Assembly: GCF_017254845.1 (NCBI RefSeq)
Contig: NZ_JAFKCU010000005.1
Location: 186,001-250,000 of the forward strand
Direction of reading: 5' to 3'
Length of the DNA: 64,000 bases
Origin: Algoriphagus pacificus
GTDB taxonomy: Bacteria > Bacteroidota > Bacteroidia > Cytophagales > Cyclobacteriaceae
Part shown: positions 1 to 64,000 of the stretch, in pieces
Layout: each line of letters starts with the position of its first letter
How positions within the stretch are numbered: position 1 is the stretch's first letter
Program-made: the position numbers and the translations under genes
The notes under the pieces: model-generated
Told to the model about the DNA's origin: nothing
The model's input: only the letters and a program-made list of their open reading frames with translations
Database searches by the model: none

Positions 1-1161
1 GAATTTGGGTTTGAAATTCCTTACCAAGATTTTATCCTGAGGTCTTTTTGGACCGGAAACTGTCGCTTCTACAGAACCTAAATCCAGCTCTACTACCGAA
101 GAATATTCAATCAAATCCTCTTCTTTTCTCCAAAGCAAATTGGCCTTGCAATAATCCTCTACCAATTGAATCTGCTCTTTGCTTCGATTGGTTTTAGCCA
201 TGTAATCCAAGGTTCTAGAATCGATAGGGAAATAAGAAATCGTACATCCAAATTCAGGAGACATGTTTGAAATGGTAGCTCTATCCGGCACAGTCAGATG
301 ATCCAATCCTGGCCCAAATACTTCCACAAATTTCCCTACCACTCCATGCTTACGAAGCAGCTCTGTAATGGTCAAAACCATATCAGTAGCAGTAGTTCCA
401 GCTGGTAATTTTCCAGTTAATTTTAAACCAACCACCTCAGGCATAATGAAAAATATCGGCTGCCCGAGAAGTGCTGCCTCCGCTTCAATACCTCCGACTC
501 CCCATCCAACTACACCAATACCGTTGACCATTGGCGTATGGGAATCTGTCCCTACCAAAGTATCCGGAAAGACTTTTCCATCTCTCAAAATCACGCCCTG
601 AGCAAGGTATTCAAGATTTACTTGGTGACAAATACCCATTCCAGGCGGTACCACAGAGAAATTATCAAAGGATTTTTGTGCCCATTTTAAGAATTGATAC
701 CGTTCTGCATTCCGCTCATATTCTACTTCTACATTTCTTTGATAGCTGTAATTGGTTCCAAAATAATCCACCTGAACAGAGTGGTCAATAACAAGATCTA
801 CAGGAATCAAAGGATTAATCAACCCCGGGTTTTTACCTTTTCTTTTAGCTTCAGATCTTAGCGAAGCAATATCCACTACGGCCGGAACTCCGGTAAAATC
901 CTGCATCAAAACCCTTGCTGGTTTGAATGGAATATCCAAGTCAGAGGGTTCAGGTTTCCAATTAAGAAGTGTATTCAAATGGTCTTTAGTGATGGAAAAA
1001 TCATCAAAATTCCGAAGGGCATTTTCGAGCAAAATCCGGATTGAAAATGGAAGTTTTTTGATAGAATGTCCCGCTTTTTCAAGCTTTTCCAAACTCCAAT
1101 AATCATAGGTTCCAGATTCAGTCTTTAGGATGGATTTGATATTGAATGGGTCTTGATTCAT
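1..1161 (-). CDS. acnA: aconitate hydratase AcnA, N-terminal part (cut by window edge)
   Basis: This gene reads leftwards from an ATG at 1159-1161 and runs off the left edge, so only about the first 387 residues are present. Aconitase isomerises citrate to isocitrate in the TCA cycle in the cytoplasm, using a [4Fe-4S] cluster. The translation has AcnA/IRP-type signatures in order: DFTGVPAVVDIASLR, PVDLVIDHSVQVD, PPGMGICHQVNLEYLAQG and VGTDSHTPMVNGIGVVGWG, then EFGCTISYFPID. These rule out the AcnB subfamily. The cluster-binding cysteines lie further on and are not visible. The reading frame is unbroken. It is transcribed away from the neighbouring membrane EEP protein, with about 160 bp between the two starts. 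Confidence 0.95.
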   Translation of the reverse strand, partial: MNQDPFNIKSILKTESGTYDYWSLEKLEKAGHSIKKLPFSIRILLENALRNFDDFSITKDHLNTLLNWKPEPSDLDIPFKPARVLMQDFTGVPAVVDIASLRSEAKRKGKNPGLINPLIPVDLVIDHSVQVDYFGTNYSYQRNVEVEYERNAERYQFLKWAQKSFDNFSVVPPGMGICHQVNLEYLAQGVILRDGKVFPDTLVGTDSHTPMVNGIGVVGWGVGGIEAEAALLGQPIFFIMPEVVGLKLTGKLPAGTTATDMVLTITELLRKHGVVGKFVEVFGPGLDHLTVPDRATISNMSPEFGCTISYFPIDSRTLDYMAKTNRSKEQIQLVEDYCKANLLWRKEEDLIEYSSVVELDLGSVEATVSGPKRPQDKILVRNFKPKF

Positions 1162-1320
1162 AATAAAAATGGTTTTGATGTTAATGAGAAGCGTACCAAT
1201 AAGTAACCAATTTACCTGAAATAGAATTCCTAAATCTCGATTCAATTTTAGAATTGGAGTAGAATTGGCCCGTTTTTAAAGGTTTCTTGGATATATTACC
1301 ATTAATAAAATCCAAAGTGC

Positions 1321-2379
1321 ATGCCCATTTATATTTTAAGGTTTTTCAGTGCCTTTTTTTTGATCGCAACGCTTATTCCTTTTATCAGATGGGATCATTG
1401 GTGGATCCGGATTTTTGATTACCCTCAACTCCAAAAAATGATCATTTTGGTTCTTTGTGTATCTGGATGGATTTTCATCAATTCCCAAAAAACAACGACC
1501 GAAAAATGGATCTGGATTTCCTGCCTTGGAATTGCTATCGGTTACCTTTTCCTAAAAGTAAAAACATTTAGCCCACTCGGAGCTAAGATGATTGAATCTG
1601 TTCCTTACGAAGAGGAAAGTGGTATTCATGTTTTGGTTGGAAATGTTTTGCAATTCAATGAATCCTATAAGGATGCGGTTTCTTTGGTAAAAGAGACAAA
1701 TCCAGACCTTATATTCTTGGTCGAGACAGATCAAAAATGGGTTGACGGAATCTCTGCCATCAAAGAGGAATATCCAAATACCATTCTTATTCCCAAAGAC
1801 AATACTTATGGAATGACACTATACACGAAATTGGAAATCGTGCGCTATGAGATAGATTATTTGATTGATGAGGAAATTCCTTCGATTGAATTAGAGTTGA
1901 AACTTAGAAATGGAAAAGTCATTACCATTTATGCTATCCATCCCACGCCTCCTGTTCCCAATGAAAATCCAAAGAGCACCGAGCGTGATGCGGAAATTTT
2001 GATCGTGGGTAAAAAAGTAAAAAATAACCCAAATCCTTCCTTGGTCATTGGAGATTTGAATGATGTCGCCTGGAGCTATACGACAGAGCTTTTCCTAAAA
2101 ATCTCAGAAATGGCTGATCCGAGAAGAGGAAGAGGACTTTTCAGTACGTTTCATGCAAAAGTTCCTTTGATGCGATGGCCATTGGATCATATCTTCCTGA
2201 GCAAGCACTTTGGTCTGGGAGATATCAAAGTAATGCCAGGAATCGGTTCTGATCACTTTCCAATAAGTATGAAAGCGGTATTGACAGAACACGACACTAC
2301 AGAACAATTAGAAGTTGATAGCGAGGATAAAAAAGAGGCAGAAGAAAAAATCGAAAATGGGAAAGAAGAAAACCAATAA
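1321..2379 (+). CDS. membrane-anchored endonuclease/exonuclease/phosphatase (EEP) family protein
   Basis: This 352-aa protein begins with about three hydrophobic segments in the first 95 residues. An EEP-fold domain follows, with motifs in family order: LVGNVLQFN, DLIFLVETDQKW (the metal-binding Glu), IHPTPPVP, VIGDLNDVAWS (Asp/Asn), LDHIFLS and the terminal GSDHFPI (Asp-His). This arrangement is typical of Bacteroidota membrane EEP proteins whose substrate (nucleic acid, phospholipid or inositol phosphate) is usually unknown. The last 25 residues are a highly charged Lys/Glu tail. It stands alone and ends at a strong bidirectional hairpin shared with the convergent MCE gene. The fold assignment is secure; the substrate cannot be read from sequence. 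Confidence 0.85.
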   Translation: MPIYILRFFSAFFLIATLIPFIRWDHWWIRIFDYPQLQKMIILVLCVSGWIFINSQKTTTEKWIWISCLGIAIGYLFLKVKTFSPLGAKMIESVPYEEESGIHVLVGNVLQFNESYKDAVSLVKETNPDLIFLVETDQKWVDGISAIKEEYPNTILIPKDNTYGMTLYTKLEIVRYEIDYLIDEEIPSIELELKLRNGKVITIYAIHPTPPVPNENPKSTERDAEILIVGKKVKNNPNPSLVIGDLNDVAWSYTTELFLKISEMADPRRGRGLFSTFHAKVPLMRWPLDHIFLSKHFGLGDIKVMPGIGSDHFPISMKAVLTEHDTTEQLEVDSEDKKEAEEKIENGKEENQ

Positions 2380-2406
2380 AAAAAGGTCCAAAAAAATGGA
2401 CCTTTT
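2380..2406. terminator. bidirectional intrinsic terminator
   Basis: A perfect 10-11 bp stem (AAAAAGGTCCA / TGGACCTTTT) with a 6-nt A loop is flanked by A and T runs. It lies directly between the stop codons of the convergent EEP and MCE genes, so it can terminate transcription in both directions. Confidence 0.85.
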
Positions 2407-2410
2407 TATA

Positions 2411-3391
2411 TTAGTTGTTATTAGCCTCTTCTTCGGCTTTTGCTTTTCGCTTGAATCCTTTTCTGAATGGCCAAGTATATTCCAGAGCTTCCAATCCTCG
2501 ATTTAGATTCAAAGTAGCTGAATCAGCATTGATCATAGTCTGCTTCAGGTTCTTGGCAAACTCCTCATCGTTCAATAATACCCCGATAGAATTGTCATTG
2601 GAGTTCAGTTTATCTGTCACCACCTTCAATTCCTCAGTCATTTGTTCAGAATTTGCTGCTGCCACTTTAAAGCTAGCCATGGTTTCTTTCAAATCTGAAG
2701 CCATGGTAGTATCAGTGACTAAGTCATTGAATAGGTTTCCTTTTTGGTTCAGCTTTCCTGTGAAGGTATTCAGTTCAGCAATCATTCTATTACTGTTTAC
2801 CGAAGCACGATCCAGGTTTTGAACGATAGATCTGAAAGTCTCAGCAAGGGTAGAATCAGTCAAAACTGCTCCTACGATTCCTTCACCAGCCGCTAATTTG
2901 CTGGTCAATTTTTTCAGGTCATTTGTGATTTCAACAAGGTTTTCATTGTTCACCTGTAGAGTTTCCATCATTTTGTCGGTATCTAGAGGCATCACAGACT
3001 CAAGTCTATCTCCATCCTCAACCGGAGGTGCCATGGTAGTTCCACCATAGATGACGATGATCTTATTACCGATCAATCCATCTGAACTGATGGTAGCTTT
3101 GGAATCCTTCCGGATAAATTCCACCACCTCTTCCTCAACGTTCATTTCGATCTCCACCTGAGAATCTCCATAGAAGTTGATTTTGCGAACTGTACCGATT
3201 TTCACCCCTGAAAACCAAACGTTGTTTCCAGATTGCAAACCTCCGATATCATCGAATACTGCTTTCAAATGAATGGCTTTCACAAACTTCTTTTGCTGGC
3301 CGCCTAGGGTTAAAATACCTGCTACCAAGATGGCAATGCCTAAAAAGACAAAAATGCCTACTAATACGTTGCGTTTATTTTCTGATTTCAT
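2411..3391 (-). CDS. MCE/MlaD family lipid-transport protein
   Basis: This 326-aa protein has one N-terminal membrane helix (about residues 9-29) followed by an MCE domain. Typical blocks are LKAVFDDIGGLQSGNNVWF, GVKIGTVRKI and ATISSDGLIGNKIIVIYGG. The remainder (about residues 135-310) is a long helical region. Family knowledge makes it the periplasmic substrate-binding component of an MlaFEDB-like ABC importer that moves phospholipids between inner and outer membrane. It is the last gene of a tight three-gene operon and overlaps the upstream ATPase gene by 4 bp. No MlaC- or MlaB-like gene is next to it, which is usual in Bacteroidota. It ends at the shared terminator at 2380-2406. Confidence 0.92.
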   Translation of the reverse strand: MKSENKRNVLVGIFVFLGIAILVAGILTLGGQQKKFVKAIHLKAVFDDIGGLQSGNNVWFSGVKIGTVRKINFYGDSQVEIEMNVEEEVVEFIRKDSKATISSDGLIGNKIIVIYGGTTMAPPVEDGDRLESVMPLDTDKMMETLQVNNENLVEITNDLKKLTSKLAAGEGIVGAVLTDSTLAETFRSIVQNLDRASVNSNRMIAELNTFTGKLNQKGNLFNDLVTDTTMASDLKETMASFKVAAANSEQMTEELKVVTDKLNSNDNSIGVLLNDEEFAKNLKQTMINADSATLNLNRGLEALEYTWPFRKGFKRKAKAEEEANNN

Positions 3392-4140
3392 GAATCAACG
3401 AAATTATAATCGTAAAATGATTTGACACGCTCATCTTCTGCATGAGCAAAAACTTCTTCAAAACTTCCAATTGCTTTAAACTGACCATCCAATAATACGG
3501 CCATTCTATCTCCTGTTGCTTTGGCACAGGTCAAGTCATGTGTAATCACAATGGAAGAAGTATTATACTGCTCCCGAACCTGCACAATCAGATTATTGAT
3601 ATCCATACAGGTAATCGGATCCAAACCAGCAGTTGGTTCATCATAAAGCATGATCTCTGGATTCAAGATCAAAGTTCTGGCGACACCGATCCGCTTTTTC
3701 TGTCCTCCAGAAAGCTCAGAAGGCATCTGATTTATGGATTGTGGTAATCCCACACTATCTAATAACTCTTCGATTTTTCGGGTAATTTCTCCTCTAGTAA
3801 GGTTTTTTACATTTCTGACTAAAGGGAATTCCATGTTTTCACGAACAGTCATACTATCGTACAAAGCAGAATTCTGAAATGAAAAGCCGATTTTCAATCT
3901 CAATTCATTCAGCGCTTTAGTTCTCAAAGTAGAAACTTCCTGTCCCAAGACTTTCATCGAACCGGAATCCTGCTTGAGCAAACCGACCATGATCTTAATC
4001 AAAACAGATTTACCGGAACCGGATTTACCCAATACAACCAGATTTTCGCCTTTGTATAGATCCAAATCAACTCCTTTCAAGACATCTAAGTCTCCAAAGG
4101 ACTTCATCAAACCGCGTATTTCAACAACTTTCTCTTCCAT
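3388..4140 (-). CDS. MlaF-like ABC transporter ATP-binding protein
   Basis: This 250-aa ABC ATPase has all motifs intact: Walker A GKSGSGKS, signature LSGGQKKR, Walker B IMLYDEPTAGLD and the H-loop VITHDL. The sequence between Walker A and the signature (FSFQNSALYDSMTVREN) is typical of the MlaF family, which energises lipid transport together with MlaE and MlaD. It sits 2 bp downstream of the permease gene and overlaps the MCE gene by 4 bp, so the three are almost certainly co-translated. The protein should act at the inner face of the cytoplasmic membrane. A role in retrograde phospholipid transport is the family inference; direction and substrate are not shown by sequence. Confidence 0.94.
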   Translation of the reverse strand: MEEKVVEIRGLMKSFGDLDVLKGVDLDLYKGENLVVLGKSGSGKSVLIKIMVGLLKQDSGSMKVLGQEVSTLRTKALNELRLKIGFSFQNSALYDSMTVRENMEFPLVRNVKNLTRGEITRKIEELLDSVGLPQSINQMPSELSGGQKKRIGVARTLILNPEIMLYDEPTAGLDPITCMDINNLIVQVREQYNTSSIVITHDLTCAKATGDRMAVLLDGQFKAIGSFEEVFAHAEDERVKSFYDYNFVDS

Positions 4141-4142
4141 GC

Positions 4143-4940
4143 TTACATCATTCGAATAGCGTTCACAATCTGAAGTACCAAAAGCTCTTCAATAAATATT
4201 AAGAACATGGCCATTACTACAGCTGAATTTGCAGCTCTACCAACTCCTTCTGTTCCTTTGGATGAATTATATCCTTTATAACATCCCACAATTCCAATAG
4301 TAAATCCAAATAGGAGCGATTTCAAAACTGAAGAGATGATGTCCAAGAAACTGATTGATTCAAAAACCTGAACAAAGAAGGTGGTTAAACTAACCATTTC
4401 ATTGGCATTGACACTGAGAAATGAACCCATCAAGGCCACAAAATCAGTATACATTACCAAAACCGGGATCATAAAGGTGGTAGCCAAAACACGGGTTACC
4501 ACCAAAAATTTGAAAGGATTGGTTGCTGACACTTCCATCGCATCAATTTGCTCGGTAACCTTCATGGAACCGATCTCTGCACCAATACTCGAACCCATCT
4601 TACCTGCAGCAATCAGGGCAGTAACCAAAGGTCCCATAGCCCTTACCACTGCAATTGAAATCAGGGAAGGCAACCAGGACGTTGCTCCAAATTCAGAAAG
4701 GGAAGGTCTGGATTGATTCGTAAATACAATCCCTACAATAAATCCCGTCAAAGAAATCAAAGGAAGTGACTCCACACCGATGCGATAACATTGGTGAATA
4801 ACTTCTTTTAGTTCATAAGGTGGTACAAATACTTCCTTAAAGAATCTTCTGACAAAGTTCCAAGCGCTTGCCAGTCCCGTAAAAAATTTATCTATTTTCT
4901 TAGAAAGTAGAGGTTTTCTGTCGTCTGCTTCTCCAACCAT
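4143..4940 (-). CDS. MlaE family ABC transporter permease
   Basis: This 265-aa integral membrane protein has about five hydrophobic segments and the MlaE/YrbE family core: SLPLISLTGFIVGIVFTNQS, RAMGPLVTALIAAGKMGSSI, GAEIGSMKVTEQIDAMEV and FGFTIGIVGCYKGYNSS. It is the permease of a phospholipid-transporting ABC complex and the first gene of the operon. The 334 bp upstream hold no other gene, so the promoter should lie there. The ATG at 4938-4940 gives a short soluble N-terminus before the amphipathic EVFVPPYELKEVIHQC helix normal for the family. Length and motifs are standard. Confidence 0.93.
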   Translation of the reverse strand: MVGEADDRKPLLSKKIDKFFTGLASAWNFVRRFFKEVFVPPYELKEVIHQCYRIGVESLPLISLTGFIVGIVFTNQSRPSLSEFGATSWLPSLISIAVVRAMGPLVTALIAAGKMGSSIGAEIGSMKVTEQIDAMEVSATNPFKFLVVTRVLATTFMIPVLVMYTDFVALMGSFLSVNANEMVSLTTFFVQVFESISFLDIISSVLKSLLFGFTIGIVGCYKGYNSSKGTEGVGRAANSAVVMAMFLIFIEELLVLQIVNAIRMM

Positions 4941-5274
4941 AGGTTAATTTAATCGCTTGAAATTAAGTAAAAATCTCCAAAGGCTTCCCCGATTTTCAGG
5001 CAAAGGGGACTTTATTACTCGAAAATGGTGAATTCTGGTGATAATTCAGATTTAATTTTAGTAAAGCTAAAACCGATCCAAGTTGCTACAATCAATCAAG
5101 TACGGCCTCAAATAGTTCAATTGATTCCATATTCAAATATGAAGGACTGTTGACTTGGATGGTAGTTCAAATAACCTGCCACAATCGAGATAAAAAATAA
5201 TACTTTATGGTGGGTGAAATTCCTGCTCGATTCAATCAAAAAACTATCCCGTAATCGAAGTTTTCACACTTGGA
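4941..5274. other. intergenic region, no gene seen
   Basis: The gap lies between the MlaE-like gene and the response regulator, both on the minus strand. I see no convincing coding sequence. A small inverted repeat (CATATT-CA-AATATG) occurs at 5128-5141. The promoter of the lipid-transport operon should be in the part near 4941, but I cannot point to a clear consensus element. Confidence 0.5.
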
Positions 5275-5652
5275 TTATGATCTCAAATAATTTAAAATAT
5301 CAGCAATTTGTTCTGTTGAAATAGGCTTTTCGAAAAGCCGAATTGCCTGCGGAAAATCCTTCATTTTTTCGAGTTCATATGGGCTGATATTTCCAGTTAA
5401 AACCACCACTGGGATTTTAGAAATCTTTCCAATTTCCTGAAGCAAATCCCAACCGGAAAGTCCCGGAAAATTAAGATCCATCAAGATCAAATCAGCGGTG
5501 TTTTCTTGCAGCCAATCCAAGGCATTTTGAGGCTCGTCAAATGGGAACAACTGTACACTGGAATCAGCCTGCAACATTCGCTTCTTTACGAGAATGTGCT
5601 GGATTTTATCATCATCAATCGAGATGATTTTTAATGTTGATCCCTGATCCAT
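5275..5652 (-). CDS. single-domain response regulator (CheY-like receiver)
   Basis: At 125 aa this is a receiver domain with no output domain. The acidic pocket is SIDDDK (Asp13-15), the phospho-acceptor is Asp59 in DLILMDLNFPG, the switch Thr is Thr86 in VVLTGN, and the conserved Lys is Lys109 in LFEKP. All catalytic residues are present, so it should be phosphorylated by a histidine kinase and signal by protein-protein contact. No kinase gene is adjacent, so its partner lies elsewhere. It appears to be a single-gene unit, with long gaps on both sides. Confidence 0.93.
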   Translation of the reverse strand: MDQGSTLKIISIDDDKIQHILVKKRMLQADSSVQLFPFDEPQNALDWLQENTADLILMDLNFPGLSGWDLLQEIGKISKIPVVVLTGNISPYELEKMKDFPQAIRLFEKPISTEQIADILNYLRS

Positions 5653-6073
5653 GTTTAAAAATAATTGAGCTTTTGAAATACCTATGGATCAAATATCAAA
5701 AAATCTGGATTGAAATCAATTAATAATTTAATTCTTTCTCAAAATAAAGAGATCAGCTTTCTGGCTTCGATTGACAGAGGCTGAATGAGAGAGAAATTAG
5801 AAATTATAATTTTTTAGCCTAACCTAATTTATTTAGCCTTATCAAATTACGCTACCCCTAAATCATCTATAAAAATCTTTAAATCAATTATTTAAGACAT
5901 CTTAAATAAACTTAAATAGAATTTTAAAAAATAGGATTGGTACTTTTTTGATGTACATAATCCGTTCCAATTTTGAAACCTCAATAAACTGCTAATCGGA
6001 GATGTTTTTACTTCTTTAAAATTTCTGGAAAGAGTATTTTACTTAATTTGCCTTCTAAATAGAAACTCTTTTA
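5653..6073. other. divergent intergenic region, AT-rich, no gene seen
   Basis: These 421 bp separate the response regulator (minus) from the DUF389 gene (plus). I see no coding sequence. The region is very AT-rich and contains a perfect 10-2-10 palindrome at 5888-5909. Promoters for both flanking units must lie here. Confidence 0.5.
5888..5909. promoter_or_regulatory. perfect palindrome, candidate operator
   Basis: TTATTTAAGA-CA-TCTTAAATAA is a perfect inverted repeat of 10 bp with a 2-bp centre. It lies 164 bp upstream of the DUF389 start and 236 bp upstream of the response regulator start. No T run follows, so a terminator is unlikely; a binding site for a dimeric regulator is the simplest reading. 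The regulator is unknown. Confidence 0.45.
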
Positions 6074-7450
6074 ATGGAAGAAAGCAAACGCAGTCACAGG
6101 AGTAAAAGTGGATTCATCCGTACCCTACTCTACCTGAAAGATAGATTCGATCTGCACGAGGGAAAAGAAGATGAACTCGCAACGATTGATTATATCAGTA
6201 AAAATGTGGAGTTCAAAGGAGCTAATTTATGGATCCTGATTTTCGCCATTTTTGTGGCTTCCATCGGGCTCAATGTGAACTCTACTGCAGTCATAATTGG
6301 AGCCATGTTAATCTCCCCTTTGATGGGTCCGATCATGGGGATTGGGATGGCTGCCGGCATCAATGATTTTGAGCTATTGAAGCGATCTTTGAGGAACCTA
6401 GGAGTTGCTGTTTTTATCTCGATTTTGACCTCTACAATTTACTTTTATTTTACTCCTTTGGATGACGCACAATCCGAACTTTTGGCAAGAACTGAACCTA
6501 CGATTTGGGATGTTTTGATTGCACTATTTGGAGGTCTTGCAGGAATCATTGCCGGTTCCCGAAAAGAGAAAAGTAATGCCATTCCTGGGGTAGCAATTGC
6601 CACTGCTTTGATGCCGCCTTTGTGTACTGCAGGTTATGGTTTAGCCACCATGAATCTGTATTATTTCATCGGCGCATTTTACCTCTTTTGTATCAATTCG
6701 GTTTTTATCAGTCTTTCCACTTATCTGATCGTTCGCTTTATGAAATTCCCAAAAAAGGAATTCCTTGATCAAAAAAAGGAAAAGCGAGTTCAAACCTACA
6801 TCACACTCTTTACGATCATCACAATCGTTCCCAGTATTTATCTGGCTTATGGAATTGTAGTTCGTTCGATTTGGGAAGAGCAGGCTAAAACCTTTGTGAG
6901 TCAGGAAATGATTTTTCCCCGCACCCAGGTTCTCAACTCGAATTTCAATTATTCCTCCAATGAAAAAGTAATCCAAGTAAGCCTGATAGGAGATCAAGTG
7001 GATGACGAGACGATCAATTTGATCAAGGAAAAGGCGGTAAACTTTGGGCTTTCAGACACTGAAATAGTTATCAATCAAAATAATTCCGGAATTACGGATA
7101 TGAATCTGCTCCGCTCAGATATTCTGAAGGACCTCTATGAACGAAATGAAAAGATAATTCAGGACAAGGATGAAAAAATTGCACTTCTGGAAAGTGAAGT
7201 GGCTAATTATGGAACGGTGAGGTTTCTAGGCAAAGAAATAGCCATGGAAGCCAAAATCAATCATCCTAAACTTCTTAAATTCACATTAAACAGATCTTTG
7301 GTCACCGACCTGGAAAATGACAAAACTGACACGCTTTTGGTTGCCTATGCCCAATTTTCAAGTAAACCCACCAAAACTGAAACCGATAAATTATCCCAGT
7401 GGCTAAAACTGAGAACGAAATCCGACACAGTTGGCCTGATTCTCCAATAA
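6074..7450 (+). CDS. DUF389 (TIGR00341-type) membrane protein
   Basis: This 458-aa protein contains the DUF389 core within residues about 50-260: NSTAVIIGAMLISPLMGPIM, GGLAGIIAGSRKEKS and GVAIATALMPPLCTAGYGLA. Around six hydrophobic helices are visible. A soluble, Lys/Glu-rich C-terminal half (about 265-458) follows and includes a coiled-coil-like stretch near 355-385. DUF389 proteins are widespread inner-membrane proteins of unknown function. The C-terminal extension is longer than in the shortest family members and may be a sensor or interaction module, which is inference. It is followed after 12 bp by a secreted YciI-like gene, probably in the same transcript. Confidence 0.88.
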   Translation: MEESKRSHRSKSGFIRTLLYLKDRFDLHEGKEDELATIDYISKNVEFKGANLWILIFAIFVASIGLNVNSTAVIIGAMLISPLMGPIMGIGMAAGINDFELLKRSLRNLGVAVFISILTSTIYFYFTPLDDAQSELLARTEPTIWDVLIALFGGLAGIIAGSRKEKSNAIPGVAIATALMPPLCTAGYGLATMNLYYFIGAFYLFCINSVFISLSTYLIVRFMKFPKKEFLDQKKEKRVQTYITLFTIITIVPSIYLAYGIVVRSIWEEQAKTFVSQEMIFPRTQVLNSNFNYSSNEKVIQVSLIGDQVDDETINLIKEKAVNFGLSDTEIVINQNNSGITDMNLLRSDILKDLYERNEKIIQDKDEKIALLESEVANYGTVRFLGKEIAMEAKINHPKLLKFTLNRSLVTDLENDKTDTLLVAYAQFSSKPTKTETDKLSQWLKLRTKSDTVGLILQ

Positions 7451-7462
7451 ACTCCCAAAATC

Positions 7463-7921
7463 ATGAAAAATCTAATCCTACTCTTTTCTCTGATTCTATT
7501 CTGCAATCAATTGTCATTCGCCCAGACACAGTCCGAATATGATCCAAAAATGGCTGAGGAAGTCGGAGCGGATGCTTATGGAATAAAAAAGTATGTAATA
7601 GCATTCCTTTATCGTGGAGATAAAGTAGCTGATTATTCAACAGAAGAGAAAGCTAAGCTTCAGGAAGGGCATATGGCAAATATCAACCGTATGGCAGAAG
7701 AAGGAAAACTTGTGATGGCAGGCCCATTTTTTGGAAATGAGGAACTGAGGGGACTTTATTTCTTTGCTGTTGAAAGCATAGAAGAAGCAAAGGCACTTAC
7801 TGAGTCAGATCCATCAATTCAAGCAGGAGTCTTGAAAATGGATCTGAAAGAATGGTATGGATCCGCAGCCTTGATGCTGATGAATGAAATGCACATGAAA
7901 GTGGCCAAAGAAAAAATCTAA
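7463..7921 (+). CDS. secreted YciI-like domain protein
   Basis: This 152-aa protein has a clear signal peptide (MKNLILLFSLILFCNQLSFA, cleavage before QTQSE). The YciI-type dimeric alpha-beta-barrel domain follows, with the block EGHMANINRMAEEGKLVMAG and then GPFFGNEELRGLYFF and ALTESDPSIQAG. The His in EGHMANI matches the conserved family His. Most YciI proteins are cytoplasmic and of unclear function; an exported version is common in Bacteroidota. It lies 12 bp downstream of the DUF389 gene, which suggests a shared envelope-related role, but nothing in the sequence defines a substrate. Confidence 0.85.
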   Translation: MKNLILLFSLILFCNQLSFAQTQSEYDPKMAEEVGADAYGIKKYVIAFLYRGDKVADYSTEEKAKLQEGHMANINRMAEEGKLVMAGPFFGNEELRGLYFFAVESIEEAKALTESDPSIQAGVLKMDLKEWYGSAALMLMNEMHMKVAKEKI

Positions 7922-7925
7922 TTGG

Positions 7926-7948
7926 AAGTTAATTCTTGGACTTAACTT
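7926..7948. terminator. weak hairpin between convergent genes
   Basis: AAGTTAA and TTAACTT form a 7-bp inverted repeat with a 9-nt loop, directly between the YciI-like stop and the AddB-like stop. It lacks a good T run, so it is only a candidate terminator. Confidence 0.3.
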
Positions 7949-10811
7949 ACCTCCCACAAATCTCCTTGTAAGGACAATACTCACACTTTTTCAAATCATC
8001 CGTTTGGTCAAAAGGAATTTCAGGATTGTATATATCCTCCAAAAGTGATTTCAATCCAGTCTTATATTCCTCCTCAAAATGCCTGTAATCATTTACTTCA
8101 ACTCCATCTTTTCTTGGCAATTTTACCTGTAAATAGGGATTAAAATCCTCTCCAAACATTTCCCTTAGATTGAAAATGGCGGGTTTAAGAGGCAAGGTAT
8201 TGCTTGGATTTGTAGCCTGATAGATCAATCCATAAAACATTGTTTGCATCGCCGCTTTATTTCGGGACTTATGCTCACGATCAAAAAGTGACTCCACATC
8301 AGGGAAAGTCTTATTGTCCTGACCAGATTTGTAATCGATCAGCCTCACAGAACCATTATGCTCATCTACCCTATCAATGATTCCTTTTAGAGACACGGTT
8401 TGGTCTCCAGCAGAAGTTTGAATAGTCAAGCCAGCAGTATATTTTTTCTCTTTCTCCAGAGAAATCAACTTAAATGGAGCAGAATCCTCATCAATTTTTA
8501 ATATCTGATGCAAATATTTCTGCAGCACATCGCGCGCAATTGCCATTTGCCCATTCAGTTTTGTATCTACTTCATCTTCTAAATGATAGAATTGGCGTAT
8601 GGCTTTTTCAATTGCCGGAAACACCCAATTCTTACTCAACTCATCGAAATCTGTCTTTTCCAGCAAAGTTCTATTCTTTCGCTTCGCAAAATCCTGGTAT
8701 AAAATCTCCATGCTCAGGTGAGCCAGATTTCCAAAAACTGCAGCGTCGATCTCCTCACTTACCTCCTGCTTTTCCTGAATATTTGCCAGATATTGAAGGT
8801 AGAATTTCAGCCTACAATCCAAGAAAACATTTAAGGCAGAAGGTGAAAAAGAAGTCTTTGATTGCCCATGCTCATCGATCAGATACTTGTCCAACAAGCC
8901 TAGGACTTCAGAATCCTTTTGGATGGTAATTGCTTCCGGTGATTTCTGATCGATAGGTATGAAAACAACCTCTTCCTCTATCTCTCTCCCAAGCTCCACT
9001 CCCATTTGCTGCATGTAACGGCTCTTTTCTCCTGCTTTTCCCTGATCGGAAGCTGTAGTATAAATCATATGAACTTCCTCAGCACTGTGCAAAAGCCTAT
9101 AGAAAGTATAGGCATAGATCGAGTCATTCTGCTCTTGCACTGGCAAGCCAAAGGCTTTTCGAATATTAAATGGGATCATGGAATTTAGCCCGGCAGAAGG
9201 CGGAAAGCTATCCTCATTCATATTGCAAATGATCACTCGCTTGAAGTCAAGATTTCTGGATTCCAACACGCCCATGATTTGTAAACCTTGTAGTGGTTCT
9301 CCTTCGAATGGCAATTTGACCTCCCGGAAAACTTGACGAAAAAGGCGAATAAAGAATTCCCTATTAATGGAAAGAATATCCTGTCCTGCAAATATCTCGC
9401 GTAATCTTGTCAGTTGCTTGAAGCATTGATACAAATAAGAACGCTGCAAAGGCTCATCTTTCAATCGCTCAGCCAAATCTTCCATCAGCTTAGCCAGATA
9501 TGGAAAAAGAGAATCATTCTCCAACTTTTGGAATATCAACTGATATAACTCACCTCCTTTGTGAAGCTTTTCTGCTGAAACATGAATCTGGTTCAAAAGC
9601 TGCATTTCTTCCATCAAGTTCTCAGCAAATCCCGGATTGGCACTTTTGAGATAGATGGAGCTTAAGAGATTTTTTACGGCAGTATGATAAAACAATACTT
9701 TCCCATCCTCTTCTTTGATGAAACGCTGCATCTCCAGCACAGCCTCCAAAAAGGAGTAAACCGGTGCATTTTTCACAGGATAACCCATGGTTACGTTCAC
9801 CTTATCGACCTGCTCAGGCAATGTGTGAAGGACAGGAAAAAGCATCTGCTCGTCTGGCAAAATCACCACGGTTTCTTCCCAGGCTTCCCCAGCTGGAATT
9901 TTCTCCAGAATTGAACCAACCAAATTCGCCTGGTTGGTCTTTAGAGGTGTTGCGTAGGTCATGATCTTTGCATTTCTATCATCAATCTGGGTGGGAATAT
10001 GTTCCGGAAAAGTGGGTCCAAAGATCTTGTCCTTTTGATAATCACGAAAAAACAAACCTGCTTCTTGGACCTTATCTTCTAAATAATAGGCATCAATATC
10101 CCAGTAAATCTTTGCTCCAAAAGCGGTAAGGTAATGCTTGATCAAAGCCTCTTCAGTTCCTGTGAAAGCATTAAAACCCACAAAATGGTGAACTTTCTCA
10201 GGACTAGGAATGCTTTCCAAAGCCTCCGCAACTTTTCTATACAACATCCCGGAATAAGCCAAACCGGATACTGCAAGCGAAGACTTAAAACTAGTGTAAA
10301 GCGGACTGAGCAATTGCCAGAACTTCAAAAATTTCTCCTGATGATCCCTATCCTGATTTACAAATGATGCCCAAAATTGCCGAATCAAAGCAATTTGACT
10401 CTCGGTCAGAAAGCTCAAATCCGACTCTAATTCCTTGATTTCAGACAAATGATGGTAGAGTTTACCAGCATCCGCCATAAACTGATCCACATCATTGAAA
10501 TCCTTCAGGATCATCTCTCCCCAGAAATAGAACCGATCGAAAGTCTCAGCTTCAGGATTGAGATCCTGATATACGCGATACAACTCAAATATTAAGGTTA
10601 AATCATCAGCAGGTCTGTTTCCTGCCAGATCATAGAATATCTCTTCGATAGTCTTTACCTCAGGCATCCAAGTCGGTTCGCTAATCAAACTCCCAAGGTG
10701 TTGAGTGAAAAATAATCCTGCTCGCCTATTTGGCAGTACGACGGTGAGCTTTTGCAGATCAACTCCACTTTCGAGGATTTCTTTAGCTGTATTTCTTAAA
10801 AAACTATGCAT
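7947..10811 (-). CDS. AddB-like PD-(D/E)XK nuclease, subunit of a recombination nuclease-helicase
   Basis: This 954-aa protein is the partner of the UvrD-type helicase encoded just upstream. The C-terminal third carries a RecB-type nuclease domain: GNLAHLSMEILY (His), LKGIIDRVDEH (Asp) and VRLIDYKSGQ (Asp/Lys, about residue 826). It is framed by four cysteines, one in FLDCRLKFYLQY near residue 665 and three at C943, C946 and C952 (CEYCPYKEIC). That is the arrangement of the AddB/Cas4-type [4Fe-4S] nuclease. The N-terminal half is an inactivated helicase-like scaffold; its start (VVLPNRRAGLFFTQHL) has no Walker A lysine, usual for the Bacteroidota form. It overlaps the AddA-like gene by 8 bp. 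The complex should resect double-strand breaks. Confidence 0.88.
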   Translation of the reverse strand: MHSFLRNTAKEILESGVDLQKLTVVLPNRRAGLFFTQHLGSLISEPTWMPEVKTIEEIFYDLAGNRPADDLTLIFELYRVYQDLNPEAETFDRFYFWGEMILKDFNDVDQFMADAGKLYHHLSEIKELESDLSFLTESQIALIRQFWASFVNQDRDHQEKFLKFWQLLSPLYTSFKSSLAVSGLAYSGMLYRKVAEALESIPSPEKVHHFVGFNAFTGTEEALIKHYLTAFGAKIYWDIDAYYLEDKVQEAGLFFRDYQKDKIFGPTFPEHIPTQIDDRNAKIMTYATPLKTNQANLVGSILEKIPAGEAWEETVVILPDEQMLFPVLHTLPEQVDKVNVTMGYPVKNAPVYSFLEAVLEMQRFIKEEDGKVLFYHTAVKNLLSSIYLKSANPGFAENLMEEMQLLNQIHVSAEKLHKGGELYQLIFQKLENDSLFPYLAKLMEDLAERLKDEPLQRSYLYQCFKQLTRLREIFAGQDILSINREFFIRLFRQVFREVKLPFEGEPLQGLQIMGVLESRNLDFKRVIICNMNEDSFPPSAGLNSMIPFNIRKAFGLPVQEQNDSIYAYTFYRLLHSAEEVHMIYTTASDQGKAGEKSRYMQQMGVELGREIEEEVVFIPIDQKSPEAITIQKDSEVLGLLDKYLIDEHGQSKTSFSPSALNVFLDCRLKFYLQYLANIQEKQEVSEEIDAAVFGNLAHLSMEILYQDFAKRKNRTLLEKTDFDELSKNWVFPAIEKAIRQFYHLEDEVDTKLNGQMAIARDVLQKYLHQILKIDEDSAPFKLISLEKEKKYTAGLTIQTSAGDQTVSLKGIIDRVDEHNGSVRLIDYKSGQDNKTFPDVESLFDREHKSRNKAAMQTMFYGLIYQATNPSNTLPLKPAIFNLREMFGEDFNPYLQVKLPRKDGVEVNDYRHFEEEYKTGLKSLLEDIYNPEIPFDQTDDLKKCEYCPYKEICGR

Positions 10812-13800
10812 TGACTTCCTCTATTACTCCTGTTTCTAAATAACATAAATAGCCCTTGGTTGGCTTCTGTGATAGCTTTGACACCAATTCCATGTATTCT
10901 CTCACTTGATTGGCATAGCGACTTTGAGCCTCACCCGTTTTAAAATCTACGATCACCGCTTCACTTTCACTTAGGATAATTCGATCTGGTCTTTTCTGCT
11001 TTCCTCCGGGAAGAAGAATTCCCTGTTCCGCCAATAAAATACCTTTGGTGCCAAACCAGGAAGCAAAAAGTGAATCTTGAAATAGATGCTCCAATTGCTG
11101 CTCAACTAGCTGTTTTTCCTCCTCGTTTAATCTTCCTTCAAAATAGAATGACTGCAAATTCTGTAATGCTGATGCCTTGTCAGTAGATAATTCAAGGACT
11201 TCATGTACTATCAAGCCAAACTTCTGCTTCTTTCGCTGCTCTATTCCTTCCTCAGAAAAATCGATTGCATATTTCTTGAGAGTTAGTACTTCAGACCAAT
11301 TTTTATAAGCCCAACGAAGTTCCGGAGACTTTTTAGGGTGTAAGTTTCTTTCCTGTTTATCAGGCCATTTCCCGAATTCAAAAGTTTTTGACTCCCGGTC
11401 ATAAAATGAAGAGAGACTTAAATTCTCCTCTGTATCCTGATGAGATTGAATCAATTGCTGTAATTGAACTTCGATAGAATTTTGAGATCCAATTTTTTCT
11501 TTGAAAGGAACATAGCCGTAAAAAACATCCTCAGCCCTTGTGAGAGCGACATAAAGCATATTCAAACTATCCAAATAAGCCATTATCGCTTCCCCAGCAT
11601 ATATTTCACTAAAGTCAGAATTTGCCAAATCGGCTCCAAGAGTTAATGGTATAATCGCTGAGAGTCCTTTTTCACTATCTTCGAATGGTGACCAAACTAC
11701 ATTACCCTTGTTGGTCTCGAAGATCGGCCATTTTAAAAAAGGCATTAAAACCACCTTAAATTGCAAACCTTTGGACTTGTGAATTGTCAAAATCCGCAAG
11801 GCATTGTGACCATCAGGAATTTTGACAGTACGTTTGGTTTGGTTGACCTCCCACCATTCCAAGAATCCACTAAGGTCTGCACGATTATTGGCTGTGAAGT
11901 CATAGACAGCCTCTTTGAATCCGGAGATATATGCCTTTTCCAATCCCAAATCCATCAATCCTAGAACCTTGATCAATTCCTCCAAAGCCTCCATTAGTGG
12001 CAACTGAAGCATCAAAATTTCCTTTTCTTGAAATGCTTTGACTTTGTCTTCCAAAAAGGATGGCATTTTATCCAGTGCAAATAACTCATGGTCTATCGGA
12101 GCATCCATTAGCACCGCCAGATAATACCACATGGTCTTATACTGAACTTTATCGGCAGGATTGTGCAGGTAATTAAAACCTGAAACAAGAGCTTTTACCG
12201 AAGCAGCTTTATTTAGATACATAGACTCATCGGAAAGTACATCGAAGCGGTATGCAGTGTCTGGATGCTCCGCAGCATAGCTCATCATGCAATCCGCAAT
12301 CGCTTCTCCCTCTGATCTTGTTCTAACTAGAAAAGCGATATCCTCCAATTCATATCCATGATCCTGCAACTCCATGACCCGCTCAGGCAATTTTCCTAGA
12401 ACGATCTCATCGAACTTACCCTCTTCTTCATCCTTGGGATCGATAAATTCCAGTTTAACCTTCCCCTTAAAAGCAGACTTTTCTTTTTTAGGAGAAATTT
12501 TTTGAATGGAATCTGCATAAGCTTGAGAAAGAATTTGTGCATTTTCAACTCCATAACTTGAGCCCAAAACCTGCTCCATTGCCTGCGGCAAAGCCTTAAA
12601 AACCGCATTATTGAAATTGATGATATTGGGAAGGCTGCGGAAGTTCGTGTCCAGATTCTCCAATTGTATGCTTTCCTTTCCGATTTCATCCTCCACCTGA
12701 GAAAGCAATAATTTCATCTCACCACCTCGCCAGCGATAGATCGATTGCTTTACATCTCCTACCAATAAATTGGTTTGGCCTTGACCAAGGGAGTTTTCTA
12801 GAAGCGGTTTGAAACTATCCCATTGAAAACCTGAGGTATCCTGAAACTCATCAATCAGGTAGTTTTTGTACTGATTGCCGACTTTTTCATAGATAAAAGG
12901 CGTATCATTTCCTTTGGTGATTTCCTTTAGAAATTCATTTGCATCGGAAATAAGTAGAATATTTTCCTCGTCTTTGATGAGTGTCAATTCATCGAGAAGA
13001 TTCCTAAAAACCCCATAGACATAACTGTTCTTCGCAATGGCCTGCAAGGTGTTCCATTTGCCAGTTAGCACTACGATTTGATGTAGAATCTGATTTAAGC
13101 CTTGATCGTAGGCTGATAAAATCGCATCAATCTGTTTACTTGACTTCGAAAACCAAGCATCTGGATTATCAATTTTTCCTTGTTGAGAATCCGAAAGAAT
13201 TGGTAGCGGCTGATATCTATCTCCGAATTTCTCAAACAGTTTCGCAAAAGATCTAGAGCCTCCGGCAAAATCTGTCCATTCCAAACCATTTGAAATACGA
13301 ATAGCTTCCGCTTGCTTACCTAACTCCTTCGATAAATTGACAATCTCATTTTTACGCTCCCTTACAAAAGACTGTAGCAGCGTAATGTTCTCCTTATCCT
13401 TCAAAAACTCCTTTATCTCTGGAGCGTATTTTTTAAAATCCTCCTGAAAAATCTGCTTTCCAAGTCCTCGAATGTTTCTCCGAATATCCCAGGATTTGCC
13501 ATTTTGGATTTGTTCATAAGCATAATCCACCAACCATTTATGCAGAAATTGATCATCCATAACTAGCATCACCACGCGATCCACCACACGATCCAAAACA
13601 GCTTCCTGATCCAATTCCACATCAAATTTGGCATTCAGGTCAATCTCTCTGGCAAAAGCCCGCAGCACTTTTTGGAAGAAACTATCAATGGTACTGACTG
13701 AAAATCTACCATAATCATGAAGAATTGCCGTGAGCGTCTGCTGAGCTAAAACCTTGAGCCCTGACTCATCAACTCCCAGCGATCGCATTAATTCCTGGTC

Positions 13801-14019
13801 CATCTTTTCATCAGGACTTATATGATTTCGCAGTCTTTTCAATTCCTCCACAATCCTCTCCTTCATCTCTTGCGTGGCCTTATTTGTAAAAGTCACAGCA
13901 AGAATCTGCTTAAAAGCATGAGGGCTCCGCAAAGCCAATTTGAGATACTCCAATGTCAGGGTATAGGTTTTGCCTGAGCCAGCGGAAGATTTATAGATGA
14001 TAAAAGGTTTCTGATCCAT
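10804..14019 (-). CDS. AddA/RecB-like UvrD-family helicase-nuclease
   Basis: This 1071-aa protein is an SF1A helicase fused to a nuclease domain. The motifs in order are Walker A SSAGSGKTYTLTLEYLKLAL, FTNKATQEMKERI (Ia), YLIDEFQDTSGFQW (II), LVGDVKQSIYRWRGG (III), TNFRS (IV), TIHKSKGLQFKVV (V) and MLYVALTRAED (VI). The C-terminus has GLIVHEVLE and AVIVDFKTGEAQSRYANQ, the RecB-type nuclease residues. It is the first gene of a two-gene operon with the AddB-like nuclease and should unwind and resect broken DNA for RecA loading. A TGACA-N5-TGTCA palindrome lies 65 bp upstream of the ATG, between plausible -33 (TTG) and -7 (TAATTTTT) elements. This suggests repression by a LexA-like regulator. Confidence 0.92.
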   Translation of the reverse strand: MDQKPFIIYKSSAGSGKTYTLTLEYLKLALRSPHAFKQILAVTFTNKATQEMKERIVEELKRLRNHISPDEKMDQELMRSLGVDESGLKVLAQQTLTAILHDYGRFSVSTIDSFFQKVLRAFAREIDLNAKFDVELDQEAVLDRVVDRVVMLVMDDQFLHKWLVDYAYEQIQNGKSWDIRRNIRGLGKQIFQEDFKKYAPEIKEFLKDKENITLLQSFVRERKNEIVNLSKELGKQAEAIRISNGLEWTDFAGGSRSFAKLFEKFGDRYQPLPILSDSQQGKIDNPDAWFSKSSKQIDAILSAYDQGLNQILHQIVVLTGKWNTLQAIAKNSYVYGVFRNLLDELTLIKDEENILLISDANEFLKEITKGNDTPFIYEKVGNQYKNYLIDEFQDTSGFQWDSFKPLLENSLGQGQTNLLVGDVKQSIYRWRGGEMKLLLSQVEDEIGKESIQLENLDTNFRSLPNIINFNNAVFKALPQAMEQVLGSSYGVENAQILSQAYADSIQKISPKKEKSAFKGKVKLEFIDPKDEEEGKFDEIVLGKLPERVMELQDHGYELEDIAFLVRTRSEGEAIADCMMSYAAEHPDTAYRFDVLSDESMYLNKAASVKALVSGFNYLHNPADKVQYKTMWYYLAVLMDAPIDHELFALDKMPSFLEDKVKAFQEKEILMLQLPLMEALEELIKVLGLMDLGLEKAYISGFKEAVYDFTANNRADLSGFLEWWEVNQTKRTVKIPDGHNALRILTIHKSKGLQFKVVLMPFLKWPIFETNKGNVVWSPFEDSEKGLSAIIPLTLGADLANSDFSEIYAGEAIMAYLDSLNMLYVALTRAEDVFYGYVPFKEKIGSQNSIEVQLQQLIQSHQDTEENLSLSSFYDRESKTFEFGKWPDKQERNLHPKKSPELRWAYKNWSEVLTLKKYAIDFSEEGIEQRKKQKFGLIVHEVLELSTDKASALQNLQSFYFEGRLNEEEKQLVEQQLEHLFQDSLFASWFGTKGILLAEQGILLPGGKQKRPDRIILSESEAVIVDFKTGEAQSRYANQVREYMELVSKLSQKPTKGYLCYLETGVIEEVNA

Positions 14020-14083
14020 GATAAAAATGAGAGAAACTAAGATAAGGAAGCGAGTTAGTTTATACCTATAAAAATTATCTACA

Positions 14084-14098
14084 TGACAAAAATTGTCA
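14084..14098. promoter_or_regulatory. SOS-like operator candidate (TGACA-N5-TGTCA)
   Basis: TGACAAAAATTGTCA is a perfect 6-3-6 inverted repeat in the 171-bp divergent region between the AddA-like gene (minus) and the GH67 gene (plus). On the minus strand it falls between a TTG and a TAATTTTT box 21 bp apart, where a repressor would block transcription of the addAB-like operon. The same TGACA-N5-TGTCA pattern recurs at 25237-25251 upstream of the LexA-like regulator operon, at nearly the same distance from the start codon. Confidence 0.55.
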
Positions 14099-14190
14099 CA
14101 AAATTGACTCTAGAAAGGATTCGCGCAAAGCAAAATACCCTATTGGATTTTGAACAGATATTTAGAACTTTTAGGTCTAAACCCAAACCA

Positions 14191-16344
14191 ATGCGCAAAC
14201 CTGTCCTTCTTTCATTCCTTCTTTTGATCGGTCTTTTTTTCAATGCTTTGGCCAATGATGGTTACAAGCTTTGGTTAGATTATCAGCCCATTCAAGATCC
14301 AGAATTAAAAACTCAAGTCAAAAACCTCTTAGATGGAGTCTTTTTCTATGGTGAAAATGACACTTATCAAGTCATCAAAAAAGAGTTGGAATTAGCATCC
14401 GAGAATATGTTGGATCAATCTCCAATTTACTCTCAGGAACGTCTAGGAAATTCCAAACTTTGGATTGGAACAAGAGACCAGTTATCGCAGGTTTTATCCT
14501 TGACCCAGCAAGGTGAAATCAGAGAACTGGGAGCTGATGGATATTGGAGGGGGCCTTTGGTTTTCGAAGGAAAAACCTATTATGCAATCATCGGAAACAA
14601 TCCAGTCGGCACACTCTATGGAGTTTTCAATTGGCTGAATTCCATCCAAACTAAAACTTTTAATAGCTCTTCAATAATTTCTGATAGTCCGAAAGTTAAG
14701 GTTCGTATGTTAAACCATTGGGACAACTTGGATCGTACAGTTGAAAGAGGTTATGCAGGCGCTTCGATTTGGGATTGGCACAGATTACCGGGCTATGTAG
14801 ACCCGCGGTATATAGACTATGCAAGAGCCAATGCATCACTTGGAATCAATGCTGTTTCGCTGACAAATGTAAATGCAAATGCCTTGATTCTAACCACGGA
14901 TTTCATGAAGAAAGTGAAGGTCTTAGCCGATCTTTTTAGACCCTATGGAATCAAGGTTTTCTTAACAGCTCGCTTCTCCGCGCCTATCCAAATCGGTGGC
15001 TTAAAAACTGCAGATCCTTTGGATCCAGAGGTAATCAAATTTTGGAAAGAAAAGACTGTCGAAATGTATTCTTTCATTCCCGACTTCGGTGGTTTTTTAG
15101 TCAAAGCAAATTCTGAAGGGCAGCCCGGGCCACATGAATATGGAAGGAATCATGCCGAAGGAGCCAACATGCTGGCAGATGCACTTGCACCCCATGGAGG
15201 TCTTCTAATCTGGAGAGCTTTTGTGTATTCACATGAAGTAGATGAAGATCGACATAAGCAAGCCAACCTAGAGTTCGAACCCTTGGACGGTAAATTCAGA
15301 GACAATGTCATTATCCAAGTGAAAAATGGGGCAATCGATTTCCAACCACGCGAACCTTTTCATCCATTGTTTGGAGCGGTGAATCATACCCAGCTGGGAA
15401 TGGAATTTCAGATTACCCAGGAATATTTAGGCCAGGCGACTCAACTGGTTTTTCTTGCCCCGATGTGGGAGGAGGTATTAAAAAGTAAAACTTTCCAACC
15501 ATCTCAAAGCTCTACAGTAGCTTCTGTTGTAGAAACTCCTATCAATGAAAATCACAAGACATTGATCGCAGGAGTATCAAATATCGGCACAGACAGAAAT
15601 TGGACAGGGCATTTGTTTGGACAAGCCAACTGGTATGCGTTCGGAAAACTGGCTTGGGATCCAGAATTGGATTCAAAAGCTATCACTGATGAATGGATAA
15701 AACTAACCTTTGGAAATAGTTCCGAATTAGCTTCAAAAATTGAAACGATGATGCTGGAATCCCATGAGGCTGCAGTGGATTACATGACTCCTTTAGGGCT
15801 GCATCATATAATGGGCAGAAGCCATCATTACGGTCCGGGCCCATGGGTTACAGGTGGTAGGGCAGATTGGACTTCGCTTTATTATCACCGAGCAGACAGT
15901 TTGGGAATTGGTTTCGACAGAACCTCCTCAGGAAGCGATGCTTTGGCACAATATGCTCCAGAAATAGCGCAAGAGTGGTCAGACCCTAATCAGATTCCTG
16001 AGAAATTTTTGCTTTGGTTTCACCATTTGCCTTGGGATTTCAAATTGAAAAATGGAATGACTCTTTGGGATGGAATAGCGAATCATTATGACTTAGGAGT
16101 AAAAAAAGCCAGAGAAATGCAGCAAACCTGGGCATCGCTCAAAGGTGAAATTGACCCTGAGCGATTTCATCATGTCGAACAGCTTTTAGCAATCCAAGTG
16201 GAAGAAGCTGAATGGTGGAGAAATGCTTGTTTACTGTATTTCCAATCTATTAACCACTTGCCGTTTCCTGATAACATCGAAAAACCAGAAGGAGATCTGG
16301 AATATTACAAAAGCTTGAGATTCCCAAATGCACCTGGGATATAG
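14191..16344 (+). CDS. GH67 alpha-glucuronidase, secreted
   Basis: This is a glycoside hydrolase of family 67, which removes 4-O-methyl-glucuronic acid from xylo-oligosaccharides. I chose the ATG at 14191 because it starts a clean signal peptide (MRKPVLLSFLLLIGLFFNALA); the in-frame ATG at 14083 would add 36 non-signal residues and overlaps a palindrome. GH67 hallmarks are YGVFNWLN, GYAGASIWDWHRLP, INAVSLTNVNAN, GLLIWRAFVY and ANWYAFGKLAWDPEL. Likely catalytic residues are Glu309 in KANSEGQPGP and the pair Asp383 (GAIDFQP) and Glu411 (ITQEYLG). Their 28-residue spacing matches the pair known from Cellvibrio GlcA67A. Length (717 aa from this start) is normal. No xylanase is adjacent. Confidence 0.93.
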   Translation: MRKPVLLSFLLLIGLFFNALANDGYKLWLDYQPIQDPELKTQVKNLLDGVFFYGENDTYQVIKKELELASENMLDQSPIYSQERLGNSKLWIGTRDQLSQVLSLTQQGEIRELGADGYWRGPLVFEGKTYYAIIGNNPVGTLYGVFNWLNSIQTKTFNSSSIISDSPKVKVRMLNHWDNLDRTVERGYAGASIWDWHRLPGYVDPRYIDYARANASLGINAVSLTNVNANALILTTDFMKKVKVLADLFRPYGIKVFLTARFSAPIQIGGLKTADPLDPEVIKFWKEKTVEMYSFIPDFGGFLVKANSEGQPGPHEYGRNHAEGANMLADALAPHGGLLIWRAFVYSHEVDEDRHKQANLEFEPLDGKFRDNVIIQVKNGAIDFQPREPFHPLFGAVNHTQLGMEFQITQEYLGQATQLVFLAPMWEEVLKSKTFQPSQSSTVASVVETPINENHKTLIAGVSNIGTDRNWTGHLFGQANWYAFGKLAWDPELDSKAITDEWIKLTFGNSSELASKIETMMLESHEAAVDYMTPLGLHHIMGRSHHYGPGPWVTGGRADWTSLYYHRADSLGIGFDRTSSGSDALAQYAPEIAQEWSDPNQIPEKFLLWFHHLPWDFKLKNGMTLWDGIANHYDLGVKKAREMQQTWASLKGEIDPERFHHVEQLLAIQVEEAEWWRNACLLYFQSINHLPFPDNIEKPEGDLEYYKSLRFPNAPGI

Positions 16345-16440
16345 ATATTGAGATGAAAAATCTGAGATTTGAAATTTTCACCAAAGACGGCACTAATCCA
16401 TGACTAGTTTGGTTAATCTCAAATCTCAAACTTCACATTC

Positions 16441-16926
16441 ATGAGTAAGTACACTATTCCCACTGCCACAAGAATTGGCCATGTTCATTTAAAAGTCTCA
16501 GACATTCAAAAAGCATTGGATTTTTACCAAGGTCTATTGGGATTTGAATTGGTCACCATGTATGGAAAGGATGCCGCATTTATTTCAGCTGGAGGATATC
16601 ATCATCACATTGGATTAAATACCTGGCAAAGCAAAGGTGGAAAACCTGCTCCAAAAAATGCTGCAGGTCTATTTCATACCGCGATTTTGCTTCCAACAAG
16701 AAGAGATTTGGCTATCCTATTTAAGCGATTGATTGATGCTCAATATCCTTTAACTGGTGCGGCAGACCATGGTGTTTCCGAAGCAATTTACTTAGATGAT
16801 CCAGATGAAAATGGCGTTGAGTTGTACTGGGATAGACCTCGGGAGAAATGGCCTTTGAATCCTGATGGGAGCATTCAGATGTTTACTCGGCAATTGGATA
16901 TCGAAGGTTTATTGGGTGAGATTTAA
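16441..16926 (+). CDS. VOC (glyoxalase/dioxygenase superfamily) protein
   Basis: This 161-aa protein has the vicinal-oxygen-chelate fold. It begins TRIGHVHLKVSDIQKALDFY with a candidate metal His, continues FISAGGYHHHIGLNTW and GLFHTAILLPTRRDLAI (second His), and ends VELYWDRPREKW (metal Glu). The pattern resembles CatE/YfiE-type extradiol dioxygenase-like proteins rather than lactoylglutathione lyase. The metal triad appears complete, so it is probably an enzyme, but the substrate is unknown. It follows the GH67 gene by 96 bp on the same strand and converges with the alpha/beta hydrolase gene, with about 9 bp between the stops. Confidence 0.87.
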   Translation: MSKYTIPTATRIGHVHLKVSDIQKALDFYQGLLGFELVTMYGKDAAFISAGGYHHHIGLNTWQSKGGKPAPKNAAGLFHTAILLPTRRDLAILFKRLIDAQYPLTGAADHGVSEAIYLDDPDENGVELYWDRPREKWPLNPDGSIQMFTRQLDIEGLLGEI

Positions 16927-16935
16927 CCTGGCCAC

Positions 16936-17781
16936 TTAGGATTTTGGAATCCTATCAATTATCCAATTCACCAGCAAGTTCATCACCTCTTCCCTATCCA
17001 AATCATTGATCAATTCATGGTAGCCACCTGGAAAAACCTTCAGGGTTTTATCTGAGGATTTAGCTTTTTCGAAAAGAATTTCAGAGCCTTTAGGATTAGT
17101 CAAGCCATCTGAAGATCCATGGATTAGTAAAACTGGCAACTCAAATTCAGAAGCATTTTCTTGGACAAAGCGCATGGCCTGAAGTAATTCGAAGCCAGTT
17201 CTGGCTGGCACCGCATCTGTGTAAACCAATGGGTCCTTAAGATATTTCTCCACCTCTTCAGGGATTCTGGATACTTTACTTGCATCTAATTTTAAGGCTT
17301 TTAATCGAGGAAAATATTTGCTGATTACGCTAGAAACTGCAATTAAAAGCTTTGAAGTGCCCTCGGCCTCTTTTATCGCCGGACTACTCAAGATCACACC
17401 TGCAGATTCAGGTTTGTATTTCAAAACATAAGTGGCAACCAAACCACCTCCCATGCTATGCCCATAAATGAATGCCGGCACATCCGGCACAAACTTCTTG
17501 ACCTTCCCAAATAAGACATCTATGTCTTTCAGATAATCCTCATAAGATTCAAAATAGGCAGTTGGTTTAGGTTTATCAGATTTTCCATGACCTCGCCCAT
17601 CAAATGTAAAAACAGAAATTCCTGCTTCATTAAACTTCTCTACTAGATGAACATAGCGTGAACTGTGCTCGCCAAGCCCATGAACCAAAAGTATAGAGGC
17701 TTTTGGGGAAGGCACCATCCAAGCTTGGAGGTACAAATCCAATTGATCATGGGTCTTGTAAGAAGTTTCTAAGTGCTGCAT
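16936..17781 (-). CDS. alpha/beta hydrolase, monoacylglycerol lipase-like
   Basis: This 281-aa cytoplasmic hydrolase belongs to the Hydrolase_4 (monoglyceride lipase-like) group. Visible motifs are the oxyanion-hole block LLVHGLGEHSSRYVHL, TFDGRGHGKSDKP, the nucleophile elbow YGHSMGGG (Ser), LLIHGSSDGLTNP (Asp) and GGYHELIND (His). The catalytic triad is complete. There is no signal peptide. It likely cleaves a monoacylglycerol or a lysophospholipid-type ester. It is a single-gene unit, convergent with the VOC gene, and diverges from the beta-lactamase-fold gene across a 101-bp gap. Confidence 0.9.
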   Translation of the reverse strand: MQHLETSYKTHDQLDLYLQAWMVPSPKASILLVHGLGEHSSRYVHLVEKFNEAGISVFTFDGRGHGKSDKPKPTAYFESYEDYLKDIDVLFGKVKKFVPDVPAFIYGHSMGGGLVATYVLKYKPESAGVILSSPAIKEAEGTSKLLIAVSSVISKYFPRLKALKLDASKVSRIPEEVEKYLKDPLVYTDAVPARTGFELLQAMRFVQENASEFELPVLLIHGSSDGLTNPKGSEILFEKAKSSDKTLKVFPGGYHELINDLDREEVMNLLVNWIIDRIPKS

Positions 17782-17882
17782 TTGTTATTGTTTTCTGCGG
17801 GATTTGAAAAAGGTAAGCTAATGATATTTTCAAAGATTCTCCCTTTCAATTTCTATATTGTATCAATCAACCCAAAAACATC

Positions 17883-19100
17883 ATGCGAAAATTTACAATC
17901 TTCTATTTTTATTGCTTCCTCTTCCTTTTTTCATTTCAGGAAGGATTTTCTCAAGAAACCAGTTCCATCTCTCAAGATCGACTCAAACGGTACGATCAGT
18001 TTATAGAGTCACAGATTGCCGAAGGTAAAATTCCTGGAGCTGTGACCTTGATCTATAAGAATGGGGAAGAAGTCCAGGAAAAAGCCTTTGGGTATTCGGA
18101 TCTGCAGGCAAAAACTCCAATGGTGACAAATCAGATCTTTTTCATTCAGTCCATGACAAAACCCATCGTTACGACTGCTATTATGATGCTTTATGAAGAA
18201 GGTCATTTTCAACTTAATGATCCTGTTGAGAAATATCTGCCTTGGTTTAAGGATTTGAAAGTGGCGGTAGATCCTAGTAAAGGAATCGCTGGAGGAACTG
18301 TTCCTGCCGAATCAAATATCACCATCGCCATGCTTTTAAGCCATACCTCAGGATTATCCCATGGCATAGCTGCTGGAAAACTAGAAGAGGAAATTAGAAG
18401 TGCTATTTACAGTCCAACACATAAAACTATTGAAAGTAGAATCAAAGCTATGGTCACGATGCCTTTGATTGGGCAACCTGGAGAGCAATGGTATTATTCT
18501 GCTTCTCCTGATGTTCTTTCTTTATTGATTGAAACATTTTCAGGGATGACTACAGACCAATTTTTGAAACAAAGACTTTTTGATCCACTGGGAATGTCAG
18601 ATACCGGGTACAATTTGAATGAGGAACAAAAAAGCCGAATGGCCACACTCCATACCTACAATCAAGACGGAAAACTGATTAAAGCACCTAATCAAACTCC
18701 AACCTCAGGAAATACGGTTTTTGCAGGGGCAAACGCCTTGTTCAGCACTGCTTCTGATTATGCCAAATTTGCAAGAATGCTACTCAATAGTGGAGAATGG
18801 AATGGGGTTCAGTATTTAAGTCCTAAGACAATTGAACTAATGACTATGGACCAAGCAGATGGTATGTTTGGAGATCCAGGTCATGGCTTTGGTTTTGGCT
18901 TTGCAGTTTTAGAGGATCTGCGAAAGACTAAAAATCTGGGTTCTGTGGGACAGTATTTTTGGAGTGGTGCTTATTGTACTTTCTTCTTTATAGACCCAAA
19001 AGAGGATATGATCTCCATCTTTATGACTCAAGTAAATCCTTACAATAATTATTGGGGAGAAAAAATGAGACAGATGGTCTACCAATCCATTAGTTATTAA
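17883..19100 (+). CDS. serine hydrolase of the beta-lactamase/penicillin-binding fold
   Basis: This 405-aa protein starts with a signal peptide (about residues 1-23, cleaved after the FSFQEGFSQ region). The class C beta-lactamase-like domain carries SMTKPIVTTA (SxxK nucleophile and Lys), YYSASPDVLSLLIE (the Tyr motif) and GQYFWSGAYCTFFFIDP in place of the KTG block. Members include esterases, D-aminopeptidases and transesterases; true beta-lactamase activity is unlikely for this branch. It is monocistronic and ends at a strong terminator shared with the convergent menB gene. The catalytic Ser, Lys and Tyr all appear to be present. Confidence 0.9.
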   Translation: MRKFTIFYFYCFLFLFSFQEGFSQETSSISQDRLKRYDQFIESQIAEGKIPGAVTLIYKNGEEVQEKAFGYSDLQAKTPMVTNQIFFIQSMTKPIVTTAIMMLYEEGHFQLNDPVEKYLPWFKDLKVAVDPSKGIAGGTVPAESNITIAMLLSHTSGLSHGIAAGKLEEEIRSAIYSPTHKTIESRIKAMVTMPLIGQPGEQWYYSASPDVLSLLIETFSGMTTDQFLKQRLFDPLGMSDTGYNLNEEQKSRMATLHTYNQDGKLIKAPNQTPTSGNTVFAGANALFSTASDYAKFARMLLNSGEWNGVQYLSPKTIELMTMDQADGMFGDPGHGFGFGFAVLEDLRKTKNLGSVGQYFWSGAYCTFFFIDPKEDMISIFMTQVNPYNNYWGEKMRQMVYQSISY

Positions 19101-19103
19101 AAG

Positions 19104-19130
19104 AAAAGGAGGACTTTTTGTCCTCCTTTT
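19104..19130. terminator. bidirectional intrinsic terminator
   Basis: AAAAGGAGGA and TCCTCCTTTT form a perfect 10-bp stem with a CTTTTTG loop, flanked by A and T runs. It lies between the serine hydrolase stop and the menB stop and can serve both. Confidence 0.85.
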
Positions 19131-19134
19131 ATTT

Positions 19135-19968
19135 TTATGGAATCCATTTATTGGCTCCGAAATTAGGTTTTCTTTTTTCCAAAAAGGCATTTCGTCCCTC
19201 TTTGGCTTCTTCTGTTCCATAGGCAAGTCTCGTGGCTTCTCCTGCAAAAACCTGCTGACCAACCATCCCGTCATCGGTCAAGTTCATCGCAAATTTCAAC
19301 ATTTTAATAGAAGTAGGTGATTTTGCTAAAATCTCTTGTGCCCATTCGTAAGCAGTGCTTTCCAATTCTTCATGAGGAATTACAGCATTGACCATACCCA
19401 TTTCATAAGCTTCTTGAGCTGAATAATTTCTGCCTAAAAAGAATATTTCACGGGCTTTTTTCTGGCCAACCATCTTTGCCAAATAAGCGGATCCATATCC
19501 ACCATCAAAGCTTGTTACGTCTGCATCAGTTTGCTTGAAAATCGCATGTTCCTTACTTGCCAAAGTCAAATCACAAACCACATGAAGCGAATGTCCTCCT
19601 CCTACTGCCCAACCTGGCACTACAGCAATCACAACCTTTGGCATAAAACGAATCAAACGCTGAACTTCCAGAATATTCAAGCGATGATATCCATCCTCTC
19701 CTACATAACCTTGCTCTCCTCTGGCTTTTTGGTCACCACCGGAGCAAAAAGCCCAGCCTCCATCTTTTGGAGAAGGTCCTTCGCCGCTGAGTAGAACCAC
19801 TCCGATCGAGGTGTCTTCTTGCGCATCGTAGAATGCATCATAGAGTTCCGAAGTAGTCTTTGGACGAAAGGCATTTCTGACTTCAGGTCGGTTAAATGCG
19901 ATTCTGGCAACTCCGTTACATTTTTTATAGGTGATATCCTGATATTCTTTTGCAGTAATCCACTCCAT
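19135..19968 (-). CDS. menB: 1,4-dihydroxy-2-naphthoyl-CoA synthase MenB
   Basis: This 277-aa crotonase-fold enzyme closes the second ring of the menaquinone precursor by converting o-succinylbenzoyl-CoA to 1,4-dihydroxy-2-naphthoyl-CoA. MenB-specific blocks are FNRPEVRNAFRPKTTSEL, WAFCSGGDQKARGEQGY, VPGWAVGGGHSLHVVCDL and SFDGGYGSAYLAKMVGQKKA. The sequence KQTDADV just before SFDGGYGS resembles the mycobacterial type with a built-in Asp rather than the E. coli type that needs bicarbonate. It diverges from menE across 104 bp, so both menaquinone genes probably share a control region. Length and ends are normal. Confidence 0.96.
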   Translation of the reverse strand: MEWITAKEYQDITYKKCNGVARIAFNRPEVRNAFRPKTTSELYDAFYDAQEDTSIGVVLLSGEGPSPKDGGWAFCSGGDQKARGEQGYVGEDGYHRLNILEVQRLIRFMPKVVIAVVPGWAVGGGHSLHVVCDLTLASKEHAIFKQTDADVTSFDGGYGSAYLAKMVGQKKAREIFFLGRNYSAQEAYEMGMVNAVIPHEELESTAYEWAQEILAKSPTSIKMLKFAMNLTDDGMVGQQVFAGEATRLAYGTEEAKEGRNAFLEKRKPNFGANKWIP

Positions 19969-20072
19969 TCTATTATTATTTTAAGCTCAATTTTTGATGC
20001 AAGATAACAGGCTTCGATGAAAATTGTTGTTAGTTTGCCAATGGAGTTTTCCTGTACCCTGATTGATTTACC

Positions 20073-21140
20073 ATGTTTGAGCTGCTGATAGGCAAACATA
20101 GACTGAGTTCCCCTCAAGATTTTGAAAATGCTCCAGATGATCTTAAATCATTTGAAAAAGAAGCTTTTGACTTTTGCAAAGACTGGTTATCAGACAAACA
20201 AAGCTTTGAATTACATACTTCAGGCTCCACAGGAACTCCTAAATTGATCCAGGTTTCTAGAGAACAAATGGAGTCCAGCGCTCGTGCTACCGGTGCTTAC
20301 TTCGGGATTAATCCTGGCACTGAATTGCTTTGCTGCATGAATACAGCATACATAGCTGGTAAAATGATGCTCGTTCGAGCTATGGTTTGGAAATGTCCAA
20401 TTTTAGTCATTGAACCTAGTTCAAAACCTTTTGAGAATGTACCTCCTCGCTTTGATCCTATGTTTGTAGCTATGGTCCCACTCCAGGTTGAAGCCAGCAT
20501 TTTATCAGATCCTCAATCCCTCCAAAAGCTATCTTTCCTCTTAATCGGAGGTGCGCCTGTTTCAGAAAAACTTCAAAATAAGATTCTGGATCTTGGACTG
20601 AATGCTTTTCAAAGCTATGGTATGACGGAAACAGTATCTCATATTGCCATTGCTCCATATGCAGCCGGAGATTTCATTTATGAAGCCTTGCCGGGTGTTG
20701 AATTAGGTCAAGACGAACGAGGTGCGATCTGGGTGAAAGCTACCATGAGCAATAATCAAAAAGTCCAGACAAATGATTTGGTGGAATTTTTAGGTGAGAA
20801 ACGATTCAAATGGCTGGGAAGAGCAGATTACACGGTAAACTCAGGGGGAATCAAACTTCACCCAGATTTATTGGAAAGAAAAATTGAAAGTATTGTCACT
20901 ACCTATTTTCCAGAAAGTCACTTTTTTTTGATAGGTGAGCAAGATGAAAAACTGGGGCAAAAATTGGTCTTGGTTATTGAGGCTCCAAAGAACTTGGAAG
21001 AAAAGGCATCTATTTTGCATAATGCACTAAGCTCAAAGCTCACAAAATATGAGCTGCCAAAATCCATTTATTTGATTGAGCAATTTAAAAGAACCCCAAC
21101 CGGTAAAATCAAACGTTTAGAATCTTTTAAATTAAGATGA
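20073..21140 (+). CDS. menE: o-succinylbenzoate-CoA ligase MenE
   Basis: This 355-aa AMP-forming acyl-CoA synthetase has the P-loop LHTSGSTGTPKLI, an A5-type motif FQSYGMTETVSHIAI, GRADYTVNSGGIKLHP (hinge region) and the C-terminal catalytic Lys in RTPTGKIKR. It is shorter than typical MenE (about 450-490 aa) because the N-terminal subdomain is reduced; compact MenE proteins of this kind are common in Bacteroidota. The divergent menB neighbour supports a role in menaquinone synthesis rather than general fatty acid activation. It overlaps the DUF2141 gene by 4 bp (ATGA), so the two are probably translationally coupled. Confidence 0.9.
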   Translation: MFELLIGKHRLSSPQDFENAPDDLKSFEKEAFDFCKDWLSDKQSFELHTSGSTGTPKLIQVSREQMESSARATGAYFGINPGTELLCCMNTAYIAGKMMLVRAMVWKCPILVIEPSSKPFENVPPRFDPMFVAMVPLQVEASILSDPQSLQKLSFLLIGGAPVSEKLQNKILDLGLNAFQSYGMTETVSHIAIAPYAAGDFIYEALPGVELGQDERGAIWVKATMSNNQKVQTNDLVEFLGEKRFKWLGRADYTVNSGGIKLHPDLLERKIESIVTTYFPESHFFLIGEQDEKLGQKLVLVIEAPKNLEEKASILHNALSSKLTKYELPKSIYLIEQFKRTPTGKIKRLESFKLR

Positions 21141-21559
21141 GCAAGCTTCTTATTTCTTTCCTTTTGTTTTCCCTTCCTCTCTTCGATATTGATCCGGGTG
21201 AAATCCATTTACACATCCGAGAGACTGATAATGATCTAGGAAATGTTTTAGTCTTGGTGTTTAATCAATCAACAGGATTTCCATCAGATCCCGACAAAGC
21301 TTTGATGAAACTCAGCTTACCCTTAAAAGGAAAAAAAGCCACCATCACACTTCCTGATATCAAACCTGGGAAATATGCTATTTCAGTATTCCACGATGAA
21401 GACGGAGATGGAAAAATGGATAAAAACAGTGTGGGATATCCTTTGGATAAGTACGGATTTTCTAATAATCCTTCCTCATTTTTTGGACCTCCAAGTTTTG
21501 AAAAAGCCGCTTTTGAAGTTGGCTCCAAACCTGTGAGAGTTGATATTAAGTTGCGTTAA
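21137..21559 (+). CDS. DUF2141 domain secreted protein
   Basis: This 140-aa protein has an N-terminal signal peptide (MSKLLISFLLFSLPLF) and the DUF2141 pattern: VLVLVFNQSTGFPSDPDKA, ATITLPDIKPGKYAISVFHD, EDGDGKMDKN and GFSNNPSSFFGPPSF. The DEDGDGKMD loop looks like a calcium-binding site. The domain is a small exported beta-sandwich of unknown function, common in Bacteroidota. It overlaps menE by 4 bp at its start. It ends on a TTAA that also supplies the stop codon of the convergent oxygenase gene, so the two coding regions overlap by 4 bp. Confidence 0.9.
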   Translation: MSKLLISFLLFSLPLFDIDPGEIHLHIRETDNDLGNVLVLVFNQSTGFPSDPDKALMKLSLPLKGKKATITLPDIKPGKYAISVFHDEDGDGKMDKNSVGYPLDKYGFSNNPSSFFGPPSFEKAAFEVGSKPVRVDIKLR

Positions 21560-22167
21560 TCAATATTTCTAAGCCAACCTGTGATACTGATTCTTTCCTT
21601 TTTGGTTGGGAGAACCTCATGAGGAATTTCACCACTCAAGAAAACTACCATTCTGCCACCCTTTGGCATTATGTCAAGAATCTCCTCTGAACCATCTTCT
21701 TTGGGTAAATACATCCGAAGCATGCCTTCATCTTCTTGCTCCCAGCTATCATTCAGGTAAATAATAACAGTGACCAAGCGATAAGGAACTTGCTCAAATT
21801 GGTCTAAATGCCTCACATAAAAAGAGCCCTTTGGATATCTGGCAAAATGCCCTTCAAATGATTTCAAACCCAAATAGCATCGCTGATTGATTGCCATTCT
21901 GACTTTATCTACTTCTTCCCAATAATGCATTTCAAAAGGGCTCAAATCTTCAGGATCCATCCAAAGTACCTGATCGTTTCTGATTTCAGTCCTCACCTGC
22001 TTTTTTTCGCCTTTACCCACAGCTGCCAGTCTGAATTTCCCTGCTTCCAATAGATCCGATTGTTCTTTCAAGAGTGAAGTTCTCAATTCTTCACTGATGA
22101 AATCATCAATTATTGCATAGGATTTTTCATAAATCTCTGCTGCAATTTTTTCATATACCGATTCCAT
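21556..22167 (-). CDS. 2OG-Fe(II) oxygenase (prolyl 4-hydroxylase-like)
   Basis: This 203-aa cytoplasmic enzyme has the double-stranded beta-helix signature. The iron ligands are His and Asp in YVRHLDQFEQVPYRLVTVI and His in FLSGEIPHEVLPTKKERISI, and the following Arg should bind 2-oxoglutarate. The spacing of HxD, H and R fits the P4Hc group (PF13640). Such enzymes hydroxylate a protein side chain or small molecule using O2 and 2-oxoglutarate. The substrate is unknown. The gene is a single unit on the minus strand whose stop codon overlaps that of the DUF2141 gene. Confidence 0.9.
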   Translation of the reverse strand: MESVYEKIAAEIYEKSYAIIDDFISEELRTSLLKEQSDLLEAGKFRLAAVGKGEKKQVRTEIRNDQVLWMDPEDLSPFEMHYWEEVDKVRMAINQRCYLGLKSFEGHFARYPKGSFYVRHLDQFEQVPYRLVTVIIYLNDSWEQEDEGMLRMYLPKEDGSEEILDIMPKGGRMVVFLSGEIPHEVLPTKKERISITGWLRNID

Positions 22168-22214
22168 AGTTCGTGTTTAACCTTGCAAATAACCTCTAAT
22201 TCATCGAAAAAAAT

Positions 22215-22222
22215 TACTTTTG
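22215..22222 (+). promoter_or_regulatory. candidate Bacteroidota -7 promoter element
   Basis: TACTTTTG matches the TAnnTTTG consensus exactly and lies 19 bp before the ATG at 22241. I do not see a well-spaced -33 TTG. A TTG that could serve as an upstream start codon at 22220 overlaps this element, which favours the ATG at 22241 as the true start. Confidence 0.4.
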
Positions 22223-22240
22223 CCGAAAGCAAATTTTACA

Positions 22241-22999
22241 ATGCCTCAAAAAGACACACTGACAGGGATAGAACTCGAGTTTGATTCAGGAATTATCCCT
22301 CCTCCTTATAGCCATGTTTATAGAATTTCATTGGATTGGAGCAAAGGAGACCTGCAGGCAAAATTAGATTTACATTATACTGACCGGGAGGAATTGACAG
22401 AAACCGAAATTTTGGATGAGGGTTTCACTCCCAATGATGATTACTCTTACGAAGGTCCGCTTCATGAGATTTGGATCAAAACTATCCAACAGAAACTGGA
22501 TGCGGCAAAATGGTCTGGAAAATCAATGGAAGATGGTGGTCTTATCGTCAAACCAATCGAGAATGGGCAAATTGGAAAAGTAAAGGTTCCAGCTGACCAA
22601 GAAGACTGGCAATTATTCGGTCAGGATTTGATTCAGGCTATTTATGAAACTGCCAAAAAAGAAGCTCCACTGACGGTCCATTACAGAAAAGTGTCAACTG
22701 AGAAAATTCAGGATTGCCAGATTACTATTCAATTCTCAAATAGAGAAGTAATTTTTATTACTGAGGGCGAAAGCAGATCGATCAATTGGGAATATACAGT
22801 TCAGTTGATGAAGCTCATCTTTACTCCAGATTATAACTATGAAATCGCCAAAGAGGAACCAAGTAGTAAAAGAGGAGCTTATATCGAATGTGGAGATGGC
22901 TTTTGGCATGAACTAGGAAAAGGTGTAGTCAATATCGACCCTTCCAATGACGTGGTTAGCAAAATAAAAGAAAGGTTTGATGATCTTTTGGGAGAATAA
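22241..22999 (+). CDS. conserved-looking cytoplasmic protein, function unknown
   Basis: I do not recognise this protein of 252 aa. I start it at the ATG at 22241; an in-frame TTG at 22220 would add seven residues but sits inside a promoter-like element. There is no signal peptide or membrane helix. It is acidic and mixed alpha/beta in character, with aromatic-rich stretches (YSHVYRISLDWSKGDLQAKL, DGFWHELGKGVVNIDP). The C-terminal half has alternating polar/hydrophobic strands ending in a short helix (VVSKIKERFDDLLGE). It is followed by a terminator-like hairpin and then the TIR-domain gene, 68 bp downstream on the same strand, so a functional link with the TIR protein is possible but unproven. 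Confidence 0.7.
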   Translation: MPQKDTLTGIELEFDSGIIPPPYSHVYRISLDWSKGDLQAKLDLHYTDREELTETEILDEGFTPNDDYSYEGPLHEIWIKTIQQKLDAAKWSGKSMEDGGLIVKPIENGQIGKVKVPADQEDWQLFGQDLIQAIYETAKKEAPLTVHYRKVSTEKIQDCQITIQFSNREVIFITEGESRSINWEYTVQLMKLIFTPDYNYEIAKEEPSSKRGAYIECGDGFWHELGKGVVNIDPSNDVVSKIKERFDDLLGE

Positions 23000-23040
23000 G
23001 ATTTCAAACAAATACATCAATTCTTCTTTTTTTATAAATT

Positions 23041-23067
23041 AGTCTCTGAAAATCAGGGACTTTTTTT
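23041..23067 (+). terminator. terminator-like hairpin touching the TIR gene start codon
   Basis: AGTCTCTGA and TCAGGGACT form a 9-bp stem with one G-T pair and an AAA loop, followed by seven T residues. The ATG of the TIR gene follows immediately at 23068. It could terminate the upstream gene, attenuate transcription into the TIR gene, or sequester its translation start. Confidence 0.6.
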
Positions 23068-24138
23068 ATGGCTGACAATAAAATTTTCGTTAGTTACCGC
23101 AGGCAAGACGCATCAGGTGAAGCTGGCCGATTAGTAGATCACCTTCAGGAAGTATTTGGGGAGGAAAGTGTGTTTCTTGATGTGGAAACCATTGAAGCTG
23201 GATTGGACTTCGTTCAAGCAATCGACAAAGCACTTAATTCTTGTAAAGTTCTGATTGCGATGATTGGTCCGCACTGGTTAAATATGCGAGACTCCGAAGG
23301 AAATCTTCGCCTTTTCCAAGAAGGTGATTTCATTCGAATAGAAATCTCTGCGGCTTTGAAAAGAAATATCAGGGTGATACCGGTTTTGGTAAATGGTGCG
23401 GTGATGCCTACTCCTGATCAACTTCCTGAAGACCTTCAAGCCCTTACCAGAAGGCATGCGCAGGAGTTGAGTAGCTCCAGATGGAAATATGACAGTGATC
23501 AACTAACACAAGTCCTTAGCAAGATCATTGAGCCCAAACCAATTCCACAACCGACACCTAGACCTACTCCAAGACCAATTCCTCCAAAAAAGAAAAGTTG
23601 GTTGGCTAAAAACTATTTATGGGTTCTGGGTGGATTTGTAAGCTTACTTATTTTGATCCAATTGATGGATTTGCCAGAGGAAGATTTTCCAAACGATCCC
23701 TATCAACCTCCAGTGGAAGAGGATTATGGAAATACAGATGATCCAACAGTGGAAGATCTACAACAATTCCGAGAAGATAACCCTGGAGGAACAGAAATCA
23801 ATGATAATTTGACGGGTACTGCTACTGAAATCGAAGATGTCTCAGGTTATTGGAGAATGGATGACAATCAGGGGAATTTCAGCACTTTTATTTTTGAACT
23901 GTATGAAGATGGTGAAGTGGAGTTTTTAGAATACAATCAATTTAATATTCAAATTGGGTCCGGAACTGGCGTTGCAAATGGAACTGACTTGACTTTGGAT
24001 TATTACAATTCACTTTTTCAATTAAATGGCAATTTTAAATTGAAGACATACAATCAGGGAAAAAGCTGGTCGGGCAATGTTAATTTTCCAAGTTTAGGTA
24101 CAAGTTCACCTATCACATTTCAGCGAATTAACCCTTGA
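23068..24138 (+). CDS. TIR-domain membrane protein with C-terminal beta-rich domain
   Basis: This 356-aa protein has three parts. Residues 4-150 are a TIR domain: KIFVSYRRQDASGEAGRLVD, VFLDVETIEAGLDFVQAID, VLIAMIGPHWL and an RIEIS helix where Glu92 is the best candidate for the NADase-type catalytic Glu. Residues 155-178 form a Pro-rich linker (QPTPRPTPRPIPPKKK). Residues 181-200 are a single membrane helix. The rest is an acidic stretch and a strand-rich domain (about 252-356, from GYWRMDD to ITFQRINP) resembling small lipocalin-like stress domains. The TIR faces the cytoplasm if positive-inside holds. Bacterial TIR proteins often hydrolyse NAD+ in defence or signalling; a role here is inference. 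No RBS is visible because a terminator-like hairpin abuts the ATG. Confidence 0.85.
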   Translation: MADNKIFVSYRRQDASGEAGRLVDHLQEVFGEESVFLDVETIEAGLDFVQAIDKALNSCKVLIAMIGPHWLNMRDSEGNLRLFQEGDFIRIEISAALKRNIRVIPVLVNGAVMPTPDQLPEDLQALTRRHAQELSSSRWKYDSDQLTQVLSKIIEPKPIPQPTPRPTPRPIPPKKKSWLAKNYLWVLGGFVSLLILIQLMDLPEEDFPNDPYQPPVEEDYGNTDDPTVEDLQQFREDNPGGTEINDNLTGTATEIEDVSGYWRMDDNQGNFSTFIFELYEDGEVEFLEYNQFNIQIGSGTGVANGTDLTLDYYNSLFQLNGNFKLKTYNQGKSWSGNVNFPSLGTSSPITFQRINP

Positions 24139-24901
24139 TCCTTCTTAAGTCTGCCTGAATATCCTTAATCATTTCTCCTAGATCCTCCAGAGTGAGTGAT
24201 TTCTTTTTGTCGCCAGGATTTGGAAAATCAGTACTGATAAAAGCTTTTGATTCCCAAGCTTCCAATACATCCTCACCTTTTACTTCAAAAGGTTTGTAAT
24301 GCTCATTATCAGAAACCAAAAACAATTTGCCGTTTTCATGGAGGTAATTGAATACCCGTTTGTAAACCACTCCCTCGGATTGGGTAACTAGCACATAGGT
24401 ATTACCGCTTTTGATATCTTTCAACTGATCCACGTAAGATCCGATTACGATTGTACCTGGAATCAATGGCAACATGCTGTCTCCGGCTAATTCAAAAGCA
24501 CGGTAAGTAGCATTTCGGGACAAATTAGGAAGATGAAACTGCGGAAGCTTTTCCATATATTCTGGATCAGCAAAACCATTCAAGTAACCAGCCGAAGCTT
24601 TTTGGGGCACCATAGTAATGGTTTCTTTGTCATCCGCATCAGCTGCAATGGTCAAAATATTGATCCCTCTTTTCTGAATTGCCTTTCTTCCTTTGGTTTC
24701 AATATCATGCTCCAAAAGCTCCTCCAAGCCAACTTCCAAAATATCACATAGCTTCTGTAAAGTCAGCAACTTTGGCTCAGATCTTCCATCTTCATAAGCA
24801 GAAATCATCGTCCGCTGAACAGCCAGTTGATCGGCTAATTCATTTTGGGTAATTCCCTTTTGCTTCCGCAAAAACCTAAGATTAGATGCGAGGAAACTCA
24901 T
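24128..24901 (-). CDS. LexA-like transcriptional regulator (HTH_3 plus S24 autopeptidase)
   Basis: This 257-aa protein has an N-terminal Xre-type helix-turn-helix (residues about 8-62, RKQKGITQNELADQLAVQRT) and a C-terminal S24/LexA peptidase domain. The self-cleavage machinery is complete: Ala104-Gly105 (KASAGYLNG), nucleophile Ser142 (ELAGDSMLPLIPG) and general base Lys181 (VVYKRVF). RecA-stimulated self-cleavage would make it a damage-responsive repressor. It overlaps the upstream 91-aa gene by 4 bp and the TIR gene (convergent) by 11 bp. A TGACA-N5-TGTCA palindrome upstream of the operon, repeated before the addA-like gene, is a good candidate operator. It could also be a phage-derived CI-like repressor, but no phage genes are near. 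Confidence 0.92.
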   Translation of the reverse strand: MSFLASNLRFLRKQKGITQNELADQLAVQRTMISAYEDGRSEPKLLTLQKLCDILEVGLEELLEHDIETKGRKAIQKRGINILTIAADADDKETITMVPQKASAGYLNGFADPEYMEKLPQFHLPNLSRNATYRAFELAGDSMLPLIPGTIVIGSYVDQLKDIKSGNTYVLVTQSEGVVYKRVFNYLHENGKLFLVSDNEHYKPFEVKGEDVLEAWESKAFISTDFPNPGDKKKSLTLEDLGEMIKDIQADLRRIKG

Positions 24902-25173
24902 GCCGAAAACAGGTAAAAATTATGATCTTCTTGTACTGCTGGAACTGGGAAAAATGGATTTAGATTCATGGCAGAAGACTTCCTTCTTTCCATTCGCTGC
25001 TTGATCTCCTCTATAATTTCCCCCACTGGCTTTGGTTCTGTCACCAATAAGTAACCGTATTGAGGTTTTACCTCATCTTCAATAAAAAACTTGACCTGTC
25101 TATTCCCTGAAGCTAAGGTCTTTGTAGTAATGCTGATTTTTTCCTGATTTTCCATAATTGCCATTTTTAACAT
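24898..25173 (-). CDS. small unknown protein co-transcribed with the LexA-like regulator
   Basis: This protein of up to 91 aa is not one I recognise. Alternative starts are Met1, Met4 and Met7; Met7 (MENQEKISITTKTL) gives the most compact protein. It begins with a strand-rich segment (KISITTKTLASGNRQVKFFI, then YGYLLVTEP) and continues with a basic helix (IIEEIKQRMERRKSS) and a Pro/aromatic tail. No signal peptide or membrane helix is seen. Its stop overlaps the ATG of the regulator gene (ATGA), so the two are translationally coupled. A modulator or corepressor of the regulator is a reasonable guess, with no direct evidence. Confidence 0.7.
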   Translation of the reverse strand: MLKMAIMENQEKISITTKTLASGNRQVKFFIEDEVKPQYGYLLVTEPKPVGEIIEEIKQRMERRKSSAMNLNPFFPVPAVQEDHNFYLFSA

Positions 25174-25505
25174 CAGCTAATTTACAAATGTTACTTTTAT
25201 AAACATGTAGATGATGTAAAAATAAACATATTATTCTGACAAAAACTGTCAACTCTCTAAAAAACCTTTCCAATTGTTTCATTTTCAATCATTAACAGAC
25301 AGACAATATTTTTACCATCTATCAAAAAATCACAGAATAAAGCCCTGTTTAATTCAACATTTTACCGTTTAGACAATATAACTACTAATCAGGGAGGCTT
25401 CTTGCTTCCTTTGTAGCATAGAATTATTTAACAATAGCTCGAGTCTTAGGTTTTGATCTTAAAGGCAAAGTTCAAATAAGCCGAGTAACCTATTAAACCA
25501 ACTAC
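25174..25505. other. divergent intergenic region with regulator promoter, no gene seen
   Basis: These 332 AT-rich bp lie between the regulator operon (minus) and a TonB-linked outer membrane protein (plus). I see no coding sequence. On the minus strand a candidate promoter consists of TTG (25250-25252) and TATGTTTA (25223-25230) spaced 19 bp apart, and the palindrome at 25237-25251 overlaps its -33 element. No clear element is seen for the plus-strand gene. Confidence 0.5.
25237..25251. promoter_or_regulatory. SOS-like operator candidate (TGACA-N5-TGTCA)
   Basis: TGACAAAAACTGTCA is an inverted repeat (5-bp arms, 5-bp A-rich centre) that differs at one base from the site at 14084-14098 before the addA-like gene. 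It lies 64 bp upstream of the furthest start codon of the regulator operon and overlaps the -33 box of the candidate promoter. This is the position expected for autorepression by the LexA-like protein. Confidence 0.55.
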
Positions 25506-28271
25506 ATGAAATACCTATTACTATTTTTATTTTTTATTGGATCAGTACATCTCAGTTTAGCCCAAAACTATTCCATCAAGGGTAGAATTCTCGAGTTTGG
25601 ATCCGATCAAAGTATCCCAAACGCAACCATCCTTTTATTGACATTTTCTGATTCACTTCAGGTGGACGGGATGATTTCTGATATCGATGGAAATTTTGAT
25701 ATCGAAAGCATCAAAGAAGGTGAGTATATCTTGAAAGTTCAGTACCTGGGCTATCAGGACCTTTTCAAAACTGTTCAATTAAAAGAAGACATTGACTTAG
25801 GAAATCTAAAACTGAAAGAGACAGCTACCGAATTAGGAGAAGTCACTATCAGTGCTAGACGATCAACAGGCGTCAATAAAAGTGATACGACCTTATTTAA
25901 TGCGGATGCATTTAAAACAATGAAGGATGCTTCTGCACAAACATTGGTGGAAAAGCTACCGGGAGTCACGATGATGGATGGAGCTCTTCAGGCCCAAGGT
26001 GAAGCCATTGCCCAAATCTTAGTTGATGGCAAGCCTTTCTTTGGTGGAGATGTGAAAACTGCTTTGCAAAATTTACCTGCTGAAGTGATTCAGGGGATAG
26101 AGATTTTTGACCAGAAAAGTGAAAAAGCTCAGCTAAGTGGTTTTGATGATGGGGAAAGAATGAAAACGATCAATATCATCACCAAACCAAATCGCCGAAA
26201 AGGCCAATTCGGTAAAATTTCCGCAGGCTATGGAACGGATGATCGTTACTTATTGGGAGCTAGCATCAATGCCTTCAATGAAGATCAGCGAATCACATTT
26301 ACAGGTTTGAGTAATAACATCAACGTTCAGGATTTTTCATCTGATCCTAATGTCCAAGGCAATAATCGACCTCAAAACGGGATTATCAAGACAAATATCC
26401 TGGGACTGAACTATACTGACCAAATCGGTGAAAAGCTGAAAATCAGTGGAAGTTACCTTTATAGAACCCGTGAAAACAATGGGATTTCTTCTCTTTTTAG
26501 AGAGTATGTAACAGATTCAGAGAATGATCAAACCTATTCTGAAAACAGCCTAAATACAAGAAAAAATCAGGATCACCGGTTTGATATGAGGTTGGAGTAC
26601 AATATCAACGAGAAAAACAGAATCGTTTATAGACCTCGGTTTTCAGCTTCAAATGATAGGGAAAATTCCAGTTTCTTTGGTGAATCTTTGAATGCTGATG
26701 GTCCTTTGAACCAGACTGAAAATGTCAGAACTGCTGATAATGACGATTTCGATATTGACAATAGACTTTACTATGGTCATAAATTCGATAAAGAAGGAAG
26801 GTCTTTGACAGTTAGATTAAATGCCGGATATCATTGGAATAAGGATTTGGCTTTTAGAAAAGCTACAAATATTTATTACCAGCCAACGGAAAGAACTGAA
26901 ATCATCAATCAGAGAATCCAAAGAGAGCGTACTGGAACCAATTGGGAAACCAGTTTCTCCTATACTGAACCTCTCGGCCAGTATGGGCAAATGGAACTGG
27001 AATATGAAATTGGAAATAGAGCAAATGACTCGGATCAATTGACTTTTGATATCCTGAATGAAGATCTTTCAGAATTCAATTTAGCATTGGACACTGCACT
27101 TAGTAATACTTTCGAAAGCAAGTACCTGACTCAGGAAGTGGAGCTGGGATATCAGTACCGAAGAGAAAAAGTCCAAGTTCAAATAGAAGGTCAATACCAA
27201 AACGCAAGCTTGCAAAACGACCAGGGATTCCCTGCTCCTTTTGACTTAAACAGAACATTTGAAAGCTTCCTTCCTACTGTAAGGTTTGATTACAAATTCT
27301 CCGATAACACCAACATGGAGATTGATTATGACACAGATACGGATGCACCTTCTGTCCAGCAACTTCAGTCTGTTATCGACAATTCAAACCCATTGCAGCT
27401 CAGAACAGGTAATCTTAACCTAGACCAATCTTATTCCAACCGATTGAGATTGAGATTCAGAAGTAGAAATCCAGATACAGATAAATCCTGGTTCGTTTTT
27501 GCCCAAGCTAGATTGGTAGAAAATTCGGTTGCAAACAGTTCATTCATCGCAGAAGAAACTACTGAGTTGCCTGGAGGAATTATCCTTGAAAAAGGTTCAC
27601 AATTATTCCGACCTGTCAATTTGGATGGTTTTCAGGATTTCAGATCTTGGGTTAGCTATGGTATGCCGCTCGGCTTCATCAAATCAAACCTGAATATCAA
27701 TGGTGGTCTGAGTTACAACAAAAGACCTGGACAAGTAAATGGAGAATTGAGTTTCAATAACTCAAGCAGGCTGAGCACAGGTATTTCTATCAGCAGTAAT
27801 ATCAGTGATCAAGTAGATTTCAATATTTCCACAAGGATGTCATTCAACAATGTGGAAAACACCTTGAATACCAACTTGAACAACAAATACTACAACCAAT
27901 CCACTCGACTTAATTTCAGCTGGATTATTTGGGAAGGATTCATCTACAGATTGGATCTAAATCATCAGATCAATTCCGGTTTGTCTGCCGGGTTTGACAA
28001 CAACTTCCTGTTGATGAATATGAGTTTGGGTAAGAAAATATTCAACAATCAACGCGGTGAAATTTCTCTTAATGTATATGACCTTTTGGGTCAAAACACC
28101 AGTGTCAGAAGAAATGTGACCGACGTATACATCGAGGATGTTCAAAACAATGTTTTACAACGCTATTTCATGTTGACTTTTTCATTCAACCTCCGAAGAT
28201 TCAGTAAAGGAATGGATATGAATGACTACAATGAAATGGTCAATGATGGGAATGAACCAAGAAGAAATTAA
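25506..28271 (+). CDS. outer membrane beta-barrel protein, TonB-receptor-like
   Basis: This 921-aa outer membrane protein has a signal peptide (MKYLLLFLFFIGSVHLSLA) and a carboxypeptidase-regulatory-like domain (about 22-110; YSIKGRILEFG, SDIDGNFDIESIKEGEYILK). A plug-like domain follows (about 120-240; TLVEKLPGVTMMDGALQAQG, QILVDGKPFFGGDVKTA, KTINIITKPNRR). The remaining 650 residues are a strand-rich barrel of the OMP_b-brl_3 type. Such proteins are usually called TonB-dependent receptors but lack a known ligand. No SusD partner follows; the gene ends at a strong terminator, so it stands alone. It is transcribed divergently from the LexA-like operon. Confidence 0.88.
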   Translation: MKYLLLFLFFIGSVHLSLAQNYSIKGRILEFGSDQSIPNATILLLTFSDSLQVDGMISDIDGNFDIESIKEGEYILKVQYLGYQDLFKTVQLKEDIDLGNLKLKETATELGEVTISARRSTGVNKSDTTLFNADAFKTMKDASAQTLVEKLPGVTMMDGALQAQGEAIAQILVDGKPFFGGDVKTALQNLPAEVIQGIEIFDQKSEKAQLSGFDDGERMKTINIITKPNRRKGQFGKISAGYGTDDRYLLGASINAFNEDQRITFTGLSNNINVQDFSSDPNVQGNNRPQNGIIKTNILGLNYTDQIGEKLKISGSYLYRTRENNGISSLFREYVTDSENDQTYSENSLNTRKNQDHRFDMRLEYNINEKNRIVYRPRFSASNDRENSSFFGESLNADGPLNQTENVRTADNDDFDIDNRLYYGHKFDKEGRSLTVRLNAGYHWNKDLAFRKATNIYYQPTERTEIINQRIQRERTGTNWETSFSYTEPLGQYGQMELEYEIGNRANDSDQLTFDILNEDLSEFNLALDTALSNTFESKYLTQEVELGYQYRREKVQVQIEGQYQNASLQNDQGFPAPFDLNRTFESFLPTVRFDYKFSDNTNMEIDYDTDTDAPSVQQLQSVIDNSNPLQLRTGNLNLDQSYSNRLRLRFRSRNPDTDKSWFVFAQARLVENSVANSSFIAEETTELPGGIILEKGSQLFRPVNLDGFQDFRSWVSYGMPLGFIKSNLNINGGLSYNKRPGQVNGELSFNNSSRLSTGISISSNISDQVDFNISTRMSFNNVENTLNTNLNNKYYNQSTRLNFSWIIWEGFIYRLDLNHQINSGLSAGFDNNFLLMNMSLGKKIFNNQRGEISLNVYDLLGQNTSVRRNVTDVYIEDVQNNVLQRYFMLTFSFNLRRFSKGMDMNDYNEMVNDGNEPRRN

Positions 28272-28307
28272 AAAAAATGGCTGCTTCAATTGAAGCAGCC
28301 ATTTTTT
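28272..28307. terminator. strong bidirectional terminator
   Basis: A perfect inverted repeat with no spacer (AAAAAATGGCTGCTTCAA and its complement, 18 bp per arm) lies just after the outer membrane protein stop and overlaps the stop of the convergent Cys-rich gene. The A and T ends allow termination in both directions. Confidence 0.9.
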
Positions 28308-28632
28308 ATAGCATCATATCCTCACATTCCTCAATGCAATTATAGCAGGAGGCAGCACATTTCTGGCAATCTTCATGTTGGTGCTTAGAACACTCTTCAG
28401 CGCAAGCTCTACAGGCATCAACACAAGCCTGAAGGTAAAGTCCACGATCTTGTGAATTTGACTCAAATGCAGAAATACAGTCTTTGCAGGCATCAATACA
28501 TCTACCGCACAACTTCACACAGCTTTCCATCCCCAACATTTTTTGACAGGACTTTGCGCAGGCATAGCAATCTTCAATGCAACGATTACAAGCCTCTATG
28601 ATATTACTTCTGAGCTGAACAATATTATTCAT
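28306..28632 (-). CDS. Cys-rich four-helix bundle copper-binding protein (DUF326/Csp-like)
   Basis: This 108-aa protein has 19 cysteines, mostly in CxxC-like and CxxxC helical spacing: CNRCIEDCYACAKSC, CVKLCGRCIDACKDC, CVDACRACAEEC and CQKCAASCYNCIEEC. This is the pattern of the four-helix-bundle copper storage family (Csp, formerly DUF326), whose inward-facing cysteines bind many Cu(I) ions. There is no signal peptide, so it matches the cytosolic Csp3 type. It probably buffers copper. It is a single-gene unit whose 3' end overlaps the shared terminator. Confidence 0.93.
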   Translation of the reverse strand: MNNIVQLRSNIIEACNRCIEDCYACAKSCQKMLGMESCVKLCGRCIDACKDCISAFESNSQDRGLYLQACVDACRACAEECSKHQHEDCQKCAASCYNCIEECEDMML

Positions 28633-28934
28633 GATTTCTAAAGTTTAGGACCTCTGGTCTGGTTATAGGATTTATTCTACAGACTTATTTTCAAAAAAGA
28701 GACCAAGCTTATTCCGATCATAAAAACCATTAAATATTGGATATGAAGCACTTATACTAAATTCACTTCAGGAAAAAGCTAAGTTTTTTGGGGAGGAATT
28801 GTCGCAACTTGTAGAAATAGACTTCAAATACTTTTAAAATCTTTCCTTAAAGAAACTTTCCAATTCAAAAAATCATTGAATAGGCAATCCGATCCAAAAC
28901 TTTGGATCGGCACTACGAGTAATTTACTTTATCC
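28633..28934. other. divergent intergenic region, contains a palindrome
   Basis: These 302 bp separate the copper protein (minus) and the LLM oxidoreductase (plus). I see no gene. The notable element is the perfect inverted repeat at 28889-28910. The promoter of each flanking gene should be here, but no clear consensus stands out. Confidence 0.5.
28889..28910. promoter_or_regulatory. perfect 10-2-10 palindrome, candidate operator
   Basis: CCGATCCAAA-AC-TTTGGATCGG is perfectly symmetric and more GC-rich than its surroundings. It ends 24 bp before the ATG of the LLM oxidoreductase and has no T run after it, so an operator for a dimeric repressor, or a 5'-UTR hairpin, is more likely than a terminator. 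Confidence 0.5.
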
Positions 28935-29921
28935 ATGAAAATCCCCTATTCACTTCTTGACTTAGCTATCATCCGCGAAAATCATGATGCCAAAGAGGCC
29001 TACGAAAGAAGTTTGAACTTAGCAAAACATGCTGAAAAGCTAGGATACACGAGAATGTGGCTTGCAGAGCATCATAACATGGCTAATGTTGGCAGTTCTT
29101 CTCCACAAATCTTAATTGGCTACTTGGCGAATGGAACATCCAAAATACGTTTGGGATCTGGTGGTATCATGCTTCCAAATCATAGCCCATTAGTAATTGC
29201 AGAGCAATTCGGAACATTGGCCACACTTTATCCAAATCGCATTGATTTGGGATTAGGAAGAGCTCCAGGCACAGATCAAACCACTGCCCAAGCTTTGCGA
29301 AGGGGAAGAATGGAATCGGTTCAGGAATTCCCAAATGACTTAGATGATTTACGGCAATATTTCTCAGAAGAAAACAGAGATCAAAAAGTAAGAGCTTTTC
29401 CAGCGGAAGGATTGGAGATTCCTATCTATTTACTCGGCTCTAGCATGAGTAGCGCAGTACTTGCATCGCAAAAAGGTCTTCCTTATGCATTCGCTAGCCA
29501 TTTTGCACCTGGATATTTAATCAGTGCATCGAAGTATTATCGGGAAAACTTCACTCCTTCCGAGCATTTGCAAAAACCTTATTTCATTTCCTGTGTCAAT
29601 GTGATTGCTGCCGATACGGACGAAGAAGCCAGCTATTTGGCAACTTCCTTTTTCCAGACAGCCTTGGGAATAATCCGAGGTCAGTCTTACCCGCTTAAAA
29701 AGCCTGTTGAATCCATGGAAGGAATCTGGACAGAGCCAGAAGCTGCTGCCATCCAAAATATGATGGCCTGTACTTTTATCGGTTCAAAAGAAAGTTTAAA
29801 ACCTCAATTTGAAAGTTTCTTTTCCCAGGTCCAAGTGGATGAATTGATGATCAGCTGTAATATCTATGAACCGGAAAAAAGACATAGGTCGCTGGAAATT
29901 GCATCTGAATTATTTCAATAA
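28935..29921 (+). CDS. LLM-class flavin-dependent oxidoreductase
   Basis: This 328-aa luciferase-like monooxygenase belongs to the MsnO8/YhbW-like group. Signature blocks are [60 protein letters not shown] and [20 protein letters not shown]. It should use reduced FMN and O2 on an unknown substrate in the cytoplasm. Length and N-terminus are normal for the family. It is monocistronic, preceded by a perfect palindrome at 28889-28910 and followed by a terminator hairpin. Family members are often induced by stress or degrade aromatic or sulfur compounds, but nothing here selects one role. Confidence 0.92.
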
Positions 29922-29957
29922 AAGAAAACCCAAAATAGCTGATTCGGGGTTTCTTTT
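29921..29957. terminator. terminator between LLM oxidoreductase and tex
   Basis: AAAGAAAACCC (29921-29931) pairs with GGGGTTTCTTT over 11 positions with one A-G mismatch, followed by a T run. It lies directly after the oxidoreductase stop and before the convergent tex stop. Confidence 0.65.
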
Positions 29958-32200
29958 TACTTACCAAATTGTTTTTTCAACATCGCCAGCTTCTCTGCCA
30001 TTGAGCCTTCCTCCTCTTTCTTTTCCACTCGCTTGGCTGGTTTTTCCATTTTCTTTCCTCGCTCAGCAAAAGGATCTGATTTCATGCTTAAGCCAATCCT
30101 TTTTCTAGGAATATCTACTTCCATGACCGTCACTTGCACTTTCTGATTGACTGTCACTATTTCATTCGGGTCTTTGACGAAGCGATCGGCCAAATGACTC
30201 AAATGGACTAATCCATCCTGATGAACTCCTACATCGACAAAAGCCCCAAAAGCAGTGATATTGGTGACCACGCCTGGAAGTTTCATACCTACTTTTAGAT
30301 CACTCATGCTATTCACACTTTCTTCGAAAGCAAATACTTCAAAAGTTTCCCGTGGATCTCTTCCCGGCTTTGCCAATTCCTCCAAAATATCCTGAAGCGT
30401 CGGCAAACCAACCGTTTCAGACACATAATTCTTCAAAATGATTTTGTTTCTCAAATCATCCGAACTCATCAAATCAGAAACTGAAGCATTGACATCTTTG
30501 GCCATTTTTTCCACCAAATCATATCGCTCTGGATGGACTGCAGAAGCATCTAGTGGATGCTTTGCTTCGCTGATCCGTAAAAATCCTGCCGCTTGTTCAA
30601 AGGCTTTGTCACCTAGTCGAGGTACTTTTTTCAATTGAGATCGGCTTTTGAAAGGACCGTTTTCATTTCTGAATTCGATAATATTCTGTGCCAAAACAGG
30701 TCCCAAGCCAGAAACATAGGTTAGTAGCTGCTTTGAAGCTGTATTAACTTCGACACCAACTCCATTCACAGCCGACATTACTGTATCGTCCAGTGCATGT
30801 TTCAATGCATTCTGATCTACATCGTGCTGGTATTGACCAACTCCAATTGATTTGGGGTCAATTTTCACCAGTTCGGCCAAAGGATCCATCAGCCTTCTTC
30901 CAATAGAAACTGCTCCTCTTACCGTCAAATCCAAATCAGGAAATTCCTCCCTCGCCACATCCGATGCAGAATAAATGGAAGCTCCTGCTTCATTAACCAT
31001 CGTTACGATCACTGACTTTGGAAGTCCCAAGCTTTTGACAAAAGTCTCTGTTTCTCTTCCAGCCGTTCCATTTCCAATGGCAATCGCCTGAATCGAATAC
31101 TTTTCAACCAAGCCTTTGATACTCATGCTAGCTTCAACAGTTCTTCTCTGAGGCTCATGCGGATAGATGGCCTCATAATGTAAAAACTGACCCTGAGGTC
31201 CCAAGCAAACAAGCTTACAACCTGTTCTAAAACCTGGGTCAATTGCCATTACAGATTTTTGACCCAAAGGAGCTCCAAGAAGCAATTGCTTTAAATTTTC
31301 AGTAAATACTTTGATTGCCTCTTCATCTGCTTTTTTCTTGGTCAAAAGTCTGACTTCAGTTTCCATACTTGGCTTCAGAAGTCTTCTATAAGCATCTTTC
31401 AAGGCCAATCTGACTTGATCCACAGAAGAATTAGATTCTGGTTCGAGGATGAACTTCTCCATCAAAAAAATCGCTGAAGCTTCCTCTGGAACGGAATCCA
31501 ACATTAAAAAAAGTTCTTTTTCTCCTCTTCTCATCGCCAAAACCCTGTGAGAAGGAGCCGTTTTGATCGGCTCAGACCAATCAAAATAATCTTTGTATTT
31601 GATTGCTTCTTGTTCTTTTCCTGGAATTACTTTCGAAGTGAAATTTCCTTCCTCCATAAAAAGCTTTCTCATCTTTTCACGAAGCTCGGCATTTTCATTG
31701 ACCCATTCGGCTATGATGTCACGTGCACCTTGTAAAGCTTCTTCAATGGTATTTACTTCTTTCGAGGCGTCGACAAATTTTTCCGCTTCTTTATCTAAGG
31801 CAATGGATTTTTGGCTAAATATTAATTCTGCCAATGGTTCCAATCCTTTTTCCTTAGCAATGGTAGCTTTGGTTCGACGCTTTGGTTTATAAGGCAAGTA
31901 GATATCCTCCAACTTCGCCATAGTCTCCGCCTCTTGAACTTTCTGCTTTAACTCCGGAGTAAGCTTGCCTTGCTCGTCAATTGACTTTAAAACAGCTTCT
32001 TTTCGCTTATCCAGCTCTCGCAATTGAAGAACCCTATCTCTGATTGCAGCAACCTGAACTTCGTCTAAAGTCCCAGTAACTTCCTTTCTGTAGCGCGAAA
32101 TAAATGGAACTGTTCCGCCTTCATCCAGTAACCCAATAGTGGCTTTGACTTGTTCTGGTCGGACTTGAAGCTCCGCGGCTATCTTAATTTCGTAATTCAT
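29957..32200 (-). CDS. tex: Tex family transcription accessory protein
   Basis: This 747-aa protein has the complete Tex layout. It begins with an N-terminal HTH region (VPFISRYRKEVTGTLDEVQV). A YqgF-like RNase H-fold core follows (MAIDPGFRTGCKLVCL, then IAIGNGTAGRETETFV). Tandem helix-hairpin-helix motifs (VNTASKQLLTYVSGLGPVLA, SRSQLKKVPRLGDKAFEQAA) come next. The C-terminal S1 RNA-binding domain reads LPGVVTNITAFGAFVDVGVH. A short Lys-rich tail ends the protein. Tex binds nucleic acid and RNA polymerase and affects gene expression and stress survival. It is a single-gene unit. The ATG at 32198-32200 gives the standard N-terminus. Confidence 0.95.
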   Translation of the reverse strand: MNYEIKIAAELQVRPEQVKATIGLLDEGGTVPFISRYRKEVTGTLDEVQVAAIRDRVLQLRELDKRKEAVLKSIDEQGKLTPELKQKVQEAETMAKLEDIYLPYKPKRRTKATIAKEKGLEPLAELIFSQKSIALDKEAEKFVDASKEVNTIEEALQGARDIIAEWVNENAELREKMRKLFMEEGNFTSKVIPGKEQEAIKYKDYFDWSEPIKTAPSHRVLAMRRGEKELFLMLDSVPEEASAIFLMEKFILEPESNSSVDQVRLALKDAYRRLLKPSMETEVRLLTKKKADEEAIKVFTENLKQLLLGAPLGQKSVMAIDPGFRTGCKLVCLGPQGQFLHYEAIYPHEPQRRTVEASMSIKGLVEKYSIQAIAIGNGTAGRETETFVKSLGLPKSVIVTMVNEAGASIYSASDVAREEFPDLDLTVRGAVSIGRRLMDPLAELVKIDPKSIGVGQYQHDVDQNALKHALDDTVMSAVNGVGVEVNTASKQLLTYVSGLGPVLAQNIIEFRNENGPFKSRSQLKKVPRLGDKAFEQAAGFLRISEAKHPLDASAVHPERYDLVEKMAKDVNASVSDLMSSDDLRNKIILKNYVSETVGLPTLQDILEELAKPGRDPRETFEVFAFEESVNSMSDLKVGMKLPGVVTNITAFGAFVDVGVHQDGLVHLSHLADRFVKDPNEIVTVNQKVQVTVMEVDIPRKRIGLSMKSDPFAERGKKMEKPAKRVEKKEEEGSMAEKLAMLKKQFGK

Positions 32201-32477
32201 ATTCTGAAAATTCTACTCTAATTGCCCCGCAAGTTAAGCCTCCTTTTTGAGACAAAAAGAAAGAATTGTGAGACTTGTCACTAAAGGTCTGGTTTCAAGA
32301 GCGTAAAATTGTAAGTCAATTGAAATGAAAAATTGTACCTCCTCATGAACTGAATAAATATTTAAATTCTTTACATAGGTGATTTGAATCCTCATTAATA
32401 AATAAAACTTTCAAAAGGAATAAAAGGCTTCATGTATTATTAACCTTCAAAGATTCCTTTACAAATCAAACTTCTAC

Positions 32478-33050
32478 ATGGATTGGAAAAAAGAAATAAA
32501 AAGTTGGGGAATTATGGCTGCCGTAGTGGCATTCCTGTATTTCACAGGATTGCTTCCTGTTTTGATCGGAGGCCTCCAATCAATTTTACTTTCTACTGGA
32601 TTAATTAAGCCAAAAATCGAAATGCCCGATTTGACGGATCATCAATTTGACTATCGAGGTAGATTTTTGACTTTCGACGGAGAAGAAATCAATTTGGAAC
32701 AATACCGGGGAAAAACGCTTTTCATCAATTTATGGGCTTCTTGGTGTGGACCTTGCCGTGCCGAAATGCCACACATTTCTGAACTTTACAAATCGGTCAA
32801 AGATGATCCGAACATTGAATTCCTCATGATAGGTCTTGATAAAAATATTGAAAAAAGCAGGGATTTTTTAGAGGGTAAAACATGGGAATTCCCAACAGCT
32901 CATGCGAGTTTTGGACTCAACGAAAGCCTCCAAAGCGAGGCTATTCCTACCACGCTGGTGGTTAATCCAGAAGGAAACATCGTTTTCTACCAACAAGGAA
33001 TGAGTAATTTCAACAGTCCAGAATTCAAAGAATTCCTGATTTCCCAATAA
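32478..33050 (+). CDS. membrane-anchored TlpA/ResA-like thioredoxin
   Basis: This 190-aa protein has an N-terminal hydrophobic helix (about residues 12-35) that acts as an uncleaved anchor. A thioredoxin-fold domain follows, with the redox motif WCGPC in LFINLWASWCGPCRAEMP and the cis-Pro region in EAIPTTLVVNPEG. The topology places the domain in the periplasm. Proteins of this type reduce cytochrome c apoprotein or other exported disulfides. No cytochrome maturation genes are adjacent. The gene is preceded by a 277-bp gap after the divergent tex gene and followed after 87 bp by the GH95 gene on the same strand. Confidence 0.92.
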   Translation: MDWKKEIKSWGIMAAVVAFLYFTGLLPVLIGGLQSILLSTGLIKPKIEMPDLTDHQFDYRGRFLTFDGEEINLEQYRGKTLFINLWASWCGPCRAEMPHISELYKSVKDDPNIEFLMIGLDKNIEKSRDFLEGKTWEFPTAHASFGLNESLQSEAIPTTLVVNPEGNIVFYQQGMSNFNSPEFKEFLISQ

Positions 33051-33137
33051 GATTTTCCTAGCTAAATCTACTTTTTAAGCCTTTTCTATTGGCCAAAGAA
33101 GAGGTTTTTCGTAATCTTAAATCCAAACCCAAAATAT

Positions 33138-35474
33138 ATGAAAGGCCTTCTATCACTGATAGCATTTTTTTTATCGCTATCCACCGCGAGTTATTCCCAA
33201 AAACCTGTTCTCTGGTATTCCCAAGCTGCTGAGCAATGGGAAGAAGCTCTTCCAGTCGGTAATGGTAGATTGGGAGCGATGGTGTTTGGCAAAACAAGCA
33301 TGGAAAGAATCCAGCTCAATGAGGACTCCATGTGGGCAGGAGCTGCTGGAGACTGGGGATTAGCAGATGGGAGAAGGAAAGATTTAGATCAGGTGAGAGC
33401 CTATCTTTTAGCTGGAGAAAATGAAAAAGCAGATTCACTTTGGGTGGCAGCTTTCTCCAGAAAAGGGATCACAAGGTCTCATCAGACATTGGGAGACCTC
33501 TGGCTAGACTTTGAGTTCCAGGAAATCACAGACTATAAAAGAAGCTTGGATTTAACCACAGCTTTGGCTAGTTCATATTACAAAAGTGAGGGGTATCCTG
33601 TTAGTCAAGAAGTAATCAGCAGCGCGGTAGATAATGCGATTTTTATTCGATTGAAGACTGAGCATCCCGAGGGTTTCCGAGGAAAAATCAGGCTTTCAAG
33701 ACCTCAAGATGAGGGATTTGAAACTGCAGAATACAAAACAGTAAATGCCATGACTTTGGAAATGAGTGGCATGGCTACCCAAAGAAAAGGTCAAATTGAC
33801 TCAAAACCCTACCCAATTTTAGAAGGAGTCAAATTCAGGACTTTGCTTTTTGCAGATTCGGAAGAAAACACAATCGATACAGGCTTTGACTATTTAGAAT
33901 TAAAAGGAGCAAAGGAAGTCGTATTAAAACTGGTTACAGTTACTAGTTTTTATAATAAGGATTTCGAATCCGCTGCCCAAAGGGAGTTGGAATCCATAAA
34001 AGACAAATCATGGGAGGATATTTTGGCAGCTCATATTGCAGATTATTCTGAGTTTTTTGGTCGGATGGAATTAAAATTGGGCAATCCAAATGGCAGCGAA
34101 ATTCCAACTGATATCCGAATTGAGCGAGTGAAATCAGGCGAAGAAGACCTACATCTAGAAAAATTACTCTTTGATTTTGGAAGGTATTTATTGATTTCAT
34201 CCAGCAGACCAGGGACTAATCCAGCGAATCTTCAGGGAATTTGGAATGAGCACATCAATGCTCCTTGGAATGCAGATTATCATTTGAACATCAACCTTCA
34301 GATGAATTACTGGCCGGCAGACGTTACAAACCTCAGCAAGCTAAATCAACCTCTTTTTGATTTCATAGACGGCTCAATTTACAATGGACAGAAAGTCGCC
34401 CAGACCAATTTTGATATGAAGGGCACTTTCCTGCCCCATGCCACAGACATTTGGCAAGTACCATTTATGAGGGCTGCCACAGCTTATTGGGGTGGCTGGA
34501 TTGGTGCCGGGGGCTGGATGTCTAGGCATTATTGGGATCATTATTTATTCACAAGAAACAAACGCTTCTTGGCTGACCGAGCATTTCCTGCGATTGCGGA
34601 GGTAGCTGCATTTTATTCAGATTGGCTGGTCAAATATCCTGCAGATGGAAAGTTGGTTTCAGCTCCCTCCACTTCTCCCGAAAATCAATTCATCAATGCA
34701 GCAGGTAAATCAGTCGCAACAACCATGGGAGCTGCAATGGATCAGCAAATCATAGCTGACGTCTTCCAGTCATTTTTGACGGCAGCCAAAATCCTGAATT
34801 CTGAATCCAGACTCAGAGATAGAATTGAAGAACAATTAGCCCAACTGAGACCAGGTGTTCAAATCGGCGAAGATGGAAGAATCCTGGAATGGGATCAACC
34901 CTATGAAGAAACTGAAAAGGGACACAGACACATGTCACATCTTTATGCTTTTCATCCAGGAAGTGCCATTACACAAAGTGCGACTCCAGAAGCTTTTGAT
35001 GCAGTCAGAAAAACATTGGAGTTTCGCCTTGCCAATGGAGGAGCCGGTACTGGCTGGTCCAGAGCTTGGCTGATCAATTTCTCGGCAAGGCTTCTTGATG
35101 GAGAGATGGCTCATGAGCACATTCAAAAACTCATCAGCCAATCCTTGTATCCCAACCTTTTTGATGGGCATCCACCGTTTCAGATTGATGGCAACTTTGG
35201 ATACACAGCTGGAATAGCCGAGATGTTGATTCAATCCCATGAACCTGGAATCATCCGCTTACTTCCCGCGCTGCCAAAGGCATGGCAATCCGGTGAGGTA
35301 AAAGGAATCAGAGCACGCGGGGACATTACTGTTGACATGGCTTGGGAAAAAGGTGAAATCATCAAATTATCTATGCTTTCAGGCGAAAACCAAACGATTA
35401 CTTTGTATTACAATGGTTCAGAAACTACCATCATGTTAAAGAAAGGAGAGTTTTTCGGTTTTGAATTCGATTAA
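33138..35474 (+). CDS. GH95 alpha-L-fucosidase (or alpha-L-galactosidase), secreted
   Basis: This 778-aa enzyme has a signal peptide (MKGLLSLIAFFLSLSTASYS) and the full GH95 layout. The N-terminal beta domain starts PVLWYSQAAEQWEEALPVGN. The catalytic (alpha/alpha)6 barrel carries ANLQGIWNEHINAPWNADYH, LNINLQMNYWPADVTNLS, GHRHMSHLYAFHPG and FQIDGNFGYTAGIAEML. Catalytic Asn, Asp and Glu blocks known from the bifidobacterial AfcA enzyme are present. GH95 mostly removes alpha-1,2-linked L-fucose, but some members prefer L-galactose, so the sugar is uncertain. The gene stands alone rather than in an obvious polysaccharide locus. Confidence 0.93.
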   Translation: MKGLLSLIAFFLSLSTASYSQKPVLWYSQAAEQWEEALPVGNGRLGAMVFGKTSMERIQLNEDSMWAGAAGDWGLADGRRKDLDQVRAYLLAGENEKADSLWVAAFSRKGITRSHQTLGDLWLDFEFQEITDYKRSLDLTTALASSYYKSEGYPVSQEVISSAVDNAIFIRLKTEHPEGFRGKIRLSRPQDEGFETAEYKTVNAMTLEMSGMATQRKGQIDSKPYPILEGVKFRTLLFADSEENTIDTGFDYLELKGAKEVVLKLVTVTSFYNKDFESAAQRELESIKDKSWEDILAAHIADYSEFFGRMELKLGNPNGSEIPTDIRIERVKSGEEDLHLEKLLFDFGRYLLISSSRPGTNPANLQGIWNEHINAPWNADYHLNINLQMNYWPADVTNLSKLNQPLFDFIDGSIYNGQKVAQTNFDMKGTFLPHATDIWQVPFMRAATAYWGGWIGAGGWMSRHYWDHYLFTRNKRFLADRAFPAIAEVAAFYSDWLVKYPADGKLVSAPSTSPENQFINAAGKSVATTMGAAMDQQIIADVFQSFLTAAKILNSESRLRDRIEEQLAQLRPGVQIGEDGRILEWDQPYEETEKGHRHMSHLYAFHPGSAITQSATPEAFDAVRKTLEFRLANGGAGTGWSRAWLINFSARLLDGEMAHEHIQKLISQSLYPNLFDGHPPFQIDGNFGYTAGIAEMLIQSHEPGIIRLLPALPKAWQSGEVKGIRARGDITVDMAWEKGEIIKLSMLSGENQTITLYYNGSETTIMLKKGEFFGFEFD

Positions 35475-35569
35475 AAATTTTTGAAATCAAAATCTCATGA
35501 GTAAGTAAAACTATGCAGTTTAAGTGCTAAGTTTGACTAGCTAATAAAACAAGTGAGAGTCTACGATTC

Positions 35570-36703
35570 ATGGTAAAAAGAAGTATCAGTTTCTTGATTT
35601 TTGTCGTTTTTGTATGGCTAATCTGGTCTTATTCAGGAAGAAACTTACCCTTAACTGAGGCCCAATCATTTTTATCGGTAATAGAGGAAGTTAATTCTCC
35701 GGACTCCTTGGAGAGAAATATAATAGGCATTCAGCCCTATATGGAATTGTCAGATTATTTGAATCCAGGCAAATTCGACAATAAGATCAGACTTTATATA
35801 GCTGCAGCTAGGCAAAAAGGTTTTATTCGCAAAAACACGGTAATCCTATTTCCTGAAAATCTGGGAACCTATCTTTTCTTATTAGGAGAAAAGCATGCAG
35901 TAGCGGAAAAAGAGACTTGGGAAAAGGCTAAAAACACCTTGATTTTCAGCAACCTATTTGATTATTTTTTGGGATACATCAAGACTGGTGAGGAACCAGA
36001 CAAAGCCAAATCAGCCATTTTCCGAATGAAATCTAAATCCATGGCGTCAGTTTATTTTGATACTTTTAGTACGCTGGCAAAAGAAACTCAAAGCTATATT
36101 TTCGCAGGCTCCATCATACTTCCTGGGCCTTATGTTTCTGATGGCGAAATCTTTATCGAGAGAAAAAAAGCTTTGGTAAATGTCTCTTTTCTTTTTGGAC
36201 CTGACGGAAAAGTTGTGGGGCAGCCGATTCAAAAAACTCATCCCAACAAAACAGAACTAGGTTACCTAATCGAGCCTGAACTTAAAACCATTCAGAATTC
36301 TCCCCTCCCCTTTGCCAACGCTTCCCTTTTAATAGGCAAAGACAGCTGGTTTCCGGAAAATCAGGATAAGGCCTTGGCAAATAATACCGACCTGTTTCTT
36401 ATGCCTGCTTCAGCAATAGGAGAAAACAGCATGAATTCCTTTTGGACTGCGAATGATTTTACCGCAATCCCTTCATTCATAGAAGAGGGCGACGTAAATC
36501 AAATTTCACTGAAGGAGGCTTGGTCCAAATATTCCATATTTCAGCGCTTGGCAGCATTCCCTTCAAAAGTGGGAGTCAGTGCTTTCTTGAACGGGAACTT
36601 TTGGGAGAATTCATCTGAAGTTCAGCCAATCATTTTTTACAATGGAGAATTTCTATCTCTTACTTCTGCAGAAAATGCTGGAATCTGGTCTCTGAATTTT
36701 TAA
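35570..36703 (+). CDS. nitrilase-superfamily protein lacking the catalytic Cys (probable pseudoenzyme)
   Basis: This 377-aa protein has an N-terminal hydrophobic segment (about 5-22) and then a carbon-nitrogen hydrolase fold. Landmarks are NIIGIQPYM, VILFPENLGTYLFLL with the catalytic-type Glu96, and FLFGPDGKVVGQPIQKTHPN with the catalytic-type Lys222. The nucleophile block reads ASLLIGKDSWFPE. Family members have Cys where this protein has Gly256 (codon GGC at 36335-36337), so the usual Glu-Lys-Cys triad is broken. It resembles the periplasmic domain of apolipoprotein N-acyltransferase without its membrane helices. An envelope-located binding or regulatory role is possible. The reading frame is intact, so it is not an ordinary pseudogene. 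Confidence 0.72.
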   Translation: MVKRSISFLIFVVFVWLIWSYSGRNLPLTEAQSFLSVIEEVNSPDSLERNIIGIQPYMELSDYLNPGKFDNKIRLYIAAARQKGFIRKNTVILFPENLGTYLFLLGEKHAVAEKETWEKAKNTLIFSNLFDYFLGYIKTGEEPDKAKSAIFRMKSKSMASVYFDTFSTLAKETQSYIFAGSIILPGPYVSDGEIFIERKKALVNVSFLFGPDGKVVGQPIQKTHPNKTELGYLIEPELKTIQNSPLPFANASLLIGKDSWFPENQDKALANNTDLFLMPASAIGENSMNSFWTANDFTAIPSFIEEGDVNQISLKEAWSKYSIFQRLAAFPSKVGVSAFLNGNFWENSSEVQPIIFYNGEFLSLTSAENAGIWSLNF

Positions 36704-36810
36704 GCAAATTCACCTGAAACTGAGGGTAATCGATAATTCAAAAAATTAATTTAAATTGATTTTAAATCCCTCATCAGAAGGATCATGTTTTAACCTAGCT
36801 TTTTTGAATT

Positions 36811-37182
36811 ATGGATTCTGTAGAAGAAATGAGGGAATTCCTGATCGAATGTATCAAGAAGCATGTCCCCCCACTTCGCATAAATAAAGATAAATCAGAT
36901 GTTTTTGAAGTTTCTGGCACCAAGCATGCCATGCAAGGAAAACAGTTGGTTGATGGATATTATTTTGGGAGTGTTGTGCCAAAACCCAAAGATGTGAGGC
37001 TTTATTTTTTCCCCATTTACACGCATCCAAGTGCCTTTGATCTGATTTCAAAGGACCTCAAAAAATGTCTTAAAGGGAAAAGCTGTTTTCATTTCAAATC
37101 AATTTCACCTGAAATGAAAACCGAAATCGAATCGATGATTGAACAAGGAATTAAAGTCTATTCTGAAGAAAACCTCGTCTGA
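36811..37182 (+). CDS. DUF1801-like small protein
   Basis: This 123-aa cytoplasmic protein has the layout of YdhG/DUF1801 proteins: a helix at the start, a central strand block (GYYFGSVVPKPKDVRLYFFP), and the C-terminal block CLKGKSCFHFKSISPEMKTE followed by a helix ending GIKVYSE. The function of the family is not established. It lies 3 bp upstream of a lipoprotein gene, so the two are likely co-transcribed. I am moderately sure of the family and have no basis for a specific activity. Confidence 0.75.
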   Translation: MDSVEEMREFLIECIKKHVPPLRINKDKSDVFEVSGTKHAMQGKQLVDGYYFGSVVPKPKDVRLYFFPIYTHPSAFDLISKDLKKCLKGKSCFHFKSISPEMKTEIESMIEQGIKVYSEENLV

Positions 37183-37185
37183 AAA

Positions 37186-38163
37186 ATGAAACGTCTTCTA
37201 TATTTAGCTTTGCCTCTTTTAGTTTTTACAGCAATGGCATGCACCTCTGGAACAAAACAAATGGAGGGTAAAAATTCCGAATCTACGTTTACAGAAGAGG
37301 AGGCCTCATTTATTGGGGATTTTGTAACTGAGGGATACTTTGATAGAGAAAAGGGATTTGACTGGACTGTGGTTCGGATCTTTATGGATAACCAAGGTTC
37401 AATAAAATCAGAGATCAGCTCCAGATCGGATTTAAAAAGGCCAAGTTGTACCTGGAAAATAGACTTAGAAATCAAAAATCCAAACACTCTAGAAGCTCAA
37501 TGGATGGATGATTCCTTTCTTTTCGAAGTCATTGGAGATAGTCTTTTCATTAAAGGGTCAGATGAGAAATCAGATGAATCTCTTTACTTTTTTTGCAACG
37601 GAGGAGCAAGCCTGAAAAACAGCTATGTCAGACTCGAAGAAAGCTTTGACAGTACCCAAATCAGCGGATATACTTTCGAGCAGGAATTGGAATTGCAGGG
37701 AATAAGTTTTGAGGTTCACGCTACAGAACAAAACCCATACACAACCATTTTAATCGAAACTGAAGGTTTGGAAATAGATTCCACACCAGTGACTCATCAA
37801 GTGGATGGAGGATATATCAAATCTGAAATTGAGGATTTAAACTCCGATGGATGGCCCGAATTATTGGTTTATTTCAATTCCTATGGCATGGAAATGAAGT
37901 CTTTTTTAATTGGCTATTCTGTAAATAATGGAAAGTCTATGAGTAGGATCAGCATGCCTGAATTGAGTGAAGAAGCAGCGGCTGGATTCCAAGGCCAGGA
38001 TGAGTTTGCCATAGTCGAAACTTCATTAGTTAGAAGATTTCCAATCTACAAACTCGAAGATGGGAAATGGATACCTTCTGGAAAAACAAGGCAAATCCAG
38101 TACAAACTCAGAGACGGTGAAGCCGCAAGAGAGTTTTATGAAGTAAGTATCATGGAGTTTTAA
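37186..38163 (+). CDS. lipoprotein of unknown function
   Basis: This 325-aa protein has a lipoprotein signal peptide ending in the lipobox TAMAC (Cys at about residue 19) and should be anchored in the periplasm or outer membrane. The rest is strand-rich with no domain I can name. The N-terminal half (about 40-140) resembles small beta-sandwich stress domains (VTEGYFDREKGFDW). The C-terminal half has an FG-GAP/EF-like acidic loop EDLNSDGWPELLVYFN, probably a calcium site. It follows the DUF1801-like gene by 3 bp. The reading frame and start are convincing; the function is unknown. Confidence 0.8.
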   Translation: MKRLLYLALPLLVFTAMACTSGTKQMEGKNSESTFTEEEASFIGDFVTEGYFDREKGFDWTVVRIFMDNQGSIKSEISSRSDLKRPSCTWKIDLEIKNPNTLEAQWMDDSFLFEVIGDSLFIKGSDEKSDESLYFFCNGGASLKNSYVRLEESFDSTQISGYTFEQELELQGISFEVHATEQNPYTTILIETEGLEIDSTPVTHQVDGGYIKSEIEDLNSDGWPELLVYFNSYGMEMKSFLIGYSVNNGKSMSRISMPELSEEAAAGFQGQDEFAIVETSLVRRFPIYKLEDGKWIPSGKTRQIQYKLRDGEAAREFYEVSIMEF

Positions 38164-38238
38164 AAAGGTCTGTCTTTTGGAGAGAAAGCGATTTCAAAAA
38201 TAAAACCGTAAATTGAATCAGACCCAAAACAACGCACC

Positions 38239-38826
38239 ATGAAATCTCTATTCTTTTTATCTCTTGGCTTTTTGTTTTTTATTGAAGGAAACGCCCAAAC
38301 AATTCCTTCCAAAGAAGTTCAAATCAAAACTGCCCTAATGGCTGCTCCTGAAGAAAAACAGGCTGGAGCGATGGTTTATGGCTATGATTCCTCAGGTGAA
38401 TTTGTAGTCCTTCGAAAAGGCACCAACGAAATGATCTGCATCACTGATGACCCTAAAACTGATGGCTTTAGCGTATCCAGTTATCAAAACAGCCTTGAAC
38501 CTTTTATGCAAAGAGGGAGAGATTTGAAAAAGGAAGGCAAAACTTTTCAGGAGATTTTTGATACCCGCGAGGCTGAAGGAAAGAGTGGGAAATTGAAAAT
38601 GCCTACTGAAGGTGCTTCTCTTTATGTTTTGACTGCAGATAAAGAAAATTACAATCCTGCAACTGGCGAAGTTTCAGACACCTATTTACGATATGTAGTT
38701 TATCTACCTTGGGCAACTTCTGAGACTACCGGCCTTCCGCTCAAACCCAGTGCGCCAGGTATGCCATGGATTATGGATCCAGGCACTCACCGGGCACATA
38801 TCATGATCACTCCTCCTAGGGATTAA
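38239..38826 (+). CDS. secreted protein of unknown function
   Basis: This 195-aa protein starts with a signal peptide (MKSLFFLSLGFLFFIEGNAQ). The mature part contains AGAMVYGYDSSGEFVVLRKG, MICITDDP, EGASLYVLTADKENYNP and a Pro-rich end (KPSAPGMPWIMDPGTHRAHI). I do not recognise a named domain, though the sequence looks like a conserved exported protein: it has few charged repeats and a well-formed C-terminus ending MITPPRD. It converges with the FAD oxidoreductase gene, with the two stops adjacent and no hairpin between them. Confidence 0.75.
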   Translation: MKSLFFLSLGFLFFIEGNAQTIPSKEVQIKTALMAAPEEKQAGAMVYGYDSSGEFVVLRKGTNEMICITDDPKTDGFSVSSYQNSLEPFMQRGRDLKKEGKTFQEIFDTREAEGKSGKLKMPTEGASLYVLTADKENYNPATGEVSDTYLRYVVYLPWATSETTGLPLKPSAPGMPWIMDPGTHRAHIMITPPRD

Positions 38827-40491
38827 TTACAATCTTCCTTCCAGTTCCATGACTTGTTTTTCATTGAGAAGCACTTCACGAAGCATTGTGTAATCCAAGT
38901 CTTGAACAGCAACATTCTCATCGATTGACAGGGAAGCAGCCGCTGCTGCAGATTGACCTAAAATCATGAAAACAGGTTCCATTCGGATTGAACCGAAAGC
39001 TGTATGGGAGCTAGATACACATACCGGCACCAATAGATTTTGGCATTCTTCCTTTTTCGGAAGTAAAGTACCATAGGAAATACTGTAAGGGTTTTTCGGG
39101 TGAACTCCAATATCTCCTTCATTTTGGACGTTGCCAGCCGCAGTGACAAATCGCTGGGCATTGTGGGAGTCTAAGGAATAAGAACCCATTCCTACTGGAT
39201 TTGGTACTTCCCGATCACCTAAAACCTCATGCTCTGTCATGACATAATCGCCAATCATCCTTCTTGCTTCTCTCACATAAATTTGATGCGGCCAATTCCC
39301 ATTGTCCACAAACTCATCTTTTGCCAATCCCCACTGAGCCATTTCATTGCGAACTTCCGCTGGTACTCTTGGATCATTTGCCAAAAAATACATCAGTCCT
39401 TTTTGATACAAAATGTGTTCTTCTAAAATGGCTTTTCGCTCCTCATAGCTGGCTTCAGGATAATCATAATTTTTCCCGATATAGTCTGTGCTAAATGGAC
39501 CATGATTATTTGTATCGGTCTTCAGGTTTGGAATTGGATCATATTTTTCAAAAGTTTCATCCCATCCTGCCGCATATACTCGAGCCAACAACTCATATCG
39601 ACTGGAATCATAGCCCACTGGTTTTTCAAAAGGAACCCTATTATCGGGATGTCTGCTCAAACACATGCGGTAATTATAGGCTTGTAATCTATCATCCCCA
39701 GTACCATTTTCTCCGGGAGGGTTAGATGATATCTCGGGCAATAAGCCACTTGAAGGATCTCCAGGCACTTTATACGCACTGATGGAATCCCGGAAGTAAT
39801 GTCTATGCTGATACACTCCTACTTGAACTCCATTCCAAGTTTCATCATAAACGTCATTTGCCTCCCTTCCAATATGATAACTCACTCCAGCAGCAGCCAT
39901 TAAATCACCTTCATAGGTGGCATCAATAAACATTTTACCTTCAAATACTTTTCCCGACAAGGTTCGAATAGCAATGATTTTACCCTCGTTTTTTGTCACA
40001 CCAGATTCTCTATCCAGCCATTCATCTCGATAGACTTCCAAAGAATTTTCAGAAACAAAGTCCTCAAAAACCTGCTCAGCAGCATGTGGTTCGAAAATCC
40101 ACATCGTTCTGGCTGCCCCATCAATGGCTGGAGTTCCCTGCCCTTTGTTACCATATTCTTCTCTGGACTGCCACTTCCATGCTGAATCTTGCTGATAATG
40201 ATCGTAGATTCTTCGATAAAAATCCCTCGCCAAGCCCCCAATCACAGATTTATCTCCGGTATCAGTAAAACCCAAACCACCAGAAGATAGGCCTCCCAGA
40301 TGCAGATCCGGAGAAACAACAAGGACAGATTTTCCCATTTTCTTGACTTGAACTGCAGCTGCTATGCCGGCTGAAGTACCTCCATAAATGATGACATCCG
40401 CTTGAAAATGATCGTTTGAATTGTCCTCAGGTGGATTGCCAGAACAGGCAATTAAAAGAAGACTAAAGGCTAAAAGGGCTAGTTTATTCAT
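38827..40491 (-). CDS. FAD-dependent oxidoreductase, lipoprotein (PF12831-type)
   Basis: This 554-aa protein has a lipoprotein signal (MNKLALLAFSLLLIACSGN, Cys near residue 17). An FAD-binding Rossmann motif follows (VIIYGGTSAGIAAAVQVKKM), then HLGGLSSGGLGFTDTG and the second dinucleotide-type block MFIDATYEGDLMAAAGVSYH. The C-terminus ends with VSSSHTAFGSIRMEPVFMIL and QSAAAAASLS. Members of this secreted FAD_oxidored group are common in Bacteroidota and Planctomycetes and probably act on sugars or other extracytoplasmic substrates. The substrate is unknown. The gene diverges from the siderophore receptor gene across 147 bp containing a Fur-like palindrome. Confidence 0.88.
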   Translation of the reverse strand: MNKLALLAFSLLLIACSGNPPEDNSNDHFQADVIIYGGTSAGIAAAVQVKKMGKSVLVVSPDLHLGGLSSGGLGFTDTGDKSVIGGLARDFYRRIYDHYQQDSAWKWQSREEYGNKGQGTPAIDGAARTMWIFEPHAAEQVFEDFVSENSLEVYRDEWLDRESGVTKNEGKIIAIRTLSGKVFEGKMFIDATYEGDLMAAAGVSYHIGREANDVYDETWNGVQVGVYQHRHYFRDSISAYKVPGDPSSGLLPEISSNPPGENGTGDDRLQAYNYRMCLSRHPDNRVPFEKPVGYDSSRYELLARVYAAGWDETFEKYDPIPNLKTDTNNHGPFSTDYIGKNYDYPEASYEERKAILEEHILYQKGLMYFLANDPRVPAEVRNEMAQWGLAKDEFVDNGNWPHQIYVREARRMIGDYVMTEHEVLGDREVPNPVGMGSYSLDSHNAQRFVTAAGNVQNEGDIGVHPKNPYSISYGTLLPKKEECQNLLVPVCVSSSHTAFGSIRMEPVFMILGQSAAAAASLSIDENVAVQDLDYTMLREVLLNEKQVMELEGRL

Positions 40492-40559
40492 GGAATTAAT
40501 TTAAAAAGTATTCCTCAACTCACAGTATTCCAAGGCGATTCCAATAGATTTTTATTTTT

Positions 40560-40578
40560 ATTTAAAATAATTCTAAAT
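40560..40578. promoter_or_regulatory. Fur-box-like 9-1-9 palindrome
   Basis: ATTTAAAAT-A-ATTCTAAAT is a 19-bp inverted repeat with a single mismatch, in the 147 bp upstream of the siderophore receptor operon. A 9-1-9 AT-rich palindrome is the general form of Fur operators, and the adjacent genes are for iron uptake. A further half site TCTAAAT occurs at 40630-40636 beside the start codon. Confidence 0.5.
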
Positions 40579-40605
40579 AGTCTGGTTTTATTAAAATTCA
40601 GCTAC

Positions 40606-40613
40606 TAGTTTTG
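40606..40613 (+). promoter_or_regulatory. candidate -7 promoter element of the siderophore receptor operon
   Basis: TAGTTTTG followed by C matches the Bacteroidota TAnnTTTGC consensus and lies 25 bp before the ATG at 40639. The -33 region, where GGTTTT occurs, overlaps the stretch just after the Fur-like palindrome. Repressor binding could therefore hinder polymerase. Confidence 0.45.
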
Positions 40614-40638
40614 CGCTATCAATAATTAGTCTAAATAA

Positions 40639-43077
40639 ATGAAAACATTCGCTACTCTTTTATTCTATATCCTATTAGGTGCCAGTCAAGTCATGGCTCA
40701 GGCTACTATTTCAGGAAAAATCAAAGACCAGGAAGGTAATCCCCTCCCTGGAGCCAATATTTTAATCCTAGAGCAAAACACTGGAACTGTTTCAGATTTA
40801 GAAGGAAATTATTCAATACACATCAACAAATCAGGTACTTACACCTTGAAAGTTTCATTTATTGGATTCGATGCTATCACTCAAAAAATCACAGTAGATT
40901 CAAAAAACACTAGCAAGAATTTCATATTATCAGAGTCTTCATCAGAGCTTCAATCAGTTGAAATTATAGGTAGAAAAGAGAATGGCTATAAAAATACAGC
41001 TACTTTTTTAGGTAGTAAAACGCAGACAAACATCAAAGATTTACCACAATCTGTTTCTTATGTAACTAAGGAATTGATCTTGGATCAAGGGTTAATGCGA
41101 ACTGGTGAAACGGTCAAGAACATGTCTGGTGTAAACCAATTCACTTTTTATGATGACATCACCATTAGAGGGTTTAGAATCAATGGCTCTTCCAACACTC
41201 AGTTAGTAAACGGAATGAGAAGCACGTCTGGATTCTGGAAACAGCCACTTATCAATTTCCTAGAAAGAGTGGAAGTCCTAAAAGGTCCATCTTCTGCCCT
41301 TTTTGGCAATGCTTCTCCAGGAGGAGTAATCAATCGTGTGACCAAAAAACCATTGGATGTGACTCGGAATACCTTGAGTTTTTCAATGGGAAGCTTCAAT
41401 AATTTCAGAGCCTTAGCTGATTTTACAGGTCCAGCCAATGAAAGTAAAACGCTCCTATACCGTCTAAATATCGGTTTTGAAGACACTCAATCTTTCAGAG
41501 ATTTACAATTTGACAAGAATTTGGTCATTGCTCCTTCTCTATCTTTCTTGCCTTCGGATAAAACCAGAGTCAATTTAGACATGGTATTTAATTCATCTAA
41601 AAGCCGCTTGGACAGAGGACAGTCAGCATTCGCAGACGACCTTTATGCCACTCCAACCTCCTTGGCTTTAAATACCGCGAATGATTATCTAAACGAACAA
41701 ACTTATACCATTACAGCTTCACTGAATCACCAGTTCACCCAAAATCTAAGCCTGAATGCTTCCTACATGAGAACAGGCTATAATGAGGATCTCAGTGAGC
41801 ATAGAAGTTCAAATGCATACGCCTTGGACGGAAATGGAGAAGTCATTCCGAATTTAGTTGCAAGACAGATTTTTATCAGGAAGAGAAGTCGTTATGTAGA
41901 TAATCTTAGCTCCTATTTAAATTGGAATACAAAAACTGGTGAATTTGAACATCAGGTAGTTTTCGGATATGATTATGCCAAAGAAATGCTTCCTCCAGGA
42001 GGTTCTCAACTCACTGCCAATGGCTACAGAAATGCTGCAAATAACGGTTCCATTTCAACATTCAAACCTGAAAATGCTTCAGCCTATCTCTTAGACAAAA
42101 ATGGCAATCCGGTACCGAATGTTCCTCATTTTGATCTAAATGAACCTATCGGTTCAAACAGGATGCAGGATATGAGTAAGTATTTTTATAATACCCGAGG
42201 CTTTGACCCAACCTTGTATCATCTCAATGGATTTTATCTTCAAGACCAGATCACCTGGGGAAAAATTCAGGCTATGATTGGAATTCGCTATGATCACTAC
42301 ACTGATTTTGTGGATTATAGAAAAGACAGCGAAACCAAGGTTTCGCAGCATGCATTCCTTCCAAGATTTGGGCTGGTTTATAAAGCAAACGAAAACATTA
42401 ATTTCTACGGAACTTATGTTGAAGGATATAATCCTCAGACGGCATCCACGATTTCCAATCCCAATGCCGGAGGTCCTTTCGATCCGCTAATGTCAGAAAT
42501 GATTGAATTCGGAATGAAGTCTGATTGGTTCAACAAACGCTTAGAATTAACTACTGGAATCTATCAGATCATTCAGAAAAATACTTTGTATCCAGTGCCA
42601 GGAGAAACCGATCTTCTTGAGCAGATTGGAAAAGAAGAAGCTAAGGGAATTGAAATTGATTTGACAGGTAGGATTTTGATGAACTGGAGCGTGATGGCTT
42701 CCTATGCATACAATGTCGCGGAAATCACCGAAAGTCCAGACGAAGATGATTTGAACAGACAAAAACCAAATGCACCAAAACATCAAGGCAATCTGTGGAC
42801 TAAATATGAATTCGACCAAGGAGCACTTGAAGGATTTGGATTAGGTTTTGGAACCAATTTCGTAACGGAAAGGAATTTATCCTTGAATGATACCCAGACA
42901 ATTCCAGGTTACACCTTGATGAATGCTGCGGCTTATTATACCAGTGGAAATTTAAGACTTCAACTGAATATAAATAACCTAGCGAACAAAACCCATTGGG
43001 TCGGAGGATACGATTATTTGAGACTTTTCCCTGGAGCTCCAAGAAATTTATTGGCCACCATCACCTATTCATTTTGA
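40639..43077 (+). CDS. TonB-dependent siderophore receptor
   Basis: This 812-aa outer membrane receptor has a signal peptide (cleaved near VMAQA) and a carboxypeptidase-regulatory-like domain (about 24-110; ISGKIKDQEGNPLPGANILI). A plug domain follows with siderophore-receptor features (TNIKDLPQSVSYVTKELIL, VEVLKGPSSALFGNASPGG, VINRVTKKP). The barrel ends in an aromatic residue (TITYSF). The conserved late block NINFYGTYVEGYNPQTAS is typical of FhuA/FoxA-type receptors. It should import a ferric siderophore using TonB energy. The PepSY membrane protein follows after 12 bp, and a Fur-like site lies upstream. Confidence 0.94.
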   Translation: MKTFATLLFYILLGASQVMAQATISGKIKDQEGNPLPGANILILEQNTGTVSDLEGNYSIHINKSGTYTLKVSFIGFDAITQKITVDSKNTSKNFILSESSSELQSVEIIGRKENGYKNTATFLGSKTQTNIKDLPQSVSYVTKELILDQGLMRTGETVKNMSGVNQFTFYDDITIRGFRINGSSNTQLVNGMRSTSGFWKQPLINFLERVEVLKGPSSALFGNASPGGVINRVTKKPLDVTRNTLSFSMGSFNNFRALADFTGPANESKTLLYRLNIGFEDTQSFRDLQFDKNLVIAPSLSFLPSDKTRVNLDMVFNSSKSRLDRGQSAFADDLYATPTSLALNTANDYLNEQTYTITASLNHQFTQNLSLNASYMRTGYNEDLSEHRSSNAYALDGNGEVIPNLVARQIFIRKRSRYVDNLSSYLNWNTKTGEFEHQVVFGYDYAKEMLPPGGSQLTANGYRNAANNGSISTFKPENASAYLLDKNGNPVPNVPHFDLNEPIGSNRMQDMSKYFYNTRGFDPTLYHLNGFYLQDQITWGKIQAMIGIRYDHYTDFVDYRKDSETKVSQHAFLPRFGLVYKANENINFYGTYVEGYNPQTASTISNPNAGGPFDPLMSEMIEFGMKSDWFNKRLELTTGIYQIIQKNTLYPVPGETDLLEQIGKEEAKGIEIDLTGRILMNWSVMASYAYNVAEITESPDEDDLNRQKPNAPKHQGNLWTKYEFDQGALEGFGLGFGTNFVTERNLSLNDTQTIPGYTLMNAAAYYTSGNLRLQLNINNLANKTHWVGGYDYLRLFPGAPRNLLATITYSF

Positions 43078-43089
43078 TCTGAATAACTT

Positions 43090-44412
43090 ATGAAGGGCAA
43101 AAGGAATAAAAACATACTTTGGAAAATCCACCATTGGCTGGGGCTATACGTCGGTATCGTCATCGCTGCACTGAGTTTCACTGGTGCAGCTGCGATTTTT
43201 ATTCCTGAAATTGATCAATGGTTGACAAGAAATTATCACCAAGTATCACCAAAAGAAAGTAAAGTCCCAGTAGCTGATATTTTAGTAAAACTCGATTCAG
43301 CTTATTCAGATTACAGATTATTAAATATTTTCCCTCCTGCTAGTTCATATGAAGCTTTAGTCTTTGATTATTATAAGAACGACGGGGCCAATAATGCTCG
43401 ATACCATGTGTATGTTGATCCCTATTCCGGAGAAATTCTAGGAACCAAAGATCATTACAATGGATTAGCCAACTACCTGAGACAATTGCACGTCCGGCTT
43501 TTGGATAATTTATACGGCAGACAGCTTGTAGGCATTGCCGGAATTGGTTTATTCATCATCAGTTTGACAGGAATTCTCATCTATGGGAAGTTCATGAAGA
43601 AGCAATCTTTCGCTGAAATCCGAAAGGGAAAGGGACTAAGAATCTTGATGGCTGATTGGCATAAATTAATTGGGATTACAGCTTTGGTTTTCAACTTGAT
43701 GATTGCAGGTACAGGGGCTTGGCTGGGGCTTCAGCCTAAAATTATTCAGTGGTTTGATATCAAGGCCCCGAATAAATTCAAAAGATCTGAGATTTTGAAA
43801 AGTGCTCAGGAAGACATTCAGGAAGTTTTTGATTATGATCATTTGGTCGCCAAAGCTTCTTTAAGCATTCCTGAATTTATTCCTACTTTAGTTATTCCTT
43901 CTTCAGATGGAAGTAATACAGTGGAAGTCGCCGGGGATATTCAAGGTTTACCTTTTGAGCCTCATATCAGCAAGATTATTTTTGACAAAACCACTGGAAA
44001 GGAAATCTTCAAATATGATATCCGAGATCAGACCTTAGGAGATCAGATTTATTATATCCAGGAAGGATTGCACTTTGGAAGATTTGGAGGGATTTGGCTG
44101 AAAATTGCCTATGCTATTCTTGGTTTAAGTTCGGGTATTTTATCAATTACAGGCTATGTAATTTACCTGGCAAGGCAAAAAAATAAATACTCCAAACCAA
44201 ATTTAGCATTGCGAAGAGTCTCTTTCTATTGCTTGGTGGGACTGATGTCATTTGTAGTTTTCGGATTTATCTCAGTATGGATTGGTTACGCAGTTGCGAC
44301 TGGGATAGTAACTCCTTTGGTTTACATTTTTCTATTTTGCTATCTCAGTTATCAACTTTATATCTTTTGGCACAAAAAACGAACAATCAAAGAATCAGTC
44401 TTAGCCAAATAA
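43090..44412 (+). CDS. PepSY-associated TM protein, ferric-siderophore reductase-like
   Basis: This 440-aa inner membrane protein has the PepSY_TM layout: WKIHHWLGLYVGIVIAALSF (helix 1 with His), a periplasmic PepSY-type region with YVDPYSGEILG, RQLHVRLLDNLYGRQLVGIA (helix with His), LMADWHKLIGITALVFNLMI, and a final helix pair. Conserved histidines in helices could bind haem. Family members (PiuB, FsrB-like) are iron-regulated and thought to reduce or help release iron from siderophores at the inner membrane. It follows the receptor gene by 12 bp and ends at a strong terminator, so the two form an iron-uptake operon. Confidence 0.92.
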   Translation: MKGKRNKNILWKIHHWLGLYVGIVIAALSFTGAAAIFIPEIDQWLTRNYHQVSPKESKVPVADILVKLDSAYSDYRLLNIFPPASSYEALVFDYYKNDGANNARYHVYVDPYSGEILGTKDHYNGLANYLRQLHVRLLDNLYGRQLVGIAGIGLFIISLTGILIYGKFMKKQSFAEIRKGKGLRILMADWHKLIGITALVFNLMIAGTGAWLGLQPKIIQWFDIKAPNKFKRSEILKSAQEDIQEVFDYDHLVAKASLSIPEFIPTLVIPSSDGSNTVEVAGDIQGLPFEPHISKIIFDKTTGKEIFKYDIRDQTLGDQIYYIQEGLHFGRFGGIWLKIAYAILGLSSGILSITGYVIYLARQKNKYSKPNLALRRVSFYCLVGLMSFVVFGFISVWIGYAVATGIVTPLVYIFLFCYLSYQLYIFWHKKRTIKESVLAK

Positions 44413-44421
44413 GTTGGCCAT

Positions 44422-44460
44422 AAAAAAGCTTCGTCAGAATAAATCTGACGAAGCTTTTTT
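44422..44460. terminator. strong bidirectional terminator
   Basis: AAAAAAGCTTCGTCAGA and TCTGACGAAGCTTTTTT form a perfect 17-bp stem with a 5-nt loop, between the stops of the convergent PepSY and phosphoesterase genes. Confidence 0.92.
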
Positions 44461-44473
44461 TAATTATAATTCT

Positions 44474-46627
44474 TTATTCTATTTCTTTTCGATGTCTCGG
44501 AAAGCTTTTATCATAAGGAACAGTTATTTTAGGATCATCGGTCCTTGCTGAAGTCTCTTGGAATACACTTTCAAAAGTCGGAGCCTGATCCATTCTATCA
44601 CCCATTCCCCATCTTGCTTTAGGAATACCATACCATTTGAGCAAAGTCGCGGCAAAAGAGGTTGAGTCAAATGGAATATCCTGGCCTGATCTGATAACCG
44701 TGTTTTTCTTGATCCAAGGAGAGACAAAAATGGTTGGTACTCTTGGACCCATCAAATCAAATTTAAATCCATCCACATTATCATTTGGCCATGGTTTCGC
44801 AGCATAAGGTGGTTTCACATGATCATATATTCCTCCATTTTTAGAGAAAGTAATCACAAATAAGGTTTCTTCCCATTGAGGCCCATCTTTAATGGCGTTG
44901 TAAATATCCCGAAGGGCTAATTCAGCTGGAACCATATCTCCACCGGGATGGTAGGAAGTCGTACCGATAGGAGCAATCCAAATAGGCTCTAGAAAACTAA
45001 AAGTTGGTAAAATTCCTTGTCTCGCCTGAAGCTTAAAAGTTTCAAGACTATTGATGTAAGGAGCTGGCTTTGCGTCAATGCTTGGAACCTGTCCTTGCAG
45101 ATACAAGTGATAGGTAAAAGGATAACCTAACCAATCAATGACATTGTAGATTTTCCAATCCTTGAAACCATTGTTATATAAAACTTTCCAGAGAGATTGG
45201 CGGTGAGGAAAGTTAGGCCAGTATTCATAAATACTACCTCCCTCCCAGGTATCCAATCGGTTCATTCCTGAACCCGTGACTGAAAATGCACGATTGATAT
45301 CGGTTCCACCTGGTACTGAACAAAACCATTCATCGCTGATTGCAAAATTTTCCGCTAGTCCATTCAAAACAGGAAGTTGCTCTGGAGTTAAGCTGAGCAT
45401 CACATCGGTATTGGAATTGTTTCTTACAAAACCTCCCATATCCGGGGTGGCATGTCCTTTATATCCGGGGTGGGTTTCATAAAACATCTGTTGCAAACCG
45501 TCAGAATTATCATGAAAAGGATCCTGACCTTGATCAGACAGATCATAATCTTCGCTGAGTTTCCCGTCTTTAAATTTGCTGGCATAGACCTTCTTCCCTT
45601 CTTGGAGATTGTAATTCTCTGTGCTTGCACCGTCGAAAGGCCTATCTGATCCAATGAAATTGATCGAAGATTGGTTGTTTTCATACAACCAGCCACAGAC
45701 ATTGTCAAAGGATCTACTTTCCAACATGTAATAGACTACACGCTTGATTTTAGTTCGCATAAAGTCAATAGTGCCAGGTTCCGTTGATGCACCAACATTC
45801 ACTTTTTCTAAAGTTTGGATTCCTAGTATTGAACCTACTCCACTAAAATCACTAGGCAAATCACCATCACAAATCAGATTACGGAAAGGATGTTTTGCGG
45901 CAGGATCAAAAGCCCAAAGACTAAATTTCAGTTCACCTGGAACCCAGGTTAATATCTGCTCACCAACAACCACTATTTGATGCTTGGCTTCTATCCCCTC
46001 AAAAGTTCCTGATTTGACCTCTGGAATTGACAAAGGCATCGTACTCTGAGGATCAAAACTCCAAATCCTATAAGTATTGGTTGCAGCATGTCTATCAAGA
46101 ACATAATTACCAATGTTGATGAGTTCATTTCCTTCCAAAATAGTAGGAAATCCACCTTGTGGGGTATAAGTACTCGGTATTGGATCACTGGTGTTTGGAG
46201 CTGTTAGATTAGGGTCAAAATTATAGAGCATGTAGGTTCCTCTCCCCTTTCCTCCCACAAAAAACAACATAAAGTTGCCCATCGAAATAAGTGGCAGCGT
46301 TTTCTTTTCATCTGGGTTGTCCGAATACCTCGGGCGATATCCCCAAAATTTTGTAATTGGCCAATGTCCATTCTGAATGGTTTCACCAGCCAATGGGTCT
46401 GAAGAGGATTCATCAAATGAAATCAGTCTATACGGAAAAGAATTCTTTGAATCCGCCGGACCCCAATCCAATAAATACCCTCCAATAGGTGCTAATTGGT
46501 GAGTAGAATCAAACTTGGCTGTTGGAGAAATTGGGAGTTTCGTAAAAATGTTTTTTGAGTCAGGAGTGAATGTCCAAGCTCCATATCCATCATCAGACTT
46601 GTTTCTTGTGATTAAAATAGTGCTCAT
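44474..46627 (-). CDS. phosphoesterase (acid phosphatase/phospholipase C family) with N-terminal repeat domain
   Basis: This 717-aa protein has a C-terminal phosphoesterase domain (PF04185 type, from about residue 285): VYYMLESRSFDNVCGWLYEN, ISDEWFCSVPGGTDINRAFS, FVITFSKNGGIYDHVKPPYA, MGPRVPTIFVSPWIKKNTVI and PFDSTSFAATLLKWYGIP. The N-terminal 270 residues hold at least four related segments of the form YRLISFDE, YMLYNFDPNLTAP, YRIWSFDPQSTMPL and FSLWAFDPAAKHP, probably a small beta-propeller-like domain. No signal peptide is visible although the family is normally exported. Where canonical enzymes have Glu-Asn near the first motif this one has Glu-Ser. Its promoter region carries three TCTAAA(T/A) half sites like those upstream of the siderophore operon. 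Confidence 0.87.
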   Translation of the reverse strand: MSTILITRNKSDDGYGAWTFTPDSKNIFTKLPISPTAKFDSTHQLAPIGGYLLDWGPADSKNSFPYRLISFDESSSDPLAGETIQNGHWPITKFWGYRPRYSDNPDEKKTLPLISMGNFMLFFVGGKGRGTYMLYNFDPNLTAPNTSDPIPSTYTPQGGFPTILEGNELINIGNYVLDRHAATNTYRIWSFDPQSTMPLSIPEVKSGTFEGIEAKHQIVVVGEQILTWVPGELKFSLWAFDPAAKHPFRNLICDGDLPSDFSGVGSILGIQTLEKVNVGASTEPGTIDFMRTKIKRVVYYMLESRSFDNVCGWLYENNQSSINFIGSDRPFDGASTENYNLQEGKKVYASKFKDGKLSEDYDLSDQGQDPFHDNSDGLQQMFYETHPGYKGHATPDMGGFVRNNSNTDVMLSLTPEQLPVLNGLAENFAISDEWFCSVPGGTDINRAFSVTGSGMNRLDTWEGGSIYEYWPNFPHRQSLWKVLYNNGFKDWKIYNVIDWLGYPFTYHLYLQGQVPSIDAKPAPYINSLETFKLQARQGILPTFSFLEPIWIAPIGTTSYHPGGDMVPAELALRDIYNAIKDGPQWEETLFVITFSKNGGIYDHVKPPYAAKPWPNDNVDGFKFDLMGPRVPTIFVSPWIKKNTVIRSGQDIPFDSTSFAATLLKWYGIPKARWGMGDRMDQAPTFESVFQETSARTDDPKITVPYDKSFPRHRKEIE

Positions 46628-46941
46628 AGAAAATAATTTAAAGGAGGAAAATTTTTAAAAATAAATCGGTATTGATTTTCCTAATCTACTTAGAAAATGA
46701 ATAATTATATCTAAATTATCTAAATAAATTCTAAAAAAAATACAAGTTATGAGGTTTAATAGTCCAATATTTTCTAAGTATAAGTCACTTTGAAAATGCT
46801 TTTACTGAAAATTTTAAATTTAATATTCGCATCAGCTTGAATTTGGATTTTCTACACTGGAAGGAGCGAATCTCCTCTGAGTATTAAAAATTTGAATTGT
46901 TGATTTTAGCTTGTTTGAAAGTAAAAATTATTAAAAACAGC
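46628..46941. other. divergent intergenic region with TCTAAAT repeats
   Basis: This gap of about 314 bp lies between the phosphoesterase (minus) and the gamma-glutamylcyclotransferase (plus). It is very AT-rich and holds no gene that I can see. It contains a half-site array at 46710-46735 and a small AGGAG-N5-CTCCT inverted repeat at 46862-46876, about 65 bp before the plus-strand gene. Confidence 0.5.
46710..46735. promoter_or_regulatory. array of three TCTAAAT-type half sites
   Basis: TCTAAAT occurs at 46710-46716 and 46719-46725, and TCTAAA at 46730-46735, all in the same orientation and 9-11 bp apart. The same heptamer forms the right arm of the Fur-like palindrome at 40560-40578. The array lies about 80 bp upstream of the phosphoesterase gene, so iron control of that gene is possible. 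Confidence 0.35.
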
Positions 46942-47727
46942 ATGTTCTATTATTTTGGCTACGGTTCAAATATTAACCTGATTTCATTGAAAGCTAAAGG
47001 TGTGATACCCGTCAGCTCAGAGAAAGCTGTGCTGAAAGACTGGAAGCTTCGATTCAATGTTCAACACTGGTTCACACATGAAGGAGGGATGGGTAATATC
47101 GAACCAAGCACTGATTCTGGAAATTGGGTAGAGGGAATGATTCATTTATGTCCTGAAGAGCATTTGCCTTCCCTCGACGCAATGGAATCTGAGGGAGTAG
47201 CTTATAAAAGAATAGAAATCGAGGTTGAAACTGATAATGGACCAAAAAAGGCTCTCACTTATGTAGGAATGCCTGCGTTTTTAAATGAAGAATGCCTGCC
47301 AACGAGACGCTATTTGAATATTATCCTGAAGGGAGCTATTCAGGCTGGATTATCGGAAAATTACCTTTTCAAATTACAAAACCAAGTTTTGAAACCAGAG
47401 GAGACCTATCCTGACTTTGAACCTCAAAAAGATGTAAACAAGGAATTTAATTCAGAATCAATATCGCCTTACAAGAACCTGACAGCATTGGCAGGGCATG
47501 TTTTTGATATGTCAAAGGCTCGAAGGAATCTTCAGGTTATTACTCCCCTTTTTGGAGGAAAAGATATGACTCTGTTTCATATCAAAAGACATGACTCCAG
47601 TACTGGAAACGAACAGATTGAGGATTTCTTAAATGACAGAATATCACCTGCGGTAAAGAATTACCTCAATGGTTATTTGGATGCCTACCAAAAGGAATTT
47701 GAATATGTTGGCAAATACAAGTATTAA
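46942..47727 (+). CDS. gamma-glutamylcyclotransferase-family protein
   Basis: This protein of 261 aa starts at the ATG at 46942, which places the diagnostic motif FYYFGYGSNINLISLKAKG at its N-terminus; an in-frame TTG at 46897 would add 15 residues with no support. The fold continues with LKDWKLRFNVQHW, EGMIHLCPEEHLPSLDAMES (catalytic-type Glu in MESEGVAYKRIE) and ALTYVGMPAF. The family cleaves gamma-glutamyl amines or glutathione to 5-oxoproline. It is the first gene of a long same-strand cluster that also contains glutathione synthesis genes, which supports action on glutathione or a gamma-glutamyl peptide. The C-terminal 90 residues extend beyond the core fold and I do not recognise them. 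Confidence 0.82.
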   Translation: MFYYFGYGSNINLISLKAKGVIPVSSEKAVLKDWKLRFNVQHWFTHEGGMGNIEPSTDSGNWVEGMIHLCPEEHLPSLDAMESEGVAYKRIEIEVETDNGPKKALTYVGMPAFLNEECLPTRRYLNIILKGAIQAGLSENYLFKLQNQVLKPEETYPDFEPQKDVNKEFNSESISPYKNLTALAGHVFDMSKARRNLQVITPLFGGKDMTLFHIKRHDSSTGNEQIEDFLNDRISPAVKNYLNGYLDAYQKEFEYVGKYKY

Positions 47728-47805
47728 AAACTGATAACTGCCAAAAAAATGAGATATTTAGAAAGATTGGACATTTGAAAAAACATAAATTTTAAACCAC
47801 CAAAA

Positions 47806-48522
47806 ATGACTAATTACTTAGAATCGATGCCTCATGGAGATATCCAGGAAGTATTCAAAGATGTGTTTTTCGTTACAGGAACTATGAAAAATGAGTTTTT
47901 CGGTTCTATGTGGCAGTTCAGTCGAAACATGACAGTTGTCAAAGAGGGTAATAATCTTACCATCATCAATTCGGTCAGGTTGAATGATGAAAGTTTAAAA
48001 GAACTTGAAAAGCTTGGGAAAATAGTAAATGTCGTCCGGATCGGTGATATGCACGGAGTAGATGACCCATTTTATGTCCATAAATATGGAGCAACATTTT
48101 GGGCACTTCCGGATATGAAAGTCCAAGACAGCATTAAGATCGATAAAGCTTTGGTAGAAGGAGGCGAAATGCCATTTTCTGACTGCTCTCTTTTCGTATT
48201 TAAAACAGTCAAAAGGCCAGAATGTATTCTGAGACTTGACAGAGAAGGAGGCATAATGATCGCTTGTGACTCTTTACAAAACTGGATCGAACCTGATCAG
48301 TTTTTTGATGAGGAAACAATTCCAACAATGCAAAACATGAACTTTTTCAAACCTGCAAATCTTGGTTTGGCTTGGTTACATGAGAGTCAACCGCAAGCGG
48401 ATGATTTTGTGAGACTCAAAGAAATCCCTTTCAAGCATGCACTTTGTGGACATGGTTACCCATTAAAGGACAATGCGCAGGAAGAATATCACAAGACTTT
48501 TAATGAAATTTTTAAGGTATAA
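47806..48522 (+). CDS. metallo-beta-lactamase-fold-like protein with degenerate metal site
   Basis: This 238-aa cytoplasmic protein shows the strand pattern of the MBL superfamily, close to DUF4336-like proteins: VFFVTGTMKNEFFGSMWQFS, NLTIINSVRLNDESLKELEK, VVRIGDMHGVDDPFYVHKYG, GGIMIACDSLQNW and HALCGHGYPLKD. The canonical HxHxDH motif is absent and is replaced by a GDMHGVDD segment, so metal binding and hydrolysis are doubtful or altered. The stop is only 2 bp before the TTG start of the giant kinase/cyclase gene, which points to translational coupling. The neighbouring glutathione genes make a glyoxalase II-like origin conceivable, but that is speculation. Confidence 0.65.
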   Translation: MTNYLESMPHGDIQEVFKDVFFVTGTMKNEFFGSMWQFSRNMTVVKEGNNLTIINSVRLNDESLKELEKLGKIVNVVRIGDMHGVDDPFYVHKYGATFWALPDMKVQDSIKIDKALVEGGEMPFSDCSLFVFKTVKRPECILRLDREGGIMIACDSLQNWIEPDQFFDEETIPTMQNMNFFKPANLGLAWLHESQPQADDFVRLKEIPFKHALCGHGYPLKDNAQEEYHKTFNEIFKV

Positions 48523-48524
48523 TA

Positions 48525-51500
48525 TTGAAAGCAAATCGAAGCATTAGAATAGCTGAAACTATACCCGGCTATACTATTGTCGAGATTGTATACGAATCAG
48601 CACCCCATATCATCTTCCTTGCCAAGCGTGAGGAAGATGGCAAGGAGGTCGTGCTTAAAACTTTGCAAGACAAATACCCTAAAAAAGAAAATCTAGCCAG
48701 TATTCAGAGGGAATACAACATCATTCAAAAGCTTCAATTTGAAGGAATTATCCAAAGCAATAAGCTCATTGAGTTTGGAAATGGCAGCTTAGCCATCGAA
48801 ATGGAGCACTTTGGGATTTCTGTAGAAGAATATCTCTCGATTTTTGAAAAGAAAATCTTACCCCTTCAGGATTTTTACACGCTGGCAATCAAACTGGTCA
48901 AAATATTGGATCAGCTTCATGAGCATGATGTTGTCCATAAAGATTTAGTTCCAAGGAATATTCTGATTGATCCAGAAAGTGGTGATCTCAGAATCATTGA
49001 CTTCAGCAATTCTTCAGAATTATCCCGAGAGCATCAAGAGTCAACTTTAGCAAAAAACATTGAAGGTTCTCTTCCTTACATGGCTCCGGAGCAAACGGGC
49101 CGTATGAACAGGGACATCGATTACAGAACTGATTACTATACTTTGGGCATTACCTTTTATCAGATGCTAACAGGAAAACTCCCTTTTCAGGCCAATGATG
49201 CCTTGGAGTGGGTTCATTGTCATATCAGTAGGCAACCATCACCTGCGATTGAAATCAATCCTAAGCTTCCGATTTCTCTTTCTTTGATTGTGGAAAAAAT
49301 GATGTCTAAAAATGCAGAAGATAGATATCAGAGTGGTTATGGATTGATTGCGGATCTCAAAAAATCTCAAGAAGCCTACTTAAAAGGAAGCCTGGAAGAG
49401 ACATTTCAGTTGGCAACTTTGGATAATTCCAGTCATTTTCAAATTCCGCAAAAGCTGTATGGTAGGATAAACGAGTTAAAAAAGCTGGTAGCTTATTTTG
49501 AAAAAACCACTCAAGGGAATGTAGAATTTGTCCTGGTTTCCGGCTATTCAGGAGTTGGGAAATCAGTATTGGTTCAGGAATTAGGTAGATCCATTGTCAA
49601 AAAGCGGGGCTATTTAATCCAAGGAAAATTCGAGCAGTTCAGGCAAAACTCCGCCTACATTGCTTTGTCTAAAGCCTTCCGGGATCTAATCCGCCAATTA
49701 CTAGGCGAACCTGCTGAACGATTGGAGTTTTGGAACAAAAAGCTGACGAAAGCACTCGAAACCAATGCTCAGTTAATTATTGAGCTCGTTCCTGAACTAG
49801 AATTGATTATAGGCACGCAGCCTCCTGTACTTGAATTATCACCAAATGAAACCCAAAACAGGTTTCTAATAGTATTCATCAACTTTGTTAAGGTTTTCAC
49901 AGCAGAGCAACATCCTTTAGTCATTTTTCTGGATGATCTACAATGGAGTGATATTCCCACACTCAATTTGATCCAACGTTTGGTAACTAGCCAAGAATTG
50001 AATCATTTGATGATTATCGGAGCTTTTCGAGACAATGCAGTGGATGATGCACATCCTTTGACGCTGACTCTTGAGGAGATTCATAAAAAAAGACCAGTAG
50101 AAAATCTAGCCCTTCAACCACTTACAAAAGAGACTGTAGATCAGATAATCATGGACACCATGAATATAAGCCATGAGCAATCTACCGAATTGAGTGAATT
50201 ACTATTTGAAAAAACTGGTGGAAATCCATTTTTCACCATTGAGATACTAAAGAACCTTCATGATCAATCAGTTATTTATTTTGATCAACATTCAGGTATC
50301 TGGACTTGGGACATCGAAAAAGTCAAAAATGTAGAACACTGTGATAATGTGGTGGATTTTTTGGTAGCCAGTCAGCATAGGCTTCCCGAGTCCACTCAGT
50401 ATGTGTTGCAGTTGGCAGCATGTATCGGGGCAACTTTCGACCTTAAAAACCTTTCTATAATTCGGGAAGGATCGATGGAGGAGACAGCCAGCGAACTTTA
50501 TGAAGCACTCAAATCCAACATTATCATTCCTCTGAATGAAAATTATAGGTTAGTTGGCTTGACCAATAGTTTGCTCAAAAATCAAAAAAACAACCTGGCA
50601 GAAACGAGTGAAAATCTGGTTAACCCAACCTATAAATTCCAACATGATCGGGTACAGCAAGCGGCTTATTCGCTGATTGAACCATGTAAAAGAAAAGCAC
50701 TTCATCTTTCTATTGGAAGGTTAATCCTCAGCCATTTGGACCCAGACGAGTTTGATGAAAAACTAATGGACATTGTTGGACATTTAAATGAGGGTAGATC
50801 CTTGGTAAATGACCCAAAAGAGCAAGAGGAAATTGCTGAATTAAATCTTCACGCAGGTATTAAAGCCAAGCAGTCTTCGGCTTATTTGGCGGCTTTGGAA
50901 TATTTAAAAATAAGCTTTGAAATCGTCAAAGAGCAGGCATGGGAAAGCAATTACCCTTTCATGTGGAAGCTCAGTGAAGAAATACAAAACTGCTTTTACT
51001 TGACCGGGGATTGGGAAAATGCCAACACCTGGACAGAGATTATGCTTTCGCATGCCAAAACTCCAATTGAAAAGGGTTTGGTACTTTCTGCAAGAACCAG
51101 ACAGTATGCCACAATCGGCAAAATGCAGGAATCAATTCAAGCTGCTTATGAAGGGCTTTCCATTTTGGGATTTGACTTTAAAAAGGTGCCTTCGGAGACA
51201 GATGTAGCAGAAGAGATCAAGTTAGTAGCAGTTCATCTTCAAGAAAGAGAAATTGCAGATTTGATTAATATGCCTGCTCTGAGCGACCCAAAGGCCAGAA
51301 TTGCAAGCAATCTCTTGATGGAAATTTTTCCAGCGGCCTTCCTATCAGGTTCAGGAATGACATTTCCATACCTGGTTTTGAAGTCTGTAAACATCTCTCT
51401 TGAGTTTGGTAATTCTCCCGAAACTGCATTTTCCTACGCAGCCTATGGCATGTTGCTTTGCGGATATTTCGATGATCAGGCCAAAGGCTTTCAGTTCGGA

Positions 51501-53933
51501 AAACTTGGAGTAGATCTGATAGAAAAATATGAGGACATATCTCTGAAATCCAGAATCCTCTATGTCTATACCATGTTTGTGCACCACTGGAGCAATCACT
51601 GGTCATCCATGACACCATGGTTCAGAAAGGGAATTGAAACAGGGTATCAATCCGGTGATTTATTATACTTGGCATATAGTGCCCAGGATTGTGTGATTTG
51701 GGATCCACAACTGGATTTGGAGACTGCTTCAAATGAACAGAGAAAGCTGCTCAAAATTGTAAAGGAATGTGATTATCAGGATTCTTACGATTCAGGCACG
51801 TTGTTTCTTCAGATGCAACTCAATTTCCAAGGCCTTACTAAAGATCTTTATTCTTTGACGGATGAATCTTTTGATGAGTCTCTCTGTGTTCAAGGGATGT
51901 TTGATCGGCATTTCATGACTGGAATTGCCAATTATCATATTTACAAAGCAGAAATCCATCTCTTATACAATGATTTCCAAGGAGCACTTTCTCATGTTTT
52001 AGAACAGGAAAAACTCATGGCATCAGTCATGTCTTTGCCTCAATTGGTCAGATTTCATATCACTTCTTTTTTGGTTAAATCAAGTTTACTGGAAGGACTA
52101 AAAACTGATCATCAGGCAGCATTCCAAAAAAGCATGGAGGAAAGTCTGGAGAGAATAACTCATTGGGCTCAAAACTGTCCTGAGAATTTTCTACATCTAC
52201 AATACCTGATGGAGGCAGAACTTACCGGATTGACCGGTAACCTGGAAAAAGCTATCAAGTTGTATGAAAAATCCATCTCCTCAGCCAATAAAAATAATTT
52301 TGTGAGGGATGAAGCTGTGGCAAATGAGAGAGCTGCTCTTTTTCTAATCAAAAACGGTCTCTCAAAAGCTGCTGATGGTTACTTACAAGCCTCGCACTAT
52401 TTATACTACCGCTGGGGGGCATATAGAAAAACCGAAGAACTCGAAAAAGCCCATCAAATATTCAGTGGGGCGAATAAATACTCTTCAAATAGAACTGTCA
52501 AAGAAACTCTAGGCTCTGCAAATTCTGATACTTTCTCAATGGATTTTCTGGACTTAAGTTCAGTTTTCAGAGCTTCTCAGACCATTTCTGGGGAATTGGT
52601 TTTAGATAAACTTCTGAAAGCAACACTTCAGATTTTAATAGAAAATGCTGGAGCACAAGATGGTTTTTTGGTTGAGCAAAAAGATGGTCAAATCATCATT
52701 CAGGCACAGAATGGAAATGAAATATCTTCGAAAAAGAAAAATCAGGTTTTGGATCAATCAAATTTCTCAAAACTTCCTTTAAGCCTGATCAATACTGCTT
52801 TACGAACCAATCAATCCATAGTAATTGATAATGCCAAAGAGGAAAACTCTTTCTCTTCAGATCCTTATTTTCAGATCAATCAGCCTCTTTCTATTATGTG
52901 TGTACCACTTTCTAACCATAGTCAATGGAAAGTTGCGGTATACTTGGAGAATAACCTGACCCATAGTGCTTTCACTGAAGAACGAGTCAAAATCATCAAA
53001 CTGTTGGCTGGTCAGGCGGCTATTTCGATCGAAAATGCCAGAATTTATGAGGAGCAAGACAAGCTTCTAAAAGCACAACAGCGCTTTGTTCCAATTCAGT
53101 TTTTGAAGCATTTGGGACACAATGACATTGCAAAGGTCAAACTTGGAGAATCAGTCTCTATGGAAATGAGCGTCTTGTTTTCTGATATTAGAGAATTCAC
53201 ACCTTTGGTAGAATTGCTTTCTCCTCAGGCTGTAATTGAACTCCTAAATCAATATTACAGCAAATTGGGTCAGCATATTTCGGAAAGCGGTGGGTTCATA
53301 GATTCCTATGCAGGAGATGAGATTTTAGCGCTTTTCGCAGTACCTGCCACTCAGGCAGTGGAAGCAGGAATCAAGATGGGCCAATCACTTTGGAAATTCA
53401 ATCATGAATCAGGAGTCAAGGGAAGGCCGATTTTAAAAATGGGCATTGGAGTAAATACGGGGCCTCTTGTATTAGGAACTATGGGTGGCCAGGACAGAAT
53501 GCAATGCACAGTTTTAGGTGACACCGTTAATTTGGCTTCGCGGATTGAGCAGTTGACAAAAGTCTATAATTCCCAGTTTATCATTGGAGAGAACACGTAC
53601 GAAGCCCTGGAAAATCCTGAAAAATACACGATTCGAATGATCGATCGGGTAGCTGTCAAAGGGAAAATGAAAGCTGTAAAACTATATGAAGTGTTGGATG
53701 CGGAGAGTGATGAAAGAAGATTTGCCAAAGAGTCAACCTTAAAGCTTTTGCGAGAAGGAATGGAGGTTTACTATCAGCAGAATTTCTCTCTAGCTCACCA
53801 ATTATTTCGACAGGCATTTGCTATTGATCCTTTCGATCCTGTTTTGTCTTCATTTATTTCCAGATCAAAAAGGTATATTGAAAATCCTCCTCCCAAGGAT
53901 TGGGCGGGATATGAAAACTTGAATACCAAATAA
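48525..53933 (+). CDS. giant multidomain signalling protein: Ser/Thr kinase-like, AAA ATPase, GAF, class III cyclase
   Basis: This 1802-aa protein uses a TTG start 2 bp after the previous stop; no upstream ATG fits. Domains: protein-kinase-like (about 15-285; Lys45, HKDLVPRN with Asp140, DFS at 159-161, YMAPEQTGRM); AAA/ORC-type ATPase (about 310-600; Walker A SGYSGVGKS near 340, Walker B IFLDDLQWSD near 467); a long helical TPR-like region (about 720-1330); GAF (about 1365-1510); class III nucleotide cyclase (about 1545-1735; VLFSDIREFTPL, FIDSYAGDEILALF, LGDTVNLASRIEQL). The kinase lacks a glycine loop and the Lys of the DLKxxN motif, so it may be inactive. Both cyclase metal Asp residues and the Asn/Arg pair are present, while the usual adenine-selecting Lys is Ser. 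Similar proteins usually end in a histidine kinase. Confidence 0.9.
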   Translation: MKANRSIRIAETIPGYTIVEIVYESAPHIIFLAKREEDGKEVVLKTLQDKYPKKENLASIQREYNIIQKLQFEGIIQSNKLIEFGNGSLAIEMEHFGISVEEYLSIFEKKILPLQDFYTLAIKLVKILDQLHEHDVVHKDLVPRNILIDPESGDLRIIDFSNSSELSREHQESTLAKNIEGSLPYMAPEQTGRMNRDIDYRTDYYTLGITFYQMLTGKLPFQANDALEWVHCHISRQPSPAIEINPKLPISLSLIVEKMMSKNAEDRYQSGYGLIADLKKSQEAYLKGSLEETFQLATLDNSSHFQIPQKLYGRINELKKLVAYFEKTTQGNVEFVLVSGYSGVGKSVLVQELGRSIVKKRGYLIQGKFEQFRQNSAYIALSKAFRDLIRQLLGEPAERLEFWNKKLTKALETNAQLIIELVPELELIIGTQPPVLELSPNETQNRFLIVFINFVKVFTAEQHPLVIFLDDLQWSDIPTLNLIQRLVTSQELNHLMIIGAFRDNAVDDAHPLTLTLEEIHKKRPVENLALQPLTKETVDQIIMDTMNISHEQSTELSELLFEKTGGNPFFTIEILKNLHDQSVIYFDQHSGIWTWDIEKVKNVEHCDNVVDFLVASQHRLPESTQYVLQLAACIGATFDLKNLSIIREGSMEETASELYEALKSNIIIPLNENYRLVGLTNSLLKNQKNNLAETSENLVNPTYKFQHDRVQQAAYSLIEPCKRKALHLSIGRLILSHLDPDEFDEKLMDIVGHLNEGRSLVNDPKEQEEIAELNLHAGIKAKQSSAYLAALEYLKISFEIVKEQAWESNYPFMWKLSEEIQNCFYLTGDWENANTWTEIMLSHAKTPIEKGLVLSARTRQYATIGKMQESIQAAYEGLSILGFDFKKVPSETDVAEEIKLVAVHLQEREIADLINMPALSDPKARIASNLLMEIFPAAFLSGSGMTFPYLVLKSVNISLEFGNSPETAFSYAAYGMLLCGYFDDQAKGFQFGKLGVDLIEKYEDISLKSRILYVYTMFVHHWSNHWSSMTPWFRKGIETGYQSGDLLYLAYSAQDCVIWDPQLDLETASNEQRKLLKIVKECDYQDSYDSGTLFLQMQLNFQGLTKDLYSLTDESFDESLCVQGMFDRHFMTGIANYHIYKAEIHLLYNDFQGALSHVLEQEKLMASVMSLPQLVRFHITSFLVKSSLLEGLKTDHQAAFQKSMEESLERITHWAQNCPENFLHLQYLMEAELTGLTGNLEKAIKLYEKSISSANKNNFVRDEAVANERAALFLIKNGLSKAADGYLQASHYLYYRWGAYRKTEELEKAHQIFSGANKYSSNRTVKETLGSANSDTFSMDFLDLSSVFRASQTISGELVLDKLLKATLQILIENAGAQDGFLVEQKDGQIIIQAQNGNEISSKKKNQVLDQSNFSKLPLSLINTALRTNQSIVIDNAKEENSFSSDPYFQINQPLSIMCVPLSNHSQWKVAVYLENNLTHSAFTEERVKIIKLLAGQAAISIENARIYEEQDKLLKAQQRFVPIQFLKHLGHNDIAKVKLGESVSMEMSVLFSDIREFTPLVELLSPQAVIELLNQYYSKLGQHISESGGFIDSYAGDEILALFAVPATQAVEAGIKMGQSLWKFNHESGVKGRPILKMGIGVNTGPLVLGTMGGQDRMQCTVLGDTVNLASRIEQLTKVYNSQFIIGENTYEALENPEKYTIRMIDRVAVKGKMKAVKLYEVLDAESDERRFAKESTLKLLREGMEVYYQQNFSLAHQLFRQAFAIDPFDPVLSSFISRSKRYIENPPPKDWAGYENLNTK

Positions 53934-54021
53934 AACAGCGAATTCTCTGCCTATTTTTGATTATTGGGGAGATCGCTGGCATTTTTAAATTATTCTAACC
54001 TCACTTGAAAAAGCGGTACCC

Positions 54022-55011
54022 ATGAAGCCCATTCGAATCGGTTTTGTGATGGATCCCATAGCATCCATCAATCCAAAAAAAGACAGTACGCTTGCCCTGA
54101 TGCTAGAGGCTCAAAAAAGGGGCTGGGAAGTATCTTATTTGGAGCTAGGTGACTTGTTTATTTCAAATGGAATTCCAGAAGGAAGAATCCATCACGTGGA
54201 AGTTTTCAACAATCTTGAAATCTGGTATAAAGATCTTAAAACCACTTTTGAACCCTTGTATAAGCTTGATGTATTGGTTATGCGAAAAGACCCTCCATTT
54301 GATATCGAATTCATTATGGCAACCTACATCTTGGAAAAAGCCGCAGATGAGGGTGTTCTTATCTTAAATCAGGCTAACTCCCTTAGAGATGTAAATGAAA
54401 AGGTTTATACAGCTTGGTTTCCCCAATGCTGCCCACCTAGCCTATTGACTCGTTCCAAAAGTACGCTATTGGATTTTCTACAAACTCACCACAAAATTGT
54501 AGTGAAACCAACCCACAAAATGGGAGGTCAATCAATTTTTGTCTTGTCCGAAGGAGATCCTAATACCCAGGTGATTTTAGAGGAAATCACGAAAAAGGAA
54601 ACTTGCTTCATTCAGGCCCAGGCATACATTCCTGAGATAGAAACTATTGGCGACAAGAGAATTCTCCTTATTGATGGAACTCCTATTCCATACGGGATCG
54701 CAAGAAAACCCAGACCGGGAGATCATCGAGGAAATCTCGCTGTCGGCGCTTCTGCTGAAGGATTCACATTGACTGAAAGGGATCTTTGGATCTGCGAACA
54801 GCTGAAACCTATGCTTTTGGAAAAAGGTCTCTTTTTCGTTGGAATCGATGTAATTGGGGATTATCTAACAGAAATCAATGTAACCAGCCCAACTGGAATT
54901 AAAGAAATTAACCATCATTTCAATCTGGATATTGCAGCAACATTTTTCGACTCCTTGCATCAAAAATTAATCGATCATCAAACTTTTAAAAATCATGATT
55001 TCTCCACTTAG
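54022..55011 (+). CDS. gshB: glutathione synthetase GshB-like ATP-grasp ligase
   Basis: This 329-aa protein matches GshB over its whole length: IRIGFVMDPIASINPKKDST at the start, VLVMRKDPPFDIEFIMATYI, LRDVNEKVYTAWFPQCCPPS, VVKPTHKMGGQSIFVLSEGD (ATP-grasp), RILLIDGTPIPYGIARKPRP, HRGNLAVGASAEGFTLTERD and VGIDVIGDYLTEINVTSPTG. It joins gamma-glutamylcysteine to glycine with ATP. Its gene is two positions upstream of a glutamate-cysteine ligase-type gene, so both steps of glutathione synthesis are encoded here. It overlaps the DNase II-like gene by 17 bp and lies 88 bp after the giant signalling gene. The glycine partner could be replaced by another amine. Confidence 0.93.
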   Translation: MKPIRIGFVMDPIASINPKKDSTLALMLEAQKRGWEVSYLELGDLFISNGIPEGRIHHVEVFNNLEIWYKDLKTTFEPLYKLDVLVMRKDPPFDIEFIMATYILEKAADEGVLILNQANSLRDVNEKVYTAWFPQCCPPSLLTRSKSTLLDFLQTHHKIVVKPTHKMGGQSIFVLSEGDPNTQVILEEITKKETCFIQAQAYIPEIETIGDKRILLIDGTPIPYGIARKPRPGDHRGNLAVGASAEGFTLTERDLWICEQLKPMLLEKGLFFVGIDVIGDYLTEINVTSPTGIKEINHHFNLDIAATFFDSLHQKLIDHQTFKNHDFST

Positions 55012-56065
55012 CAATCAATCAGGAAAGCCAGTTGACTGGTGGTTTTTGTACAAACTTCCTATGAAAATCGGTCCTGAAAATAACACAACAGGCTTTGAAT
55101 TTCTTTATATGGATTCGAGTTCTACGGAAGGATTGTCCTTATCTCCGATCCATTTAGATCATGATCAATCTGCCTTTGGATTGACCTTGAAACAAGTTTT
55201 TTCAGATGATCCAGACCATGGCTATGTGCTATGGAATGATGAAATCCCTCCCTCGACAACAGTACCTAATCCTGTCAATGTAGGGACAAAAGGACATTCC
55301 AAAGGAATCCTTGCTTTCTGTAAAAAAACCAATTCCGCATTTTATTTGCTTCACTCGACACCGAGATTCCCTCTAAAGGGCCAGCTGGATCTACCGGAAG
55401 ACGAAAAAAAGTTTGGGCAAACCTTTTTATGTGTTTCCCTAAAAGATATGGATACAGCAAACAAACTTGCTGAATCTATACAAATGCAGGTTGAAGCCCA
55501 AGTGTATGATAGTCTCTTGCCAGGAATTGAAAGCACAGACGCAATTTATAAGTTGGCAAAAAACGAAGGGTTTGTGGCACCAAGCTCTACCGCCAAAATT
55601 GATTTTTTATCTGCCAAAGGAGAGAAATTCACCTACATCGCCAAAAATAAAAGATGGAGCGAACCGCCACATGGAGTCCAGTATGGAAAGGATTTTTGGA
55701 AAGATTTAGTTGCTCCAGGACTTAACTGTAAACTGGATGTAGAAACATGGAGAAGAGGCTTAGTCTTTGGAGATTCCACCGGTAGAGTTGCAGGAGAAAC
55801 AGAAGATATTGTTGACTTGGATTTTGGTAAAATTGGCCTCACTGGATATACATGGCCATTCTCAAAAGATCATGCGAAATGGGGGATTTCAATAAAAAGC
55901 GATCCTGGATATATCATCATTGCAGATATCAACAGGCAAGTCAGCCAAGAGAAAAGAGGTGGAGGAGGTATTGCATTTCAAAACACTAGCCTTTGGAAAA
56001 ATCTAGATGCAGTGGAAATAATTGAAAAAACAATAGAAGACGATCCCCATCATGACGTCAGCTAA
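54995..56065 (+). CDS. DNase II family nuclease without signal peptide
   Basis: This 356-aa protein aligns by eye with animal lysosomal DNase II along its length: SGKPVDWWFLYKLP, GYVLWNDEIPP, GHSKGILAF, FYLLHSTPRFP, GQTFLCVSL, DHAKWGIS and EEKRGGGG-like EKRGGGGIAFQ. Both HxK catalytic motifs of this phospholipase D-like fold are present (His101-Lys103 and His293-Lys295), so activity is likely: metal-independent cleavage giving 3'-phosphate ends. The protein starts only about eight residues before the SGKPVDW block and has no signal peptide, unlike the eukaryotic enzymes. Cytoplasmic location, or export by another route, is therefore an open question. It overlaps gshB by 17 bp and is followed after 21 bp by the gshA-like gene. 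Confidence 0.9.
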   Translation: MISPLSNQSGKPVDWWFLYKLPMKIGPENNTTGFEFLYMDSSSTEGLSLSPIHLDHDQSAFGLTLKQVFSDDPDHGYVLWNDEIPPSTTVPNPVNVGTKGHSKGILAFCKKTNSAFYLLHSTPRFPLKGQLDLPEDEKKFGQTFLCVSLKDMDTANKLAESIQMQVEAQVYDSLLPGIESTDAIYKLAKNEGFVAPSSTAKIDFLSAKGEKFTYIAKNKRWSEPPHGVQYGKDFWKDLVAPGLNCKLDVETWRRGLVFGDSTGRVAGETEDIVDLDFGKIGLTGYTWPFSKDHAKWGISIKSDPGYIIIADINRQVSQEKRGGGGIAFQNTSLWKNLDAVEIIEKTIEDDPHHDVS

Positions 56066-56086
56066 TTTTCTTGTATCTTCCAATCC

Positions 56087-57430
56087 ATGAGCGCAGATTT
56101 TTTGAGTCAGGACACCGTAAATGAGTGGATAAAAAGGGAACTTTTTCAGCCCAAAAAATCAATTTATCCTACCGGTGAAGTAGGCAAAATTGGAATTGAA
56201 CTTGAAGCTTTTCCCTATACTTTTTCAAAAGAAAACAAGCCTATTCCTGTTCCGCTTAATGATCAGAACTTTTCTCTTATGGATAGATTGGCTAGCCTTT
56301 CTCAAGAAAAAAGAGCAGAACTCATTTATGGCGGATCACAATTGGATAAAATCCTTTTTCCAAACGGCACGAGCATCCAATTTGAACCAGGAGGACAAGT
56401 AGAAATTGCTACTACCCCTCATCCAAGCTTAAGTGAATTGGAGGCTGATTTGGAATCAAAACAGCAAATCTTTGATCAACTCACTGCTGAAAATCAAATT
56501 CATTTTGGCCAATATGGAACAAATCCCTGGTTTCAAAACTCTGAAATTGGCCTCCAATTACAGAAACCCAGATACCAGGCTTTAGAGTCTTATCTAGACA
56601 AAATCTCACCTTTTGGAAGACAAATGATGAGACAAACTTGCTCTCTGCATGTCAATTTAGATTTGGGTGAGAATGAAGAAATCCAAGTAAAACGGATACT
56701 TGTATCGAATCTGCTGGTCCCATTTATAGCTGCTATTTTTGCCAATTCAGCTCATTTAGGAGGAAAAGCAACAGGTAAGCTTTCTTATAGAAGAATGCTT
56801 TGGCAGCAGTTAGATCCATTAAGAACAGGGCTTTTTCCAAAACTTGAAAATATCAAATCAATCCAAATAGAAGACTTGGTTCAGGCTTATGAAAAATTGA
56901 TTTGGAACGCGCCATTGGTCTTTGTGCCTGATTTTGGTAGTCAGGAATTTTCACACCCTTTTACCTTTCAAAACTGGGTGGAAAACCCAATTCAATCGAC
57001 ATCTCCAAATTTCAATCACCTAAAAAATCATTGTTCTCTACTTTTTCCGGAGGTGAGAATGAAAGGATTTTTGGAAATAAGAACAGCTGATTCGCTTCCT
57101 CGAAAATGGCAACTTACTCCTGCTTATTTTCTGGCAGGAATTCTCTATTCAAACAGACATTTGGATGAAGCATTTGAACTTTTGGCTAACCTATCCCCAA
57201 AAATCCAGCAACAATTAGATCTGTGTACAGACGGGCTCAAATCAGAACTTCTATTTCAACCCGCAAAAGAACTGATGGGAATTGCAATCCATGGGCTCAA
57301 AGAATTGCCTGAATCTTTTGTGGGAAAAAAAAGTATTCCGGTACTCACAGAATTTTCAGAAAGATTCACTCAAAAAAGACTGACAGTTGCCGAAGAAATG
57401 ATATATGATTTTTTTAATGGTAAAACATGA
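56087..57430 (+). CDS. glutamate-cysteine ligase, GCS2/EgtA type
   Basis: This 447-aa protein has the GCS2 pattern: KIGIELEAFPYTF (metal Glu), IQFEPGGQVEIATTPHPSLS, QYGTNPWFQ, FGRQMMRQTCSLHVNLDLG, SYRRMLWQQLDPLRTGLFP and FLEIRTADSLPRKW. It should form gamma-glutamylcysteine from glutamate and cysteine with ATP. It belongs to the EgtA/plant-type branch rather than the E. coli GshA type. In EgtA the product serves ergothioneine synthesis, but no EgtB/EgtD genes are visible and gshB is two genes upstream, so glutathione is the more likely product. The DNase II-like gene lies 21 bp upstream and a HAD phosphatase 65 bp downstream. Confidence 0.9.
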   Translation: MSADFLSQDTVNEWIKRELFQPKKSIYPTGEVGKIGIELEAFPYTFSKENKPIPVPLNDQNFSLMDRLASLSQEKRAELIYGGSQLDKILFPNGTSIQFEPGGQVEIATTPHPSLSELEADLESKQQIFDQLTAENQIHFGQYGTNPWFQNSEIGLQLQKPRYQALESYLDKISPFGRQMMRQTCSLHVNLDLGENEEIQVKRILVSNLLVPFIAAIFANSAHLGGKATGKLSYRRMLWQQLDPLRTGLFPKLENIKSIQIEDLVQAYEKLIWNAPLVFVPDFGSQEFSHPFTFQNWVENPIQSTSPNFNHLKNHCSLLFPEVRMKGFLEIRTADSLPRKWQLTPAYFLAGILYSNRHLDEAFELLANLSPKIQQQLDLCTDGLKSELLFQPAKELMGIAIHGLKELPESFVGKKSIPVLTEFSERFTQKRLTVAEEMIYDFFNGKT

Positions 57431-57495
57431 TTTTTTCTATATATTGAATCATTAACGATTATTTTTCTAATATCTCAACTTTATAAATCTCAATA

Positions 57496-58263
57496 ATGAG
57501 TGATTTTTCTCAACTCCAACAGGTCCTTTCCAAAATCAAATCCGAAAAGAATTTACCGATAGTAGTTTTTGATTTGGATGACACTCTGTTTTCCACCGCA
57601 CGAAGAAACCTGGTAATTATCCAGAACTTCGCAGCTATTCAAGGGGACGACTTCCCTGATTTTGTCGCAGTTGCCAATAAGCTGAAACTCTCAGATATGA
57701 ATTGGAGTGTGACCTACGCCCTGACCAATTCAGGACTTGATCCCAACAGTCAATCCTTAGATCCTTTTATCAAGTATTGGGGATCAACCTTTTTTACTGA
57801 TACTTATGTTTCTCTCGATTTACCTAATCCTGGAGCTGTGGATTTTGCCAATGCCTGTCATGAGGCTGGCGCCTTAATCTACTATCTAACTGGAAGGCAT
57901 ATCGGTGATCGAGGCTTGGATAATGGAATGGGCCAAGGAACTACGCTTTCCCTGACTAACAATGGATTCCCCTTTTGGAAAGGGAGATGTGAGCTTAATT
58001 TAAAAGCTGACAAATCCGAAAAAGATGTGGATTATAAAAACCAGGCTCTGGCAGCAATAAAATCCCTGAAAGGAACTGTGGTAGCTACTTTTGACAATGA
58101 ACCTGGAAATGCAAATCTATTCCATCAAAACTTTCCAGATGCCTCCAATTTTTGGGTAAAAACCACTTGGAATCCCAACGACAAAGCTCCAACCGATGGA
58201 CTATATGTAATTCCTGATTTTTCAGAATGGAAAAATGATAAAACCACTAAAGCATCCTACTGA
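57496..58263 (+). CDS. HAD-superfamily phosphatase
   Basis: This 255-aa cytoplasmic protein has the four HAD motifs: I, VVFDLDDTLFSTARRN (Asp26 nucleophile, Asp28); II, IYYLTGRHIGDRG (Thr132); III, a Lys in KDVDYK near residue 181; and IV, VVATFDNEPGNANLF (Asp200). A cap insertion lies between motifs I and II (about 40-120). No signal peptide is present. The order fits small-molecule phosphatases; the substrate is unknown. Its stop overlaps the start of the next gene (TGATG), so the two are translationally coupled. Similar HAD proteins occur beside sugar-phosphate or nucleotide enzymes, but here the context is glutathione genes and a nuclease. Confidence 0.88.
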   Translation: MSDFSQLQQVLSKIKSEKNLPIVVFDLDDTLFSTARRNLVIIQNFAAIQGDDFPDFVAVANKLKLSDMNWSVTYALTNSGLDPNSQSLDPFIKYWGSTFFTDTYVSLDLPNPGAVDFANACHEAGALIYYLTGRHIGDRGLDNGMGQGTTLSLTNNGFPFWKGRCELNLKADKSEKDVDYKNQALAAIKSLKGTVVATFDNEPGNANLFHQNFPDASNFWVKTTWNPNDKAPTDGLYVIPDFSEWKNDKTTKASY

Positions 58264-59591
58264 TGAATAACTCTTTTGAATATTGCCTGGGTCCGGCAAG
58301 AAAAATAGCACAACTGTACCCACCTGCAAAATATGCCAATGCAGATTTAAAATTTAAAAAATTGACTGATGTCATCGAGCACTACACAAAACATTCTTTA
58401 AAGGCCGATGGGATAAAAGGAATTGAAAATGTAAGCGCAAGACTCCAAAAAGGTGAATACCATATCAAAATAGAGGGTAGTACAGACAAAAAGATTTTAA
58501 AATCATTTGCAAAAAGACATGTAAAAGTTTTTGGGCCAGAGTATGCTCAAAAAGCAATCAAAGGCATGAAATTGATGAAGAAATTGGGAGTTTGGAATCC
58601 CATGAAAGACTATCATGTCAACCTCAATCCAAACGATGGTACTTCCAAGTGGCAGCTTTTCCCTCCCTTAGGTCTGAATATGATTGGACAAAGAGGATTG
58701 CTATTGATGCATTATCCACCTTGGGCAGTATTGCAAGCAGGATCATTTGACAATGCCATGACTATGCAACGCTGGTCAAGGATGTTGACTTCTTCCGGTG
58801 TAGCTGAAGAAGATGTGGATTATTATAAGACTTTTATCGACGTGAATCCAGTGGCAGCCCCAGGTTCAGGTGAAAGCGAATATCCAAATGATTACATGCC
58901 TATCATGATGGCTTCTGCTTTTTTTGATAGGCCAAAAGACCGAGACTATATCAAGTCCATGCTGGAACTCTTTTTAAATCCTCCTGGAATGGATAAAGAC
59001 AGTAAATACACTTTGCCACTTTTGATTTGTGGCTCTCCCCTATACGATCCACAGGCTCCAGGATGGTTTAGAACGGCCTATCCTGATATTCTTCCTCAGG
59101 TAGATAATATCCCTCAGGTGAATGTACTGCAAGCTGGAAAATTCAAGATTTTCCCAGATTCAAAAAAAGAAACCCCTTACCTCATTGGCAATCATATGAT
59201 CGCAGCTGGAGTAACAGGAAAATGTACTCCTGATTCAAGCAAAATGCCAGATATAAGATTGTATGAAGCACAGGATTTGGTAGCAGCTACTTTCTTACAA
59301 CTCTATTCACAAAACCCTGATATCGATCCGGAAGTAGCCAAAGCCCAAGCCTGCAAAAGATGGTTTGGGAATGAGGAAGGAACAGGTAGTCCTGAACCAG
59401 AAAGTGAAGATGATAAACTAGCAATTTGTGCCCTTGCACAAATGGATCTGTTTTTTGCGTCAAAACCCACTTCTCACCCTTTGTATTCCTATGAAGAAGC
59501 CTGCGAAAGATGCAAGCAAAAAGGTGTTATGGATAATCCATGCTTTGATTCCATCAAACCTACGGATCCCAGAAAAATTTCGAATTGTTAA
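58263..59591 (+). CDS. protein of unknown function, 442 aa, coupled to the HAD phosphatase
   Basis: I do not recognise this 442-aa protein. It has no signal peptide or clear membrane helix. The N-terminal third is basic and helical (KIAQLYPPAKYANADLKFKK, KSFAKRHVKVFGPEYAQKAI). The middle is rich in aromatic and Pro residues (NMIGQRGLLLMHYPPWAVLQ, YPNDYMPIMMASAFF, LICGSPLYDPQAPGWFRTAY). The C-terminal part carries several cysteines (QACKRWF, LAICALAQ, EEACERCKQKG, DNPCFDS, ISNC), which suggests a metal or disulfide site. The start overlaps the HAD gene stop by 1 bp and a terminator follows, making it the last gene of the cluster. A partner of the HAD enzyme is plausible. Confidence 0.8.
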   Translation: MNNSFEYCLGPARKIAQLYPPAKYANADLKFKKLTDVIEHYTKHSLKADGIKGIENVSARLQKGEYHIKIEGSTDKKILKSFAKRHVKVFGPEYAQKAIKGMKLMKKLGVWNPMKDYHVNLNPNDGTSKWQLFPPLGLNMIGQRGLLLMHYPPWAVLQAGSFDNAMTMQRWSRMLTSSGVAEEDVDYYKTFIDVNPVAAPGSGESEYPNDYMPIMMASAFFDRPKDRDYIKSMLELFLNPPGMDKDSKYTLPLLICGSPLYDPQAPGWFRTAYPDILPQVDNIPQVNVLQAGKFKIFPDSKKETPYLIGNHMIAAGVTGKCTPDSSKMPDIRLYEAQDLVAATFLQLYSQNPDIDPEVAKAQACKRWFGNEEGTGSPEPESEDDKLAICALAQMDLFFASKPTSHPLYSYEEACERCKQKGVMDNPCFDSIKPTDPRKISNC

Positions 59592-59611
59592 ACCACTAAC
59601 TTTTATAAAAG

Positions 59612-59644
59612 GAAAAACCCGAGACCTAATAGGTTTCGGGTTTT
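59612..59644 (+). terminator. intrinsic terminator ending the 46.9-59.6 kb cluster
   Basis: AAAAACCCGAGACC and GGTTTCGGGTTTTT form a 14-bp stem with one G-T pair and a TAATA loop, followed by T residues. It lies 20 bp after the unknown 442-aa gene and before the stop of the convergent cytochrome gene. Confidence 0.85.
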
Positions 59645-59681
59645 TTATTCCAAATCAGACCTGATTTGACTTAACGCTCTA

Positions 59682-61595
59682 TTATTTACTATCCAGTGAA
59701 TTGATCCATCGAGCAATTTTCAATGCATCTTCTCTTTTCACCTGTGGCATTGGAGCCATTGGAGTTGCATATCCTGGCCAGTTTTCAGGCTTTGGATTAT
59801 AGATCAACTCAACAATTTTTTCTGGAGTATATTTTCTTTTCGCAATCTCATTAAATCCTGGTCCTACCACTTTTTTATTTGGAGCATGACATGCCACACA
59901 AGTGTTTTTGGCAAGCAAAGTCTTGATCTCAGCTTCTGAAGGAATTGCATTGGAAGCTACTGCCTTAGAAGTTGTTGCCTTTGGCTCTGGCTTTTTCTCC
60001 TCCACAACTGGAACCGGCTTTGGCTTGATCACCATTTTAGCACCAGTAGGAATATTATTCAAAGTATAATAAGCATCCATATGTACCAATTCATGAGAAT
60101 CCTGCGCTTCACGGATTCCCGGAAGACTGATTTTATGAACATGGTATTGCTTGATATCTTTTACTGCAATTCTTACGGTCATTCCATCTTCAGATACTTC
60201 CACACCCAAGATTTCATGGCTCATGTTTCTAACCGGAGGGCTACCGTAAACTGGATGATATTTATAGGTATAGCTATCAACTGCATAAGAAGCTAGATCT
60301 TCTGCTGAGTTTTTGTCTACCGGTTTGGTGAATTCAATTTCAAATCCATCAGGTTTTGCCTTGACTGTTCTCATTTCAAATGGAAGCTCACGGTTCCAAA
60401 CCAATCGCTGCAAACCTTCATTCGCATCTCCTGCAGAACCCCATCCTCTATTTGTTTCACCTACGAAAAGTGATTGATCTTCCGCAAATACCATTCTAAG
60501 AACACCAGACTGGAATCCACTTCTGAAGTCGATAGAAGCACCTTGATACTCACCATTTACTTTTTCAAGGAAAACACGCATGATTTTACTCTGACCTTGA
60601 TCACCTACCAGAATCTGACCTGCGAATGGACCATAGAAATTATCTGGAATAACGATTGGCTCAGAAGTGGAAATCCCATGAACACCATAAGGGAACCAAA
60701 CAGCAGGAAGTTTAATTTGAGGAAGAGATTTCTTTGCTTCGTAAAGCGTTATGAAATTATCATCTACCACATTTTCCGGCTTGATATATCGTCCATTCTC
60801 ATCCTTTACTCGCTGAGGATCAACAATCTTATCAAACTGTTCTGTTGTCATCTTGATTGGAGAATTAGGAATCCCAGACCATTTCAACCCTGCCGGATGG
60901 CCAGTGAAATCACCTTTTTCCACATGCCAAAGACCACCTGATCCTTGGTAATCTCCTTGATTTTCTGTGTAAAACACTTCACCATACAACATTCCTACCC
61001 CAGCTGGAGATCGCATACCAGTAGCAAAAGGCTCGATCGTTCCATCTCTATGGATTTTCATAGTCCAACCTCTGAAAGGTACTCGACTCTCTCCTCTCCA
61101 CCATTCTTGGTCACCAAAAGCCACATTGCCAGTCACGATGAAATTACCATCACTCGCTACTTTTGGACCAAAGCTGTACTCATGATAATGAGAAGATAAT
61201 GGCCATGCAGCAACTGTTTCATACAAATCAGCTTGACCATCTCCATTGGTATCTACCATTTTGGTCAATTCTCCTCTTTGCGCAGCATAAAATGCTCCGT
61301 CTTCGAAATAAAGACCTAAGGCCTCATGAAGACCGGAAGCAAATTTCTTGAAATATGGTCGAGTCGAAGTTGGGTTTTCAACCACAAACACGTCTCCTCT
61401 ACGGGTAGAAACACCCAAATTACCATTTGGCAACATGGTAAGTCCTCCCACTTCCAAAAGCAAACCTTCTGGAGCAGGAACTCTTGCTATTTTAAAGTAA
61501 TCTTCCTCTTTTGGAGATTCCTGAGCTAGGGTGGCATGTACTAATCCGAAACAAAGTGCCCCTAGTAATATTTGTTTAATAGTCATCTTTTTCAT
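59682..61595 (-). CDS. exported glucose-dehydrogenase-like beta-propeller protein with C-terminal cytochrome c domain
   Basis: This protein of 637 aa is started at the ATG at 61593-61595, which gives a signal peptide (MKKMTIKQILLGALCFGLVHATLA) and a 16-bp gap from the upstream gene; the ATG at 61628 would overlap that gene. The N-terminal two thirds form a propeller of the membrane-bound dehydrogenase type (GGLTMLPNGNLGVSTRRGDV, TNGDGQADLYETVA, GMRSPAGVGMLYGEVFYTEN, ILVGDQGQSKIMRV). A Pro/Lys linker follows, then a cytochrome c domain with haem site CVACH and axial Met in TPMAPMP. It probably passes electrons from sugar oxidation to the periplasmic chain. It lies downstream of the DUF1080 gene in one operon. 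Confidence 0.88.
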   Translation of the reverse strand: MKKMTIKQILLGALCFGLVHATLAQESPKEEDYFKIARVPAPEGLLLEVGGLTMLPNGNLGVSTRRGDVFVVENPTSTRPYFKKFASGLHEALGLYFEDGAFYAAQRGELTKMVDTNGDGQADLYETVAAWPLSSHYHEYSFGPKVASDGNFIVTGNVAFGDQEWWRGESRVPFRGWTMKIHRDGTIEPFATGMRSPAGVGMLYGEVFYTENQGDYQGSGGLWHVEKGDFTGHPAGLKWSGIPNSPIKMTTEQFDKIVDPQRVKDENGRYIKPENVVDDNFITLYEAKKSLPQIKLPAVWFPYGVHGISTSEPIVIPDNFYGPFAGQILVGDQGQSKIMRVFLEKVNGEYQGASIDFRSGFQSGVLRMVFAEDQSLFVGETNRGWGSAGDANEGLQRLVWNRELPFEMRTVKAKPDGFEIEFTKPVDKNSAEDLASYAVDSYTYKYHPVYGSPPVRNMSHEILGVEVSEDGMTVRIAVKDIKQYHVHKISLPGIREAQDSHELVHMDAYYTLNNIPTGAKMVIKPKPVPVVEEKKPEPKATTSKAVASNAIPSEAEIKTLLAKNTCVACHAPNKKVVGPGFNEIAKRKYTPEKIVELIYNPKPENWPGYATPMAPMPQVKREDALKIARWINSLDSK

Positions 61596-61611
61596 CTTCT
61601 TCAGGCCAGGA

Positions 61612-63405
61612 TTAAAACAATAAAACATAGCTCAACTTCGATTTAAGCGGCAAGTAAATACCTTCCGATCCCACTTGAGGCGTAGCATCCTCTGTCAACA
61701 CTTCCAGATATGCCCCTGTATCTTCCACGAGATATAATGTTTTTGACACCTTTTTCAAGGATTTACCAGGCATGATTTTTACTTGATATCCTTGAGAAGT
61801 TCCTGAAATTTCCATTTCTCTAACAACTCCTTTTCCGTCTTCCATCAGCTTAATATGATCTTTCAGAGTCAGTCCTGATGCGGATTTTGCTCCAAATTCC
61901 ATATCACCATTTCCTAAGATTTGGTAACCTGTACCTTTCAAAGCGATGTCAGATGGTTGAAAAGATGGAGTCAATAATAATGGAGTATCCAAGCTTAATT
62001 CGGTAACTACTCCCAAAGGTCTTGAAACACCATTTCCTCTGCTATGCCACATAGGCGTGGCATCTATAAATGCACCTCTCCAGACTCTGATCAATTGATT
62101 TGTTTCAAGGTCATAAGTGAAATGAGTTCCAAATTCACTGGATACAGAAACTGCATGTGAAAGCTTGGTTCTATTTGGTAGCTCAACAAAACTTCGCAAA
62201 ACAGGAGTTTCATTGCTTTCCACCCAAATTGGATCCACTGAATTGTCAAAAGACAAAACAGGAGCGCTCAGTTCGGTTGGCCACATACCATCTGCAAAAG
62301 CAGAAAGGTTAAATCCTTGTGCTGTCCAATCTCTTGGTTTGGAAACCCAAAGTACATAAGGAACGTCTCCTTGCGGAAGTGATTTTTCGACTCTGGTTCT
62401 TCCACCTTTTAAATCAACTGCAGTGCTTCCTGCACCGATTTGCAATGCACCTAAACCTCTTGGCACATCAAGATCGAATGTGTAATTACCAGCTTCTTTA
62501 ATTTGGATTGTTCCTTCAAATTTGGTCATCGAAGCTCCTGAAACTCCGGATTTAAAATCATCAAATGAATTGATTTTCCCAGAATTATCGGCTTTCAAAG
62601 CACTTGCTTCCGGAAACTCATTAAATGATCCAGGATAAACAGTATAAGAGATGGATTTAAAATCAGGTGCACTGATATCCATTCTTTTTACCTCTAATGA
62701 TTGGATGGCAACTGGGCCATGGTCACCTTGAATACGGATTGGTCCTTCAGCAACTTCACCTCCTGCCAAGGCTCCTCTTGTAGGGCCAAAAAGTTCTAAA
62801 TTTTCATGAATTGTTACGCCATTAAGTCTTACATAGCGAAGTATTGCATTCTGGGTTTTCTCTCCATTTGAAGCAAATCTTGGAGCTTGAAATCCAACTT
62901 CCAGAGTCTGCCAAATCCCAGGTGCTTTGCTTACGTTTTGTCTTGGAGCATAACCTTGAAACCCATTTTGTCCAGCTGGCTTTGATTCATCCCAACGCTC
63001 ATAGACTCCACCATTACTGCCTGACTTTGGATTGGTTTCCTGCCAGCTGTCAAGTAATTGGATTTCATATTGGCCCTGTAGGTACAATCCTGAGTTGGAT
63101 CCTTCAGCCATCATGTAAACCAGTTTGAGCTCTACATCTCCAAATTTCTCTTCAGAGATCAGATCAGCTCCAGGTTTTTTCTTAGCTGGGGCATTCAATA
63201 AAATGGTCCCATCTCCTTCAGCATACAAGGTATGTTCTTTAGCAGATAGGTCTGTCCAAACCTTTCCCACTTCTTTCCAGCTTCCTTTATTATTTGTGAA
63301 GGAATCCAGCGTCAGTTTAGATACGGTTTGAGCCTGCGAATTGAAAGTTGGAGCTGCAATAGTCAAAGCTATTCCTAGCCCAAGCAATCTAGGGTTCAAA
63401 AGCAT
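61612..63405 (-). CDS. exported DUF1080 (3-keto-disaccharide hydrolase-like) multidomain protein
   Basis: This 597-aa protein has a signal peptide (cleaved near NSQAQ). A DUF1080/3-keto-disaccharide hydrolase-type domain (about 30-245) follows, with DVELKLVYMMAEGSNSGLYL, QYEIQLLDSW and WQTLEVGFQAPRF. The middle (about 250-370) looks like a PA14-type module (FEGTIQIKEAGNYTFDLDVP). The last 200 residues are strand-rich and unidentified. Concanavalin-like DUF1080 domains bind or cleave glycosides, including 3-keto sugars made by a dehydrogenase. The adjacent cytochrome-linked dehydrogenase-like gene and the upstream SusD-like gene support a joint sugar-use role. Confidence 0.85.
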   Translation of the reverse strand: MLLNPRLLGLGIALTIAAPTFNSQAQTVSKLTLDSFTNNKGSWKEVGKVWTDLSAKEHTLYAEGDGTILLNAPAKKKPGADLISEEKFGDVELKLVYMMAEGSNSGLYLQGQYEIQLLDSWQETNPKSGSNGGVYERWDESKPAGQNGFQGYAPRQNVSKAPGIWQTLEVGFQAPRFASNGEKTQNAILRYVRLNGVTIHENLELFGPTRGALAGGEVAEGPIRIQGDHGPVAIQSLEVKRMDISAPDFKSISYTVYPGSFNEFPEASALKADNSGKINSFDDFKSGVSGASMTKFEGTIQIKEAGNYTFDLDVPRGLGALQIGAGSTAVDLKGGRTRVEKSLPQGDVPYVLWVSKPRDWTAQGFNLSAFADGMWPTELSAPVLSFDNSVDPIWVESNETPVLRSFVELPNRTKLSHAVSVSSEFGTHFTYDLETNQLIRVWRGAFIDATPMWHSRGNGVSRPLGVVTELSLDTPLLLTPSFQPSDIALKGTGYQILGNGDMEFGAKSASGLTLKDHIKLMEDGKGVVREMEISGTSQGYQVKIMPGKSLKKVSKTLYLVEDTGAYLEVLTEDATPQVGSEGIYLPLKSKLSYVLLF

Positions 63406-63441
63406 AGGTGAATAAATTGATTGATTTTACTAGATATAAAA

Positions 63442-63475
63442 TGAGAAGGTTCGGCAACTGAATGCCAAACCTTCT
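63442..63475 (-). terminator. hairpin between the SusD-like gene and the DUF1080 gene
   Basis: GAGAAGGTTCGGCA and TGCCAAACCTTCTC form a 14-bp inverted repeat with one mismatch and a 6-nt loop, 9 bp after the SusD-like stop. The downstream T run on the minus strand is short. It may terminate part of the transcription or stabilise the upstream mRNA, lowering expression of the two genes below. Confidence 0.55.
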
Positions 63476-63483
63476 CAAGCTTT

Positions 63484-64000
63484 TTAATAACCTGGATTCT
63501 GTACCAGGTTAGGGTTTGAGTTCACTTGAATTTCTGGAATAGGGAATAATTCTAAGTTCGGATCAGAACTTGGCTCATGATCCCACCATTCTCCGGTCGT
63601 AAACTTACCAAATCTTATTAAGTCTGTTCTACGTTTTCCTTCAAAGATAAATTCTCTTCCACGTTCGGCCAATAACTCATCTAAAGTCAAAGTAGCTGTT
63701 GTATAGGCTTCTGAAGCCCAATCTTCGTCCGAAAAAGCTCTTTTCTTAGATTCATTAATCAAAGCAACTGCTTCAGCTGTAGCTTGACCTCCATTTTTAC
63801 GCATCAAAGCTTCTGCTTTGTTGAAATACAGTTCAGTAAGTCGATAGATGATATAATCATTTTCTTGATAATCAGGATCATCTTTCGTTCCGGACTTATA
63901 CTTGTTGAATCTAGCACCAGAGTTTTCTTCACCTTCAGTCATGGAACCTTCACCTGTTGCGCCTTCACTGTTTCTTCTGATAGTGTTGACATATACAAGT
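63484..64000 (-). CDS. RagB/SusD-family outer membrane lipoprotein, C-terminal part (cut by window edge)
   Basis: Only the last 172 residues or so are in the window; the frame is open to the right edge (reading LVYVNTIRRNSEGATGEGSM at the edge). SusD-type C-terminal features are YIIYRLTELYFNKAEALMRK, LDELLAERGREFIFEGKRRT, DLIRFGKF and the end FPIPEIQVNSNPNLVQNPGY. SusD proteins sit on the outer membrane beside a SusC TonB transporter and bind glycans; the SusC gene should lie further to the right. It is the first visible gene of a unit with the DUF1080 and cytochrome-linked genes, separated from them by a hairpin. Confidence 0.92.
   Translation of the reverse strand, partial: LVYVNTIRRNSEGATGEGSMTEGEENSGARFNKYKSGTKDDPDYQENDYIIYRLTELYFNKAEALMRKNGGQATAEAVALINESKKRAFSDEDWASEAYTTATLTLDELLAERGREFIFEGKRRTDLIRFGKFTTGEWWDHEPSSDPNLELFPIPEIQVNSNPNLVQNPGY

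Follow-up and report, generated by a model that had tools for sequence, protein, structure and literature searches.

We identified in Algoriphagus pacificus a cluster of nine genes, g0 to g8, that appears to move horizontally as a unit between distantly related bacteria and that joins a giant signalling protein to glutathione synthesis genes, a DNase II and further putative hydrolases. The component families are known, while their combination is new relative to the sources searched. From domain content and distribution we propose that the cluster may be a mobile, second-messenger-controlled stress or conflict (immunity-like) module that combines hydrolase effectors acting in the cytoplasm with a glutathione supply of its own, a reading to which we give a probability of roughly 0.4. 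The cluster lies in a stretch of 64,000 nucleotides of contig NZ_JAFKCU010000005.1, referred to as the window, whose features are as follows.

40433..59677, no strand: block of TonB receptor, PepSY gene and whole cassette (comparison with relatives' sites)
44422..44460, no strand: perfect 17-bp inverted repeat in the spacer that separates g0 from the PepSY gene (-23.6 kcal/mol, z -8.2)
44474..46627, minus strand: g0, PF04185 non-specific phospholipase C-type phosphoesterase (Pfam, 175 bits)
46942..47727, plus strand: g1, gamma-glutamyl cyclotransferase (GGCT/AIG2) domain protein (Pfam)
47806..48522, plus strand: g2, small putative metallo-hydrolase, perhaps of MBL fold (invariant residues, weak PDB matches)
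48525..53933, plus strand: g3, kinase/ATPase/GAF/cyclase of 1802 aa (Pfam Pkinase, AAA_16, GAF and Guanylate_cyc)
54022..55011, plus strand: g4, glutathione synthase GshB (TIGR01380, 371.6 bits, cut-off 299.05)
54995..56065, plus strand: g5, DNase II without signal-like N-terminus (PF03265, 3.9e-69, 233.8 bits)
56087..57430, plus strand: g6, GCS2 glutamate-cysteine ligase, plant/EgtA type (PF04107, 4e-34)
57496..58263, plus strand: g7, HAD phosphatase (weak PF03767 acid phosphatase B, 28.7 bits, cut-off 27)
58263..59591, plus strand: g8, 442-aa protein (no family above cut-off)
59612..59646, plus strand: intrinsic-terminator hairpin at the operon end (strong, -22.7 kcal/mol, z -5.8)

All eight plus-strand open reading frames, g1 to g8, that the earlier note had grouped are present at the locus. 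The cluster is real, but its extent of eight genes proved too small: the unit also includes g0, which is divergent from the g1–g8 operon and stands within or adjoining the cluster in 15/15 carriers. Several genes had been described as overlapping or at most 25 bp apart, which holds for four of the seven junctions (overlaps of 17 bp at g4/g5 and 1 bp at g7/g8, gaps of 2 bp at g2/g3 and 21 bp at g5/g6); the remaining gaps measure 78 bp (g1/g2), 88 bp (g3/g4) and 65 bp (g6/g7). Folding bore out the single strong terminator placed after g8, a hairpin missing from the output of a simple consensus terminator scan, and the 17-bp inverted repeat is probably a two-way terminator marking the left cluster edge. 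The statement that signal peptides are lacking agrees with a crude hydropathy analysis, in which the N-termini of g0–g8 are without a signal-like stretch (maxima 0.38–1.63, compared with 2.25–2.75 in three neighbouring genes with signal-like N-termini). Among the family assignments, those of g1, g3, g4, g5 and g6 were recovered by Pfam, the HAD call for g7 is weak and the label MBL-like for g2 is weakly supported; the Pfam search of the cluster proteins gave no family for g2 and g8.

Genes g0–g8 occur in identical order in two Flavobacteriaceae, Gillisia and Christiangramia, an order thereby common to three genera in two families with unrelated flanks. Variant clusters are found in three Chitinophagaceae (without the HAD gene) and three Proteobacteria (without the gsh genes), with g0, g1, g2, g3 and g8 as a near-fixed core across two phyla and g1 in every cluster. 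Conserved co-occurrence, which the earlier note had proposed to look for, is thus observed. It had also said what would count against the grouping, namely scattered orthologues with just gshA and gshB paired; among 117 relatives, g8 has seven carriers, and in 7/7 the whole set is together, the DNase II being interrupted in one (G065), so the grouping withstands this check. The suggestion that nucleic-acid cleavage is tied to a thiol metabolite has support at the level of gene association, not beyond that.

The cluster is rare and patchy, with 7/117 relatives by g8 and 3/395 of the phylum by g2; in the Flavobacteriaceae g2 is found in 1/179 (Gillisia itself) and in the Chitinophagaceae in 3/195. 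Carriers outside the genus were reached through DNase II or g2 searches. The DNase II search led to 13 loci, six of them with core genes and four of the other seven short or cut near the gene. For the class of Neptuniibacter, 15/321 gave g2 matches, and the nine neighbourhoods read comprise two with the core and seven lone g2 relatives; in the family of Nitrosomonas, two of three further g2 matches were read, both lone.

Sequence identities within the cluster do not follow those of the hosts. RpoB identity to the window is 95–96% in three congeners, 71% in Gillisia, 68% in Chitinophagaceae and 48% in Nitrosomonas; for the same hosts, g2 gives 70–75, 70, 74 and 70%, and g3 gives 61–69, 61, 62 and 56%. 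Even among the three congeners the cluster proteins are 43–75% identical, mostly scarcely above between-family values, versus 95–96% for RpoB. Furthermore, the block 40433..59677 is missing from the collinear site of G044, a clean empty site of about 260 bp; of the two other relatives read, G018 has one unrelated gene in its place and the G014 site is not collinear on the left. The low identity relative to RpoB and the empty G044 site together argue for the cluster moving as a block. Part of its history may nevertheless be vertical, since g0 is clearly closer within the genus (61–68% versus 43–44% to Chitinophagaceae) and the g3 tree holds the genus together. Phage and plasmid cargo were considered and rejected: profiles of g2 and g8 gave no relative in viral contigs, and among plasmids g2 matched three Vibrio replicons of 1.8 Mb (a lone g2 relative in the one stretch read, L035), g8 matched none and DNase II matched one Burkholderia record, with the core absent in the stretch read.

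The g3 protein consists of a protein kinase, an AAA_16 (STAND-like) ATPase, a long helical region, a GAF domain and a class III nucleotide cyclase, a content that fits the earlier description of a signal-controlled module. Six orthologues are 42–62% identical, and the output domain is exchanged between class III cyclase and GGDEF; in two gammaproteobacteria the kinase is degenerate and GGDEF replaces the cyclase. The g1 protein, whose C-terminus is extended by a conserved stretch of some 110 aa, is matched by human GGCT at 1.6e-10 and retains GSN and Glu82, presumably the catalytic Glu of GGCT, in 10/10 aligned sequences (YGSN in 9/10, FGSN in Neptuniibacter); the GGCT Pfam domain, the motif and the Glu together assign it to the gamma-glutamyl cyclotransferases.

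Neither Pfam nor NCBIfam searches yielded a family for g2, in which H83-G-x-D86-D87, D155 and H216 are unchanged in 14/14 sequences. The metallo-beta-lactamase fold is marked by the motif HxHxDH, in whose place g2 has H83-G-x-D86-D87, and its four PDB matches are weak (E 0.35–0.61; 2p97, a 'hypothetical' protein, and three RNase J chains), g2 being a putative MBL-like protein. A shorter relative of g8, g8b (about 341 aa), precedes g1 in some clusters, and H34, D43, R141, D164, N260-H261 and D283 (g8b numbering) are invariant in 9/9. The fold search with g8 gave neither a match in the PDB nor a family over the threshold. A resemblance of g8b to uracil-DNA-glycosylase, seen by eye, was supported by no tool and dropped.

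Among the putative hydrolases, g5 is matched by the bacterial DNase II structure 5i3e at 1.7e-61 and combines PF03265 with two intact HxK motifs (GH[ST]KG and DH[AS]K), which are kept in 16/16 uninterrupted DNase II copies aligned. The gene is interrupted in 2/12, including G065, and is not in the stretch read in 3/3 g2-found clusters outside the genus (G1254, G1164 and G776); three clusters, two from Chitinophagaceae and one gammaproteobacterial, lack both DNase II and HAD. In the DNase II tree the cluster copies fall at three separate positions, a pattern that we read as probable repeated recruitment, the separate origins resting partly on genomes found via DNase II itself. The g7 protein weakly resembles a phage polynucleotide-kinase phosphatase (phrog_415, 3e-13). 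The nearest solved structure to g0, whose N-terminal 290 aa or so are repetitive and propeller-like by eye, is NPC4 (1.7e-36). The NPC4 motifs ENRSFD and DEHGG, which we take to be metal-site motifs, are both intact in g0 of Nitrosomonas and three Chitinophagaceae, while g0 of the window has ESRSFD and SKNGG instead; motif residues are lost in 6/6 full-length copies of the genus and in 2/2 gammaproteobacteria.

Of the two glutathione genes, g4 also exceeds the PRK05246 equivalog cut-off (392.5 versus 272 bits). Plant GCL aligns to g6 at 4e-33, and g6 reaches just the broad GCS2 Pfam family, staying under the equivalog cut-offs of EgtA (163.1 versus 370.8 bits) and plant GCL (140 versus 463.15 bits). 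GshB above cut-off is found in seven of the 117 relatives, exactly the cluster carriers, and in 8/8 remaining carriers, and is thus available in 15/15. Both GshB and the GCS2 ligase lie inside the cluster in 12/12 Bacteroidota carriers; in 3/3 Proteobacteria the stretch read has neither and GshB is encoded elsewhere in the genome. Glutathione therefore looks like a required partner of the core. The cassette may not be its only source, because sub-cut-off GshB-like proteins (about 200 bits) occur at ten further loci of the genus, one of them in carrier G062, and also in carriers G502 and G506. In the sections of PMC6282198 available to us, a census places gshA-B in Proteobacteria, Cyanobacteria, one actinobacterium and eukaryotes, and bacillithiol is predicted for Bacteroidetes. 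By its predicted gene content, the cassette brings glutathione-making genes to hosts that are not known as glutathione makers.

No described system with this set was found in the literature searched, which covered few subscription papers, in agreement with the earlier note. A location in defence islands is not supported: no PADLOC family matched more than two of 63 flanking proteins at 1e-15 (five from the window and 58 from other loci, covering part of the loci), and two clusters are flanked by genes that look housekeeping-like by eye. With PADLOC models at 0.01, eight cluster proteins were unmatched, and g3 matched at the domain level only, with PycC models hitting its cyclase domain. This match, and a nucleotide cyclase beside possible effectors, recall Pycsar and cyclic-nucleotide immunity, whereas the pairing of cyclase and recognised effector gene that defines Pycsar/CBASS is absent. 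For NTP-dependent conflict systems we used PMC7159879, presumably Kaur et al. 2020. In its available text, a conflict-system protein occasionally has its cyclic-nucleotide cyclase replaced by GGDEF, the same swap as in g3 (PMC7159879). The cluster proteins differ in having no MoxR or vWA Pfam family, and the main text of the paper has 0 occurrences of 'DNase II', 'glutathione', 'cyclotransferase' and 'phospholipase C' (PMC7159879). The top NCBIfam match of g3 is the TOMM kinase/cyclase fusion TIGR03903, centred on the ATPase region and far under the cut-off (131.9 versus 705.75 bits); in contrast to TOMM systems, no TOMM biosynthesis family is named among the cluster proteins, and g3 has GGDEF variants. 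Ordinary gshA/gshB biosynthesis is resembled in the true GshB equivalog g4 and the plant-GCL-like GCS2 protein, but here the genes sit in a mobile signalling cassette of Bacteroidota. Bacterial DNase II (5i3e) shares family and HxK motifs with g5, while the DNase II genes of Burkholderia and Limnohabitans belong to another kind of cluster, with metallophosphoesterase and ferritin-like genes and the core absent in the stretches read. The cyclotransferase of PMC9751292, as far as its available text goes, is unrelated and neighbours a chlorite dismutase.

In the proposed stress or conflict module, the kinase-like, STAND-like ATPase and GAF parts of g3 would detect stress or an invader, and g3 would make a cyclic nucleotide that switches on the cytoplasmic hydrolases. 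DNase II would cleave DNA to 3'-phosphates, which the HAD enzyme may remove, and g0 would bind or cleave phospholipid-type phosphodiesters; the core would require glutathione as a ligand, redox partner or substrate, and g1 would turn over a gamma-glutamyl bond. Counting against this proposal are flanks unlike defence islands, the lack of g2 and g8 relatives in viral contigs, defence-model matches limited to domains of g3, the clusters with missing or interrupted DNase II, the degraded g0 motifs, the signs of partly vertical history and the GshB-like proteins outside the cassette. A more specific version, which we consider unlikely, is an immunity-like mobile system in which bacillithiol-type hosts would gain glutathione solely for second-messenger-controlled suicide or invader clearing on DNA and lipids, and in which, in glutathione-making hosts, the cassette without synthesis genes would tap the host pool.

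The strongest competitor, doubtful though it seems to us, is a detoxification or small-molecule pathway that depends on glutathione: the thiol would be made by GCS2 and GshB, and g8 or g2 would form or hydrolyse an adduct, g1 remove the gamma-glutamyl group, the phosphoesterases trim intermediates and g3 regulate. In gliotoxin biosynthesis a GGCT-type enzyme removes such a group, and both the distribution of the GSH genes and the gamma-glutamyl chemistry of g1 in all clusters fit; however, no transporter, glutathione transferase, oxygenase or assembly-line family is named in the cluster (g2 and g8 being unnamed), the recurrent association with a DNA nuclease is hard to account for and an 1800-aa kinase/ATPase/cyclase is atypical. 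Scavenging, with DNase II, the phospholipase C-like protein and the HAD phosphatase freeing phosphate from DNA and lipids, is improbable. It would explain three phosphoester-cleaving families in one cluster, and the TonB receptor and PepSY gene that entered the same site, but not the signal-less N-termini of g0, g5 and g7, the clusters without DNase II and HAD or the degenerate g0 motifs in several hosts, and it gives glutathione no role. An ordinary redox-protective gshA-gshB operon whose neighbours are unrelated hitch-hikers, suggested by the clear GshB equivalog, is largely refuted by the core that stands intact without gsh genes in the stretches read of three Proteobacteria and by a gene order kept between families despite unrelated flanks. 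Chance grouping is refuted by the shared arrangement of all nine genes in three genera from two families, with variants in other lineages.

If glutathione is a required partner, the cluster would be a mobile system that travels with the pathway for its cofactor and dispenses with that pathway where the host supplies the compound. It would also provide a context for bacterial DNase II, and it would make the function of kinase/STAND/GAF/cyclase giants directly testable in a compact cassette whose output domain is naturally swapped.

The eight same-strand genes proposed in the earlier note were each confirmed in the ORF listing, as was the strong terminator hairpin closing the operon. A ninth member, g0, has a repetitive N-terminal region; its far side is bordered by a perfect inverted repeat, and it lies in or adjoining the cluster in all 15 genomes examined. 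The features in the window, from a genome of 5.28 Mb, are:

44474-46627 (-), g0, a divergent PLC-like protein
46942-59591 (+), in order g1 (GGCT/AIG2 cyclotransferase), g2 (putative metallo-hydrolase), g3 (1802-aa signalling protein), GshB, DNase II, GCS2 ligase, g7 (HAD phosphatase) and g8 (442-aa protein)
59612-59646, terminator hairpin

Fifteen carriers were counted: seven of the window's genus (G000, G016, G023, G034, G062, G065, G066), five other Bacteroidota, namely the Flavobacteriaceae Gillisia limnaea and a Christiangramia MAG and the Chitinophagaceae G505 (cluster in contig pieces), G1254 and G1164, and three Proteobacteria, the Nitrosomonas MAG G504, the Neptuniibacter MAG G506 and G776, a gammaproteobacterium like Neptuniibacter. 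In or directly adjoining the cluster, g1, g2 and g3 are present in 15/15 (for g2, a result of selection wherever it served as probe) and a g8-family protein in 14/15, the sole exception being Neptuniibacter, where none was found anywhere in the genome. GshB with GCS2 (12/15, all 12 Bacteroidota), DNase II (12/15) and HAD (9/15) are less constant. The nine-gene order is identical in the genus and both Flavobacteriaceae, except for an extra g8b, a shorter g8 relative, in three genus members; G1254 and G1164 have the order g1-g2-g3-gshB-GCS2-g8-g0 without DNase II or HAD. Five carriers hold g8b (G016, G023, G065, G505 and Nitrosomonas), and in the Nitrosomonas cluster it is the only g8-family protein. 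The Nitrosomonas and Neptuniibacter clusters share an additional large repetitive protein (L018:7732-9519, L062:16032-17771; 580-596 aa, 61% identical), matched by no Pfam model and, by eye, beta-helix-like with no obvious signal peptide.

Two side observations concern single families. The g8 of G776 (L063:15784-17139) has a signal-peptide-like N-terminus, unlike that of the window. Lone relatives of g2, 29-41% identical to the window's copy, occur in Vibrio, other Gammaproteobacteria and the Nitrosomonas family (L035:14986-15738, L064-L070, L083, L084; an unnamed protein family), two of them near genes of hydrogenase-related appearance by eye.

The distribution is patchy: g8 occurs in 7 of 117 relatives, all of the window's genus, and a search of 395 genomes from across the phylum found g2 in 3, again of this genus. 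Despite RpoB identities of 95-96%, the cluster proteins of congeners equal or just exceed the Gillisia and Chitinophagaceae values and, for g1-g3, those of Nitrosomonas, with g0 as the exception (congeners 61-68%, Nitrosomonas 54%, Chitinophagaceae 43-44%).

Table. Identity to the window's proteins (reference) in three congeners; Gillisia; Chitinophagaceae; Nitrosomonas
RpoB: 95-96%; 71%; 68%; 48%
g1: 56-61%; 62%; 48-59%; 57%
g2: 70-75%; 70%; 74%; 70%
g3: 61-69%; 61%; 62%; 56%
g8: 64-66%; 67%; 61-65%; –
GshB: 65-68%; 61%; 63%; –
GCS2: 43-46%; 43%; 39%; –

Relative G044 is collinear on both flanks, with about 260 bp standing in place of the window's 19.2-kb block, and in G018 a single unrelated gene occupies the site; in G014, the third relative read, the left side is not collinear. 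In the g1, g2 and g3 trees (g1 and g3 rooted on G776) the Nitrosomonas cluster groups with Bacteroidota clusters, not with G506/G776 (support 0.93-1.00); the genus is held together in the g3 tree (0.99) and not in the g2 tree. Judged by these sequence comparisons, the cluster is mobile and its genes are associated as a unit. The 19.2-kb block also holds genes for a TonB receptor and a PepSY protein (40639-44412). Neither is present at the collinear site of G044 or of G018; they thus inserted where the cassette did, and may have arrived separately.

The cluster DNase II has three supported tree positions: operon copies with Schlesneria (0.99), the Nitrosomonas copy with a Chitinophagales gene (0.98), near which the core genes g0, g1, g2, g3 and g8 were not found within the stretch read, and that of G505 with Acidobacteria, Burkholderia and Polyangiaceae copies (1.00); the Neptuniibacter piece was assigned no position. 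By these placements the cluster DNase II is drawn from several places, a reading that calls for caution, as DNase II itself was the probe that led to the Nitrosomonas, Neptuniibacter and G505 loci; three clusters found without it as probe have no DNase II in the stretch read. Both HxK motifs are kept in 16/16 uninterrupted copies aligned, and the gene is interrupted in G065 and Neptuniibacter. A DNase II neighbourhood of another kind is common to Burkholderia pyrrocinia and a Limnohabitans MAG (L036:6773-20952, L023:9956-19547), with a large protein (about 950-980 aa; a GTPase by its Burkholderia annotation), unknown proteins, a metallophosphoesterase and a ferritin-like protein; Burkholderia also has a tyrosinase there and, close by, a protein with a phage baseplate-hub (GPD) domain. 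In a Chitinophagales MAG (L019:3467-10970) DNase II directly precedes three ORFs resembling, by eye, type I restriction-modification genes.

Among the 117 relatives, GshB scores above the cut-off in exactly the seven carriers, each copy in the cluster; it does so in all eight other carriers too, lying in the cluster in the five non-genus Bacteroidota (in G505 between g3 and GCS2) and elsewhere in the three Proteobacteria. According to a published survey, gshA-B occurs among Proteobacteria, Cyanobacteria, one actinobacterium and eukaryotes; for Bacteroidetes the survey predicts bacillithiol (PMC6282198). By these gene locations, the gsh content of the cluster is host-dependent. GshB-like proteins below the cut-off count against a strict reading in which glutathione follows host need: they occur at ten genus loci (about 200 bits; one in carrier G062) and also in two further carriers, G502 with 192 bits and G506 with 244 bits. 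A single gain of the gsh genes is also conceivable, given that the trees unite the Bacteroidota clusters.

Along g3 lie a kinase domain, an AAA_16 ATPase, then a long helical stretch, a GAF domain and a nucleotide cyclase, and the alignments display which motifs are kept or lost. The metal and transition-state motifs are kept in 5/5 class III cyclase versions aligned, in which a serine stands at the usual site of the purine-specifying lysine. Neptuniibacter and G776 end instead in a GGDEF-like domain (motif GGEEF), a swap that would keep a second-messenger output and change its chemistry; their kinase has lost the lysine, the catalytic aspartate and the DFG aspartate, and in Gillisia a glutamate replaces the catalytic aspartate. 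Nitrosomonas and the three Chitinophagaceae retain intact g0 motifs, and these are altered in 6/6 full-length genus copies and both gammaproteobacteria; that the sequence is kept while the motifs change suggests a role in binding as well as catalysis. DNase II cleavage leaves 3'-phosphates, and g7, which is similar to phage polynucleotide-kinase phosphatases, could fittingly remove them.

Pfam, NCBIfam, PHROGs and PADLOC name the separate enzymes, while g2, g8 and the gene set as a whole are unnamed there; no description of the set was found in the literature searched, from which subscription papers were mostly missing. The main rival explanation, a glutathione-dependent chemical pathway, is plausible but has no named transporter or transferase in its support, and we consider a stress or conflict response more likely; that the flanks are not defence-rich (63 flanking proteins scanned) weakens the conflict reading without removing it. 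Our reading is of a mobile module under second-messenger control, whose hydrolase effectors are cytoplasmic and which requires a supply of glutathione; within it we infer what the module would sense, its messenger and targets, the role of glutathione and the benefit.
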